A stretch of DNA of 64,000 nt. Origin: Pyropia yezoensis. Lineage: Eukaryota; Rhodophyta; Bangiophyceae; Bangiales; Bangiaceae. The stretch spans positions 4,479,727-4,543,726 of the forward strand of contig CM020619.1 of assembly GCA_009829735.1 (NCBI GenBank), read 5' to 3'. Each line of letters starts with the position of its first letter. Position 1 is the stretch's first letter. A program made the position numbers and the translations under genes. The notes beneath the pieces were generated by a model. It saw nothing but the letters and a program-made list of their open reading frames with translations, made no database searches and was not told where the DNA came from. Positions 1 through 64,000 of the stretch are shown here, in pieces.

Positions 1-1031
1 GGTGTGGACGTGCTCGAGGCTGTGCACGGTGGCACCTGGTTCGGCCCGAGGACGTGCCGGACTAGGGAGGGAGCTATGTAGCATCCCTGGCCCCGACTTG
101 GCGCCGACCCGGGACTGCAACCAGAGGGCACCAGGTGCCAGTACACGCCCGCCGTGTGGTGATGGTTGGCGGCCGTGGCCCGTGCCCGGCACTGGGATGC
201 GGTGGACTACGCTATCCACACGCGAGAGAGGGATTTCTGATGTGTTTTTGCATACTTGTGAGGGACTTGATTTGAGAGAAATTGAGTGTGAGATTAGCGA
301 GTGGGAATAGAATTAGTAGTGATAGTGGCCCCCGACCTGACGAGGTTAGACTCGAGTTGGGGCCGCTCGGGGTTATGGGGGGGGGCTACCTGGCCAACGT
401 GCCGAGGCTCACCCAGATGCACGTTAAGAGGGACAGCGAGGCGCCCTTGGCCTGCGCCCTCAGGGAAAAAGACAACTGCGCGTTTGCTTTCCTCTTCCCC
501 GTGTGCACTACCGTGCGTATCTGTTTGCCCTGCGAGCAGGCACGTGAGGCAACAGGCATACCATTCTCGTAGTTCCCCTTTCTGTGTTACCTGTCCCTTT
601 CCCCCGAGGGATATTGACACGTGTCTGGGAGGATCGAGTTTTATACCACACCCCCCTAGATACGCGCACCCCCGGGAAGTGAGCTGTTTTCTCTGCCCTG
701 GCGACAAACGGCGACGCCGCCGCCGTCACCGCCTCGGCTGCCGCGGCCGACACGATCCCTGGTCCCGTCGACGGGGGCCGTTGTGCGCACGAGAATTACT
801 GAGATATACAGAATTTTGGATTGTTTTGGATTTGGGCCTAATGTGCATTTTGTGGGGTACTTGCGGACCCGGAATTCATGAGAGGCTTAGACCGTGCATG
901 GTGTGCGCGCTCGTGGCATTCAGTCAAAGCGCTCTTGCTCTTGCAAACACGAGAGATACTATGCAAAAAAAACACATAGCCATCAGTACAGTTGCGTCTC
1001 GCCACAAACAGACACCACGAGCGGACCACCA
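1..1031. other. No supported gene
   Basis: I see no convincing coding region, RNA gene or repeat here. The open frames are short and change frame without homology. This stretch lies downstream of the Harbinger transposase stop and may include the end of that element, but I could not identify terminal inverted repeats. Confidence 0.5.
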
Positions 1032-2381
1032 TCATGGCTGTTGTGTCTCCCCACGAACCGACCACAAGTGATCAATTAATGAAGCACGCAGAGGAACATG
1101 CCCACTCTCGCTCATGACCTCGTCCGAGCGCTCCACCAAGGACGCCAGCCCAACACAAGGTCCCACAGGTGAAGCAATATCCCCGGCCCCATGCATACCA
1201 GGGAGGCACTCGTAAAACTCATCCAGCACGCCAACAGACTCCCCCCCATCATCCGCCTCGCCGGCGAGCTCCCCATGCTTATCCATGGATGCAATCAAAT
1301 TGTGCAAGATAATGCACACGTCCGCAACCTGCAATATCAACTCGTCACTCCACTCTTCCCTGTCTTGACGCAGTATCCGAAAGCGCCCCTGAAGACACCC
1401 GAAAAACCTCTCAACATCCTTACGTATCGCTTCTTGGCACTTCTTGGCGTGAATCTCTTTCTCGCTTGTTGCACCAGAGCCGGGAAGAAAAAAAATCGCC
1501 CATCGCGGGTATATGCTGTCGCCGAGAAAGAAGAGTGGCCAGGAACGTCGGATTCCGTTCAGAACGTAGCCACCAGGAAGATGGATGCACCGGCGGCCGC
1601 ACAATATCTCGGAGAAGAGGGGGCTGTGGCTGGCAACAGTGATATCGTTGTTCGTACCTGGCCGACCAGCAAACCAGTCCATGCAATACAGGTCCCCGTC
1701 CACGAGCGCCTGGCACGACAGCACCGCCAGTTTTCCGTCCTTAGGGTTGTGGTACTGTCCTTTGAAGGCTCTGGGGCAGTTCTTCCACTTGATTTTCATG
1801 CAGTCCACTGACCCCATACAGCCTGGGAGACCACGCGCCGCAAAACTGTCCGTCAGGGCCGCGAGCTCAGCTGCAGTCGGATGCCGGTTCAAAAATTGAG
1901 GTCCAAATCGGGACCGCACGGCACGGAGGACGGCTACAAAAGCTTGTCGTTGAGCCTCCACCGACATGCGGGAGTGGTCGTCGAGATCTCGAAATGATCG
2001 ACCAGTGCCCAGACGCCGTAGCGAGTTCAGAATCTTGACGTGGAAGGGATGGCCACGCCTGCCCGTGCAGTCGGTCCGCTGCAGCAGCGTCGGGTCCACG
2101 AGGGGCAGCTCGCGCTCCAGGATATGGTACAACCGGAGAGGAACTCGGAACACTCCGCGAAAGTGGGAGGAGGTATACCTCGGAGAGGATGACAGGTAGT
2201 CGGCAACCCAGGAACACGCACCTCGGCTTATGTTCGAAGCCGACCCTACGTGCCGCCCGCCCCACACTGCTGGTACTGGCTCGAGCGCACCCCCGCCGGC
2301 CGTTGCAGCAGCTAAGCATACTTCGATAACAGCCTCCTCCTCGTCATCGTCGCTCAACAGGTGCGTTAATAGGTCGTCCAT
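1032..2381 (-). CDS. PIF/Harbinger-type DDE transposase
   Basis: A single 449-aa open frame with an ATG start. It matches the plant-type Harbinger transposase (HARBI1-like nuclease) pattern, which cuts and pastes its own element in the nucleus. The likely catalytic triad is D193 (in GSVDCMKIKW), D288 (in LGDSIYP) and E324 (in RKDVERFFGCLQGRF). D288 and E324 have 35 residues between them, as expected for this family. A GTNNDITV block at about 243-250 matches the usual PIF G-x-x-N-D motif. The N-terminal 30 residues are acidic. The frame has no stop, so it could be active. PIF elements normally also need a second Myb-like ORF; I did not find one nearby, and I could not locate TIRs or the 3-bp target duplication. 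Confidence 0.9.
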   Translation of the reverse strand: MDDLLTHLLSDDDEEEAVIEVCLAAATAGGGALEPVPAVWGGRHVGSASNISRGACSWVADYLSSSPRYTSSHFRGVFRVPLRLYHILERELPLVDPTLLQRTDCTGRRGHPFHVKILNSLRRLGTGRSFRDLDDHSRMSVEAQRQAFVAVLRAVRSRFGPQFLNRHPTAAELAALTDSFAARGLPGCMGSVDCMKIKWKNCPRAFKGQYHNPKDGKLAVLSCQALVDGDLYCMDWFAGRPGTNNDITVASHSPLFSEILCGRRCIHLPGGYVLNGIRRSWPLFFLGDSIYPRWAIFFLPGSGATSEKEIHAKKCQEAIRKDVERFFGCLQGRFRILRQDREEWSDELILQVADVCIILHNLIASMDKHGELAGEADDGGESVGVLDEFYECLPGMHGAGDIASPVGPCVGLASLVERSDEVMSESGHVPLRASLIDHLWSVRGETQQP

Positions 2382-5300
2382 TGGAAAAAAAACGGGGGGG
2401 GGGCGGGGGTAGGGAAGGTCGGAGGGTGAGACGGGTCACGCAATGACAGGCAGGCAGGGATGTCGGCAGCGATTCACGAGCGTGTGCGTTGTCTCGCCAC
2501 TCTTCAAACCCTTCAGACTTAGCAAATTAAATAGAATTCCACATCAAGTGGCTCTCATTTTGACATGCAAGTCTGCTGAAGACGCCAGGATGGCTCAGGA
2601 CCGATAGACATGCTCGGAGCTATCGCTATAAAAAGTAGCTGAATGGGTATGGGTTTTAGCTCCACCGATAGACATGCTCTTACGAAGCAAGTCCTTGATG
2701 AAATAAGGCGCGGCATTGACATTGACCGGAGGCATGTGGCGTTCGCCACCACACACCCTGCGACGTTCGAAGACATTGACCTGTTGAGCGGCTGTCACAC
2801 GTGGAGCGGGGCACTAAAATCGTTTAATTACCATTGGTACATGTCACAAAAAGGTCTGAATTCCGTTGGCCCCATCATGGGGCTCCGAAATCAAGGCTCG
2901 CTGTCGATTGGTTGCGTACCGTCCGACGGCATTGAGAGCTGGCCTCCAGTAATGTGCATCCCCCAAAAAGTAGACCTGCAGCAGTCGTGAAGGTGCAATT
3001 CGTGTGCATGACATGCCTGGAACGTATAGGAGAGATGCAATTTCAGAGGCAATTCTTGAGGAGTCATGTGCAAGGGATGCGTCTCATTGGCTGCTCAATC
3101 TTCATCGGTAGATCTTCACCTGTAAAAGTCTAGCCCACATACAGGATCGGCGGAGCATTGCAGAACATAGACATAACAGACCCCAGCTTAGGGGCCTGCG
3201 GGAGGTGTCTCACACCATGCAGGGGGCAGTATGCTGCAGTCGAGACCTGTCCGAGGCCCAAGAGTCATGCAGAAACCGTGCAGAGGCACACCGGTTAACT
3301 TTGTGTGGCTCTGCGCCGGCTTTGTGTGGCTCTGAGCCCCCCTCGAGTCAAACAGGCACAAGAATTGCTCTGCCTGCAGGCTCAGGGTGCAATAAATGGG
3401 TCCTGTCGCAGTCGTGCACCCGCAAGGGAGCTGGTGCTGCGCTCCCGAAAGCGCATCGGTGACCCATGCGAGGCCAGCAGGTGCAGAGATCTGTGCCAGC
3501 AGACCGGCTGGAAATCTTAGGCGCCTGAGATCGCGCGGCCTGATGCTGTTGCGCCTTAAGGCTGTCTGTGGCAGCCCGTGAAGTACCGTGAAGGCCATGG
3601 GACGCCGGTGGCCCTTGAGGCCTTGCGCAACGACGCCCAAGCTTGAGTGCCTGAGCGAGTGAAGAACTCACTTTTTATTTTCTTGGAGATTCGACATGTG
3701 CATTAATATACATGCGTCCAATGACAACATTGTTCAATGACTCCTCTTCATTGGCTGTACGCCGGTGTAAGACCGAGCGAAGATCCCCAAGCCCTAAGTT
3801 TTGTCGCAAAAAGCCGACGACAGAGTGGCCCGACAGCTTTTCTTCGTCGCGCACCTCATATCAGTCGAAGCGGGGCCGCCCGACTTCTCCTCTGTCGAAG
3901 GCAAGGCGCCTTCGGCATGGTGGTTAAGCGCCCCGGGGAAGCAACGGTGTGGAAAAACGAGCGGACTTTAATGAGGGAGGCTTGGGGGCGTGGCCAAATT
4001 AGAGGGAATGGACATCGCAGAGGTTTCATCAACTAGGCAAGAAAGATCACAAGGAGGACGCAGGGCATGAAAGAGGATGGAGCGAGGCGAAGGGTACACA
4101 CGAGGGAAGTCAAAGACCTGAGCGTATACAAAAAGCAGAAAAAGATGTGCAAAGAGGTACACCAACATGGGGACTGGGAAACAAGACAGGCAGACTGTAC
4201 AAAACGAGTGGAAACAACGACCAATGCAGGGGGGGAGAAAGACGGGGGCGTGAGGCGAGTCAGGTTGGCGGGGGGGTGACAACGACCGGGGGGACGACGA
4301 CGGGGGCGGCGACGTCGAAGATGGGGGGATCGCCGATGGCGACAGGTGGGCGACGACGGCAGCGGGGTGGGCGACGACGACGGCGCGGACGACAAAGGGA
4401 GCGGCGACGCCGAGGGGGGCGGCGACGCCGACGGGGGCGGCATCGAAGGCGGGGGCGGCGATGCCGACGAGGGCGGCATCGACGACGGGGGCGGCCACGA
4501 CGCCGACAGGGGGAGTGGCGGACGCGTGCGGTGATGACCGTCGGTGGGTGGTCTGGTTTTTTACATGGGGCGACGGCCACATTTTCGCACGAAGCTCCAT
4601 GTCGATCGCCCACCTGCTTACACTTCTGAACGTGTGCAGTTAATTACCGATTGGTCATATTTGTGACATGCCGCGGTCCTGCGCGACACGTGTTGCATTG
4701 CATGTCACGCATGACAACATACATGAGCTACTTTTTGGGGAATGCACAATATTGCCGCGTACATTGCGGCACGATCCGACCACCTGCCCGTATGGCCTGC
4801 AAACGACCCGATTCCAGGCCTCATGCGACCCTCGGCACGGCACGACCTTTCCACTTTTGGTCCGTGCCGAGGTGTCGACCAATAAGAGGGGTCCGTTGTA
4901 CCGCTTTCCGGCTACACTTGGGTGGCTTCGAGTGGGCCTCCGGGAGCGTGTAAAATAGGGTGCATTTTGAAGGATCGTTGGGAAATGGTGGGTTGCTGAT
5001 AGTGGCTCTTCTGACAGTACTCCGTTGGCCCCCCCATGTTTCGCAGGCGAGCAATCACATTCGGGAGATAGTGCCGTGGTCATTTATCGGGGCAGCCAAC
5101 GGCACAGGTGGCTGTGTTCCAACGACTTAGTGGACCATCAGACTGCGTACATGCGTGGCTCCCGACGTCGTTTGTGTACCTGCCAGCCGTGCGTCCACTC
5201 TTTGCGAGCGCGTGCCACGCGTTGAGCCTTGTGGTTGGACGCGGTTGTGTCCATGCCTCCTATCGTTGTGTACCCTTCGCGTCGGGCCATCTCGCGGCAC

Positions 5301-6044
5301 CGCGGCGTCGCCTGTCGGCAACGTGTCCGTGGCGCCCGCTTGCCTCTGTTGCACCCTTGTTCACGTCGCGGTCGCCTCCTCCGTATCTCGGCATCCCTTC
5401 CTCCTCCGCGCGCTTGTTGCCGATTTACGCCTCGCTTGCCGCTTTCGCCTCTGCGCGGCTGCTGCCGGCCCTTGCTCATCCCGCTCATCTTTGCCTCGCG
5501 TTTCGCCTGGCCTTCCTTGTGGGAGATTGGGCCGAGATTCGGTGCCAATACTTTGGATGTTCGGGTCAAGGAGGCCCGACCGGAAGTCAAAACTCACCCG
5601 ACTTACCATGGCGAAACAATTTGACTTTCGGACAGAAATTCGAGTAGGACTTCCGGCATACGAGCGCAGAGTATTGCTGCTGGAAATTAGTTCCTGGGGA
5701 TTCTTGCGCGAGAGCCAGACGGATTTTCACGCTTTGTATGTTTTGCGCGTGGAATGTCATGACTGGGTGGTATGCGGGGCGATCTTCTGAATGTTGCGGA
5801 GGGGTCGCGTGAGCGAGTGGAGGGAGTTGATGAGGAGGAACAGCAAGGCGGGGAGGCCCCACCATGGCTGGCCGAGCGAGACGCCACCGTCTGGCTCCGA
5901 CTCGTCTTGTTCGTGCTTTGGTGGGTTGACCCACTGACCACACGCGAGACGCGTAATCGGCCCCTTGAGGTGCTTGCTTCCGTCGTTCCAAGTTAGGATA
6001 TCGGCAGTACTCGTCCTCCTTCCCTCAGTCGGGGCTGGTGGTTG
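2382..6044. other. Gene-poor interval left of the retroelement
   Basis: No supported gene. It contains a 15-bp direct repeat CCGATAGACATGCTC at 2601-2615 and 2665-2679, and a GC-rich simple repeat at about 4240-4530, listed separately. Long frames such as 5155-5790 on the + strand lack recognisable features and look like chance frames in GC-rich DNA. Confidence 0.5.
4240..4530. repeat. GC-rich imperfect repeat (GGCGRCGMCG type)
   Basis: An irregular tandem array of GGCGACGCC / GGGGGCGGC units. It yields Asp-Gly-rich translation on one strand and Arg-rich or Pro-rich translation on others, which explains the overlapping frames here. I treat it as a simple repeat, not a gene. Confidence 0.7.
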
Positions 6045-6049
6045 GGAGT

Positions 6050-6412
6050 TGTGGCAGTATGGGAACCCGTATTGTTATCCCAACGGAGGGGGGCTACTTC
6101 TGATTCGTACCTTTCATTTTTGTGGATTCACTATGGCTAAGGTATCTACGGGTTACGTATATCCAGAGGGACTTGCGTATTGGAGGGTCGGGTATTTAGA
6201 GGTCGCCTCCGCGGGTTCATCACGAGAAGCCGGCGGCGGTTCAGCCGCGGGCAATAGGAAAACAACAATCCCCTCCCATTTGGGCTCCCATCTTGGTCCC
6301 ATGGCTTGTGCCCCAAGGACAAAAACCTTGGCCACCGGGTGAATCTGACGTCGATCCCCCTTCGCGAGTGTTCCCTGAGAGTGGACAGGTAACGGATCCC
6401 TATTGTGCTACA
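6050..6412 (+). repeat. 5' LTR of the outer element
   Basis: 363 bp, starting TGTGGCAGTATGGG and ending TATTGTGCTACA. It aligns with 25059-25418 and, more distantly, with the solo LTR 47880-48241. All share the CCCATTTGGGCTCCCATCTT block and the CCTGAGAGTGGAC block near the end. Confidence 0.92.
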
Positions 6413-6434
6413 TTGGTGAAGCAGCAGGGGACGG
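6413..6434 (+). promoter_or_regulatory. Primer binding site of the outer element
   Basis: TTGGTGAAGCAGCAGGGGAC lies directly after the LTR. TGG followed by a sequence complementary to a tRNA 3' acceptor is the usual form. The inner element has a nearly identical site (TTTGGTGGAGCAGCAGGGGA), so both probably use the same tRNA. I cannot name the tRNA from sequence alone. Confidence 0.75.
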
Positions 6435-6615
6435 GTTTCCGTCACTCTAGTGGTGACGCCGTCTCCGGCCCTGGCACACGGATAGGGACCCGTCCCCTCT
6501 TCTGTATCTTTTGTCCGTTGGTGGTGTTACTACTTACGGAGTGTGGCTACTTAAGTATCGCTACGTATTGCTGTGGTTGCTGGCTGATTGTGGTATTGAT
6601 TGATTGACTGCCACA

Positions 6616-7761
6616 ATGACTACCCTTGGGACTGGGGGACCATTTGAGGACGGATCGGGGTCGACCCCGATCCCTGGAGTACTGGAGGGCCCCGCCTCCG
6701 GGACCCGGAGTGACAGCGAGGTGACTCCTCGTCCGAGCGGAGCCGGATCTACGTTCGTGACGGCACGCACGGGGGGTGACGGGGACTCGTCACCCCACTG
6801 GTCGGCAGAGATGACTCCGCTGGCGCCGTCACCTTGGGACTCACTGGTAGCCTCGCTGGCGCCCATCGAAGCCCGGTTCTCCGGGTTAGATGCCCGTGAA
6901 GAGCGGAAGGAGGATGCTATGGCGGTACTGATGTCAGCCAGCCACGCGAAGTTTCCCTGTCGCATCATCCCTACACCGGTACGGTTCGGCCGGGTCAGGA
7001 GCGGCGCGGAGGATACCGATGGTGACCTCGGTACGGACCGTTCGGAACTGGCCCCGGATACAGAGGGATTCGAATCCGACTCGTCGGTGGGGCTGGAGCG
7101 TAGCCAGGCGGGCCCCCGCGGGCTGAGCACGGCAGGCACGTCTGCTGTGCCTGAGCCGGCGGCATATGATGGGGATGCCTTCACGTACCACACTCAAGAA
7201 GAGAGTGAGGTTCCGGTATCAGAATTGGATCCGGGACACCTACCGGCGGCACTCATCCAAGCCATCACTACGCAGGTGACTGCGAGCATTATGCAACGCA
7301 TGGAGTCGTCGGAGTCTACCCGGAGATTAGCGCAGCGCCTGGACACCCAGGAAGCGCATCCGGAGATCGTGAACGAGGTCTTCCGGTCGGTGATTACCCC
7401 CGACCGCTACCGACTGGAAAACCGGTCGGGTCGGGTGTCGGAAGCGATGCGCAACCCCTCGCATCGGGCTATCCAATCCATGCAGACCCTGATCAAGGAA
7501 GTTCCGATGTTCGGAGGGCCAAATGGACGTCCATTGGCGGTCATCGGATTCTTGACTAGCTTCAAGGCGGCCGCAGACAAGGCCCTCGTTAACGATGGGC
7601 TTGCTCTGAAGATACTCCCGTTCTTCGTGGACGAACGGGTGAGCGGTATCCTTCTGCAGTCGTCTCCGATGCCGGGGATGAGGGTGGTTGCCACCTTCAT
7701 GGATTACCGAGGGGTCCTCACGCAGCTGCTGAGCAGCTACCTCAGTGAGGACAAGTGCGAG
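6616..7761 (+). pseudogene. Outer Ty3 gag, truncated by the inner insertion
   Basis: Gag would form the particle core. The first ATG in frame is at 6616. The N-terminal about 200 residues are Ser/Gly/Thr/acidic. The central part (about residues 290-380, FGGPNGRPLAVIGFLTSF and following) aligns in character with the inner Gag core (VFEFLRRFTKACDDN). The frame runs into the inner element's LTR at 7762; residues read past that point come from LTR sequence and are not Gag. The C-terminal zinc knuckle and all of the protease expected next are absent on both sides of the insertion. Confidence 0.8.
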
Positions 7762-8229
7762 TGTGGCAAAAACCTCTCGCACACGCGACACCCAAGTTGG
7801 GGCGGTGTACAAGGGCTGCCTCCCATGTCGGGGGAACCGGAAGAAGTGCAAGTCGCACACACTCTATCCCTGTTGTGGGGCAATCCCCCCACTGACAAAC
7901 AAGAAGATGGTGTGTGGTCCAACAGTTTCTTGGTCGGGACGGGGACGCAGGGCCAAGCCCCGCTGTCCCTCCCCTTATCCCCCCAGGGTCCCCTCAGAAT
8001 CTCGCCACTCAGAATCTCCAACCCCTGCACCTGCCCACCGGGCCACACGAAAATCAAGACCATAAATGCAGAAAACCCTCAAATCCAAGTTGGATTTACT
8101 ACTAAGCTAACTATCCCAAACTTAGGGAATATGGACCCAAATGCAGGGGGAGGAACGGATCAGGCTAGTGGCCTGCCGCCCCTTGCATGGCACGTGTTGC
8201 CCCCCTACCTGGGGGTCAATACTGCCACA
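7762..8229 (-). repeat. 3' LTR of the inner element
   Basis: 468 bp. It matches 16668-17135 with five differences after the first 32 bp. It holds two CAASTTG palindromes, CCCAAGTTGGG (7791-7801) and AAATCCAAGTTGGATTT (8081-8097). A partial third relative lies at 25815-26070. Confidence 0.93.
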
Positions 8230-8244
8230 CTCCCCTCTCCTGAG
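8230..8244 (-). promoter_or_regulatory. Polypurine tract of the inner element
   Basis: On the - strand the bases just before the 3' LTR read CTCAGGAGAGGGGAG, a purine-rich tract placed where plus-strand DNA priming occurs in Ty3-type elements. Confidence 0.8.
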
Positions 8245-8567
8245 TTGCGACCGACCCGGTCGGCCCTGTGAGGGGGTGCGTAAACGCACGTCTCGGCGTT
8301 GGGGGCGCGACCTGCTGTACCCCCTTGAGTACGTAACGCGGATGTGGAGGCGGTCGCGTTGACCGCCCCTCTCCTTAAGCTTGCCCACTTGGCAGCTTGC
8401 TCTCCCCGGTTCTCACTTCACCACCACCACCACCTCCCCTTCACCTTCCCCTGGGCCGCCCCACGCTGGAGAGGCCACCCGTTTACCCACGATCCGAGTC
8501 CCCCTCAACTCGAGGCGGGTCTCGTACTGCTGGAGCCAGGGCGTCTCTCCGCAACTTGGGGAGAGCC

Positions 8568-10403
8568 ATGGCGACCCCGGGGGTGGAGACGGACTCCCTC
8601 GATGAACGTATGGAGGACACCTCCTACGGTGCGGCGCCCGCCGGAACTTCCGGCGGGGGCTCCGCGGTTACTCCGGGGTATGGGACTCCCGCGTCACCCG
8701 GCTTTGGGTTGACGGCGGGATCTCCCCCGGAGGCGGGACACGTTGTCCCGCGTGAGGCCTTGGGGCGGTGGTTTTACAACGCTTGGCCTCTGTATGAGGA
8801 GGGGCGGACTATTCTTCGCTGTGGCCCACTTGGCGCAGCGATGGGTCGGGTATGGGACCGCCTACGGGAGAAGTATCCCCGTAGGGTCGGGTTCCCTGCC
8901 GGCTTCAGGACGGACCAGTTTGCCTTCCTAGACGATGAGGAGGTCGAGGACGTACAGCGGGCCAAGGCCATGATGGACTGCGGGGGAACTATCCCGGGTC
9001 CCTGCGACTTGCCGACCTTTACTTGGGACGCGGTGGCAACTCGCCCCCCGTACCTTAACGAGGCCGATCCGCACACTCATCGCTTTGATGTGCGGATGGA
9101 GAAGGACTCTAGGCGAGGTCCCTACTTGGTGACCTCGGCTCAACTTGAGTTTCCGCAGCAGTCCGCTGCCAGTAAGGAGCAGTACTACCCGAAGAAGCCC
9201 GAGTGGTGGCCTCAAGTTGAGGTCCCCTACGGGTTCCCGGCGTTGCTGCCACGGTTGCTCGACCACTTCGGCTCCGTCATGTTGACGGCTAGCCCAGATA
9301 ACCTGGTGTGGGCCACGTTGGCCACCCAGTGGCTCCTCGAGGTCTTGTCGACCTGGGTGTCCTGTGTCCAGCGGCGGGGGATGCTTTGGTATCTTCCCCT
9401 CCGGCTTACCCAAGGTTTGGAACAGCTCACCCCTCAGCTAGTTGCTGAGGGGTGCTCATCAGGACAACTCACTCTACTTGAGGAGATGCTCCGCCTCCAC
9501 AAGTTTATCGAGTGGGAGAGCATTGAGCACAAGTTGCGCCGCCCCACTCGTGGACCCAAGGACGATGGCGCACTTCGCCAGTTCGTGTGGGTCGCTCGTG
9601 AAGTTCACGACGGCCCTGTGGTGCTACGAGAGGGGTTGGGCATCGGGGACTACCCGTATGCCCCGGGGGTGGATCGCCACACTGCGCCACCCCCGGACAA
9701 GGCCATAGTTATGGCTGTGCCCTCATATGATGACCATATGACTCAACCCACTGCGAAGGCCCCAAGTCGGGGTCGCAGTTACACCCGGGTCCCGCCACCT
9801 CGGCGTGCCTTTCCGCTTCCTCCTGTCCCCTACCAGCCGCACGGGGACATCCCGATTAGCGTGGCCGTTGAGTCGTCCACCCCGGTGTCCCCCATCTCGG
9901 GGGCCACCCTCCTGACGGTATACCCCAAGTTGGTGTTACCGCCCACGCCTCTAACCTCAGAGATGATGATCACCACGTTGGTGCGCACCATGTCCTGGTT
10001 GGCCGCGTCGACCGCAACCCTTCAAACTTCCGAGACTCCTCAACTTGAGGAGCGCGTTCGTACGGCAGTGGCGACCGCTAGTTGCGAGTCGGTGGCGGAG
10101 TTTATGACGGCCGAGTTGGCTCGCATCGGGGCTATTATGCCCCAACCAGCTCCACTTGGGCGTGGCAAACGTCGCGCGAGCCGGGCATACTCGCCTCCTT
10201 GCCGTCGTCGCCGACACTCGCGGCGCTCTCCCTCCGTGTCGGAAGACGAGTTGTCTTACTCCGTCTCGGAGTCCTCCACTCCTTCAGATTCGGAGTCGGT
10301 CCGGCGTATGCGTCGCCAACTTGCGCGCAAGACTAAGCAGAAGAGCAGCCGCGGTCGTCGGCACTTGCGCGACCGTAAGGGGCGCGGCGGTTCCGACTTG
10401 TAG
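8568..10403 (+). CDS. Antisense accessory ORF of the inner Ty3 element
   Basis: An uninterrupted 611-aa frame opposite to gag-pol, between pol and the 3' LTR. I chose the ATG at 8568 (context GAGCCATGGCG) because the longer frame upstream starts at TTG in Pro-rich sequence. Visible parts: an acidic start (residues 1-20), a Gly/Ser/Pro linker to about 60, a folded-looking middle with many Trp/Tyr/Leu (about 65-340), a Pro-rich linker, a helical segment (about 450-530), then a basic Arg/Ser tail (about 540-611: RRRRHSRRSPS, RRMRRQLARKTKQKSSRGRR) that could bind nucleic acid or enter the nucleus. I do not recognise the family. A broken relative sits at the same place and orientation in the outer element (21176-23716), which argues for a real gene. 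The function is unknown; silencing escape or RNA binding are guesses. Confidence 0.75.
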   Translation: MATPGVETDSLDERMEDTSYGAAPAGTSGGGSAVTPGYGTPASPGFGLTAGSPPEAGHVVPREALGRWFYNAWPLYEEGRTILRCGPLGAAMGRVWDRLREKYPRRVGFPAGFRTDQFAFLDDEEVEDVQRAKAMMDCGGTIPGPCDLPTFTWDAVATRPPYLNEADPHTHRFDVRMEKDSRRGPYLVTSAQLEFPQQSAASKEQYYPKKPEWWPQVEVPYGFPALLPRLLDHFGSVMLTASPDNLVWATLATQWLLEVLSTWVSCVQRRGMLWYLPLRLTQGLEQLTPQLVAEGCSSGQLTLLEEMLRLHKFIEWESIEHKLRRPTRGPKDDGALRQFVWVAREVHDGPVVLREGLGIGDYPYAPGVDRHTAPPPDKAIVMAVPSYDDHMTQPTAKAPSRGRSYTRVPPPRRAFPLPPVPYQPHGDIPISVAVESSTPVSPISGATLLTVYPKLVLPPTPLTSEMMITTLVRTMSWLAASTATLQTSETPQLEERVRTAVATASCESVAEFMTAELARIGAIMPQPAPLGRGKRRASRAYSPPCRRRRHSRRSPSVSEDELSYSVSESSTPSDSESVRRMRRQLARKTKQKSSRGRRHLRDRKGRGGSDL

Positions 10404-10622
10404 CCGCCGGCCCCGCCGACTGGTGGGGAGCGTTATCGCCGTGGGTCTCGCCGCTCGCCTCCAAGTGAGGGCGAGGGCCGTGGGGTTGGAGAGTCTAGCA
10501 TACATGCCTAGTTGGCAGCTGCCTTTGTTGTGAGAGTGTGAGGGTAAGGGCTGTAATTAAAAGCCACTCTGCGTACCACTTCGACTTGAAGCACTCTCTT
10601 GGCACTGTTACTCGGCCTTCCC
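10404..10622. promoter_or_regulatory. Gap between convergent pol and antisense ORF (inner)
   Basis: A 219-bp gap between two converging stop codons. It should hold 3'-end signals for both transcripts. It contains AATTAAA at about 10556 and small hairpins (CCCTCACGTTGAGGG at 10619-10633, reaching into pol, and TTCGACTTGAA). Confidence 0.4.
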
Positions 10623-13424
10623 TCACGTTGAGGGAGGGCTGTTAGGGTCTATCTCATTCCGAGCACAGTATGCCCGGACCTTCTCAGCGGGAAGGTCCTC
10701 CACATACTCCCACGTATCATCCTTGGCTTTGTAGCCAAACCAACGGACCCTGAACATGAGGCGGTCAGTGTCCTCATCCCAGCCGTGGTCGATGAACTTA
10801 TCGAACACGTACTCCTGCGGGCCCTGTTTCGCCGCTGGTAGTGGGGGGAGGCGCCACGCTTCCAACGCACGCGCCCAAGCTGGGTCGCCTGCAGGCGGTG
10901 GTGCACCTTTGACCACGTCCTGTCCGTTCACTGTGCGGACCCCATCGTCACTTTCGATGGTGAAGCGCCGCCCATCAGTACGAAGGACCTGGTACGGCCC
11001 CTTCGTCTGGAATACCAACTTACCCCCAGTTGGGGTGTGTGAGTGAACCAGCACCCAGTCACTTTGCTCGGGGACATGCTTAGCATTGCGCACCTTTTTG
11101 TCAAAGGTACGCTTGTAGCGCTTTTGTGCTTTGTCCATCTCAGCCCTGACTTTAGGGATGAGGTTTTCAAGCCTAGCAGCGAACTCCGCCTTACTCTCAG
11201 TAGGAGTAGGCGTACTGCCACCATCCTCCCTAGTTGGGAGCGGCCGCCGCACGGCAATAGACCGCACGCGACGGGGGGTCACAAAAGCAAGGGGTACTTC
11301 CCCGGTAGATGAGTGAACCTGCGAATTGTAGGCAGTGGTAAGAATGGAAATGTATTGGTCCCACGTTTTCACGTGCTCACTCACATAGTGGCGCAGCTGC
11401 CGAACAATAGTTTTGTTGAAGCGCTCCACCTGCCCATTAGTTTGTGGGTGGTAGGCGGTGGCATAGTTTGCCTTAACCCCCAACATATCCAGCACTCCCT
11501 GAAACAGTACAGACGCAAATTGCGGTCCATTGTCCGATAGTGTACTATCCGGAATGCCATACGCGGCAACCCAGTGATCTAGGAAGGCTGACACGACCGA
11601 CATGGCCGTGATCTCTGCCAGTGGGATCGCTCGCGTAAGTTTCTTGAAGCGGTCACAGATGACCGGGAGGTACTGGTTGCCCTCCTCGGTCACTGGCAGT
11701 GGCCGAAGGATGTCCATCGCCAACGCGGCAAAGGGCTCCTTGGCCGGGAACAATGGCATAGCCGTAGTAGGCCGCCGTTCCATCAGACGGTTCTGTCCGC
11801 AACTTGTGCAGGCAGCCACCCAACTGTACATGTCCACCACCATGGACGGCCAGCAGTAACTGGTCCTCAGGGTCTGGTACAGTTTACTCGACCCCAGGTG
11901 TCCACCTGTAGGAGCATTATGCTCCCTCTCAAAGATACTGTCCTTGAGGGATGCGGGGACGACAAGTTGTTCGGTCCCCTGGAGTACCCCCCTCCTCATG
12001 AGGAGGCCATCGTCCCCAAGAAAGAAACGCGTCTTCGCCACTGTATCCAGTGTATCCCTCTGCGACTTGCAAAAGGGATCCTCGGCCTGGGCCTTCACCA
12101 CCTCGTCCAGGGACAGGGGCAAGTACTTCTTGTTCCCTGGCGCCTCGGGGTTCAACACCTGACCCGAGCGCGTGACTACCCCCACGATGGGGATGTCCTC
12201 ATAGACTGGGTTAGTGTCCAGCCCCTCGGTAGGTACCCGAGAAAGACCGTCGGCAAGGGCATGTTGCCTGCCAGGTCGTTACTCAATATCAAAGTTGAAG
12301 GGTGCCAGTCGCACCCTCCACCGGTTGAGATGAGTGTTCGTACAGTCCGTCTTGAAGATGAACTGCAACGCGCGGTGGTCACAGCGGATGAGGAACTTCT
12401 CACCCTCTAGGTAGTGACGAAGTGACGTCACCGCCCACACCACTGCGAGTCCTTTCAACTCGGTGACTCCGTAGTTCTTCTCGGCCGAGTTCAGCCACTT
12501 GCTGAAGTACCCCACCGGCAAGTACTCCTTGTCCGGCTGCTGCTGAAGCAACACAGAACCAAGTTGGTCATAGCTAGCGTCCACATCCGGGATGTAGTGG
12601 CCTCCCAACCTGGGAATAGCCAGGATAGGGGGCTTCAGCAGAAGGTCTCGAAGAGTCTCGAAGGATTCCTGCTCCACCCGACTTGGGGGAGGCAGGTTCT
12701 TCGGTAGCGTTGAGCTCACTAGCTCATTCAACGGCTTCGCCACCTTCGCGAAGCCCTTCTTGAAACGTCGGTACACGTTACACAACCCGAGGAAGCTCCT
12801 CATCTGGGTCTGGGTCCGGGGGTACTGAGCCTTACGGATGGCCCTCAAGTTCTTCTCGTTGACACTGAGACGCCCCGGACGGACATCATGTCCAAAGTAT
12901 TCCACCTCTTGAGTGAAGAGGTGGCACTTACTCGCCTTCAGTGACATACCGGCGTCAGCAAGTAGCTTGAACACCTGGCCAAGATGGCCAATGTGTTCCT
13001 CCGGACTTCGGGAGAACACAATGATATCGCCTAGGTACACGAGACAGATCTGCCACCGTACTCCGGCGAGAATCATGTCCATAGCGCGCTGGAAAGTTGC
13101 CGGTGCGTTACACAGGCCAAACGGTAGACGCTTGCACTGGTAGGTACCACAGTGACAGGTAAAGGTAGTTTTATGCCTGTCCTCCAGGGCAATTGGAATT
13201 TGCCAGTACCCCGCGTTACAGTCCAGGGTAGAGAACACGTTTGCCTGCCCCAGAGAGTCCAGACAGTCATCCATCCTAGGTGGGGGATAACTGTCCTTCA
13301 CCGTACTCTCATTGAGCTTACGGTAGTCGATACAGAACCGGGGGGTCCCATCAACTTTGGGGACGATAACCACCGGACTCGCCCACTCGGCGTTACTGGC
13401 CTCGATCACATCGAGGGCCTCCAT
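10623..13424 (-). CDS. Inner Ty3 pol: RT, RNase H, integrase, chromodomain
   Basis: One frame from the RT N-terminus to the chromodomain, broken only by TAA at 12279-12281, at a position usually filled by Tyr (after FNFDIE). RT has the conserved fingers and palm blocks, but its active site reads YLGD at about 13030-13045, not YLDD. RNase H follows (PDVDASYDQLG, YGVTELKG, RCDHRAL). Integrase has the HHCC zinc region (EREHNAPTGGHLG ... CTSCGQ) and D, D, E blocks (LAMDILRPL, LSDNGPQFAS, NGQVERFN). A chromodomain (FRVRWFGYKAKDDTWEYVED) ends the protein, as in chromoviruses, where it directs integration to chromatin. The YLGD change alone should block reverse transcription, so this copy probably cannot move by itself. 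Confidence 0.9.
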
Positions 13425-14605
13425 GCGAGCAACTTGCTCCTTAACGAGGGCCCTTGAACGGGGTCCTCCCTATACGGTTGTTGGCGTATAGGGCGTGCAC
13501 CGGGCTTCAACTCGATCCGGTGTTGGGTAGCTCTCATGAGTCCCAATTGACCATCCCACAACTTGTGATATTGGTCCAAGAGGCGTTCAACTTGAACCCT
13601 CAACCTGGGTGGAACACCCTCCATGTCCACATGGGGCCGAGGAGAGGCGGCCGACTTGGCTTGATGCTTCTCCTTTCCGGACTTCGGGTCGCTACTTGCG
13701 CCCGCGTTGAGGGTGACCGCTACTACCGGTCCCTCGTGTTGGTCGATATAGCCGAACTTGGCTCCCGACTTGAAGTACTTGGGCGACGAGCTCAGGTTCA
13801 TCACCTGGATCCTCCACGGGACTCCGGCTTTGGAGTCCATCGTGCCAAGGGCAACATGCGCTTGGTGCTTGCGAGCAAGACGGGGGTAAGGGTGCACCAA
13901 CCCGTTCCCCGTATAATCAATTACAACATCAACGTGCGCCACCGAGTTGGGGGGCAACGTGACTTTACGGGCTAAACGCAGGGTAGCTGTAAACCCTTCC
14001 CTCACAGAGCAAACAGGCTTCGACTGTGAGACTGTCACAGGAGCCACAGACTTTCCCTTACCAAGGATGGGGATAGTCTCCCCATTCATCAACTTGACCC
14101 AATACTCAGGGCCACAAATCAAAGGCACTTGTGTTACGACATAAGGGGTACCCAGAAGCAGGGGTACCGATATATTCTCAACTACACCATAGGTCACGTC
14201 GACCTCATGGGTCCCCAACCTAGTTGGTAGGGTCACGGCACCAACGATGGGAAGTACCCCACCATTGATATCGATCAGATGGTCAGCTTTAGACCTCCAG
14301 CATTGGAGCTTCATCCCCTTTGGTAATAGCGACTTGCGTATCAAGGAGGCTCCTGACCCGGTATCAAGTACGATACGGGCACAACAGGCGCGGCCGGGGG
14401 CAAGTTGCACCCGTCCAGCCACCTGGAAGTTCTCACCCGTCAGCACCGCGATGACCCGACGTGGGTTTACGTTCTTGGGGAGTCCTACCCTAGGTGGGCG
14501 GACTCCCTTAGGTCGCCGCAGTATCCGGCACGGTTGGTTCGTCCTCTTGACCCACTTGGCCGAGGCTGCCGTTGTGAGCTTCGGACGGCCAGCTCCAACG
14601 GTCAT
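13406..14605 (-). CDS. Inner Ty3 aspartic protease and RT lead-in
   Basis: 399 aa. The retroviral-type protease motif DTGSGASL lies at residues 81-88; this enzyme would cut the Gag-Pol precursors. The ATG overlaps the gag stop as ATGA (14605-14602), suggesting reinitiation or a frame change between gag and pol. The last about 60 residues (QHRIELKPGARPIRQQPYR) are the usual RT lead-in, then the frame leaves the RT frame and stops, overlapping the next ORF by 19 nt. A one-base indel near 13440 is the simplest reading; a programmed shift is the alternative. Confidence 0.85.
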   Translation of the reverse strand: MTVGAGRPKLTTAASAKWVKRTNQPCRILRRPKGVRPPRVGLPKNVNPRRVIAVLTGENFQVAGRVQLAPGRACCARIVLDTGSGASLIRKSLLPKGMKLQCWRSKADHLIDINGGVLPIVGAVTLPTRLGTHEVDVTYGVVENISVPLLLGTPYVVTQVPLICGPEYWVKLMNGETIPILGKGKSVAPVTVSQSKPVCSVREGFTATLRLARKVTLPPNSVAHVDVVIDYTGNGLVHPYPRLARKHQAHVALGTMDSKAGVPWRIQVMNLSSSPKYFKSGAKFGYIDQHEGPVVAVTLNAGASSDPKSGKEKHQAKSAASPRPHVDMEGVPPRLRVQVERLLDQYHKLWDGQLGLMRATQHRIELKPGARPIRQQPYREDPVQGPSLRSKLLAWRPSM

Positions 14606-16548
14606 TCGTTTCCCGCCGACTTGGCGTCCGAGTCTGAGGGCAAAGGGGAAGACGACGAGTCCGAGGACGACGTGTCCGCCCCTTTCGCCGAGGGTGTGGC
14701 GACCGCGACGACCGGTCGAGACCCACCCTCGCGGCGTGAACGTACTTCGTTCGTAACCGACTTCTTACTCGCATTCCTAACAAGTTGTTGGATGCGTTTA
14801 CTCAACTTGGGGCAATCATATGCCCAGTGTCCATCGGAGTTGCAGTTCCAACACCGATTGTCAGTTCCCGGAGGGGTCTTCCCAACTGGGGAAGACGAAG
14901 AGATACCCCGGGAAGCACCCACGGCAGCTACCACCCTCTCCTTGCGGATTTGGCGTGCCTCTCTCAACTCTCTGGCCTGGCGCGCCTCCTGCCGTTCCTT
15001 GGCCAACTCGGCCTGACGCTCCTGGTGTTGTTCCTCCCGCAACTTGCGGTGGGCCTCGCCTCTGCGGTAAGCGAACCTGACTAACTTGGCCAGGGTCGCC
15101 CGGGCAGTGTCATGCTCCCGGGTCTCCATCCGGACTGACCAATGGAGTCCGTCCGCAAACCGACTCTTCACCACAGCTTGTGGATGAAGAAACCCACAAA
15201 GATTGTTGAGCTTACGGACTCGCTCCGCAAAGGACAACTCGTCCTCCGCCTCTTCCTGATGGGCTTGCGTAAACTCCTCGACTTGAGAAGCCAGCGCCGC
15301 TTCATCAACCATGGCTCTCAACAACCAGTTGACGAGCTCCAAATAGGACGTCACCTCACTAGCGCCTCCACTTGAGGAGCTGGGCATGAAGGACATAAGT
15401 TCTGTCCGCAGGTCTCCCTTCGTAAACTCCTGTAGCATGTAGAAAGCCATGCCCTCACTTATGGCATTGTCGTCACAGGCTTTTGTGAAACGACGTAGGA
15501 ACTCAAAGACACGGAGGGGGGGAGTTCCATCCCACTCCGCTTTGTGCCCAAAAGAGTGAAGTGCATTCTTCTTGGCACGGCCCATGGCTCGGGCCTGGAC
15601 AGGACCATACGCCACCGACTTGTTGTGGAGGGCGTAGGTCTCACAGTCAAAGATCCTCTGGTAGACCGGGTTGGCTACCTGGATCTTGGGCGGCACCTCA
15701 CGTTGAGGGAACAGCCGCTGTGGCACTGGGGTAAGTTGAGCCTCGGTGCCTGTAGTCTGGTGCGGCGAGCTTGGTGTAGCCGCCGGCGTTTCCGGGGGAA
15801 ACCCCCCCGTGAAGGGCGTACGCCCCACCGAGTATGGCGTGGCTCCCGCGTTGGGAGTCACAGGTGTCGCCCCCTGTTCGGGGCGACCAGAGGTTGGCGT
15901 GAGGAGGGATTCCCCCTGCGCCTGCGGGCTCGAAAGCCCCGATCCGGTCTGGACATTAAGGCCATCTGGCAAACTCGCCACAATCTGATTCAGAATTGTA
16001 TTCGTCATCGTGACCACCAGGTCCGGCAAAGTCTGCCGCAACACATTGGTCGCCTCCCGACGGACAGTTTCCGCGAGCAGTGGATTATCGACTCCAGTTG
16101 AGTCTCGGTCCGCCTCCGGGAGTCCGCCTGAGGGGTAACCATGTTCCTCAGGGGTCTCCACCGGGGGCATGGGCGCGAGCCCATCGCCGACCAACGGAGG
16201 TCCGCCGTCCTCCGAAAGCCTAGTTGGCGACGGCTCCAAGCCAAAGTTGGCTCCAACCCGAGTGGAAACCGCGGGGACAGTCCTCACCCCTTGGGACGTT
16301 CCCGTTGAGTATACCACACGGTGGCCAGACTTCGGCCCACCCACATCAGAAGTGTCACCCGAGCGAACTCCCGACTGAGTCGGGGTGGCCTGTTGCCCGC
16401 CCGCACTTCCATTCCTGCTGGCTTGAGGGACCTCCGGTCCCTCTGCGACCCCAGGTAAACCCACCGGTGTCTCACCAGTATTCAAAGGCACTGAAGTACG
16501 TGCGTCACCCGTATACTCCCCGGACGACGGGGGGTCCGAACTAGCCAT
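14602..16548 (-). CDS. Inner Ty3 Gag with CCHC zinc knuckle
   Basis: 648 aa from the ATG at 16548; the longer frame begins at GTG. The N-terminal half is Pro/Gly/Thr-rich and disordered. The central retrotransposon-gag region (FEFLRRFTKACDDN ... NWLLRAMVDEAA ... EDELSFAERVRKLNNL) is followed by a charged coiled-coil-like segment (EEQHQERQAELAKERQEARQ) and one canonical CX2CX4HX4C knuckle (CWNCNSDGHWAYDC) about 80 residues from the end. It ends in a Ser/Asp-rich tail. It should form virus-like particles and bind the element's RNA. No disruption seen. Confidence 0.92.
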   Translation of the reverse strand: MASSDPPSSGEYTGDARTSVPLNTGETPVGLPGVAEGPEVPQASRNGSAGGQQATPTQSGVRSGDTSDVGGPKSGHRVVYSTGTSQGVRTVPAVSTRVGANFGLEPSPTRLSEDGGPPLVGDGLAPMPPVETPEEHGYPSGGLPEADRDSTGVDNPLLAETVRREATNVLRQTLPDLVVTMTNTILNQIVASLPDGLNVQTGSGLSSPQAQGESLLTPTSGRPEQGATPVTPNAGATPYSVGRTPFTGGFPPETPAATPSSPHQTTGTEAQLTPVPQRLFPQREVPPKIQVANPVYQRIFDCETYALHNKSVAYGPVQARAMGRAKKNALHSFGHKAEWDGTPPLRVFEFLRRFTKACDDNAISEGMAFYMLQEFTKGDLRTELMSFMPSSSSGGASEVTSYLELVNWLLRAMVDEAALASQVEEFTQAHQEEAEDELSFAERVRKLNNLCGFLHPQAVVKSRFADGLHWSVRMETREHDTARATLAKLVRFAYRRGEAHRKLREEQHQERQAELAKERQEARQARELREARQIRKERVVAAVGASRGISSSSPVGKTPPGTDNRCWNCNSDGHWAYDCPKLSKRIQQLVRNASKKSVTNEVRSRREGGSRPVVAVATPSAKGADTSSSDSSSSPLPSDSDAKSAGNE

Positions 16549-16644
16549 GTTGGCTGACGATCCGTATGACACGGTCCAAGTCCACCGTTCCTCTGAGACA
16601 GAGGGCCCCCTACACCCGGGCGCACCCGGAGGTAAAGTTTACCT

Positions 16645-16667
16645 CTGTCCCCTGCTGCTCCACCAAA
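16645..16667 (-). promoter_or_regulatory. Primer binding site of the inner element
   Basis: Directly inside the 5' LTR, the - strand reads TTTGGTGGAGCAGCAGGGGA and continues CAG. It is nearly the same as the outer element's site at 6413, supporting a shared tRNA primer and a common ancestry. Confidence 0.8.
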
Positions 16668-17135
16668 TGTGGCAAAGAGCACTTACACACACGACACCCA
16701 AGTTGGGGCGGTGTACAAGGGCTGCCTCCCATGTCGGGGGAACCGGAAGAAGTGCAAGTCGCACACACTCTATCCCTGTTGTGGGGCAATCCCCCCACTG
16801 ACAAACAAGAAGATGGTGTGTGGTCCAACAGTTTCTTGGTCGGGACGGGGACGCAGGGCCAAGCCCCGCTGTCCCTCCCCTTATCTCCCCAGGGTCCCCT
16901 CAGAATCTCGCCACTCAGAATCTCTAACCCCAGCACCTGCCCACCGGGCCACACGAAAATCAAGACCATAAATGCAGAAAACCCTCAAATCCAAGTTGGA
17001 TTTACTACTAAGCTAGCTATCCCAAACTTAGGGAATATGGACCCAAATGCAGGGGGAGGAACGGATCAGGCTAGTGGCTTGCCGCCCCTTGCATGGCACG
17101 TGTTGCCCCCCTACCTGGGGGTCAATACTGCCACA
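16668..17135 (-). repeat. 5' LTR of the inner element
   Basis: 468 bp, direct repeat of 7762-8229 with TGTGGCA/TGCCACA ends. It contains the same two CAASTTG palindromes (about 16697-16707 and 16987-17003). Confidence 0.93.
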
Positions 17136-20100
17136 CTTCGGTTGGCCCAGCGGACCCGCTTCGAGCCACAATCCGAGACAGTGGTCACGGTCAATGGAGA
17201 TCTGGCAGGCCTCCGCCAGGCGCAAACTACCGTGCGCTCGTACAAGCGACACGGGCTTATCGAGGCCAATCGTATCATTGACATTCGAGCGTGGACACCC
17301 ACGCTAGTGGTGGTGGCGAACTACCGGCACAAGGCCGTCACCATTCCCAAAGAGGCCCACCTGGAAACGGCGGAGGCGTTCGAGGGGGACATACTCACCC
17401 CAAGTGAGGAAGACCCAGTGGCACTACTGTAGGCCCTGTCCGTAACAGACACGCTGCCCCGGGAACCCCCGACATCCGAACACTCGGAGCCTCTGTCGTC
17501 CATGACGGATATGCCCACCAAGGAACAAGAGGCCTTGCAGGCAATGGCCGAGGCTGACCTCGACCACTTCACCCCCGCTATGGCCGAGGGGTACGGCGGC
17601 TTTTGAGGAAGCATGAAGTCATGTGGACCGGCGGAGCCCTGGGAACGATTGGGTCAACCCAACATCGTATAGACCTGGTACCAGGTGACCGCCCAGTCCG
17701 GTCCCAGCCCCACCAGGCCGGGCCTCTCCAACGAGATATTGTTGATGGGGAGGTCAAGCGCATGAGGAAAGCCAAGGTCATCCGACCTTCCATGTCCGAG
17801 TGAGAAGCCCCAGTAGCGATAGTACGAAAGAAAGACGAGGCACCTCGCTTCTGCATCGACTACCGACGCCTCAAATTGGTTACCAAGAAGGACTCATATC
17901 CGTCACCACGGATGGACGAGTTCACCGACTCGCTGGGGGAAGCCGCAGTGTTTACCACCGTTGACTGCAACGCCAGGTACTGGCAAATCCCGGTAGCCGA
18001 GGAGGAAATCCCAAAGACAGCGCTCGTATGTCACAGTGAGGTCTATGATTTCCCAAGGATGCCCTTCGGATTGTCCAGCGCACCTGCTACATTCCAGCAG
18101 GCTATCAACATTGTACTGTCGGGGGTGAAGTGGCGTAGCTGCCTAGTGTACCTCGACGATGTCATCGTCTTCTCACCTAACATGGATGACCACGTCCATC
18201 ACGTCGACGAGGTACTAACCCACTTGAGGAACGCCGGGGTAACCCTGGGGCTAAAGAAGTGTGCCTTTTTTTAACAGACAGTGGAGTACCTGGGTCACCA
18301 GAAAGCCCCAGGCAAACTGGGGGTGCTCGACGCAAGCACCCGGGCACTCCGGGACGCTCGGTAAGCGAACACCCAGACACAGCTCAAGAGCTTCCTGGGG
18401 ACGTGCAACGTATACCGGCGGGTTGTTAAGGACTTCGCCCGGATAGCCAAACCGTGAACGGTTCTGACTAGCAACACCTTACCAAAGGTTCTCGAACCTC
18501 CTTCGCAAGCCGAAGAAGAGCCAATCGAAACACTCAAACAGGCGCTCCCTTCTCCACCCGTGTTGGCATTGCCACACCGACACGGGACATTCGTCATCGA
18601 TGTCGATGCATGTGATACCCAAGTCGGGTGTACCCTGCTGCAGTGAGAGGTGGTCATCGGTAACGATGACGGCATGCCGGAGCTACACCCGGCTGGGTAC
18701 TACAACAGAACGCTGAACCCAGCGGAGAGTAGCTATAGCGCAACCGAGAGGGAATGCCTCGCGGTAATATGGGCAGTACAACTGCTCCAACAATACCGGG
18801 AAGGCTCCAGGTTCATCGTGATGTCCGACTTCGAACCTGTACCATGGCTACTCAACTTTGGTGACAAGGATTCCGACAGTCATGGTCGGTTAGCCCGGTG
18901 GCGGCTCAAGATGGCCGAGCACGACTACCGGACCATATACAAGGCCGGGTCCACCCACCACTTGGGGGACGCCCTGTCTCGCCTCGAGACACCAAGTGGG
19001 GATACCCACCCGGTCAACGAGGATATCCCCGTGGTACCCGTCTGCATGGCGGGCAACGCAGCGAAAGGTATGGTTGGCCATACAAGGGAGCACGCTGCCA
19101 CACTACTAACCCTCACGGACTTCCGTGAGTCACAGGCCAATGACGATGACTGTCAGAGACACCAACCCATCCTCCTGGCCAAAAGGGCAGGACCCTTCTC
19201 GGAGAACGAGGATGGACTCATATACCGGCGGGCCCCCGCCGACGGACGCGAACATGTCGTGGTACCCGTGTCCCTACAGCAAGCCGAGATGGAACTGGAG
19301 CACGTCAACCCAACCGCAGGGCACCCTGGGGGGTCACGCGTGTTCGCAGCCATGCGAAGGTTCTTCTACTGGCCAGAAATGGCAGTCGACGTGGTTGACC
19401 ACGTCCGGGGATGCCATCCGTGTGCACCGAACAGGTTGAGTCTTCATACACGGGCGACCGCCATGAAGCTCTTCCCACCCGATGGGCCCAACTAGCAGGT
19501 GGCTATTGACATCCCCGTCCCACTTCCGGAAATGGAAGACGGAAACAGGTTTATCCTGGTAATGTCCGACCGCTTCACAAGGCTGTCAAGGGCCGTAGCC
19601 ATCGCCGATGATAAGGCATACACCATCATGAACGCAGTGGTTGAAGACTGAATAAGCGCTTATGGGATCATGGCCCAACTCCTCTCCGGTAACGGAGCTA
19701 ACCTGACGTCAACCTTCTATCCAAAGGTAATGAGCATGTTCGGTATCGAACCGCGTCGGGCGTCCGAATACCACCCGCAGGCATGCGGGCAAGTGGAACG
19801 GTTCAACCGTACCATCGTGAAGATGCTAGAGTGTTAAGTGGCCGAGCACGCGAGCACATGGGACAGGCTAATGTCCGTCCTTACCCTGGCGTATAACGCC
19901 AGGCCACACCGAAGTACCAACATCGCCCCACTCAAGTGGATTATGCCACTATGGGTAGGAAGCCTTACCGTTCCACCGGGCCGGTGCACCCGATACGACA
20001 TATTGAAGAGCAGACCCTCCGAACGTATCCACTTTGCTTGGTTACCCAATCTGTCATGGATGATACTCAAACTCAAGGGTGCCCTTTACCGAACACAGCT

Positions 20101-20578
20101 TCGGTACAAGAAGAACTTCGACGCCCGGCTTCGGGTACTCAACGCCTACCTTACAATACGATACTGGGTGTACGTACGACACCAGAAGTTCAGGGTCAAC
20201 AAACTGATGCAACCCGTCAAAGGCCCATACCAGATTCTCCACTGAGATGAACACTCGGTCATCCTACGCCGCGATACGGAGGTACAACGAATCGGTATGA
20301 ACAATGTATCACAGGCCCCTAAGCCGGAACAACCTCAGCCGGTACCGGCTGTGCCCCTACCGAAGGCGGTGACCCGTGCCCGGGCACAAGACCCAGTAGG
20401 CCCGGACGGAGTACCGCACCAAGTAGAGAACATTATCGGACACACCGACCCTGCGTCACCAGAATCCTGGTACATAAAGGTACACTGCGTCGGATACGAC
20501 GCACCGACGTGGGATCCCGGGTCGCAAATGCCCAGGCAACTGCTCATGCCATACATAGGGCGACACCGCCACCTCTAG
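17136..20578 (+). pseudogene. Outer Ty3 pol, decayed (RT, RNase H, integrase, chromodomain)
   Basis: The sequence resumes after the inner element between protease and RT (17136-17430), then shifts frame near 17590. From there to 20578 it stays in one frame with nine stops: 17801, 18272, 18362, 18455, 18644, 19493, 19649, 19835 and 20243. RT keeps YLDD (in CLVYLDDVIVFS), RNase H and the integrase zinc region are recognisable, and a weak chromodomain (IKVHCVGYDAPTWDPG) is present. The integrase block that reads LSDNG in the inner element reads LSGNG here, so a catalytic Asp is lost. Stops at 17801 and 19649 fall where the inner element has Trp. The decay is by substitution with almost no indels. 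Confidence 0.88.
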
Positions 20579-20691
20579 GACACACCCACACCGACCCAGG
20601 TTGTGGGGGGTGGCGCTTAGGGCTTAGAAACACCTAAGGCGTAAGGTATCTAGGGAGGTAAACCTCCAGTCATACCCAACATGGGTACTGA

Positions 20692-20968
20692 CCCAACCAG
20701 TACTGGTTGGGATACAACATAGGTACTGACCCAATCAGTACTGGTTGGGAGACAACATAGGTACGGACCCAACCCGTGCCATATGGGTAAACAACTGAGG
20801 AATTCCTCAATTGTAGTTGGGAATAACTCAAGCAACACTAGGGTATGCCCCGGTGGCACCCAATCATTACTGGTTGGGAAAGTACATGAGACTTGGATCA
20901 CGCCAGAACAAGTTAGGTACAAGAAGGGGAGGGTAACCTCCGACCTCACCCAAGCATTACCGGTTGGG
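20692..20968. repeat. Array of palindromes between convergent ORFs (outer)
   Basis: A perfect 20-bp palindrome CCCAACCAGTACTGGTTGGG at 20692-20711 is followed by near copies at 20730, 20768 (degenerate), 20859 and 20949. Spacing is 38, 38, 91 and 90 bp. The array sits between the end of pol and the end of the antisense ORF, so transcripts from both strands would fold into hairpins here. A role in 3'-end formation or replication is possible. Confidence 0.8.
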
Positions 20969-21175
20969 AAAAAGGATGAGGGTTACCCCAAGGGGAGTCG
21001 GGATAATCGAGACGGGTGCTTGGGTAAGGTTAGCCTTCCCCCCAAGAGGGCCAGAGAGGGCATGGTGTGACAAGTAAAGCATCCCCTAAGGAGAGGAGTT
21101 TACAGCTCCAGCTACCTGGTCACCCGAAGGGTGACCGGCACATACACCCTCCTCATCTACTCTCACTCAGACCGG

Positions 21176-23716
21176 TCACACACCTCCCCAAGGAGGACTT
21201 TGGTCCCCAGACGGGAGCCGCTCACGCATTTCCGCGTACACCTTCCGACCCCATCGGTCGGCAACTTCCTGACGGTTGACTATCTGAGTAACCTCAGAGC
21301 ACAGCTCGAGGAGAGTGCCGCGACCGGACGCCACCGCGTCCGGGGCCCACTGGAGGTTATCCAGGACCCCCGAAAGGGTACGGGCAGTGCCGATCAGCGT
21401 GGCACCAGGGGAGACGTCCCCCCAGCTAACCGAAAGCTCCTCCCGCAAGTCGCGGGTAATGACGGCGTCAACGCCCTCATACCATAGGCGTTGGCCGGCG
21501 ACCGGCCCAACAGAGCCGGGGGACGCTACCCCCGGAGCCGGAGGAGGCCCCTCGGCCATCGGCAAAGAAGACGAGGCCCAATACTGGGAGGGACCTGACC
21601 CGGGAGAGCGGGCCGAACCCACGAAGGAAGACCCACCGGTGACCCGGCGGGTCTCCCCACGTCGGCGGGACGCCTCACGTCCCCCTCCCGAAGAGTCCCA
21701 GTCCCGGTTCCGACGGTGGGTACCCGACGTCGGCACAGCCCCGAACCAGGGGGACAACACCTGAAGGGAGTCAGGCAGAACAACGGGGATCCCCAGGTCA
21801 GCCACCGCTTCCGTGGAGGCCCACCCACGGTAGTGGTCCTCACCCGGGCTAGCCCGGCGAACCCGTAACTAGTGTCGAGGCATGGGGGCAACCTCAGCCT
21901 AAGGAACTCTAGACGAGGATAGAGTGAGCACTGCCGACCAGTTCACGGCATCGTGAAGGTCCAGCAGTGAGCCCAACTCCCGAGACAGACCTGTCCGCTC
22001 GGCGACGGCCTCGACACCGAGCTCCCGGACGTGCCGACGGACACCGGTCGGAAGGCGGAACAACCGGCCCTGCCGGCAAGCAAACAGGAGGAAAGCAGAC
22101 ACCTGCCCGAGGGTAACGTCGAGGGTAAAGATACCCTGCAGCACGTGCACGGGACGACCCACCAGCACGCTGCCAAAGTACAGCAAGCACGGACAGGTGT
22201 CAAACAGGAAGCCCGGGGCGGGCTCCCACCCTTCCTGCCACCCCGGAGGGTGGAGCAGGGTATGCACCGGTGCACGACGGTTGCCGGTCTGCAGAGCGGG
22301 CATTTTGCCTGTCCGCAGTGCGTCAGCCATGATGCCGTGGTTGCGTCGCCAGCTCGACGTGGACTTCAACCCGGCTATAGGCGGGAAGGGTGCCGATAAA
22401 GAAAGTTACGGGGGACCCTTCGCGAAGTATTCCAACCCGGGATACCGGTCGGTGACAGGCACAGGCTGGCCGAACCCCACCGCGGTAGCACAAGCCGCAA
22501 TCCCCTGTACGAGTGTAGGGTAATCCACGTCCCGCTGGAAAGCGGGTGCCACTAGGTCACATAACCCGAAGCCGGGGGCGAGGGAAACCTCACCTGCCCG
22601 CCCAACACGGTTACACCAGAGCATGGCATGCCGGTCATCCGGCTGTGATAACACGCAATGATGTTCCACGCGCACCGATAACGGTTGCGCCACCACCCAA
22701 GCGAGCTCCTGCTCCCAACACGGGTCCAGCGCAACGGGACGGGAGTGACCTCCCCCGCGGACACCGACGGCAGGCCGCCCCCGTCAGGAGGGTGATAATC
22801 CACCGGCATCCGCCCAGCGGAGTCCAGCGGCGCGCAAACAGACAGGCACCGGACCCGGGCCACCAGGTCGGGAACCGGCATGGACGGAGCACCCCCCGGC
22901 GTGGCTAGGTCACCACCCAACGGGGAAACCTGAGCAGGACCCGGCAAGACCGCCGGCACCGGGGGAAGCCCCACCGCACCGACCCCAAGACCGACAGAGT
23001 CGAAGGGCGGCGCCATCCGAGGCGACACCGCCACCCGGGAGCGGGAAGGAAGAAGAAGGGCGGGCTCACGTCGCGACGAGGACCCGCCGTCCTCGGCCAT
23101 GGGTGACAAGCCGTCGGCGCCGACGGACTCCCGGGACCCCCCAGGAGGAACACCAGGCCCAACAGGAGGCACCTCCCCCGCCTGGGGCACCTTGGGGTAG
23201 ATGCCCACCATCGTCGCCGCCGTCTTGCCCGGCCGACGCCGCCGCCTCCTTCACCACTGGGGTGTCTTGAACGCGGGTACCCGCCCCGTCTTGACCCGCG
23301 CCTCCGGGGGTAGACCCACCGCCATCTTGGTGACTCCCCTCCCCGCCACAAGGGCGAGAGCCTTGCGACGACCCGGCGCCGGAACCGGCCCAAGCAACCT
23401 CCCGGGCAGTCGGCGAGGGAAGAGCACCCGCCAGGCGGGCCACCGCCTCGCGCAGGAAGAGCGCGCGCGGAGAACCCGACACGGGCGGCACGGTGGTACC
23501 GCTGCAGACCGACATTCGACCACCCGACGGGGCGCCCGTCGGGACGCGGGCGGCCACAGTAACCGGAGGAGCCCGGGGCGCCTCGCCGTCCTCAGACGAG
23601 CTGACACCCGCCGAGCAAGATACCCCGGCGGGATTCATACCGACGGGATCTCCGTCCTCCACGTCCTCCTCCAGTAGGAGGTCGTCCACACCCCCGGTAG
23701 CCACGGGGTCAGTCAT
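21176..23716 (-). pseudogene. Antisense accessory ORF of the outer Ty3 element, broken
   Basis: Reads opposite to gag-pol between pol and the 3' LTR, like 8568-10403 in the inner element. The ATG is at 23716, with an acidic start (VDDLLLEEDVEDGDP). Coding then moves through frames at about 23211, 22696 (stop at 22406), 22369-21899 and 21805-21176, so it is disrupted. The middle piece (YFGSVLVGRPVHV, ACRQGRLFRLPTGVRRHV) lines up with the inner protein (HFGSVMLTASPDN, CVQRRGMLWYLPLRLTQG), in the same order and at similar spacing. The N-terminal part also resembles the start of the locus at 28853. The family is not recognised. Confidence 0.65.
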
Positions 23717-24320
23717 ATCAGGTGGCAATAGGGGCACCCCTCACCTCCCGGACGAGAACTCGTCCACCTGAGCGCGCGAACCTGACCGGGACGAGCCAGG
23801 GACGTGCGGATACCCGCGCTTATCTACGCCTACCTCCCAACGAGAGGTTGCCAGACGACGGGTAGTCACGGCGTCCTCTAGCCGCTTCCGCACCACCCAC
23901 GGGCGCGGGCGCCCTCCACCCCGGCACCTGGGTGTCCACAGCCACCACTCACGGGGTGAATCAAAAGAATTACCCCTAACGAACCAGTCCCCACGGGAAG
24001 CGGTTACGACGCACCCGCCGCCCTGTTCTTGAGAGGGCGGGGCCAGCTCTAAACACCTGGAGGCGGATCCGCTGCACCACCACCCCGGAAGGGTCGTGCA
24101 GCCAACCCCGTACCGGTAAGATCGGCAGTCCGGCAAACGGACAGACTGTATGTCACCTCGGGACAGCGAATAACGCCCCGCGTGCGACCCAACGATTAGG
24201 TGACCTCCGTCAGCGGGCGCAAAGCCCCATTTACTCGGAAAACGATTGCGATACGTAAATCATTCGAAAATACAAATGTGCGTCCGACCCGAGCACGGGT
24301 CGAATCTAAGGGTGGGCATA
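23717..24320. other. Outer element 3' untranslated region
   Basis: No gene seen. It ends in a purine-rich run, AAGGGTGGGCATA at 24308-24320, directly before the proposed start of the split 3' LTR, and is a candidate polypurine tract. Confidence 0.4.
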
Positions 24321-24324
24321 AGTA

Positions 24325-25058
24325 TGGTGCTTTTCCCAAAATTGGCCACATCGGTGTGGGAACGCAACCTTTGATGCAAACAGCAACAGTATCTGGCCCA
24401 CTTGATCGCGGGCCTGACCCACAATATGTGCAGCCAATCTCAGGGCATAGAGCGCGCACATCGCACCGGCCACGGACTGTGATGCACGGAGCTCCAGAGA
24501 AGGTGACGGTTGGGCACGTCAAGTGAGCCATCTGCCCACGCACGCTGAGCAATCAAATCAGCACACGTTGCAAGACCAGCCTCGTGATTGCATTGACCAA
24601 TCGTATGGTCGACACGTTTTCACATGTTGCCGGAAGCGCCCGCAACAAGCACTCGCAGGCCGCAACCCGCACTGGAAGACCCGGCCTGGTTTCACGGATC
24701 GACCGCGGTCCGCCTCTGAGAGTCAAGCAGCCAATAACCATGAAGGCCTGGGGGGGTCGTGACGCCACATAGTTAACAACCCGGGCTCTGCATTAGCAAA
24801 CCGGACTGGAACTACCTCGCCCATTTTACCGGTCCATCGCAACCCGGGACACGGTTGGCGCAGTGGTCCCCGGAAGTCCGCGATCTGGCCATCGCCGAGC
24901 ACGTGACCCCCACAACCAGCACTACTTACCAACACAATGGAGCTACGCGAAAGTCCGACGGACGTGTGACACGCCTAGAAGGCCATCCAGGGGCGGTGTC
25001 GAGGACCCGTCAAAGGTTGCGTTGCACACCGATGTGGCCATTTTTGGGAAAAGCACCA
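24325..25058. mobile_element. TA-flanked terminal-inverted-repeat element (MITE-like)
   Basis: 734 bp with about 50-bp inverted repeats. The left end reads TGGTGCTTTTCCCAAAATTG; the right end is its complement with a few changes and one indel. TA lies on both sides (24323-24324, 25059-25060), typical of Tc1/mariner-type insertion. No transposase inside. Removing it joins AG-TA to GCAACATGGG and restores an LTR of 362 bp, the same length as the solo LTR, so it landed at the third base of the outer 3' LTR. Confidence 0.75.
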
Positions 25059-25418
25059 TAGCAACATGGGAATCCATATTGTTATCCCAACTGGGGGGGG
25101 CTACTTCTGATTCGTACCTTTCATTTTGTGGATTCACTATGGCTAAGGTATCTACGGGTTACGTACAGCCAGAGGGAATTTCGTATTGGAGGGTACGATA
25201 TTTAGAGGTCGTCTCCGCGGGTTTATAACGAGAGGCCGGCGGCGGTTCAGCCGCGGGCAATAGGATAACAACAATCCCCTCCCATTTGGGCTCCCATCTT
25301 CGTCCCATGGCTTGTGCCCCAAGGTCAAGAACCTTGGCCACCCGGTGAATCTGACGTCGATCCCCCTTGGCTAGTGTGCCCTGAGAGTGGACAGGTAACG
25401 GTTCCCTATTGTCCTACA
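25059..25418 (+). repeat. 3' LTR of the outer element (main part)
   Basis: Aligns with 6052-6412 and ends GTCCTACA, followed by the GGAGT target duplication. Its first two bases are probably 24321-24322 (AG in place of TG), cut off by the MITE-like element. Confidence 0.9.
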
Positions 25419-25423
25419 GGAGT

Positions 25424-25814
25424 ACTGCTACATCATCGAGCTCGAACCTAGCCAGGCGATCTTCCGGGCGATTCTTTGATTCTCCGTGCCATCGTTCCAG
25501 ACAGGTTGGGTGAATCTCATTGGTCTTTTGTGCCAGCGGTTCCCAGCCCGTGTAAATGGGCTGTGGGTGGCTCGGTATCGGATGGGTGCAGCGCGCGAGC
25601 GGGTGCGAGCCGGGTCACTGACGGTTGACCGTTGAAGTTCTCTGCTCCACGTCTCTTTTCAGGCTTTTGCTTGTCCGGGAGGGTAGGGCTTTGTAACTGG
25701 ACCGGGTCAGTCCTCCCCGAGGCTGCAGGTCACTGGACAGTGGACCTTGCTGGGCTCAGCCTTTGTAGAGTTCCACTTCTTTGCCCTTTCCTTACATGCG
25801 AGGGCACAGCGAGT
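25424..25814. other. Flank right of the outer element, no gene
   Basis: No supported feature. This is where the pre-insertion locus should resume, continuing from 6044. Confidence 0.5.
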
Positions 25815-26070
25815 TGTGGCTAGACCCACACTACATACCGGCACCCAAGTTGGGGCGGTGCATAGGGACTGCCTCCCTATGGCGGGGGAGTCGGAAGAAG
25901 TGCAAGTCGCGCACACGTAGTCCCTGTTGTGGGGCAGACCCCCCACGACGAAACAAGATGATAGTGTGTGCGCCAATAGTTTCTTTGTCGGGACGGGGAC
26001 TACCCCAGCACCCGCCCACCGGGCCACACGAAAATTCAAGACGAGAAAATGCAGAAAGCCTCAAATCCCT
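25815..26070 (-). repeat. Fragment of an inner-type LTR
   Basis: Begins TGTGGC and matches 7762-8085 with internal deletions and many substitutions (CACCCAAGTTGGGGCGG, GGAAGAAGTGCAAGTCGC-like and CACCGGGCCACACGAAAA blocks). Similarity stops at about 26070. It is an old truncated relative of the inner element's LTR. Confidence 0.8.
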
Positions 26071-26536
26071 TCTGGTGGAGCGCCGTGTACTATGCGTCTT
26101 CACTTGAGTCATGCCAGCGGGGAGCCGCAACAAGTGCACTGTGGGCCGTCGTCCATCTTTCATGATTTTTTCCGTTGGGCTTCTTGCCCGAGTGGACTTC
26201 GTCTAGGTGGACCTCTGGTGCATGCGTCTTGTGGCGTACGTAAGGAACGGGCTTTGCTCTCCCCAGGACAAGGTACATGATTTACAACCCCACCACCACT
26301 ACCTCTGCCTAAACAAGCGGTGTTCGGCTATGTGATTGCGTTGACGTACTGTACAACACATCAATGCGCCGAGAAGCGAGAGAGATCTTGCACGCGCCGC
26401 GGGACGACCTGTGTCTTGTGGGCAGGAACGCGTTGCACAAGAGCGTGCTGAGAATGAAAGTGCCCAAACCAGGAAGGTAGCGTTCGCGCTGGCAGCAGGG
26501 GAACACTGAAGGAAAGTAACCCGCCCGCAGCGGCTG

Positions 26537-27502
26537 CTACCCCAAAACCTTCCCGACCTGCGCCACTCGTGGCAAGGACCGATGGGCGCCAGCGTTGGTC
26601 GTCCCGGTCGCGGCCGTCGCCGGGTGTGCCGGCGGCGCGGCCACCACAAGAAAATACGGTTGCTCGTAGTAGTCCTGCGCAGGCGTCACGGTCACCACCT
26701 CACCGTTTGTATGCAGCGGCAGGACCAGCTGAGCCGCCGGTGCCGCTGCCACCGCTCTCGCGGCCGGTGGGTGCCCATACCCCGCGCACGGCTGCACCTG
26801 ACCGGCAGGCGCCCCCTTGGACGCTGGCGGCCCCGTTGTTGAGCCAATGGCCACCAGGTCGGCCTCCACGGGCGCAGCGGCCGCCCAGGTCGGCGGCTGC
26901 AGTGGACCGCCAGGCGGGTTCCCGGCCAGGGGCCCTGCAGGTAGGGGCTGCCTCGCCGGCACCGGCGGCGGCGCCTGCACCGCCGCCGGGGGGGGCGACG
27001 ACAGCGCAGCAGCCGACCGGTCGCCCATGGACGGGGACGGGTGGGGCATCGAACGTGCAATCGCATCGTACGAGGAGAGCACCTCGGCCAGGGTGGGTGC
27101 CGCCGCCCCACTCACGGAGGGGGGCGCCGCCGAACAGGCGGCGGCTGGCGGGGCCGTCGTCGGCGGGCCCCCCCCCACCGATGCGGCATCGGGCGGGCCC
27201 GCCACTGTCGGCGACGGATGAAGCGTTGCGCGCGAAACGACGCCGTACGAGGTGCGCACCTCCGCCAGGGAGGGTGCTGGCCGGCCGCCTGCGGGCAAGC
27301 TTGCCCACGATGGGGACGGGTGGGGCTTTGCCCGGGCGATCACGTCGGTAGCGGCGAGCACCTCGGCCAGGGTCACCCGCGCAACCGTCGCGGCCGCGGC
27401 GACCGGGGCTGGCACGAAGACTGCCGCGGCGGTACCGCGGACTTCGGCGGTCACAACCGCCGTGGCGCCCAGGGCAGCGAGGAGCGCCTTGCGCGCCATC
27501 AT
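26537..27502 (-). CDS. Secreted or organelle-targeted Ala/Pro-rich repeat protein
   Basis: 321 aa from the first of two adjacent ATGs (27502, 27499). The start, MMARKALLAALGATAVVTA, is a basic then hydrophobic signal or transit-like peptide. Three copies of a degenerate unit follow: LAEV, six or seven residues containing Tyr or Asp, IAR or VSR, then HPSPS. They are at about residues 44-65, 78-98 and 137-157, separated by Gly/Pro/Ala linkers. The rest is Pro/Ala-rich, with YYEQPYFLVV near the C-terminus. I do not recognise a domain. The repeated LAEV...HPSPS unit supports coding on this strand over the Arg-rich + strand frames. It looks like a host gene; function unknown. Confidence 0.55.
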   Translation of the reverse strand: MMARKALLAALGATAVVTAEVRGTAAAVFVPAPVAAAATVARVTLAEVLAATDVIARAKPHPSPSWASLPAGGRPAPSLAEVRTSYGVVSRATLHPSPTVAGPPDAASVGGGPPTTAPPAAACSAAPPSVSGAAAPTLAEVLSSYDAIARSMPHPSPSMGDRSAAALSSPPPAAVQAPPPVPARQPLPAGPLAGNPPGGPLQPPTWAAAAPVEADLVAIGSTTGPPASKGAPAGQVQPCAGYGHPPAARAVAAAPAAQLVLPLHTNGEVVTVTPAQDYYEQPYFLVVAAPPAHPATAATGTTNAGAHRSLPRVAQVGKVLG

Positions 27503-28852
27503 GGTGTTGGAACGGAAGCCTCGGGGGAAGGCGGCGGGGAAGCGTTCAGGTGGTCGAGAGTGCTTGAGGGGAAGGCAAAGGTGCAATGGCCGTGGCGGAG
27601 GGGAGCAGAGGATGGGGCGGGACGCCGGCACAAAAACTTTCCTGTCAGCAACCGGTCAGCCCCGCGTCACTGCTCCCGGTGGGCTCCTCCCAACCGTCTG
27701 CAGCTGTGCTTGACGAGGGGGAGAGGTGCACGCGATATGACAGCCCACCACCGCGGTGCCTCTGTCGCCAATCGCAGCACGATTCCCGCCACCTTTCTAT
27801 TAAGGAACCAACCCCCCGCGCAACCAGCGTGGCTGCACAGCCGAGCCCGCCGCCGTGACCGCGCTCTCCCTCCTCTCTTTCCCCCTCGGGGGCGCCCCCA
27901 TCCCAGTGTTGCGCGACTGCGCGCCCCTCGCTCCCCCCGCTTGCCCCCTCTGGATTGATGGCAAGCCCCACCAGAAAGTGCATCCGTCCGCCTTGACCAC
28001 CGTCCGCCAAAGAGGATTCCAAAGGCGGCGCGCCCAGACCCTGGCGTCATCTACGCTGCGATGGCCGCGGGGAGACGGGAAGAGGGCGGAACGGGGCACC
28101 GACCGGCGGGGGGGGGGGAGCCTATGCAGGCGAAGTTGGGGGGGCGCATTACACCTGCGAACGCCATCTACGTTCGCACCATTCCTCGTCCTAGCGACGG
28201 TGGCCGCTGCCTCAGCAGCGGGACACTGTGGCGTCAGGGGGCGGGTCGGCCGGGAAAGCGTCGGCGTGGCCCCACAGAAGCACGGCGGCGGTCCATGCAT
28301 GTCAGGGCGGGGGAAGGGGGCGCGGACGACCAACAGGGGCGCGGGGGAAGGAAGGGTAGCGTCGCTGCCACGGCCGAGGCGCCACAGGGGCATCATGCCC
28401 ATTGTTTTCACCACTTGTGTTGCTCGGCGAACCGTGTGGCACGCCCCCACCTCTGCTCGCGCAGCTGCCCGCCACGAAGCGGCGGGAGCTGATGGCCACG
28501 ATCTGCGCTCTCTGGATGGGCCCTCAGGCACTGGGCCAGTGGAGCTCCTGAGCACCCCCCCCCCCCCACCGCCGGTTGGGGCCCCACCCTCCTCCACCGC
28601 GTGGTGGTGGTGGGAGTGACGTTGGGGCCAATCAAATGTAGGCACGGGGGCGGTGTGTGCCGCTTGGCTGGCGGACCGACGCCCGGCCTGTGGGGATTGA
28701 CATTGATGATGGAGAGGGAAGACGACCGACGTAGGAGTGTGATGGTTCGGGGGGGAAGGAGCCCCTATGGCGTCCCAGGGTGCTCTCTGTGCTGGTGTCG
28801 GGCCAGCGGCGGCCGGATTGCGAGGGGAACCCCTGCTGCCTCGGTCTGCACC
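27503..28852. other. GC-rich interval, no supported gene
   Basis: Long frames on both strands (for example 27855-28619 and 27800-28645) overlap each other, have biased composition and no domain. I see no reliable gene. It presumably includes the promoter of the repeat protein and the 5' flank of the recombinase locus. Confidence 0.5.
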
Positions 28853-30142
28853 ATGGCTGACCCTGAGGTGCCTCGGGATGTGAACGACCTCCTGGTTGAG
28901 GAGGAGATGGAGGATGACGCGGTTATCGGACCTACTTCGGCCGAGCGCGTATTAGCTAGCTCGTCGGACGACGACGAGGACAACGGATCATTCGCGTGTC
29001 GGCGGCTAGCCCTTTGGGAGGGCTGTCGTCCGTGCGCAGCGGCACGACGGCGCCGTTGGCGTGCGGTCAACCGCGTGTAGCGGCGCTGCTTTCTCCTTCT
29101 TCTGCCGCTCGGATGGGTCCGGGTGCCGGTACCGGCGCGGCACTTCCTCAAGATGGGGCTGCCGGTGGTGGTGGTGCTGTGCCTGTTGTCGGCGGTGGCC
29201 CTTCGCCGAGTACAGCGGGTCAAGATGGTGCGGGTGCCCGCACGGCCGGTGCCCCGGCAACGGAGGTGGTGGAAGATCTCAACCCTCCCGTCTACGTCGA
29301 CGATGCGCAGCTACCTGACTTCCATCAACAACAAGCACGTGGCAAAGGAGTTCCCCAGACCCTCAGCCGGCGCCCACGCTTCTAAGCTGCGCAAGAGGTG
29401 GGCGCGCCTTGTCGCCGACAGTACGAACTCGCTGCGCGCTGCCCGCGGGCCGCTGCCTGCCGACGTACTCCTCGACATCGCCGACCTGGCTGCCCGCACG
29501 CCCGATCCGAAGTGGAGACGTCGGTACACCGCAGTCGTGCTCTGCTTCTTGGTGCGCCACGGCACGATCGAAGTTATGGGGTTGCAGTTCCAGGACGTCT
29601 CGGTCTTGCCTGACGGCGCCTTCCACCTCGAGGTGAACTGGTTCAGGAACGCGGAGGCGCGCCCCAATCCGCGGCGGCTCGTCAACACCATCCCCAACGA
29701 CCCAAAGCTGGACTTTGACCCGGTGCTGCCGCTCCTGCGTCAGATGGTCAACGAGCTTCGGGCCAAGGCGGCCCTCCCCGCCAAACTGCTGAGATTCACG
29801 CGAAGCCTGAACCGTGCCCCCACCTTGGACGACTTGACGGTCTGGCTGCACAGGGCCCTGGCCGCGCTGGGTGTTTCACCCCACCCGGGCACCCTGTACT
29901 TGTCGTACAGCTACCGGTCTGGGGAGGCGACCGCCCTCTGTGTGATTAGTGTCCCTCTCGTGGCGGTCGCGGCAATGCTGGGCCACAAGGACAATGACAC
30001 CGGGACAGCCATCCCTATCTACGTGGCCGACCCGGCACCCTTCACCTTCGCGGCGCTGCGCCTTTGCGGCCGCTGGCTACGGCCATCTACCTGCCGGGTT
30101 CGCCGCGCCACGGCATCTCCATCGTGTGGCACACCCGCGTAA
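28853..30142 (+). pseudogene. Tyrosine recombinase-like gene, frameshifted
   Basis: The ATG at 28853 (CACCATGGCT) opens an acidic N-terminus (VNDLLVEEEMEDD). Coding appears to move to another frame near 28996, then back by about 29300. The C-terminal frame has a tyrosine-recombinase core: R145 region (CFLVRHGTIEVMGLQFQDV), box II SYSYRSGEATAL (R265), LGHKDND (H288) and IPIYV (Y300), numbered in the frame starting at 29123. The expected box II His is Tyr, and the first Arg is displaced, so activity is doubtful. Such enzymes move DIRS, Ngaro and Crypton elements; no reverse transcriptase is nearby. The first about 120 residues resemble the outer antisense protein. Two introns, not frameshifts, remain possible. 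Confidence 0.6.
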
Positions 30143-30361
30143 GGAGGCAGGAGTACTTGTGACATTGATTCTCTGATTGATTGGGGGGTGGCGGACTGGG
30201 CGCCGCCGACCGGCCAGCTGTCCCCCACCCCCACGGTGGGCGGGGGATCTCGCCCCCTCCCCCTGCCGCGGGGAGGGGAATATCAGCGGGAGGCGCGGAG
30301 GGAAACAAGTCGGCCGCGGGTGCCCGGCACGTTCGTTTGCCCTCGCTCCGGATCTCTCGCC

Positions 30362-30973
30362 ATTTTTGGCCAGATCTCTTGCTTCGTTGTTCAAATTCTT
30401 GCTCTGCTGAAGCACGAAAATGAACGGCTCGAGCAGAACTTTGCTTTTATGATCAAGGGGATGGGCTGGGGCCAAAGAATCTCCCCCAGAAAGACTGACA
30501 CGACGGCAGCTGTCGGTGTTCTGTCAACCAATGACAACAGCGGTGGCGCTGCTGTTTGCTGGACGGAGCGTTCCATTGGTCAGAATTCACGTTCTAGATG
30601 TCGAGCAAGGGGGAGAGATTTTTCCGTGCAGACCCTCGAAAGCTGTCGTCGCGCAGGTTTTTGCTTCATCAGTGCAAGAGATTGCGCGATTTTTTAACGC
30701 GTTTGTTCAAACATTGCTCCCAAGCGTAGCGATGGTCGGTCGCTTCTTTGCGCTTCACGAGAGTGCTCTCCTGCCCCGAGCGCTTCCGGTCATACCAAGG
30801 GAGGTGGCGACCACCAATCGCCTGAGCTGTTATGGGCAAAAAACAAGAAACGGAGGTAAAAGTAGTGTCTATGATGGCTTGAGGGGGGGACGCTGCAGGT
30901 TTTATACAGGTTTTTGCTCGAGAATTTCCCAAAAAAGCAAAAAAACTTTGGCAGGCGATAAGCAGTGCTGAGC
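30362..30973 (+). repeat. Dispersed repeat, unsplit copy
   Basis: About 610 bp. The first part (to 30794) matches 38549-38980 and the rest (from 30793) matches 47667-47850. This copy is continuous across TA at 30793-30794, exactly where the other copy is split by an 8.7-kb element. It encodes a short coiled-coil-like stretch (ILALL then HENERLEQNFA) in the same frame as the other copy. Confidence 0.9.
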
Positions 30974-32497
30974 AGGTTTGGCCGGCTTCCCTTGTCGCTC
31001 TCACTGGCGCAAGCGCAGCCGTCCCGGCCAATACATAATTGTGTATCTATTGACACACCCGCGTATGGAGGCAGGAGTAGCCGAGCTGTCGTCTGGGCTT
31101 GCTTCTTCCCGCGGCGAGCGGCTTATTCGCGCGAGTCCTCCGCATACGCCCCAGTATGGACCATGCTCACTTTCTTTGGCTCACCAGCCTTCTCTTGTGT
31201 ATTTGCTGAGCGGCCGCGAGGCTGCTGTTCACGCACTTCGTCTCCCTTTCGTCGTGGACGCAAATCCGCTCCCTTGCAGGCACCCAACAACGTATTTCAT
31301 GTCCCGTAGTTGCAATTGTCTTCGCACTCTGTGAGATGGGGCAAGAACCGCTGGCACGGTGCGCTGGCTCCAAAGACCAAATTTTGCAACACTATACTCA
31401 CCGTCGAGCACGTGACATGCGATCTGACCCGCAGAGTTGGCATAGGGCCGCACCGTTGACGATGCTCTGGGGGTAGGAGTGTGCTGCACGCCCTAAGCGT
31501 TCACTAAGCTGCACGTCCCGGGTGGGATGAAGTGCGTCTTAGGGCGTGCCACGCCTGCACGCTCGTGCATGCATTAGGGGGGTGCACGAAGGCGGGATCG
31601 TACCTCGAGCAGACTTGTACACACGCTGAGATTTTTCTCGCGAATTCTTTTGTATGCCAAGCCCGACTTAATGGGTCGTCCAGCACACAGGTAGAAAGGC
31701 CTTCTTGTCCCTCTCTGTGTAGGGCGATAGCGATGCCACGTGCGCCCAGCCTGGCTTTACCTGCGTATATTTCGGGTACATGCCATTCGCCTTGCGGTCA
31801 TTGAGGCAAACGCGCCCGACGCGGCTGATTGTGTAAAAGCAACCCCACTTTATACCTGCACCCCAAGCGCTGTGTATTTACGAGCTCCTTCTTTCGTAAA
31901 CTTTTTTCCTACGGTTTCATCGTCGGTGCTTCACGTCGCTTCATGGAGTAGAGCAAAGCGAGTTGTCCGCCGCGGGCGACGACTGGGCGTGAAAGCACGT
32001 CGAACGATACATTTTGAGACGGATTGGACCGGAAATCTCCCCTCGTTCTCAACTGCCTCTCTGAAGTATGAGTTTAGAATTGATTCTCGCACCTTCGCGA
32101 AACAGTGGACTGGGTCGGAGGACACTTTTCAAAAAATGGCACGTAGATCTTTGGATTTCCACACAGCGTCTAGATGTACTGCAGTTACCCTCGCTGGATA
32201 CGCGTTTTTCTATTTACACGTACGCTTCGTTGTTGTAAAACCACGCCTCATCATGGGAGTTCGCGAAGTAATCTGAGGTGCTCGACTGAGCGACGGTTCT
32301 TCCAAACCTCGTCATGGACGCGCCAGGGACTGCGGCGGACGCATCATCAGAGCCGCGGCCCCAACGCTCGCCGCAGTGCCCACATCCGCGGCGGCTGATC
32401 AATGCGGGCTGCTTCTTTCCGCCCCCCATCCCCCCCTCTCCTCCGCCTCCCCGCCCGTCGGCCACCATCCCCCGCCCGTCCTCAAAGCCGGACCTCC
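30974..32497. other. No supported gene
   Basis: AT-richer than its surroundings and without a convincing coding region or repeat. Confidence 0.5.
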
Positions 32498-34000
32498 ATG
32501 GCGCACCCGCGGCGGCGGCCGTACCACCGCTTCCTCGCAGCCACCACGGTGGTGGCGGTGGCAGTGGCTGTCGTCCACCCTCTCCACTGGGGGTTGGCAG
32601 ACGCGGCACTGCCCTCCTCCCGCCCCCCCGACGCAGACGGGACGATGCCGGCGGGCACCTGGCAGCAACCGCCGCTCCTTCATATTGTTTTGGACGCCAC
32701 GTACGGCACCCCCATCTGGCGTTTGACCACCTTCAGCGGGACCGGGACATGGACGCCCGCAATTCGGGCAGACATGTAGGTTGAGCAGCCTGACGGCCAC
32801 GTGCTGCTAGACGAGCGCGGCCGCGTAGGTTCTCTTCATAACAAGAGTATGAGCGCCTACGAGCAGAAGAGCGGCCGCCCGTGGTCACGCCCGGCTACCA
32901 TTGGCGGCATACCCCACAGCCGATTGGTGGGGGGATTCCACCGTGGTTGTCTACCCTCGTGGTCACGGCGGTTCTGGGGCGTCTCACTCGAGCTGCTCAC
33001 CATCACCGTGGCTACGGGGGCGGTGGCCGCCCTTGCGCGCTTCGCGTCGACGCTCCCATTGCCATCTTGGGCGGTTGGGGAGGAGTCGTCGGCACTTAAC
33101 CCCGTCCGTCCCACCGCCTACCTCTCTCTCACTGGGAGGTTGCCTACCCCAGCAGCGACGGCCGTCGGTACGTCTGGTGGTCTGATGGGGACACCGACGC
33201 TGGCGCAGGTTGCGTGGTGGCGCTCGACCTGGCCTCGGCGCCGCCGACAGTGCTTGGGACCCTCACCACCTGGCCGTCCGCACGGGGGCGGGTTCTCGCC
33301 GCGTGCATGACCCCCAGCGGCGGGGCGGTGCTCGTGCAGTTTGCATCTGCGGGTGTGTATGTATACGACACGGCCCTGTCGGTTGGGCGGCGCGTCATGG
33401 CCACGCGGCTCTTCAAAGACGAAGCCGCTGACATGATGGTCGCGTCGGGCAGGGTCCACGACACGCTGGTGGCAGTCAATGATGACGAGGCAGCAAAGGA
33501 TGGGGGGTGGGTGGTGGCGGTGGACCTGGACACCCTCTCGGCCGGCTGCCCCTGTTCCCCGTCCCCCGTAACGACGAGCCGCTCACGGCCGCCCGTGCGT
33601 GACCGTGTCCGGTCAGGTGTACGACCGCCCTGGATAGGGTGGTGCTATCAGCCGACGAGTGCGACGCCGGCGCCGCGGGCGACTGGCTGTGTGACAAGGT
33701 GGTGGCGGTGGAGGTGGCGACCCGCTGGGTGGTGCCGCTCGCCAACACCTACGTGTGCACGGTTGGGGCGTATGGTCGACGGCGGCAGCTCCCTGCTACT
33801 GCCGCCACCCCCAACTTGGACCTCAGCCGCGTGTACTCGACCATCGCGGGGCGGGGGCGGTGCCGGGGGCACATGAATTTGTACCCGCTCACCACGGTGG
33901 GCCTTTTTGAGAAACTAGGGGAGGAGGCGGAGCGGAGCCGCCGCCGCCTCGACGTCAAGCGGAGGTCTCGCTTCTGCCAGAGGCGGTCAGGGGCGGCAGC
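32498..34000 (+). pseudogene. Decayed gene for a secreted, possibly beta-propeller-like protein
   Basis: The ATG at 32498 starts a signal-peptide-like segment (YHRFLAATTVVAVAVAVV). The frame stops at 32777, but coding-like sequence goes on in other frames: WWGDSTVVVYP at about 32920, then RRYVWWSDGDTDAGAGCVVA and GVYVYDTALSVG at 33160-33390, then GWVVLSADE and KVVAVEVATRWVVPL at 33630-33750. Repeated short hydrophobic strands with GWV/YVW turns suggest a propeller, but no named family is clear. At least three frame breaks and a TAA at 33097 indicate a pseudogene, or an intron-rich gene I could not resolve. Confidence 0.4.
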
Positions 34001-35399
34001 CCGTCCTGCGTTCCTACTGCCGGCGTACTGTTGCCGTGGCGGGCTCAAAAAGAATGTGTCTTACATGCTTGAAAGAAGCATCGCTGAAGCTCTTGACACG
34101 GTCTCCGTGAAGCACACGCGCCGTTGTGGGGCGGCCGCCACCGCGCTGCCATCAACTCCGACTCCTAGAACGTGAAGCGGCAGCCGAGGTGGGCGTGTTT
34201 GGCTCTACGAAGGTAGTTGCTCTCACCGGCCTCGTAGCGGAGCGAGCGGCTGCCGACGTGACCGCCGCGACCTCTGTCGTTGTCATTGGCGCAACCACCG
34301 CCACAAGGGAGCCCATCGCGCACCGTACGGGTGGGGTGCCAAAGTCGGGCACAGTGGTCAAGCACGCCGCCCCCCGCCACCGAAGCGTCATGGCGGCCCA
34401 GGCGGTGGCGCGGGCAGGTGAGGAGTGCCACCGTCGGTGCTGTTGGCACAACGCACGGTGTCTCGCCAGAGGACCGTGTAGCGGCTGTAGCGCGGCGGCG
34501 GCGCGCGGTCGCCACGCGGCTGCGACCGTTGCCTGTGGACGCCTCCATGCCATCAAGCCGCGGTCGCCAGCGGCGCACAGGCACTGCCAGACGTCACGAT
34601 TGGTTGGGCGGTCTCCGCGGCGTGGATACCGCCGGGGCCGGGCTGGCGGTGGGTGCCGGGCTGGTGGCACTGACAAGGGCGGGCAAGCGGGACGACAAAT
34701 GCCTGGGTAGTCCACACACGGCCTGCGGCGGGGGGTGAAGATAAGGCGGGAGTGCGGCGGCTGAAGAGCTGTTGGCAAGCGGGTGATGCGTGGCGGGCTC
34801 ACCACTGACGCTGTTGTATTTCCGATAATGGTTAATCTTCGTCGTCCTTGACCTTGTGGTCCTCTCATGCTTCGCAAAGAAAATCACACAGGTTCACGAA
34901 GAAGCGCTCTTCGACAGTACGGCGCCGACCGGTCGCGCAGTCTCTCTCGCCCTGCAGGACTGGCTGCACCCGTTACCCCGCACCCACCCCCCACCCCCCC
35001 TACCCTCTCCCTGTAGTGCTGCGATTGACTATACGTGTGAACCCCGCATGTCACGGAATGCAACCTGCTCGATAGGACGCCAACTCTACAGCTGGGGCAT
35101 GCAGGCTGCGTAGGGTTGGTCCAACACGATGGGGGGGCACCTCCCGCGTGCGCCCGTTCCCGCTTGCGCATACGACCTGTCGTGGACATTGGGACGATTC
35201 TGTTCGCCAGGCTATGTGTAACGCTGAGATGCGGACAGTCGCAAGAAACGAGTCTTTGAGATACAGGTAGTTGAATCAGATAAACGATTGCCGTCGCAAA
35301 GTAGCAGCCAAGGCCTGCCCTAGCAGCACCTGGTCCCCCCACCCCTCCCCCCCGCCCCCCTGACATCCAACCTGTTCCCCAAACTAAGACAAGCCGGCC
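34001..35399. other. No supported gene
   Basis: GC-rich left half with overlapping chance frames and no domain. The last few hundred bases lie downstream of the carbonic anhydrase stop and would hold its 3' UTR. Confidence 0.5.
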
Positions 35400-36227
35400 C
35401 TATGCGCCGTAGCACACCACCTTGCGCCCATTGAGCGGCTGCGTCGGCCGCTCCGTCAGCACCACCGCCCCCGAGTCGAGGAGCGCGCGGCCGAGGCGGG
35501 CCAGCTGTGCCCTGCTCGCAGTAATCACCTCGCGCGACACAATCCAAGTGACGCCCTCAGAGCAGGGCGGTGTCGTCAGGGAGCCCATATAGTTGCAAAA
35601 GCCACGGCGCAGCGGCAAGAGTCCCGTCCACTCGGCCTTGCTGATGGGCAGCCGCGAAAAGGGCTTGGGGTTGGCCTTGGTCACCGCCTTTTCGACGCCC
35701 GCCAGCATTTTGCGGATGAGCTCTGAAGGGGCACCCACGTCAATGAGGACGCCGACGACGAGAAGCCGCCCCGTCGGGGTGGCATGCACTAGATGAAGTT
35801 CTGCTGGCACCACCGCGCCATCAAGCGTGTGCTCCGCAGCCACGTGCAAGTGAAATTGCACGAAATTATACGAGGTGCCCGCCCACGACGCCGAGCCGCA
35901 CCCGTCCTTCGACACGCAGTCGTACTTGAACCCATTTTGGACGCCCTTAGGGAGGAAGGAGGCGGTCTTCTGCGTGGCGACGCTGCCCAGGTCGCGGTCT
36001 GACTTGGAGCCGGCGAACACCAGGTTGATGGGCGTCTGCCGGCGTCCCGTGTCGCACGTCCGCCAGGCGGGGTCCAGCTGGCCCCAAAAGGCGGGGCCCG
36101 TCCGCCCGTAATAGGTCCACAGCGTCGCATCTGATGCGGCCGCCGCGGGGGCAGCGCCGCCGCTCAGGGCCGCTGCTGCAAGGGCGGTGGCCGTCAGCAG
36201 CAGGCGCGCACGCCTCCCAGACACCAT
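35400..36227 (-). CDS. Alpha-type carbonic anhydrase, secreted
   Basis: 275 aa from the ATG at 36227; the codon before it is GTG. It interconverts CO2 and bicarbonate with a zinc ion. Residues 1-33 form a basic and hydrophobic signal peptide (RRARLLLTATALAAAAL), so it acts outside the cytosol. Zinc ligands are H126 and H128 (FVQFHLH) and H145 (AELHLVH). E132, E143 and T218 (GSLTTPPC) match the conserved catalytic network, and C58 and C222 fit the disulfide of secreted alpha enzymes. The usual proton-shuttle His64 position appears to be F100 (VQNGFKYD). Length and motif order are normal and no intron is needed, so it looks intact. In a marine alga it would serve carbon supply; that role is inference. 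Confidence 0.95.
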   Translation of the reverse strand: MVSGRRARLLLTATALAAAALSGGAAPAAAASDATLWTYYGRTGPAFWGQLDPAWRTCDTGRRQTPINLVFAGSKSDRDLGSVATQKTASFLPKGVQNGFKYDCVSKDGCGSASWAGTSYNFVQFHLHVAAEHTLDGAVVPAELHLVHATPTGRLLVVGVLIDVGAPSELIRKMLAGVEKAVTKANPKPFSRLPISKAEWTGLLPLRRGFCNYMGSLTTPPCSEGVTWIVSREVITASRAQLARLGRALLDSGAVVLTERPTQPLNGRKVVCYGA

Positions 36228-38548
36228 CACGCCCTTGGGGGTGGGAGGGGAGGGGGTGGAGGGGGGAAGGGAGGGGAGCGTTTCGGGCGTTGAGGAGGAT
36301 TAGTCAAGGGGATGGGTCGGGGAAGGGAGAAAAATCGACGATGGGACTGCAGGGGTGGCTGCCTTGTATGCGATGAGTCATGCGGGGTAATTGGCGGCCA
36401 CACGCGCGGGGGGTGCCCTCTTTGTACTCTTTCTTGCCGAGCGGGGGCGAGCCCGCCGCCCTTCGTCAGCCGTTTGCAGACCACCTATCGCAACCACACG
36501 CCACTCGCCGTCACGCAGTCACCCACAGGGCAGACGCCTCCTAGCCACTCAGACCGCCCTGCCCTGTGCCGCGGGCGCGCCAGACGAGTACGCAATGCAA
36601 AGAGGGCCGGTACCGCCTCCCCCGGTGGTCCCTTTCCACCTCCCCCTCCACCACGGCCCGCGCCCGGCCACCACACGTGTGCGCGTCCGCAGCCTCCGTA
36701 ATCTCCCTCATAAAATGACGGGCAATGGAGGAGGGGGCGGCAGCCAACCACGCTCGCAGAGGTGGAGAGCTGGTGAGCGTCACCCTTCCCCCATTGACGT
36801 GGGGCAGGAGCGGCGCCGACCGCGGGACGGCGTGCATGTCTGCTGCAGAGGGTTGGCCGCCGCCGCTGCAACCTCCCTGCATCTCCCATTTCCAGGCCAG
36901 GCGATCCCTCTCCACATCCCTCTCCCCCCAAAACGCGCCCACGCTGCAGCTACATGTTGCTGTGCGCCGGGTTGCGTCGTTCTGGCGCATCACCAACCCA
37001 ACCCCCCTTGATAGGTCGCTTCACAGCAGGAACGGCTGCGCGGCCGCCAAAGCCAAAAGGGGGCAAGGGAGCGCCTGCCAAAGTCGCGCAGCGCTGTGAC
37101 CACTCAGACGTCGTCTCGGATAGATCGGAAATCTCTCCTTTTCTTGTGGAAACGTTCGCTCGTGGCAGGCTCTTTCGCAAGAACTGCCTCTGTACAGCAG
37201 CTTGATCCACGTCTGAATGGTGGAATGGCTGGTGCCTGTTGCCCAATGAGCTAGTGTCTAGTCTACCGGAAAAAAGACTCAAATGAGCCGGTCCTGAGGC
37301 TCAAATGAGCATCACGAAAATCGTCGATTCTGACCCCTGGAGGAACTGTTCGACCCCATGCCTTGGCGTCGCCGCCGGCACACGTCAGCTGCGCCGGTGA
37401 GCCGCCTATCACCTTCATCCGTTGTCGCACATCCTCGTCCCCCTCGGAGCCAGCCCACCCAGCCCCACCCCATACTGCACCTCTCCCGTTCCATACGCGC
37501 ACTTCCCTTGACTGGAATGCTCCCGAAACAACCGAAGAGTAAACAGCGTGCGCTGAGTCTGCTTCTGTGGTCAAAATGAGCAGGAGACCACGGGAAGTAC
37601 GAAAAAAAAAAGACCCGAAAAAGTGGCCCAAAAGAGCCGGTCAGGGCACAGCCACCAACGTGGGCTATCGGGAGAAAGCCAAAACTAATCGGTATGTAAT
37701 GTTACATGGAAAAATGCCAGGTCTATGTGTTAACAGATTACCCAATCAGAGACCTGTACGAAATTGACCTCCGATAGCACTGAGAGCACAACTAACCACG
37801 TCCATCCCAACGCCCCAAGTAAGCAATCTAGGATGCCACGTATGGCACGTGGCGGTTTGGGAGTGAAGTGCCCATTTACGAACCTGGTGCCCCAACCGAT
37901 GCGGATGGACTTGCGTTGAACGGCGTCAACGGGCGATATACGATTGGGCACCGACGCACATAGCGGCCTTTCACAGTTTTCTATTTTTTGAAAAGTGTAG
38001 AACGTGGCTGCCTGGCATGTTGCGTGTATCGAGTGCACGCTGTCAATCGACCGGCTTTCAAAGCGCAATCGTTGCTTGGCGCGTGGCTAAATGGTCTCAC
38101 ACTTTGGTGATCACGCGCGATCCTGGCCGGTCATGAGCGATCATGGGCGATCGAGAAGCGGTCGTCGCTGGTCAATTTTCTTAAAATGGAGCCCTCGGCG
38201 TGCCACGACGCAGCCGTGCCGGGCCACGTCCCCGTGTTGGCCTGCGTGTGAACCCCAACCTCGGCGAGGGCAGCCCGCCGAAGCCTGCCATTGGTGACGC
38301 GTGGCCGAGCATGGTCCTCCACGCCCCCCCAGTCCCTGGGAGATATGTCGTGATCGTTTCGAGCAGGCGTTGAAACGTGCGTGTGTGGCGCACAGGCTGG
38401 TCTCCTGAGCGGCTGCCGGCCAATGGCGACCACAGCGCCGCCCGCTCAGCGCCCCCGCACTCCTATCGTGTGCGCCCCGTGCACCCGCAGGGGTGCATTG
38501 AGGCTGCCCAGCGCAGCAGTGCTTATCCCCTGTCAAGATACATGCCCG
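36228..38548. other. Upstream region and gene-poor interval
   Basis: The promoter side of the carbonic anhydrase gene, then no supported gene. Long frames on both strands are Arg/Pro-rich shadows. Confidence 0.5.
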
Positions 38549-38980
38549 ATTTTGGCCAGATCTCTTGCTTCGTTGAGCAAATTCTTGCTCTGCTCGAGCA
38601 CGAAAATGAACGGCTCGAGCAGAACTTTGCTTATCTGATCGAGCAGATGGGCTGAGGCCCAAGAATCTCCCCCAGAAAGACTGACACGACGGCCGCTGTC
38701 GGTGTTCTGTCAACCAAATACAACAGCGGTGGCGCTGCTGTTTGCTGGACGGAGCGTTTCATTGGTCAGAACTCACGTTGTAGATGTCGAGCAAGGCGGA
38801 GAGATTTTTCCGTGCAGACCCTCGAAAGCTGTCGTCGCGCAGGTTTTTGCTTAACCAGTGCAAGAAATTGCGCGATTTTTAAACGCGTTTGTTCAAACAT
38901 TGCTCCCAAGCGTAGCGATGGTCGGTCGCATCTTTGCGCTTCACGAGAGTGCTCTTCTGCCCCGAGCGCTTTCGGTCATA
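38549..38980 (+). repeat. Dispersed repeat, left half of the split copy
   Basis: Matches 30362-30794 closely, ending at TA (38979-38980). It continues at 47667 on the far side of the 8.7-kb element. It carries an open coiled-coil-like frame (FVEQILALLEHENERLEQNF then YLIEQMG and stop). Confidence 0.9.
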
Positions 38981-40708
38981 GCCTGTCTGGGCCAAATGTC
39001 GACCAGCGCCGGAAATGTCGACCAGCTTACAGAAACCACTGTGTGGCAAGGATGACTGCAGGGAACTGCGATTGACTCAGCGGTGCCAGTGTTGACCGCC
39101 TTGTACTGTGCTTACGCTAAAAAGTGCACATGTTTGGATTGTGCGGGTGACGCAGCACGTGTGCACATGCCGGAGATGAACGGGATCCGTCGAAAAGGAA
39201 CGCATGCATGGCAGATTTGAACTCGGAATGAGTGCTGCAGCCCTTGTCTGCAGGCTTCTGATTGGTCCTTTTGATACTATCAGCAGCACAGAAACAAGAC
39301 CCGTTTGTACATCACAATTCTGAAGGCCCCTGTGTGAGATGACTTTACCAGATCTGGATCCGGCACGCAGCCGCGGGCGTTTTGAGGGCAAGAAAATGTC
39401 GGTCTGATCACAAAGGAGCGCCTGCATCACGCTCGACTGGGGACCCTTTCCGACGCTGTGTCAAACGCGGTGGCATCTGCGGCTGAGATGCCCCCCCCCG
39501 CAACAGAGCAGGCCACTTGGTTGCATTCGAGGCCCATGCACACAAAAAACCTGCTCGGAAGCAGTGCTTCGAGTCGGTTCGATGCGGATGGAATGGGCTC
39601 AAGTGACAAAAAATCGTAACTATGCACAACCAAATGTCGAGACTCTCATTCATGACGGCCGACGGCTCAGGGCCTGCCAGCGTTTCGGCAGATTTACCAC
39701 CGACGCAAATCTGATTCTGTTGGCACACCCCCGGGACGCCGTCCGTGAGGCTCGTGCCATCGCTGGCACAACTCTCACTGCACCAAACTGGATTCCATGA
39801 GATTTTTCATCGGCCGTCGCGCACGTCCGCCATCAAATTTGTGTGGACAGGCCTGAGCCACTGACGCTCCCGATCCCCTGCCAACGTCGTGGTCGCTCCA
39901 GATTTCCTCCATTACGGCTGCCGCCGGCCGCCTCCGAGGAGTTCCGCGAGCTCCATGACCCGACCTCCACCCGACCGCCTCGTTGAGGCCCACAGCGAAT
40001 CCGCCACCACAGACTGCCTCAGTCCAGTGTCGCTCAGCCACTCCCCTTGCCCATTCGTTGGGGCCGCTGGCGATGGTAGCGCGAGACAATCCGGCACCGC
40101 CACCTCCGATGGCAGCAGTGGCGGCAACCACAATCGGGGGAGCATTGGCAGGGGTGCCGTGGTTTGGTGGTCGCACGACTGCCGCGCAAGCACAAATGTA
40201 CTTACTGTTCCGGCTGGTTGTCTCTAATTTACCACCAATATCGGAACTGTCCAATAGGAAGCCGCGACGCGGCGCGGCTGCGTTCGTATCTGACGAAAAT
40301 TCTACTGTTGCGGCTGAGAGGGTGTTCCGCCCGCTGTGTGAGCGCACAGATTGTCAACCAACTATCGTTCGCGACCAGCGTCTTGCATGGCTCTTCGACC
40401 AGTGAGTGTCCGGCAGAGGCCGCCGGAGCACAGTGGTTGTGGGCGCTGGGCGTGGTGCGTCCCACAAAGGCCGACGCGACACACGGTGTCCATGCGGCCG
40501 ATCCTCACCGTCGAGGAGACACCATTTGGGGGGTGTGCCACTCGCGTGGTGGCCGCGACGACGTGGACCTCTTTTTCGGCTTGGGGCGCGCGGAGCCTCG
40601 TGTGGTCGGGGCGGGGCCTCGGCACGCGCGGATTCCGTTGGTCGCACCCTGAGGGGAGGGGGGGGGGAGGGTCGCACTGAGGGGCGTGGGGCGTGTCTAT
40701 TTTCGGCA

Positions 40709-41796
40709 ATGTTTCCTATCGCCGTGCGCTGGCAGGTCGTGCGCAATCGCCAGCGCGGCCTGGGCTGGGATTCGATTGTGGACCACGCCGGGTGCAGCCT
40801 CAGAGCCGCCCATCAATGGTGGGAGAATTTCGAGCGGAACGGGTCGCCATGGAATGATGACTGTATCAGAATCAGCATGCGGACTCCGCTCGCTTTAACG
40901 CAACCTTTCTACGAGCGCTGAACAGCCTCGTGACTGCTCACCCTGAGATTTTTTTGCGTGAACTATCGTCTCTCTTTCAACGACTGGAGGAGCTTCCCGA
41001 CTGGAACCGCAGCTGGCCGACGAGCGTGACGACGCTGGGGCTGATGCTTCGGCAGATCGGCTATTCAGTCAAGAAGGTGGACCGGCTGGCGAGCGAACGG
41101 TGCCTGGAGCGGATGGTGGACCACTGCCGCCTGATGAGGCACATCCCTGACAGATGCATTGTGGTTGCCGATGAAACCCACATTAAGGGTGATGCAATGG
41201 TGCGACCTCGGGGCCGCGCCAAGGTGGGTTTTCCGTTGGAGGCGCTGGCTCCTGATCCGAGGGCGACCAAGCGGTTTTCTTCTATTGTCGCTATCTCTCA
41301 CTCTCGGGGAATTTTGGAGCTGTCGGTCAACGAGGTGCCCCCTGCTCAAGGTGGCGATGACTGGGCGCTTTTTTGCACGAGCCTGGCTACACGTATGAAC
41401 GCGTATGTGCCGGGGGCTTTGTGGGCCGATCAGCCAGATGACTGTGTGCTTTTGTATGATAATGCCTCTGTACACACAGCGTTAGCAGATGAGATCCTCA
41501 CTATGAACGGTGTCTTTTTGCTTCGCTTGCCTCCTTACTGCCGTAACCTGTCTGCCGTGGAGCCCACCTTTGCGGACTACAAACGCGAGGCGCGCAACAT
41601 TGCGTACCATTATCCTGATCCTCCCCACCGACTTCTCCATGTGCTATCATTCGCTTCGATTCCCCTTGCCACCATCCAAGGCCATTACCGGGAAGCGCGG
41701 CGAGAGATGTGGCGGCACCTACCGGAGCTCACCGGCCCTGGAGCCCCTCTGGAAGGTGTGCTGCGTGCCCTACCGGTTGAGTTGGCACCGCCCTGA
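40709..41796 (+). pseudogene. IS630/Tc1-type DDE transposase with one frameshift
   Basis: A helix-turn-helix start (ATG at 40709; VRNRQRGLGWDSIVDHAG then RAAHQWW) is followed, after a one-base frame change at about 40861, by a complete DDE_3 catalytic domain. In the frame from 40930 the acidic residues are D81 (VVADETHIKGD), D177 (LLYDNASVH) and E211 (LSAVEPTFADYKRE), with 33 residues between the last two. RPRGRAKVG is typical of IS630-like proteins. The break fits loss of one base, although some IS630 relatives use programmed frameshifting. The enzyme would cut at inverted repeats and insert at TA. I could not find separate TIRs for this gene. Confidence 0.82.
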
Positions 41797-42215
41797 AGTG
41801 AACAACGGACGGCAAACGTGCAAGGGCGGCTTCTTCATCGGAGCGCAATAGCGGAGGGGTCGACGAGGAGAGGAATTGGCGGGAGGGAGGGGGGGGGGCT
41901 ATGGTCGATAGAGGAGGCGCGGGCGGGGGGGGGGGGGTGGGTGGGCGGGATGTCGAGTTTGAGAAGCCTGGCGAGAATCCAAGAGAGGAGATGGGGACGA
42001 GCCTAGCTGCTTAGCCTGAAATAACCGGCGCTTCTCTTTCCGTCTTGCACCTGTGCTTTCCCCGTGGCTGTGCTTTCCTGGTCCAGGGAGAAGTGGGTTG
42101 TGCGGGTGGGTGGGGGATGCGGGAGTTGTGGCGACTGGACAGGGTCCTTGCTGGGGAGGAGGAGTTGGAAAGGCGGCGACGAGGGCGCTGGCCTGGACGC
42201 CACCGTGCGCGAGAT

Positions 42216-42248
<33 letters not shown>
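42216..42248. repeat. Poly-G tract, 33 G
   Basis: An uninterrupted run of 33 G on the + strand. Similar runs occur at 56228-56258 and 58219-58247. Such runs form G-quadruplexes and are error-prone in assembly. Confidence 0.9.
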
Positions 42249-42249
<1 letters not shown>

Positions 42250-42817
42250 GGGGCGGGAGGGGGGGGGAGGGGGGGCCCGAAGGTTCTTTGGAGAAGTGTG
42301 GCGGAAGGTGGAGTGGGCATGGGACTTTATTTGTCATGGCGAATGGCAAGGTGTTCTTCTGTCGTGGAGTTGATGCACTGTTTTTCTCTTTTCTTTTATC
42401 CATTGTTGCTGGCTGAGGAAGCGGGGGTCGACTGTGGGTGGATAGGGGAGTCATGGATGGCAGTCATCCGTGGGATGTAGATGTACCTGTCTTCTGGGTC
42501 GACTGTCCAAAATTAGGAGGCGCTGACGCGCGCTGACGGAGGGGAAAGTTGCAGAGCAAAAGCTGGCGCACATGAGTCCGGTTCGGTGAGATGGGAGCGT
42601 GATGCAGACTTGGCCTGAATGTGCCTGTCGCGCCCAGGGTTGTGATGTCAACAAAGCTCCATGCATGGCTGCCCGATGTCACTAAATGTCCCGCACCTTA
42701 TTTTTCTCACCGTGCTTGTCTCTCTATTCCAAAGAGTGGGGCGGGAAGCAGCAAAACGTAAAGCCCATGTCATCAGCGCCAGCGCCAGCGCACAGAAATG
42801 ACATATCCCACCTATCA

Positions 42818-43198
42818 CAAAGACAGAACCCAGTCACGGCAAGTGGCTTGATGAGAGGCAAGCACCTTGTCATCCGGGTCAAACCGGGACAGCAACTGAC
42901 CCACCAGGGTGTCAATGCTCGCTGAGCCCCCCAGGGTGGACCCTCGCACACCGTACTCCCGCGCAGAACCCTCCACACGGCTCAAAAATAAGGCACGCTC
43001 CTCTCCCCCCTCGTCCCCAAAAACAAACTCTGTTAGTGCCGCCGCGGCCTGGGCCGGGGACAACCGAAGCGGAGCCCTCGTCGGGGCCACTTCCCAACTC
43101 GGGGAACCCAAGTTGTCTATCTGGATGACTCCTCCTGCGAGGCTAGCGCTAGGGGAGGCCCAGTTTGTTCTGTAGTTTGGAATGCAAAGAAAGGCCAT
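42818..43198 (-). pseudogene. Retroelement gag fragment
   Basis: About 126 residues with a retrotransposon-gag pattern (ALFLSRVEGSAREYGVRG ... VGQLLSRFDPDDKVLASHQ), similar in layout to the core of the inner Ty3 Gag. It also contains CCCAAGTTG, the motif enriched in the inner element. No LTR or pol is near, so it is a fragment inside the 8.7-kb element. Confidence 0.5.
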
Positions 43199-43367
43199 AT
43201 GCTCATATCAAGAGAAACCGCTGCACGGAAACCAACCGATGCGCACATGCCACAAAAGTCAGTTTCGGATGGAAAGTACAGAGCTCCCGGCATATGGTCT
43301 CGCAATCCCGGTCGCAAAGAAAACAACCGCGCAGTATGTTGCGTGGAAAACATAGCTCCGGAAAGTC

Positions 43368-44357
43368 CTAGGGAGGAAATGCAGAGCAGAATGCTGGCTC
43401 CTCTCGGTGAGTGAAACAAGACGATAGGGTGAACTCAACGCACAGTCGAGGGGATCCCACAGGCGCCTCCAGCGCCTCCATGGATGTGCGGAGGCGCAAG
43501 GCAGCCTGCTTTTCAGCAGCTGCCTGGCGCCCGTTCAGCACCGCCAGCGCTGCCTCCGGGGCGGAGTCCGACGCGACCCCACTGGGTCCCCCCAGAGCTG
43601 CCGACAGTGCCCCACCATAAGCGCTGGCCAGCGCGTTGAGGCCACTGTCGGCGCACCGCGCCTGCTCGAGAGAAGCGGCAGCATTCTCAGGAGCGACAGC
43701 CGACGCCGGCGACTCAATGGCCTGTAGGGTGGACATGGCAGTCCCCACCGGTGTGGCCGACGCCACAAAAGTGGCGAGCAGGGATCGGCGCCGCGCCGCC
43801 CTCACCTCTCGAGTGGCGTCAATCGACGCGTACTCGTCGCGGGCCCGCCGAGCCTCTGACTCATAAAACGCATCGCCCGATGCGTCACAGACGTAGAAAC
43901 TTCCAGACATCGTTTTGCGAGCCTTTTTTTTGAACGTGACGCCCCCAGCCGTGACTTTGCGGTCAAAAAGCTGGGGGTCCAGCGCGATCGTGTGCGGGTT
44001 GTGCCCTGGCTTGTGGCACTTCTTGCACCTGGAAAAAAGCCGGAAAAAACAACCAGAGAAAAGCACGAGAAAAGCTGAAAGGGCTTGCCAAAGAGAGTGT
44101 CAGAATACGTCTCAGAGCATTCCCACACGGAGAAGCTGCCTCCCTGCCGTCCAGATGCCCTCCACCGCTGATTGTATCGGAATAACGTACGGCCTCTTGC
44201 AAGGGCATTTGCCGTCCCCGCTACCGGCCCCAGTATAAAACTTGTGGCCGACCGGCAGTGCAGCAGGGCACTGCATGCGGTCCACCATGAGCTTGCAAAT
44301 TGACCAGTAGTGCGTCTTGCCAGCCTCCAAATTCTTTGGTACCCACAGGCACCGCAT
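43368..44357 (-). CDS. Spliced gene with zinc-knuckle motif, unknown function
   Basis: Two coding blocks joined by a 162-bp intron, 44029-44190 (donor GTACGT, acceptor TTTTTTCCAG), with matching phase. Exon 1 (ending at 44191) is Cys/His-rich (THYWSICKLMVDRMQCP, GDGKCPCKRP). Exon 2 begins CKKCHKPGHNPHTI, so splicing brings several Cys/His pairs together, as in zinc knuckles. Exon 2 then has a charged helix (ESEARRARDEYASIDATREV) and an Ala-rich tail. The true start is uncertain: upstream sequence in another frame also reads CGACG, so an earlier exon or an indel is likely. It lies head to head with the pogo transposase, about 0.9 kb away, within the same element. Confidence 0.55.
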
Positions 44358-45279
44358 TTCGCCGCCGCGGGAGCCGCCCGGGGGGAAACAGGCTCTGGGG
44401 CACAGATATCTTCCGGGACGCGCGTGGGGTCGTCAACGACAGAGCTGCCGGCGTCTGTGGGTCGAAAAAGCCAAACCATCCATTGTGAAGAGTCAACCAT
44501 GCACAGGGTGAGTTCGTTAGCCAGTGTTCTCGATATCAGCGCCGAGCGCGCTCCCGCTCCCGCGCAATCAAAAATGACAATAAAGAAACGAAAAAAGGGT
44601 ACTCTGAATGCGCGTGGACACGTACCAGGGGCCACTGCGCCTGGGCACGTAGCCGGGGCTGCTAAGCTTGCCATGCTCGGACGTGGCCACCTGACGCCTC
44701 TCGTGGCGTTGTTCCGTATGTAGATCAATGGTGACCAAAAGAGGGTGGACACTGCCGCCCGCGACGAGGATGGGCGCCACGTCGACCACTGCCGACGGCG
44801 GTGCGTCCGCTGGAGCGACGGTGCGTCCGCTGGGGCAGCGGTCGTCGTCGCCGTGGCATGTCTCCCCCAATGTTTAGATTTTCAATTCATATTACACAAA
44901 AGCGCATGAAGGATGCATGCGATATGGAACATTGTGGTCGTGAAAGGAAGTACGTACGAAATACATTCCCAGGGAGTCGAGGGAGCGTTCATTTTTGATG
45001 TCAACATGGAGTACGTGACAGGGGCCCATTACACTACAAAATTGTGCCGAGCAGTGGCTCCACCATGCTTGTGCAGAATGTGTTTCAGTCGAGCGCACAA
45101 CCTGGGCATGCCTCTCCTCCACTCAATGTGCACAGATTAGCGCAACAACAGTATCTCCCGTTTGTGTATTTCCAACGTTTTTTTACTGAGCCACACGACA
45201 CAACCCCGGCTGGTGTCGCGTCCATTGCATCCGTCCTCTCGTCGGCCCCCCCCCTCGATTTTTTCCTGCTTCCCCCATC

Positions 45280-47026
45280 ATGCCGCCGCCTCCGACCGGA
45301 GGATCTTCCTCCACCGACACCCCTGGCGGACGCTCCAAGTGGGGCACGCGGCTGACGGAGGAGATGCGAGAGAGGCTCGCGGTGGCGCGTGAGGAGCAGG
45401 GCTTGGCCAGCGTCGCAAAGCTGATGGCAGCCACTGGGGCCTCCCGCTCCAACGTGCGGACGTGGCTGCGCAGCCCGGAGGCAACCGTCAAGCTGGGCCG
45501 CCCTCCTTTTTTCTCCGCCGAGGAGGAGCAAGTCATCGCCATGTACATGGCAGCATGGACCAAGGGGGGTGACATGCTGACCTGTGAGTTGGCCGGCACC
45601 GTGTTGCGTCAGTATATTGCTGATGTGGGGAGGGGGGAGGAGGCGGACCGTATGTTTGGACCTGATGGCATCCCTGGAGGTTCATTTTTTGAATTATTCT
45701 TGGCCCGCCACCCGGATCTCCGTCGTGCGAGGCCCACTGCTATTGAGAGCGAGCGAGCCGACGCCTCAACTCCCGACGCTGTTGCTAACTTTTTCGCCGC
45801 CTTTCGCTTTCTTTGCCGTGACCAGGGCATTACCCGGGCTGCACAGGTGTGGAACACGGATGAGCCCATGATGAATGCAGAAGCTCTGATGGAGACCGCC
45901 CCCATGACAGTGCTGGCGCCCAAGGACACCCCCACGCCCGAGGTTGTCTTCCCGAGCGTGCAGAGTGGCGCCGAGGCGGCCAGCCTCGTCGCCACGGTGT
46001 GCGCCGACGGCACTCGGCTGCCCCTGTTTGTGGTCGTCACAGGGAGCGGCGGTCGCCTCCCTTTCGTCGTGGAGGACGACGAGAACGGCGGGCAGCGCCG
46101 GATCCCGTTGGCCACCTACCTGGACGACGGGGCCGAGGTGCATCGCCGGGAGAAGCCCGGGTTTGACGGGGCGCTCTGGCAGGTGTACGCCGCGTTTGTG
46201 GCACGCGCCATGAAGGACAAGTGCCCCTCAGAGTGGAAAGTTCTCCTTATGGACGGTTGCAAAGTACACGCCTTGGTTGTTGGCCTCACGCTCCTGAAAT
46301 CCGCCAAGGTGGTGGTGCTCATGTTCCCTTCTCACCTTTCCCACATTCTCCAGGCTCTGGACAGCGACCCATTTTTTTAAGACTAAGGCCCACGCACGGG
46401 TGGAGCTCCGGTCGATGCTGCCCACCATCCCGCGGAACACCCGTTTTAACTTGTCGCATTTGATGCGGGTGATTAAGGCTGGCGCGTTTCGGGGCTTGTC
46501 ATCCGTCAACAGTATCAACGGCTTCAAGAAGACGGGCACGTGGCCCATCTGCCCCGCTGAGATTGACGTTAGACGGGTCTTGTTGGGCAAAGGGGCACGC
46601 AACTCTGCGCGCAAGATGGACCTGGAGCTGTTGGCAACGCGCCTCGGTCCAGAGGCGCGGAGGGACACGCGCCAGCCAATTATCGCATTTGGCTCTGTCA
46701 GCACGCGTGGGCTTGCGCTGGAGGCGACCGCGCCGGCGATGCTGGCGGCCTTGGCATCGCAGGATGCCGAGGCGGCCCGGAAGCAGGCATCCAAGAGCGC
46801 GCTGCAGGCCGGGCGGGAGGCCAATGACGCAGCTGCTGTCGCGCTGGATGCCCGTTTGGAAGCTGAGGCGGCGGCGCGGCGCGCCAGCCCCGAGTTTGTG
46901 GCCCGCAAGCGTAGCCTGAGAGCGCGCGCTGCTCGTGCTAAGGCAGCCGCGGGGGATGTGGCGCCGTACATATGTGCAGGCGGGGCCGTGGTGGGGCTGG
47001 AGAGGCGCCCCAAGCGCAAGCGGTAG
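45280..47026 (+). pseudogene. Pogo/CENP-B-type DDE transposase with a T-run frameshift
   Basis: The ATG at 45280 starts an N-terminal helix-turn-helix and CENP-B-like region (SVAKLMAATGASRSNVRTWL, then CELAGTVLRQYI). The DDE_1 catalytic domain has D194 (VWNTDEPMM), D325 (LLMDGCKVHAL) and D361 (SHILQALDSDPF), with 35 residues between the last two. The frame stops at 46378 in a run of seven T (46372-46378). Removing one T continues it for about 215 more codons to 47026: a conserved post-catalytic region, an Ala-rich coiled coil and a basic end (RRPKRKR), probably a nuclear signal. A one-base insertion or a sequencing error in the T run is the simplest explanation. Confidence 0.85.
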
Positions 47027-47641
47027 CGGGGGGGGGGGGGGGGGGGGGTGGGAGAGGCGGGAGGCGCACGGCCGCGCGCCTTCCGCTCCTCCCCCCCGCG
47101 CGGGGGGATGGGCTGAGGAAGTGCGAAGGCGCGCAGGGGGCGGGGGGATGGAGAGAGGGAGGGGGCGCACGTGGGGTGGGGGGGGAGAGAGGGGGGGAGG
47201 GCGTGCGCGGGGGGGAAGGCAGGGGGAGGAGGAGGGCGCTCGAAGGGCCATGGTCTGGGGCAGTGCATGTTTGTGCTGGTGTATGGTCGGGCTGGCCAGG
47301 GACTTGGGCGGGGGAGGGGAGGGAGGGGCAGGTGGTCTTTGCTGCTTCATTGGGAAACACATTCGTATGCGTTGCAACGATGGGACACGGCTGGGGATCA
47401 CGATGGGATGTGCTTTCTGAGCAAGCAAGTGGCCTGTCCCGTGATCGAGAACGAGTCCTATCGGATGGTCGACATTATCATGTCAGGAAACTCTGTTCTT
47501 ATTCTTCTTTATTCCGTCTACGGCTGGGGCCGTCCGCATGGAGAGAGAAACTTGGTGGAAAATAACGCCCGTGCGACAGGCTTTCTTCTCGTACGTCGAG
47601 CGCGGAGGGGGCGAGTCTGTAGCGCGGACCCGCCCCGAAAA
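47027..47641. other. G-rich right end of the 8.7-kb element
   Basis: Begins with a poly-G run at about 47028-47048 and carries G-rich low-complexity DNA to about 47260. GGTCGACATT at about 47466 repeats the terminal motif in subterminal position. No gene. Confidence 0.5.
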
Positions 47642-47666
47642 TGGTCGACATTTGGCCCAGATTAGC

Positions 47667-47850
47667 TACCAAGGGAGGTGGCGACCACCAATCGCCCGAG
47701 CTGTTATGGGCAGAAAGCAAGAAACAGGGGTAAAAGCGATGTCTATGATGCCTTGAGGGGGGGTCGATGCACGTTTTAAGCAGGTTTTTGCTCGAGAATT
47801 TCCCGAAAAAGCAAGAAACTTTTGACAGGCGATAAGCAGTGCTGCGCAGT
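47667..47850 (+). repeat. Dispersed repeat, right half of the split copy
   Basis: Matches 30793-30973 from TACCAAGGGAGGTGGCGACC to GGCGATAAGCAGTGCTG. It is the other half of 38549-38980. Confidence 0.9.
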
Positions 47851-47879
47851 AGGCAGCTGTGTTGCGCGACGCGGGAGTG

Positions 47880-48241
47880 TGTAGCAATATGGATGACCGT
47901 ATAGTGACCCTAATATAGGGGGACTACTTCTAACCCGTAACTCTCAATTTGGGAGTCCGTATTGGTCACGGCATCTATAAGTTACGTATGACCAGAGGGA
48001 CTTGCATCTTGGGGTGGAGGGTAGTTCGTGGTGTCTCCGAGGGTTTATAAGGAGGGGGCCGGCGGCGAATCCACCGCCGGCCATGGTAGAACAACCAACA
48101 CCTCCCATTTGGGCTCCCATCTTGGTCCCGTGGCTTGCGCTTCAAGGACAGCAACCTTCGCCTCCCGGTGGCGTTGGTGCCGATCCCGCTTGGTGAGTGT
48201 TCCCTGAGAGTGGACGTGCAGCGGTTCCCTTTCGTGCTACA
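47880..48241 (+). repeat. Solo LTR of the outer Ty3 family
   Basis: 362 bp, TGTAGCA...TGCTACA, with perfect 5-bp target duplications GAGTG at 47875-47879 and 48242-48246. It shares the CCTCCCATTTGGGCTCCCAT block and the CCTGAGAGTGGAC block with 6050-6412. No primer site follows, as expected after LTR-LTR recombination removed the interior. Confidence 0.92.
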
Positions 48242-48548
48242 GAGTGGCGGGTTACGCCCTCGCTTCCGCGCCTCCCGTTGGCGCCCGGACGCTTTCAGGG
48301 AGCGTCTGGGGCCGCCGGGTCGTCGCCCTGTGGCAGGTGGGGGGGGGAAGGAGAAGAAGAGGGGGGGGCCGCGCCCGCGGCAACCGCCCCACGTAGGCCT
48401 ACAGGGCCAGGGAGAGGTGTGTCGCGCCCCCTGCGCAGCAAGAACTGCCGTCTGCGGCCAGCGGGAGGGTGGCAGGCTTGGATGGAGGCGTTGCTGAGAG
48501 CGGGCGCGCAGAAGACCCGTTTGGCGGCCGCCCCTTTTCGTGTACTGT

Positions 48549-49270
48549 GGTAGGGGGGGGTTGAACGATCCGCCCGTCTGATCGGCGGAACCAGGGGGCG
48601 CCAGATTGGCGGTTGGGCGGGGGGAGGGCGAGGGAGGAAGCTCCTGGGGGTGGGGGGTGTGCGCTGGATGGTGGATCGGGCTGTGCTTCGCCCCCCTTGA
48701 GGAGGGCAGGAGGCGTGGGGAGCGCCCTCCCCCGCCCAGCGCTTGGTTCGAGGGGGGGGGGGCAGTCCGCGGGACGAAGGGGCGCCGGATTGGCCGGGGG
48801 GCGCCGGATTGGCGGGGGGGCGGGGGGGGTGCGCGCGAGATCACTTCCGGGTGGGGGGGTGCGTACTTTTGATTGTGTGTCCAGCTCTGACCCCCCCCTC
48901 TGAACAGGGCAGGTGACGTGGGGGGCGACTCCCCCCCGCCCAACGCTTAATTGTGAGGGGGGGGGGACACCCAGCGGGACGAGGGGGCGGCCGATTGGCG
49001 GGGGGGCGGAAGGGATGGCGCGGGAGAGCGCTTCTGGGGGGGGGGGGTGCGTGGGTCGCAACGTAGGTCGCGCTGTGCCCCCCCCCCCTGAGTTAGGCGG
49101 TAGGGGTTGGGGGCGCCCCCCCACCCACCCAACGCTTGACCTGAGCGGGGGGCACCCCCCTGGATCGCATTCTGAGGGGGGGGGGGGGCGTGGCGTTGTC
49201 ACCAGGCGCGCCCTCCCCGTGCAACACGGTCAGAGGGGGGGGGGTGCCGCCCCCTGATTGGAGTGGGGGG
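48549..49270. repeat. G-rich tandem repeat, about 200-bp unit
   Basis: Three to four diverged units. GATTGGCGG-type blocks recur at about 48602, 48805, 48990 and 49250, and CGCCCARCGCTT-type blocks at about 48735, 48930 and 49125. Long Pro-rich - strand frames here reflect the repeat, not a gene. Confidence 0.75.
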
Positions 49271-52050
49271 GTGGCGCGCCGTCCAGCGCGGCAGGCGCGA
49301 CCAGTCTCCCTTTGACGTGGTCGCCGTCCCCTTCCCGCCCCCGCCAACCTACTTGCGCGCTCTTTTCTTTCCCGCGTGCGGCCCCTGCCTGGCCTCGTCG
49401 GGCGAGAGGCTCGCTGCCCTCTCCCGCGCGCCGTCATTCACGCACACTGTGGTGGTTTTACGTGCCTTAGGCGCCTAGCACCCAGAACACACAGAGAAAC
49501 AACCCACCAAGAACGCGGGGAGACCGGAGAGATACTGAACCGCCGACCGCCTGACTTGTTCACGCGGGGATCCGCGACCAGGACGACAGTGTTCAAGCAC
49601 ACGCAAGTCTGATTTTCTCGAAGGGGGAAGCAACGCGCACCCCCACGCACACTCTTACCCTCGCTCACCCACACCCAGCAACCCTCCACACCGGGCCACG
49701 TGCGGGCCAATCAAAACCCTCCAACATGTCCGGAGGGTCCCCTCCCCCACGGATCATCCCTGCCAGCGGGGCAGGAACCTCCAAGACTCGGGGGAGAAGA
49801 GCCCCGCCGGACATCAGTACCAACACTCAAGATCTCCCCAATCTCACAATCACGCAAAATGCTCAAGCTCAATCCAAACCCCAAATGCATCCCATCCCGG
49901 ATTATTGACCAAAGGCCAATTCCGGTCAGGGGAAAATCCCATACGCTGGGAATCCCAATATGGGCCCCGGAACCAATGGCGAGCCGGTCCCATCTCCATC
50001 GAAGGGGACCAATCGGAAGCCAGTAAAATCCCGAAGAGCCAAATAGGCCCCCTCGTCCACACTAGGAAGGTGGGCGCAAGGGTCTCCACGAGGTCCCCCC
50101 CATGTGGAGGGCCCATAGGATCCCTACACTTCCCACATATCCAGGGGGTTGCGAGCCGCGACCCAGACACCGGGGCAAACTGCCCGATGCACGACGGGCG
50201 GTGGCGGCAGTGCCACTTGGCAGCACGCCGTCCTCACCACCGAGTGTACCCATCCCGGTGGGGGGTGGATGACACTGGGTCAGCACGGCCCCATGGCTTC
50301 CCCCCTTGGGGTGACAGTCATGGCCGCCCCCGTCGAACGACAGGGGGGGATACGTAGGGACATCCCCCTCAAAACTACCACCCGAGAGGTGGGGGTCGCA
50401 GCAAGGAAAAGGCCCGTCGCCTCCCACGGCCCTGCCCGCACAGGGTGGGGACGTGAGGGGACTGGCTCTCATTGCATGGCCGGGAGCGAGGGGTTTGGGG
50501 GCCTCCTCTGCCAGCTCCTCAGCCCTGTGTTGGGGGGCCGAGGGGTAGAAGAGGGCCGTATGCCCACCCGCGAGGGGGGGATCGGAGCGGGGGGTAGTGG
50601 CGACCGGTGCTCGCCACAAGGACGGCCACCGTCTCCTTCCCCCTTCGTCTCCTTCTCGCTACCATCGGCATACGCGCGTCCCCCTCTCCCTCACCCTAAG
50701 GGTAGGGGTGAAACCCACACACATTCCCCCTCCCGTCTCCTTCGGAGAGTGGTCAGACTACCCCGTCGGGGCAACCGGGCAACATCGCCACCATGGGTGA
50801 CGATAGCGAGGGCTCGTTCCCGCCTGCTCCTTCTTCCCCGCGTGGCCCTTCTGCCACGCGGATGCCACCCGCCGCCCCAGGCGACGACCTGATGGACGAC
50901 GCCGGGAGTGGCCAGGGTAATGCCGGTCCGGCTTCGCCGAGGTACCTGCTCCGCCGTTGGCGGACTCAAAAGGGCCTGGCCTCTTCGGGGAAATTATCCC
51001 CTTCCACAAGGAGTGGCCCTATCCCCACCCACATTCCGGCGCGGTCACCGACCGGTGGGTTCAGCTGGATCCACGCCGCATCGTCCGCAGCCGCGCCCAC
51101 CTGTATCTTGATGACATCTGATTGTACTCGTCACATCTCCACGTTGAGCACACCATTAGGACTGCTGTAGGGATTGTTGAAAACGTACCCAACTGCATCT
51201 CGGCTGCATCTTTTGGACCCTACATGTCATTTCCATGCTCAGGCGTCGTTGCCTGCGACCGTTCTGTTTCAAGTCTGGGAGCCTGAGGACTTTGCCAAAG
51301 AGATTGTCTTAAAGCTGTCCAGAATGACAGTCAACGCAGGCAAATGCGGGCGACCATCCGGCCATCCGTATCAATGCTCCGTGGGGTAGTTCTCGATCTG
51401 GTTAGGACAGCATTTCAACTTCATCTCAAGCGTTAGGGTGGGGCCTCAGTCCACCTCAGTGCCCCCAGTGGCCCAAATATGCCCTGCCTTGCCTGGTAAG
51501 AAGCGACAGGGACGCTTATTGACTCCGTGCTGGGGGGCTACAGAGAGAAACTGAAGCCTGTGAAGGGCTGATAGCAGATGGTTTCTTGGATTCTGTGCTC
51601 TATCATGAGCACTAGGTAGGTGCTGCGCCTGGGAGCAACGAGAGAGAGCCACATGCTTGCACTAAAATCTACGAAGCGCATGAAGCGACGGCGATTCTCG
51701 TTCGGCGTGCTCTCACGGCCAAGGCACAGCCCGAAATGACTTGGCCTGTGCGCCTGTGTCATGGGACAGGCCACAGAGGCCTCTCAGACCACGTTTGTCA
51801 AAACAACGACAATGATTATAGTACTGATTTTTTCTACGAAGCGTCAAAATCAAGGCGGACGTGGTGTCTCGCACTCCTGTATCGCTCTTATTTCTCCCCT
51901 CTCTCCCTCTCTTCTCTCTCGGTCCAGACAGTCAAACGGCGTTCAATGGCTTGCCATGCGTGACACGTCATTCAATGGCAGCACAATAAGTCAGATGCAA
52001 CAAGATACTTGTGTGCACACCATCATGCAGCCGCGTGGCTCTCTCGTGCC
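49271..52050. other. Mostly unexplained, possible retroelement remnant
   Basis: No confident gene. A short ATG frame at 49726 (MSGGSPPPRIIPASGAG) and one at 50793 (MGDDSEGSFPPAPSSP then an acidic DDLMDD stretch) begin like the Gly/Ser/Pro or acidic starts of the retroelement proteins, but both end quickly. I list the region as possible degraded LTR-element DNA. From 51110 rightward the base composition drops in GC and nothing is recognised. Confidence 0.3.
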
Positions 52051-55000
52051 TCACACAAAGTTATTGGTAAAGAAGCGGTGGTCGCGCCAGTCACATGCAT
52101 CAGAAGCAAAGCTCTTTGGGAAGCGACACACCCCAACACGATCCACCCACTCCTCCCAGTCGTGCTCCACGCAGAGAACGTCAATGATCTCGTGCGAAGA
52201 AATGGCCGCAAGGGTGGGGCGTATCTTACCCTCCCGAACCAGGTGGCACCACTGAAGCCTCTCGCACCCGTATGCCGTGAAAGGACACTCAGGCACGGAG
52301 CTTGCGGTCTCAGCACAGTGCACCACGACCGTCCGACTGAGCGTGCCGTTGTGGGCCGCAATAATCGCGCGTGCCTGCCCCACTCCGACCGTCTTCTTGG
52401 AAGTCGCTTTTGATGTCTGCCGCTGTCGTGAGAGTCGTACGACGCTCTGGATCTGCTCCGTGAGCACCATCTGCAATGCCGCGTTATCACGACTCTTGTT
52501 CGTGAGTGTAAAAGCCAGCTTGACAAATTTGTGCAGGGCCTCGTTCACGCCCGTGTTGCCGTCTTGGAGGTTGCCTCGAAGGAAGAACTCGTCCAGTAGA
52601 TGCGACACTGCGCGATGCAGCTTGGTTGTGTGCGAGGGCCCAAAGAGGGGCTGGTAGTCGTTCTCAATCCAACGACTCATACGACGACATACCGACTTGG
52701 CTTCCGCCCAGGTCTTCGGCCGCACATCAAAGGCGCTCTTCAATATCGCGGCGAGCTCGCAGAGCACCCACGTCAGGAGACGATGATGCTGCCCTCCTGC
52801 TCCAGACCGCCCGAACAAGCCCGCAGCTGCGAAAGGCAAGAAGTGAACCGCCTCACGATGCTCCTTACCCTTCAAGGTAGCCTGTTTCTCTCCACTCTTG
52901 ATGAAGTACCTGAGGTGCATTTGTAGAGAATCAAGTGCAAGAACCAGCCAGGGCGGTGACTAGAGATCAAATAAAACAGTCAGATATAGTGCATGCATCT
53001 CCAATGGAATGTAGCAACATCAAGATACAATCAGATCTCACGCAGCAGCGTCACAAGGATGAAGCTCTCACGACAAGCAAATCTTACCCCGGGAAGATGG
53101 ATGGGACACGGTGCGTGCGACTCGCGAACAAGAACCGCTTGTTAGCGATACGCACAGTCTCACCCGCTGTGCCGTGCAAAAGCTTCTTCGAACCGGCCAG
53201 CTCATGGGCAAAGGAATGTACACCTGTTGTCAGCGTTCTACAGATGCCGAGGTCCATGACCTGCCAATGGCAAAGGAAGGAGAAAGTGGGGGACAGAGCA
53301 TAAACGAACGCAAGCAGAGGATTGTGCGAGTCAGTACGTGTTACGGAGAAAGAGTGACGTGCCACCAGCCCTCTTGCAGGAGAGAAATGTAGAGATGATA
53401 CAATACAAATGCGTGACAATGACATGTACGGCAGCGTCATGCAAGCAGCATCTGGCAATCACCAAGGAAACACAGGAGTATGGAGCGTACGTGTAGTCGG
53501 TCAAACCCGAAGATCTGGTACAGCAGCAGCGGACCAGAGCCGAGTCCAGCCCAGGCGGCCAGTGCAGGTACAACGCAGTGGATGCTGTTGGCGGTCTCAA
53601 TCGCATTGATAATGACACCATTGCCCCTTATTCCCCGCATGAGCGCTCCCTTGAGCTGCAGCTTGACAATCTTGAGCACGTTCCGCTTCTTTGGAGAATT
53701 CTTCCTGGAAGGCCGCACCCCGCTCGACGTGGAGCGTGCCATACATGGCGTGCAGTCGTACGCGCTGCCGTGACGCTTGAGGCACAAGACGTCCCGCTCT
53801 TCTGGCTGGTCCGACACGTAGAGTATGAGTCTCGGAATGATCTTCACCACGGCACCGTCCGGCAATGTCATCTCGGCACCGAAATGACTGGCGAGGATGG
53901 TATCTCGAAAGACCAGCGCGATGGTGCGTTGGAGGATCTCCGCCCGAGCCTCTGCAGCCTTTGACAAAGACATTGCCTCGTACCGCGACCGTACTTGGGG
54001 CATGTATGCCACGACGACCCATTCTGGTTCCTTGGTCACGATGTTCATCACTCTCATACGCAGCGGATACGCAGACACACCTGCAAGAAATACAATGGGC
54101 CGACACAGCGATGGCCAAATCAACAGTTCGCACGCTCCGTCAGTACAAGTTACGACGAGACGTATGGAGAAGCACAAGCTGTGCTGATGACAGCAAATGA
54201 GGTCATGATGCGGTCAGTAGTGACACGCAGTGAGGTAGTACGAAAATCAATCCCAGTGAGAAAACGTACCACCAGAAGAGGTTACAACCGTCCCATCTGA
54301 GTACAGCGCCAGTGCAAGCATCTGTGCGCACAGCCCAAACACGCGCTTGACGTCCGCCCGCTGAGCTCCGTAGGCATGGCCGTCAAAGAAGTCACGGAGT
54401 ACGTCTCCGTCTTGCATCACCGGGGAGGCTGGAACAATGCCTCCAGTGGCGACAGATGGCGTGCAATGCGCACATGCGGACGTGGGCGTCGTAGTCCCGG
54501 GATCGACGTCTTGCGAGCTTCTTCCGACTGCATCTGGTCCGTTCTGGGATCCGTCTTGACTGTAATGGACGCCAGCCGCACAAGCACAATCCTCCGAGCC
54601 CCGCTCCCACCTGACGGTTGCGGCCGCCGTAAGACATTCTTGCACGACCTTCAGACCCTTGCGAAGGAGGATACGATGGGAACCCACCTTCGTCGTCACG
54701 ACGGCCTCCATCCACCCCAGCTTCCGCAGCATGCGCCTCTTCTCGTTCCGCACTGCAGTCTTGAGCGACGATAGCGTGGGGAACGCGACCTTGAACGGCA
54801 ATGTCGTTGAGCCAGTCGCTTGCTCCACCGACAAGCACATCTGATGAGCTGCGGCAATGCGCGTCTCAGACATGGTACAAGCGTTGGCAAACACGTCGCG
54901 CAGCGATGGGGTGACGAAAGCAATTGTGTCCGTCGGAGCGTTGTCCTCGTACACAGCACGACAGCGCTCCTCATCACCAACCTCATCGAGGTAGTCCAAC

Positions 55001-55524
55001 ACCTTCGCGCAGAGCGTTTCACCGAGGTCCCCCTCACAGACGACGGGAGAGGCGTGATCCGCAAAAGCAGCACCGTGCAAATCATTAGCGGCACGCATCT
55101 CTGCTGATCTGACCACATCTGGATGTTCCCCGCTCACACAATCATCAGAGCTGGAGTCACTCGGCGCCGACGCGTCACTGTCGTATGCCGAGGAGCTTTC
55201 TCCTTGCGAGTCCCAGTCGTTCTCTCCCGCACCATCTCCACCGTCACCCCTTTTCTCAGCATCCCCGAAATCCTCCTCCTCTTCGGAATCATCTCCCCCG
55301 CCCCCACCCACCAAATCATGATCGATATCCTCCTCCTCGCCAGTCCCATCTCCACCACCGGCCACCCCATCATCCTCTTCTGAGCTCCCCATGGCCAAGC
55401 TCCTCGCAGTCCCAGCTTCTGCAGCATCATCTGCAAGCCTGTGCCGCTTGCGCAGGTGACGGCCAAGGTGGCAGGGACTAAGAAGACGACCGTCATCACA
55501 ACCGTCTACGGTACACCGCTTCAT
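52051..55524 (-). CDS. Four-exon transposase-like protein with C2H2 finger (Plavaka/CACTA-like)
   Basis: Exons 55524-54270, 54080-53491, 53260-53088 and 52909-52051. Introns are 189, 230 and 178 bp, all GT-AG (donors GTACGT, GTACGC, GTAAGA; acceptors TTCTTGCAG, CATTGGCAG, CACCTCAG). Exon lengths total 2877 nt, giving an unbroken 958-aa protein. Residues 4-28 form a C2H2 finger (C4, C9, H23, H28); a long acidic stretch follows. The core has YSDGT, AYDCTPC, then FDRLHVMDLGI across a splice junction, then KLHRAVSHLLDE and NTGVNEALHKFVK. This order resembles Plavaka/CACTA-type transposases, but the assignment is from memory of patterns. It could be an active transposase or a host gene derived from one. 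No TIRs were found. Confidence 0.8.
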
Positions 55525-55897
55525 ACCAGGAACGCGATCAGCCCCCCCCCCCCCCGTCCCCCCCCTCCTCCCCCTGTGGCGTCGGGCTCACGTCAGTAAA
55601 GCGGGGAAGACGAGGATGCGTCGCGTCACACGCCTGGAATGCGGGGAAGACGAGGCTGCGTCGCCCATGGGGTAGAGATGCCGGTAGGTGCGTCGCCCAT
55701 GAGGCAGAAGTGGAAGAGCCCAGGCGAAGTCACGCGCGTCGCCCGTCAGGCAGACGTGGATGAGCGCCGGCGAAGTCACCATCGCAAGGGACTCTCGGGA
55801 TTGATAATGCGCGCCCCACCGACACCACCCACTCAGTACATATATTCGATTTCCAGCATACAGGGCTTAACAAATAAATGGATTCACTCGTCCACCT
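55525..55897. repeat. Short tandem duplications upstream of the four-exon gene
   Basis: GCGGGGAAGACGAGG-TGCGTCGC occurs twice (about 55601 and 55639), and a block with GCGTCGCCC ... AGGCAGA-GTGGA-GAGC ... GGCGAAGTCAC occurs twice (about 55692 and 55736). This is the promoter side of the four-exon gene; no gene of its own. Confidence 0.5.
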
Positions 55898-56226
55898 GCA
55901 CTGCGGAACGCTTCAGCGCATTGGCAGTGCTCCAGAGTTTTCGGGCAAACGCGATCACCCAAATGTTCATGGGCTGTCTTGAAAACTAGCGTGTGTGCCA
56001 TGCGATTGGGCTGTGGCGTGGACCACAGAGCATAAACCACGAATCTGTGCGTGAAGGTGCGATTTAGAGATGTTTTTCAGAAGTACGGCGTACAACTGTC
56101 GGAACGAAATACAAAAATGCAATGTGGCATGATGACGGAATTTTGTAGTTCTGAAAATTGTCTCACAAGTTTCTGTCTTAAACTACCGTACGGCTGGTGT
56201 ATGTTGGATAAGATATGAGGGAAGGT

Positions 56227-56259
<33 letters not shown>

Positions 56260-57387
56260 GGAGGAGGAGGGAGGAAGGCCGGGTCGGGTGGTGGAGTTCG
56301 CCACGAGGAGCAGGTGGGTGGGATGGATGCGGGGACGGTGAGCCCGGCCGGCGCAGGTCCCGGCTGTGGTGGCACGCCTGGGACGGTTGTGGCGGCGGCG
56401 GTCATCACGGCCAGCTTGGCATGCTGGCGCCCCGGCATCCACTGTTGTCTTGGTCGCCGTCAACAATTGGGCTCGTGTACGGTGCTTTCAATTGGTGCTG
56501 GCGTCGCCAGATGCGGCCAAATGCAACCCCGTTCCGTGCAGTGCATATGCAGTGTGCATGCATTTTGAGGGCCTGACTATCCTGTGACTGTGGGAGGCCC
56601 GCCGTCGTTGGCGGGCGGACCGCGCATCTCCCCTGGGCGGGCCGTCGGCGCAGCTCCCTAGGGGGTGTGCTGATTTGCGGCTTGCCGTGGTGCACTGCCA
56701 TGCACCGCGCGGTACTTCGTGCGTTCGGCCCTGCGGTTGCCGGCGACGCGCTGGGTGTCGCCAGCAGCGATCCAGCGGTGGGCACCGTGGGAGAGGAGGC
56801 TGCCGATCCGTCCTTGCGCGCGGCGGCGGCGGGCGTGGGCGCGGGGGACGCGGAGGCGGGGGCTGCCGATCGGTCCGAGTGCGCGGCGGCGGGGGCGGGG
56901 AAGGCGGCGGCTAGCGGCGCGGCCGCATCGGCGGAGGCGGCGAGGGCTGCCGATCCGGCTGTTGGCGCGGGGGTGGTGGCGGCGGCGGCCGATCCGTCGG
57001 TGGGCGCGGGGGTGGCGGCGGCGGTGACCGATCCGGCTGTTGGCGCGGGGGTGGTGGCGGCGGCGGCCGATCCGTCGGTGGGGGGGGGGGGGGGGTGGTG
57101 GCGGCGGCGGCCGATCCGTCGGTGGGCGCGGGGGTGGCGGCGGCGGTGGCCGATCCGTCGGTGGGCGCGGGGGTGGCGGCGGCGGTGACCGATCCGGCTG
57201 TTGGCGCCGGGGTGGTGGCGGCGGCGGCCGATCCGTCGGTGGGCGCGGGGGTGGCGGCGGCGGCGGCCGATCCGTCGGTGGGCGCGGGGGTGGCGGCGGC
57301 GGTGACCGATCCGGCTGTTGGCGCGGGGGTGGTGGCGGCGGCGGCCGATCCGTCGGTGGGCGCGGGGGTGGTGGTGGCGCCGGCCGA
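55898..57387 (+). repeat. Left copy of a sequence duplicated across the gap
   Basis: Starts GCACTGCGGAACGCTTCAGC and matches 57888-59352 nearly base for base, including a poly-G run (31 G here, 29 there) and the 39-bp Ala-rich minisatellite. This copy ends at the gap and the other begins at it, so they are likely one locus assembled twice. Confidence 0.85.
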
Positions 57388-57887
57388 NNNNNNNNNNNNN
57401 NNNNNNNNNNNNNNNNNNNNNNNNNNNNNNNNNNNNNNNNNNNNNNNNNNNNNNNNNNNNNNNNNNNNNNNNNNNNNNNNNNNNNNNNNNNNNNNNNNNN
57501 NNNNNNNNNNNNNNNNNNNNNNNNNNNNNNNNNNNNNNNNNNNNNNNNNNNNNNNNNNNNNNNNNNNNNNNNNNNNNNNNNNNNNNNNNNNNNNNNNNNN
57601 NNNNNNNNNNNNNNNNNNNNNNNNNNNNNNNNNNNNNNNNNNNNNNNNNNNNNNNNNNNNNNNNNNNNNNNNNNNNNNNNNNNNNNNNNNNNNNNNNNNN
57701 NNNNNNNNNNNNNNNNNNNNNNNNNNNNNNNNNNNNNNNNNNNNNNNNNNNNNNNNNNNNNNNNNNNNNNNNNNNNNNNNNNNNNNNNNNNNNNNNNNNN
57801 NNNNNNNNNNNNNNNNNNNNNNNNNNNNNNNNNNNNNNNNNNNNNNNNNNNNNNNNNNNNNNNNNNNNNNNNNNNNNNNNNNNNNNN
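57388..57887. other. Assembly gap, 500 N
   Basis: Exactly 500 N, a usual placeholder for a gap of unknown size. Open frames crossing it are not real. Confidence 0.99.
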
Positions 57888-59352
57888 GCACTGCGGAACG
57901 CTTCAGCGCATTGGCAGTGCTCCAGAGTTTTCGGGCAAAACGCGATCACCCAAATTTCATGGGCTGTCTTTGAAAACTAGCGTGTGTGCCATGCGATTGG
58001 GCTGTGGCGTGGACCACAGAGCATAAACCACGAATCTGTGCGTGAAGGTGCGATTTAGAGATGTTTTTCAGAAGTACGGCGTACAACTGTCGGAACGAAA
58101 TACAAAAATGCAATGTGGCATGATGACGGAATTTTGTAGTTCTGAAAATTGTCTCACAAGTTTCTGTCTTAAACTACAGTACGGCTGGTGTATGTTGGAT
58201 AAGATATGAGGGAAGGTCGGGGGGGGGGGGGGGGGGGGGGGGGGGGGAGGAGGAGGAGGAGGAAGGCCGGGTCGGGTGGTGGAGTTCGCCACGAGGAGCA
58301 GGTGGGTGGGATGGATGCGGGGACGGTGAGCCCGGCCGGCGCAGGTCCCGGCTGTGGTGGCACGGCGGGGACGGTTGTGGCGGCGGCGGTCATCACGGCC
58401 AGCTTGGCATGCTGGCGCCCCGGCATCCACTGTTGTCTTTCGCCGTCAACAATTGGGCTCGTGTACGGTGCTTTCAATTGGTGCTGGCGTCGCCAGATGC
58501 GGCCAAATGCAACCCCGTTCCGTGCAGTGCATATGCAGTGTGCATGCATTTTGAGGGCCTGACTATCCTGTGACTGTGGGAGGCCCGCCGTCGTTGGCGG
58601 GCGGACCGCGCATCTCCCCTGGGCGGGCCGTCGGCGCAGCTCCCTAGGGGTGTGCTGATTTGCGGCTTGCCGTGGTGCACTGCCATGCACCGCGCGGTAC
58701 TTCGTGCGTTCGGCCCTGCGGTTGCCGGCGACGCGCTGGGTGTGCCAGCAGCGATCCAGCGGGGGCACCGTGGGGAGGAGGCTGCCGATCCGTCCTTGCG
58801 CGCGGCGGCGGCTGGCGTGGGCGCGGGGGACGCGGAGGCGGGGGCTGCCGATCGGTCCGAGTGCGCGGCGGCGGGGCGGGGAAGGCGGCGGCTAGCGGCG
58901 CGGCCGCATCGGCGGAGGCGGCGAGGGCTGCCGATCCGGCTGTTGGCGCGGGGGTGGTGGCGGCGGCGGCCGATCCGTCGGTGGGCGCGGGGTGGCGGCG
59001 GCGGTGACCGATCCGGCTGTGGCGCGGGGGGGTGGCGGCGGCGGGGTCGGTGGGCGCGGGGGTGGCGGCGGCGGTGTCCGGCTGGGCGCGGGGGTGGTGG
59101 CGGCGGCGGCCGATCCGTCGGTGGCGCGGGGGTGGCGGCGGCGGATCCGTCGACCGATCCGGCTGTTGGCGCCGGGGTGGTGGCGGCGGCGGCCGATCCG
59201 TCGGTGGGCGCGGGGGTGGCGGCGGCGGCGGCCGATCCGTCGGTGGGCGCGGGGGTGGCGGCGGCGGTGACCGATCCGGCTGTTGGCGCGGGGGTGGTGG
59301 CGGGCGGCGGCCGATCCGTCGGTGGGCGCGGGGGTGGTGGTGGCGCCGGCCG
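57888..59352 (+). repeat. Right copy of the gap-flanking duplication
   Basis: Same sequence as 55898-57387 with small length differences in homopolymers and minisatellite units. It continues without a break into the Ala-rich repeats to the right. Confidence 0.85.
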
Positions 59353-60717
59353 ATCCGGCTGTTGAACGCGGGGGTGGTGGTGGCGCCGGCTGGCCGCGCG
59401 GTGTTGGGGCGCGGCGGTGGTGGAGGCGGGGGAGGCGGCGGCTGGCGGCGCGGCGCCGGCTGGCGCGGCGGCGGCTGCATCTGGCCCCCCGGCGGGGGAC
59501 GCGGCTGGGGTTCCCTTGAGGGAGGAGGCGGCTGGCGACGCGGCGTCGGCTGCATCTGCCCGAGCGGCGGGAGAATCGGCGGGGGACGCGGCGGGGGTGC
59601 CCGTGAGGGAGGAGGCGGCTGCTTCTGGCCCCCTTGCGGGGGACGCGGCTGGGGTGCCCGTGAGGGGGGAGGTGGCTGGCGACGTGGCGTCGGCTGTGGC
59701 GGCGGGGGCGGCGCGCGACGTACCGGTGGAACGTGCTGGGGGACGCGGCTGGGGACGTGCTGAGGAACGCGGCGGGTGACGGGGCGGCGGACGGGGCGGG
59801 GGACGCGGCTGGCGCCAAGGCGTCTGACGGCGCGGCGGCTGCATCTCGCTGTGTTGCGGCTGCATCTGGTGGCGCGGCGGCGGACGCTGGCCGCTTCGCC
59901 ACGGCGGTGGGCGACGTCCCGGCGCACGTGCTGGGGATCGCAGCGGGGGACGTGGCGTCGGCTGTGGCGGCGGGGCGGCGCGCGACATACCGGTGGACGT
60001 GCTGGGGGACGCGGCTGGGGACGTGCTGAGGAACGCGGCGGGTGACGGGGCGGCGGACGGGGCGGGGGACGCGGCTGGAGCCAAGGCGTCTGACGGCGCG
60101 GCGGCTGCATCTCGCTGTGTTGCGGCTGCATCTGGTGGCGCGGCGGCGGACGCTGGCCGCTTGGCGACGGCGGTGGGCGACGTCCCGGCGCACGTGCTGG
60201 GGATCGCAGCGGGGGACGAGGCGGGCGAGGGTGCGGACGGTGACGTGGCGGCTCGGCCGGCGCTTTGGGGTGGTTTCAACCACTCCCTGGCCCGGGGCGA
60301 GCGCGCAGACGCTGCCGGCGTCGTCGACCACTGCCGAGATGGCGGGGCAGGCCCGAGGGGCTGCCGCACCGAGCTCCGGTGGCCGAGGGGGCGGTCAAGG
60401 CGGGGCGGGGGGGGGCCACGGCAGGGCGGGGGGCGGCCAAGGCAGGGCGGGGGGCGGCCAAGGCGGGGCGCGGCGCGGTCGGCCGCAGGGCGGGCGGCGG
60501 CAAAAGCTGTAACGGGGGCCGCTGTGTTGGGGGCAGGGCGCGGCGCGTCGGCTGCAGGGCGGGCGGCGGCGACAGCCGGAACGGAGGCCGCAGGGTCGGC
60601 CAAAGCCGGAACGGGGGCCGCTGTGTCGAGGGCAGGGCGCGGCGCGTCGACCGCCAGGTCAAGGGGGGGGGGACGGGGGCGCCGGCCTCCACTGCATCTC
60701 CTCCTCGTCTGCGCCAG
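58685..60717 (+). other. Ala/Gly-rich repeat region, possibly the 5' part of the next gene
   Basis: An ATG at 58685 (MHRAVLRAFGPAVAGDALG; same start in the left copy at 56700) opens an Ala-rich frame. It has a 39-bp minisatellite encoding VGAGVAAAVTDPA-type units, then GDAAGVPVREEAA-type repeats (59417-59779). A 268-bp tandem duplication follows at 59681-60216, then Gly/Arg-rich sequence. Frames change at GC-rich runs, so true coding is uncertain. The coherent amino-acid repeats on the + strand and the spliced gene that follows make it plausible that these are its 5' exons. The long Pro/Arg-rich - strand frames are shadows. Confidence 0.4.
59681..60216. repeat. 268-bp tandem duplication
   Basis: 59681-59948 and 59949-60216 are near-identical neighbours, both starting GACGTGGCGTCGGCTGTGGC. 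The unit is not a multiple of three, so it shifts any frame running through it. Confidence 0.75.
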
Positions 60718-63700
60718 TCGACGCTCACGCAAGCGGGCGCGACCGACGCCCTCAAGAGGCTCTCTGCCGCACGTGGCGGCGCGCGTGGCGCGGCTGCGGC
60801 CGCACGTGGTGGCGCGCGTGGCGCGGCCACGGCCACGCGTGGCGGCGAGCGTGGCGCGGCTGCGGCCGCACGTGGCGGCGCGCGTGGCGCGGCCGCGGCT
60901 GCGCGTGGCGGTGCGCGTGGCGGCGCGCGTGGCGCGGCCGCGGCCGCGCGTGGCGGCACGCGTGGCGCGGTCGCTCCCGCGGCGGAGAAGGTAAGCTCGT
61001 GTGCATCTTTTTCTTCATCATGGCGCAGCGGTGCCCTTTGGCGTTCCTTGGCTTGGGTTGACGGTGTGACTCTTTTTTGTGTCGTGGTCGGTGGCCGCTT
61101 CTAACTTCCGTGTCCCCCGTGTTGTTTGTGCCCCACGCTCGTCCTGGTTGGTCGCCGCGTCTATCTCCCGTGTCCCCTGAGTTGTTTGTGTTCCTCGCTC
61201 CAATGACTGTGCTGCACAGGCTGGAAAGAGAAAGATCGGACGGAAAGCGCAGGCTAGCAAGGAGGCGTCAGGCAGTTGCTCGGTACGTTTGCGCAACCTG
61301 CGTGGCTCCTTTTGGCAGCACCTTTGTGTCATCTGCATTGCATATGAGCATTTGTCCTCTGTGATGCCTCATGTGGTGTCAACTGGACCACATCTCACTC
61401 ACATTGAGGCCCCATCTGGATTACCGTATCGCTTCTCAAACGACGTGTGTCCCCACCCCCCTTGCATTCTCATGATACGTACGACGCAGTCATCTGCAGA
61501 GGATCCTGCACCTGCACCGAAGCGTCCAAAGTACGCTCCACAAGGCAAGAAGCGGCGGCGCTCGATGAGGGAGACATTGCTCCGGGAGCTGGCACCTCCC
61601 GGCGACAGCGACGAGGATGGCGGGGACGACTCGGACGGGTCCGCCGCGGCGGCCCTAGAAGAGCGGGACGCTGCGCAGGCGCGCGCCATGGAGGCCGCTG
61701 TGAAAGCCGCCGATGCCGCCAGGAAGGGAGTCCCGAGGGCGCCCGTTAGGCGGAAGGGGATGACCAAGGCTGCGCCCCAGGCTGCGCCGCCGCCTTCCAC
61801 GAAGGGCAAAGGCAAGGGACCGGCTGCACCGAAGAAGGGCAAGAAACTGGCTCTTCTTGCCACGAACGCGTCGCGGACGGGTGAGGGGAGCAAGCCGACG
61901 AGGGCCCAAGGTGAGTTGGCCGGGCCGGCCCTGACGCTCGCCGTCCGCCGGGAGGTGACCGCGCGCACCATCGCGCTCTTTAGCAATCCGCAGGACGCCG
62001 ACGACGTCTTCTTGTGCAACGACGACGCGCGGGCCATGTACATTGCCAGAATCATGGCGGTGGCGCCGGCCAGCATGGAGCGGGCGGAAGAGTTGGCGCG
62101 TCAGGTGGCGGCGGTCAACGCGCGGCCGAAGAAGGAGGAGACCAGCAGCGCGACGCGCACGACGGACATTCTGGGGCAATGTGCCCAGGCGCGGTCCACG
62201 GCGTACCACAGCTTGTGCACTTGGGTGTGGTCGTCGTGGACTGCTATGGTGGAGTACGAGTCGACGGAGGTGGACTACAGGGGCAACGAAGAGAGCAAGC
62301 GCACGTCAGCCATCGGGACGTGGTGGCTGAAGGGGAGGCGCTACCTCAACACCAAGAGCGGGCGCGCTGCGCTGTACAACTTGTGCGCCGCGTACATCAA
62401 TCGGTACGGTATGGAAGACGCCTACACGGACCAGTACCACAAGGGGCGTCGGGTGCTCAGCCTGTTGCTCGCCGTCATTGCCCTGATCGTCGCGAAGGTA
62501 TGGACCGTGCCCCTATGTTGTGTGTGTGGGTGTGTGTGTGGATGTGTGTGTGTCGTGTGAACTTTGTCTCTGTCGTTGTATATCATGTCATTCGGCACCA
62601 TCTGGCGCCATGCGTCATTGGACTGCATCTTACTCTGCATTGGGCTGCATCTGACCTGTCTTGGGCCCTCTGTTTTTCTTGGTGACTGCATCTCTCTGGC
62701 ATGTGGTGTGATTGTGACTGCTGCAGATTCGGTCCCAGCTTCTCCTCGACGTCTACGGACTGTCGGCATTGAAGAAGATGATGGGAGGCCTGAACCCGTC
62801 GCACCGCGCGTACTTCTGTGAGGAGCTCACCGCGCTGCATGCCGCGGCTGTCAAGCCCGGCTGCCAGTGGGTCAAGCTGTTTGCCACCGACGTGAAGGAA
62901 CCCTTCTGCGCGGCGGTGAAGGACCCAGACTCTACGCTGGGCACCACCACGAAGGTGGACAAGATCGGGCGGCGCACGCTTTACCACGGGGTCCAGTCCT
63001 CCTTGCAAGCCATCCTGAACCTGCTGAACGACGATAGCGACTCGGAGGAGTCTGACTTGTCGTCCGACGATGACGTCGTCCACGTCGTCATCCCGGTGAC
63101 GGCGACAGCGCCGTCATCTCGCGACGCGAAGCGCCGGGAGCGCCTCATGTCGGTGGCTCGGGTGGGGGGGGGGGGGCAGCGGGGATGCCGGCAGTCAAGG
63201 CCGAGATCGTTGAACCCGGCGTTGCTCATGACTTCTCCTCGTGGTATTCGGTTTCTTCGGACGACTCCTACGAGCAGGAGTCGGACGACTCCTACGTGAG
63301 GTTTGACGAGGGGGCCATGGAGGACGCCGAGTTTCTGGACTCGGAGCTGAGGATGGAGGACCTGAAGGACCTCGACGCGTCGCACGATCATTTTGAGTAT
63401 AGGTACACGAAGTTTGGTGGGTCTGATGGTGAGGAGGCAGGGGGTGGAGAGGACGGAGAAGCGGCGGCGGAGGACGAGGACGAGGAGGTGGCGGAGGAGG
63501 AGGAGGACGGGGCGGAGGATAAGGGGGAGGAGGAGGAGGAGGGGGAGGAGGAGGAGGAGGGGGAGGGGGAGGGGGAGAAGGAGGAGGAGGCGGAGGCGGA
63601 GGAGGAGGAGGAGGCGGAGGAGGTAGAGGAGGAGAAGGAGGCGGAAGAGGAGGAGGGGGAGGGGGAGGGGATGAGGAGGGGCAGGAGGAGGGGGAGGAGG

Positions 63701-63874
63701 AGGAGGGGGAGGAGGAGGAGGAGGAGGGGGAGGAGGAGGAGGAGGGCGAGGAGAAGGGCGAGGAGACGGAGGGTGACGGAGAGGCTTAAGAGAGCGACGC
63801 GGGCGAGAGCAGCAAGGGCACCACGTGACTCGCGTCGGTCTGTACTTGCTTCGTGCCCGCACCCGGCTTGGTGA
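60718..63874 (+). CDS. Multi-exon gene of unknown family, low-complexity ends
   Basis: Exons 60718-60990, 61220-61282, 61490-62497 and 62727-63874. Introns of 229, 207 and 229 bp are GT-AG and all in phase 0 (donors GTAAGC, GTACGT, GTATGG). Exon 1, whose own start is unclear and may be spliced from further left, encodes ARGGARGAAA repeats of 30 bp, RGG-like. Exon 3 has basic stretches (KRPKYAPQGKKRRRS), an acidic patch, then a folded-looking region (CTWVWSSWTAMVEY, SAIGTWWLKGRRYLN, ALYNLCAAYINRYG) that continues in exon 4 (LLLDVYGLSALKKMMGGL, GRRTLYHGVQSSLQ). Exon 4 then has a 13-G run (63164-63176) that breaks frame, an acidic segment and a long GGA repeat. No domain is recognised; the composition suggests a nuclear protein. 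Confidence 0.65.
63424..63780 (+). repeat. GGA/GAG simple repeat
   Basis: Mostly GAG/GGG triplets. Read as coding it gives a long Glu/Gly tail, then turns to Arg-rich after about 63670, which suggests a frame slip within the repeat. Confidence 0.85.
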
Positions 63875-64000
63875 GATACCACCCATGTGTACGCATGGCC
63901 TACATTTGGTGTGCGAAGGACTGCATTAGACGTCGTTTGGATGCATGATGCGATCACAATGTGGTTGAGGAGAACCCAGTTTGTTGATCAATAGCGGTCG

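Follow-up and report, generated by a model that had tools for sequence, protein, structure and literature searches.

Family-specific short inverted repeats in coding and non-coding DNA of Ty3/gypsy retrotransposons of Pyropia yezoensis

Genome-scale ordered RNA structure places many short stem-loops along a genome, as do the repeat-rich elements described here. In Arabidopsis, VANDAL elements carry the VANC motif, according to the available part of the source an invariant 9-mer whose tandem arrays keep one orientation and lie mostly outside coding DNA (PMC5735166); dispersed RNA packaging signals, already known as a kind, are likewise described in the available portion as many short stem-loops spread over a genome (PMC6281560). 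Retand-type Ty3/gypsy elements carry an antisense ORF between pol and the 3' LTR, and the available main text uses the words 'inverted' and 'hairpin' 0 times (PMC11963269). Palindromes have also been linked with LTR elements as insertion targets, plant LTR retrotransposons slightly preferring them, as far as the accessible sections go (PMC6911290).

The window analysed here, a 64-kb stretch of DNA from Pyropia yezoensis (nori), contains a Ty3/gypsy LTR retrotransposon on the minus strand (the inner element), which splits a second one (the outer element; Table 1). The inner element has the Ty3/gypsy order of gag, PR, RT-RH and IN between its LTRs, the protease match being weak, and its integrase C-terminus scores 24.5 bits against a cut-off of 25.1 for Pfam Chromo, a chromovirus feature. 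Among the 18 copies and solo LTRs of its family with both flanks, 11 have a 5-bp target site duplication, one has a 4-bp duplication and six, including the window copy, have none. The antisense ORF shares the position and orientation of its Retand-type counterpart; it is stop-free in 71 of 72 genome places among those listed, window included. Among 8000 candidates scored, one is a close homolog of its protein. The protein is 36% identical to its homolog in family L047 and 22% to that in L157, a family free of the repeat excess described below, and contains no recognisable DNA-binding domain in Pfam, NCBIfam and PDB searches. Unlike in Retand-type elements, the antisense-ORF proteins (window, P0001, L047 and L157) lack a TRP28 (PF04195) match, a Pfam scan of all four returning zero matches.

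Table 1. Coordinates of elements, genes and repeat sites in the window
Feature	Position	Strand	Basis or remark
Outer Ty3/gypsy element, split by inner one	6051..25418	+	no CAASTTG; spacer 0/2/4 inverted repeats in excess
Inner Ty3/gypsy LTR retrotransposon, entire insertion	7762..17135	-	LTR pair, minus-strand Pfam domains, ORFs
LTR copy, 468 bp	7762..8229	-	matches second LTR 97% ungapped over 300 nt
LTR copy, 468 bp	16668..17135	-	LTR pair comparison
Antisense ORF, 611 aa from ATG	8568..10403	+	ORF listing; no Pfam, NCBIfam or PDB match
Integrase, chromodomain-like region C-terminal	10623..12278	-	Integrase_H2C2, rve; Chromo 24.5 bits
Reverse transcriptase / RNase H	12279..13469	-	RVT_1 5.5e-33
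Protease-region ORF, weak aspartyl protease match	13406..14764	-	Asp_protease_2 E 0.17, below cut-off
gag ORF with zinc knuckle	14602..16638	-	zf-CCHC 1.3e-5
CAAGTTG, arms +2 (LTR)	7793..7799	.	motif scan
AAATCCAAGTTGGATTT (LTR)	8081..8097	.	motif + inverted-repeat scans
CAACTTG, no arm	8552..8558	.	motif scan
Inverted repeat CCCGCCGGAAcTTCCGGCGGG, AASTT core without CAASTTG	8637..8657	.	inverted-repeat scan
Inverted repeat, arms 8, spacer 3	8733..8751	.	inverted-repeat scan
CAACTTG, arms +2	9141..9147	.	motif scan
CCTCAAGTTGAGG	9210..9222	.	motif + inverted-repeat scans
Inverted repeat, arms 11, spacer 5; also in L048	9428..9454	.	inverted-repeat scan
CAAGTTG, no arm	9530..9536	.	motif scan
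Inverted repeat TCGTGAAGTTCACGA	9596..9610	.	inverted-repeat scan
CAAGTTG, arms +1	9926..9932	.	motif scan
CTCCTCAACTTGAGGAG	10036..10052	.	motif + inverted-repeat scans
CAACTTG, no arm	10317..10323	.	motif scan
Inverted repeat, arms 8, spacer 7	10676..10698	.	inverted-repeat scan
CAACTTG, no arm in window; longer palindrome in form of 23/29 other copies	11800..11806	.	motif scan, copy comparison
CAAGTTG, arms +1	11963..11969	.	motif scan
CAAGTTG, arms +2	12560..12566	.	motif scan
Inverted repeat, arms 8, spacer 7	12733..12755	.	inverted-repeat scan
Inverted repeat, arms 9, spacer 5	12902..12924	.	inverted-repeat scan
GAGCAACTTGCTC	13427..13439	.	motif + inverted-repeat scans
CAACTTG, arms +2	13559..13565	.	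motif scan
GTTCAACTTGAAC	13585..13597	.	motif + inverted-repeat scans
CAACTTG, arms +1	14090..14096	.	motif scan
CAAGTTG, arms +1	14401..14407	.	motif scan
CAAGTTG, arms +2	14781..14787	.	motif scan
CAACTTG, no arm	14803..14809	.	motif scan
Inverted repeat, arms 8, spacer 5	14876..14896	.	inverted-repeat scan
CCGCAACTTGCGG	15037..15049	.	motif + inverted-repeat scans
Inverted repeat, arms 8, spacer 3	16425..16443	.	inverted-repeat scan
Inverted repeat GAGGTAAAgTTTACCTC	16629..16645	.	inverted-repeat scan
CAAGTTG, arms +2 (LTR)	16699..16705	.	motif scan
CAAGTTG, arms +5 (LTR)	16992..16998	.	motif scan

The preliminary description had counted 22 CAASTTG heptamers in 7762-17135 and zero in the outer element's own sequence, and had quoted six palindromes; a recount gives the same figures (20 of the 22 are unique), and the palindromes lie where it placed them. 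Four further heptamers occur elsewhere in the window. Its chance expectation of about one was too low: a second-order Markov model predicts about 3.4 in the 8.9 kb that are unique, and against this CAASTTG is the top 7-mer of the inner element (20 unique, P=6e-10). The codon-preserving shuffles that it had proposed as a refutation (2000 synonymous-codon shuffles per ORF) leave all five ORFs above most or all shuffles: the antisense ORF has 7 heptamers against a mean of 1.36 (0/2000 shuffles reach the observed count), gag 3 against 0.53 (21/2000), PR 4 against 0.97 (13/2000), RT 2 against 0.22 (31/2000), and IN 2 against 0.25 (39/2000). The centres are two-fold symmetric (11 CAACTTG, 9 CAAGTTG, 1 CAAWTTG). 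Arms extend by at least one extra pair at 15 of the 20 unique sites, against 27% at random centres (P=1e-5) and 29% at 150 other 7-nt odd palindromes, and by at least two at 11 of the 20, against 8% (P=9e-8) and 11%, respectively. The original description was right that a constant core is flanked by variable arms that match each other, but the repeat unit is broader than CAASTTG. This heptamer is the commonest centre in a set of short, perfect inverted repeats whose arms vary; in several families, some with other centres, such repeats occupy both coding and non-coding DNA. The five inner ORFs contain 34 odd-spacer repeats against 9.1 in synonymous shuffles (0 of 200 reach this number), and even-spacer repeats are mildly raised, 17 against 8.6 (2 of 200).

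The spacers are family-specific: 1, 3 or 5 bp in the inner element, 5-7 in L047, 4 in L049, and 0, 2 or 4 in the outer clade. A tally of stems of at least 6, with the expectation taken from base composition, gives 14, 10 and 11 at spacers 1, 3 and 5 in the inner element (2.0 expected), 13, 13 and 16 at 5, 6 and 7 in L047 (2.1), 20 at 4 in L049 (1.5; spacers 3 and 5 bp have 2 and 5), and 13, 10 and 16 at 0, 2 and 4 in the outer element (2.2); a fifth family, L157, has no excess, with 0-5 stems per spacer across 0-15 (1.8 expected). Spacers neighbouring the preferred ones are also raised in L047 and L049. Direct 6-mer repeats have a different profile (2, 11 and 2 at 1, 3 and 5 bp in the inner element; 1 at 4 bp in L049). 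Stems take up 11-15% of the bases in four repeat-rich families and 25% in L036 (a 3-kb piece), 3.4% in L157, and 5.2% in non-element DNA. Loop tables, for which L070 and L072 were reverse-complemented before counting and some loci include N stretches, are near mirror-symmetric in L049, the inner element and L047, and less symmetric in the outer one.

The proposed likeness to VANDAL/VANC holds in outline, in that a short family-specific motif lies densely along the element and differs between relatives (CAASTTG, 20 against 3.4, as above; CGASTCG, the core in L047, 12 against 3.7), with an element-encoded reader as a candidate only. It fails for the fixed, same-orientation, mainly non-coding arrays: compared with what the available part of that source describes (PMC5735166), the sites here are palindromic, have variable paired arms, and occupy coding as well as non-coding DNA, 36 of 40 odd-spacer repeats of the inner element lying within ORF regions. 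A limited open-access literature search returned no description of family-specific inverted repeats.

The average divergence between the window copy and 29 other copies of the inner element is 3.6%; these copies are too young for proving selection. In the RT region (4.1 kb) each of ten CAASTTG sites is present in 21-29 of the 29 other copies; fixed differences occupy 0 of 70 core columns, 0 of 30 arm columns and 98 of 4000 columns elsewhere, and private variants 1.2, 0.9 and 1.7%, respectively, a deficit in the expected direction with numbers too few to rely on. A subfamily copy with 90% identity (L048) contains half as many sites per unit, 10 against 20 (2.5 expected), part of the sites being shared, part lost and part new, and between it and the inner element the arms are hardly conserved (divergence 9.0% vs 10.3%). 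In the outer clade, arms are less diverged than other sites in all five comparisons, which represent four distinct pairs out of 15 possible (OR 0.36-0.75, P<=0.024); arm divergence is 0.128, against a mean of 0.164 under 300 position shifts, none of them as low. Control spacers give OR 0.57 and 0.59 in two of the five comparisons, one with P=0.007. Of 56 double changes in family repeats 30 are compensatory, against 34 of 112 in control-spacer repeats (P=0.004), counts that are shared by descent; gaps led to the exclusion of 21 comparisons for family repeats and 11 for controls, and a few repeats with nested spacers enter the list twice. That some repeats have stayed intact while the families diverged points to a job for them.

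If this job were done in genomic RNA, the repeats would be hairpins of fixed loop and variable stem that Gag or nucleocapsid reads as scattered signals for packaging or folding. Loops of 4 and 5 are suitable for hairpins, and in the four repeat-rich families the sense RNA folds more stably than shuffles (4 per stretch) by 3.2-6.1 kcal/mol per 80 nt, against 1.1 in L157. However, the folding excess is the same on both strands in five of five families (P 0.43-0.97); one-mismatch stems have 88 G:U pairs on the sense and 91 on the antisense strand (shuffles 23.8 and 27.0); single changes between outer-clade lineages show no sense-strand preference (69 vs 94; control repeats 79 vs 124); and the centres are self-complementary, with C or G at the axis. 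The absent strand bias, the two-fold symmetric centres and the family-specific spacer all differ from packaging signals, whose stem-loops are selected in sense RNA, and we consider RNA hairpins unlikely, if the best placed of the alternatives. Since the centres are two-fold symmetric and G:U shows no strand preference, selection seems to act on double-stranded DNA (or on both strands), not on sense RNA. Of the 'selected binding site or hairpin' first suggested, the selected site fits; a hairpin is possible, but one in sense RNA lacks the expected strand bias.

Our preferred reading, at a probability of about 0.35, is that the repeats are dyad or cruciform sites maintained through recognition of element dsDNA by a symmetric, most likely element-encoded protein. 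The elements bear short dyad-symmetric sites scattered along them, each a perfect inverted repeat whose arms vary and whose centre and spacer depend on the family. A two-fold symmetric protein would recognise these sites in dsDNA, be it that of the provirus or the cDNA, and perhaps while the DNA is prone to form cruciforms; its preference for centre and spacing would shift from family to family. The first candidate is the antisense-ORF product, which could label the element's DNA so that it is expressed or protected; L157 shows that this ORF can occur where repeats are not in excess. Because paired arms are required, a structural component (an extruded or bent dyad) is suggested beyond base reading. 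Arms with little fixed sequence are unusual for protein recognition and count against a protein reader. More tentatively, the paired, sequence-variable repeats may constitute a symmetric dsDNA code, whose centre and spacer diverge in lock-and-key fashion between sister families and by which an element-encoded reader marks its own DNA.

In quasipalindrome correction, a nascent strand folds back and one arm is copied from the other. A reverse transcriptase that does this with an enzyme-specific loop length would account for arms growing from a short seed, for family spacing, strand symmetry and restriction to elements. This mutational by-product ranks next and is doubtful: it leaves the CAASTTG core enrichment unexplained, L157 has a related RT and no excess, and in the outer clade the lower arm divergence is accompanied by few of the propagated double changes that correction would predict, the three closest comparisons containing 0, 0 and 1 compensatory pairs, against about 20 by a hand estimate.

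That integrase targets the repeats, so that copies nest in one another, is very improbable. Among the first 64 unique flanks (52 loci parsed, L064, L095, L099 and L100 having no genomic flank; 66 with added flanks), 18 repeats are centred 5-35 bp from the junction against 5.3 in shuffles (further out, 5 against 5.3), and both flank sets pooled give 22 against 8.9; but an independent set of 41 unique flanks (44 from 40 loci), which served as the test, gives 4 against 3.6, the pairing profile has no peak except at one offset (z 2.6), and 11 sites show no pairing about the 5-bp target duplication. In the first flanks palindromes seemed to cluster some 16-17 bp away from the insertion, but neither the second set nor the duplication centre bore this out. 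Unlike the palindromic target preference of plant elements, as the available sections present it (PMC6911290), the repeats here lie inside the element, and insertion at repeats did not replicate.

Chance, or a compositional effect of codon use, GC content or low complexity, can be dismissed almost entirely: the even-spacer repeats of the inner ORFs are also mildly up, and in 30 kb of non-element DNA spacers 5 and 7 have 19 and 15 stems (4-14 at other spacers 0-12), but the synonymous shuffles, the Markov controls and L157, a negative control from the same genome, contradict such an origin. The genome-wide count of CAASTTG (35,340, reversed pattern 9,726) was dropped as evidence, reversal being a poor control, since CAAWTTG, too, is commoner than its reverse (6,481 vs 1,626); CGASTCG occurs 19,419 times and its reverse 15,450. 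Loci with CAASTTG pairs at 1-2 bp gaps have no detectable similarity to the inner element, and in viral contigs six stretches matched a pattern, 0 of them confirmed.

Selection across coding regions that keeps about one-tenth of the bases paired, with family-specific spacing, is unlike every known system compared here. If the repeats are read by a protein, they would give an element a novel means of distinguishing its DNA from that of the host; if they are a by-product of reverse transcriptase, they would reveal a strong force shaping retroelement genomes. Related families with and without repeats in one genome make the matter directly testable either way.

The inner element, a Ty3/gypsy retrotransposon with LTRs of 468 bp each, encodes gag, PR, RT-RNase H and IN domains (the chromodomain of IN is borderline) and is inserted into the outer Ty3/gypsy element. 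The preliminary description had counted 22 CAASTTG (CAACTTG or CAAGTTG) sites in it and found none in the outer element; both counts are reproduced (22 and 0), but the chance expectation of about one becomes 3.36 when computed. With 20 occurrences against this value (P=6e-10), CAASTTG ranks first among the element's 7-mers in over-representation, and its enrichment withstands the codon-preserving shuffles proposed earlier, the observed counts being reached by 0-39 of 2000 synonymous shuffles in each of five ORFs. The fixed core with variable matched arms is likewise borne out: pairing continues past the core at 15 of the 20 unique sites, against a background of 27-29%, and since all four bases occur beside the core, the arms have pairing, not sequence, in common.

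Features of the window and related stretches elsewhere in the genome
Feature	Position	Strand	Remark
Inner element	7762-17135	minus	Ty3/gypsy LTR retrotransposon
Antisense ORF	8568-10403	plus	between IN and 3' LTR of inner element
Flanks of inner copy	7757-7761 / 17136-17140		no target site duplication, despite LTRs ~97% alike; possibly inter-element recombination
Related LTR fragment	25815-26068		85% identical; adjoins outer element; retains CCCAAGTTGGG palindrome
GC-rich tandem repeats	56,945-60,983		dense; units up to 266 bp
CAASTTG spacing pattern	G000 C1, about 102,005-124,207		recurs with period ~8-9 kb; suggests head-to-tail element copies
CAAATTG recurrence	G000 C1, 603,258-611,823		every ~1.7 kb; suggests satellite-like array
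CAAATTG recurrence	G000 C1, 807,738-819,189		every ~0.88 kb; suggests satellite-like array

The comparison covers one genome (107.5 Mb; three large contigs of 43.6, 34.3 and 29.4 Mb), with most families represented by one or a few copies: L048, a subfamily copy of the inner element (90% identical); L047, its sister family (RT identity 70%); L049, another family; the outer clade; and L157, an 8.5-kb stretch of an abundant family that includes L037, L040, L041 and L043-L045. Arms of 5 or more surround 14 of 40 AASTT 5-mers in the inner element (35%, vs 2.4% for other cores) and 7 of 27 in L048; in L047 GASTC predominates as core (10 of 70, vs 2.2%), and AASTT reaches such arms in 5 of 19 cases. 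The general pattern emerges on scanning perfect stems at any spacer: stems peak at spacers of 1/3/5 in the inner element, 0/2/4 in the outer clade, 5-7 in L047 and exactly 4 bp in L049, with a weaker rise at short spacers beside these peaks (strongest in L047), a roughly 1.5-fold excess at 16-30 bp and values close to baseline beyond. Stem counts in L157 and its family are close to expectation. Non-element DNA of the window has no spacer peak (0-7 per spacer vs 4.2-5.1 at long spacers); a longer non-element stretch (29.6 kb) shows a mild increase, with 19 stems at spacer 5 and 15 at spacer 7. Within the five inner ORFs, odd-spacer repeats number 34 (vs 9.1 in synonymous shuffles, matched by 0 of 200) and even-spacer repeats 17 (vs 8.6, matched by 2 of 200). 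The first tests were picked with the data already in view; the checks on the spectrum of spacers and on L157 as a control came later.

Across six outer-clade sequences (3 kb), arms at the family spacers diverge by 0.128 per site (48 repeats), against a mean of 0.164 in 300 position shifts, none of which comes down to 0.128; 49 chance repeats at spacers 7-20 diverge by 0.200, and the sequence overall by 0.153. Odds ratios for arms are below 1 in all five comparisons, which represent four distinct pairs (0.36-0.75, P 2e-5 to 0.024); control spacers of 17-40 give 0.93, 0.59, 0.98, 0.57 and 1.41, so that two of these five controls are not clean. Between the inner element and L048 the arms are little conserved (9.0% vs 10.3%), which counts against arm conservation. 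Tallied across related outer-clade lineages, 30 of 56 double changes are compensatory, vs 34 of 112 in control repeats. The repeats could also be of mutational origin, one arm being continually copied from the other; close comparisons within the outer clade, however, show 0, 0 and 1 compensatory pair, and thus hardly any propagation of changes from arm to arm.

Targeting of insertions to the repeats is unsupported: enrichment near insertions in a first flank set (18 vs 5.3) fails to replicate in an independent second (4 vs 3.6), and no pairing is found around the centre of the 5-bp target duplication carried by 11 of 18 inner-family copies with both flanks. Of the 22 near repeats (arms of at least 6) in the two sets of inner-family LTR flanks taken together, none has its centre at 18-26 bp from the junction.

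The antisense ORF, whose putative protein is the candidate reader of the repeats, is open in many copies (stop-free at 71 of the 72 listed genome places, scored from 3587 first-look candidates), and domain searches with its protein recognise nothing. Its homologs in sister families range down to 22% identity: 36% in L047 and, more distantly, 25% in the outer element (decayed; E 0.002) and 22% in L157 (E 1e-6). Since L157 carries the ORF but shows no excess of repeats, the ORF alone is insufficient to account for the repeats.

The known kinds closest to this pattern are arrays of VANC motifs, dispersed RNA packaging signals, and Retand-type elements with an antisense ORF, each differing in at least one tested feature; a limited search of open-access papers turned up no description of spacer-specific inverted-repeat arrays in LTR elements. 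If sense RNA were the selected object, G:U pairs should be favoured on the sense strand; in five element sequences at three spacers each, one-mismatch stems contain 88 G:U on the sense and 91 on the antisense strand (shuffles 23.8 and 27.0). RNA folding excess, based on 4 shuffles per stretch, is alike on both strands in five of five families (in kcal/mol per 80 nt: L049 -6.1/-5.8, L047 -5.3/-5.0, inner -4.4/-4.6, outer -3.2/-3.3, L157 -1.1/-1.0). Loop letters are close to mirror symmetry in three families (the outer is less clear), and the axis base is near-equally C or G (11 vs 9). Because G:U is unbiased, folding equal on the two strands and the centres symmetric, the simplest reading is that the object of selection is double-stranded DNA, or both strands.
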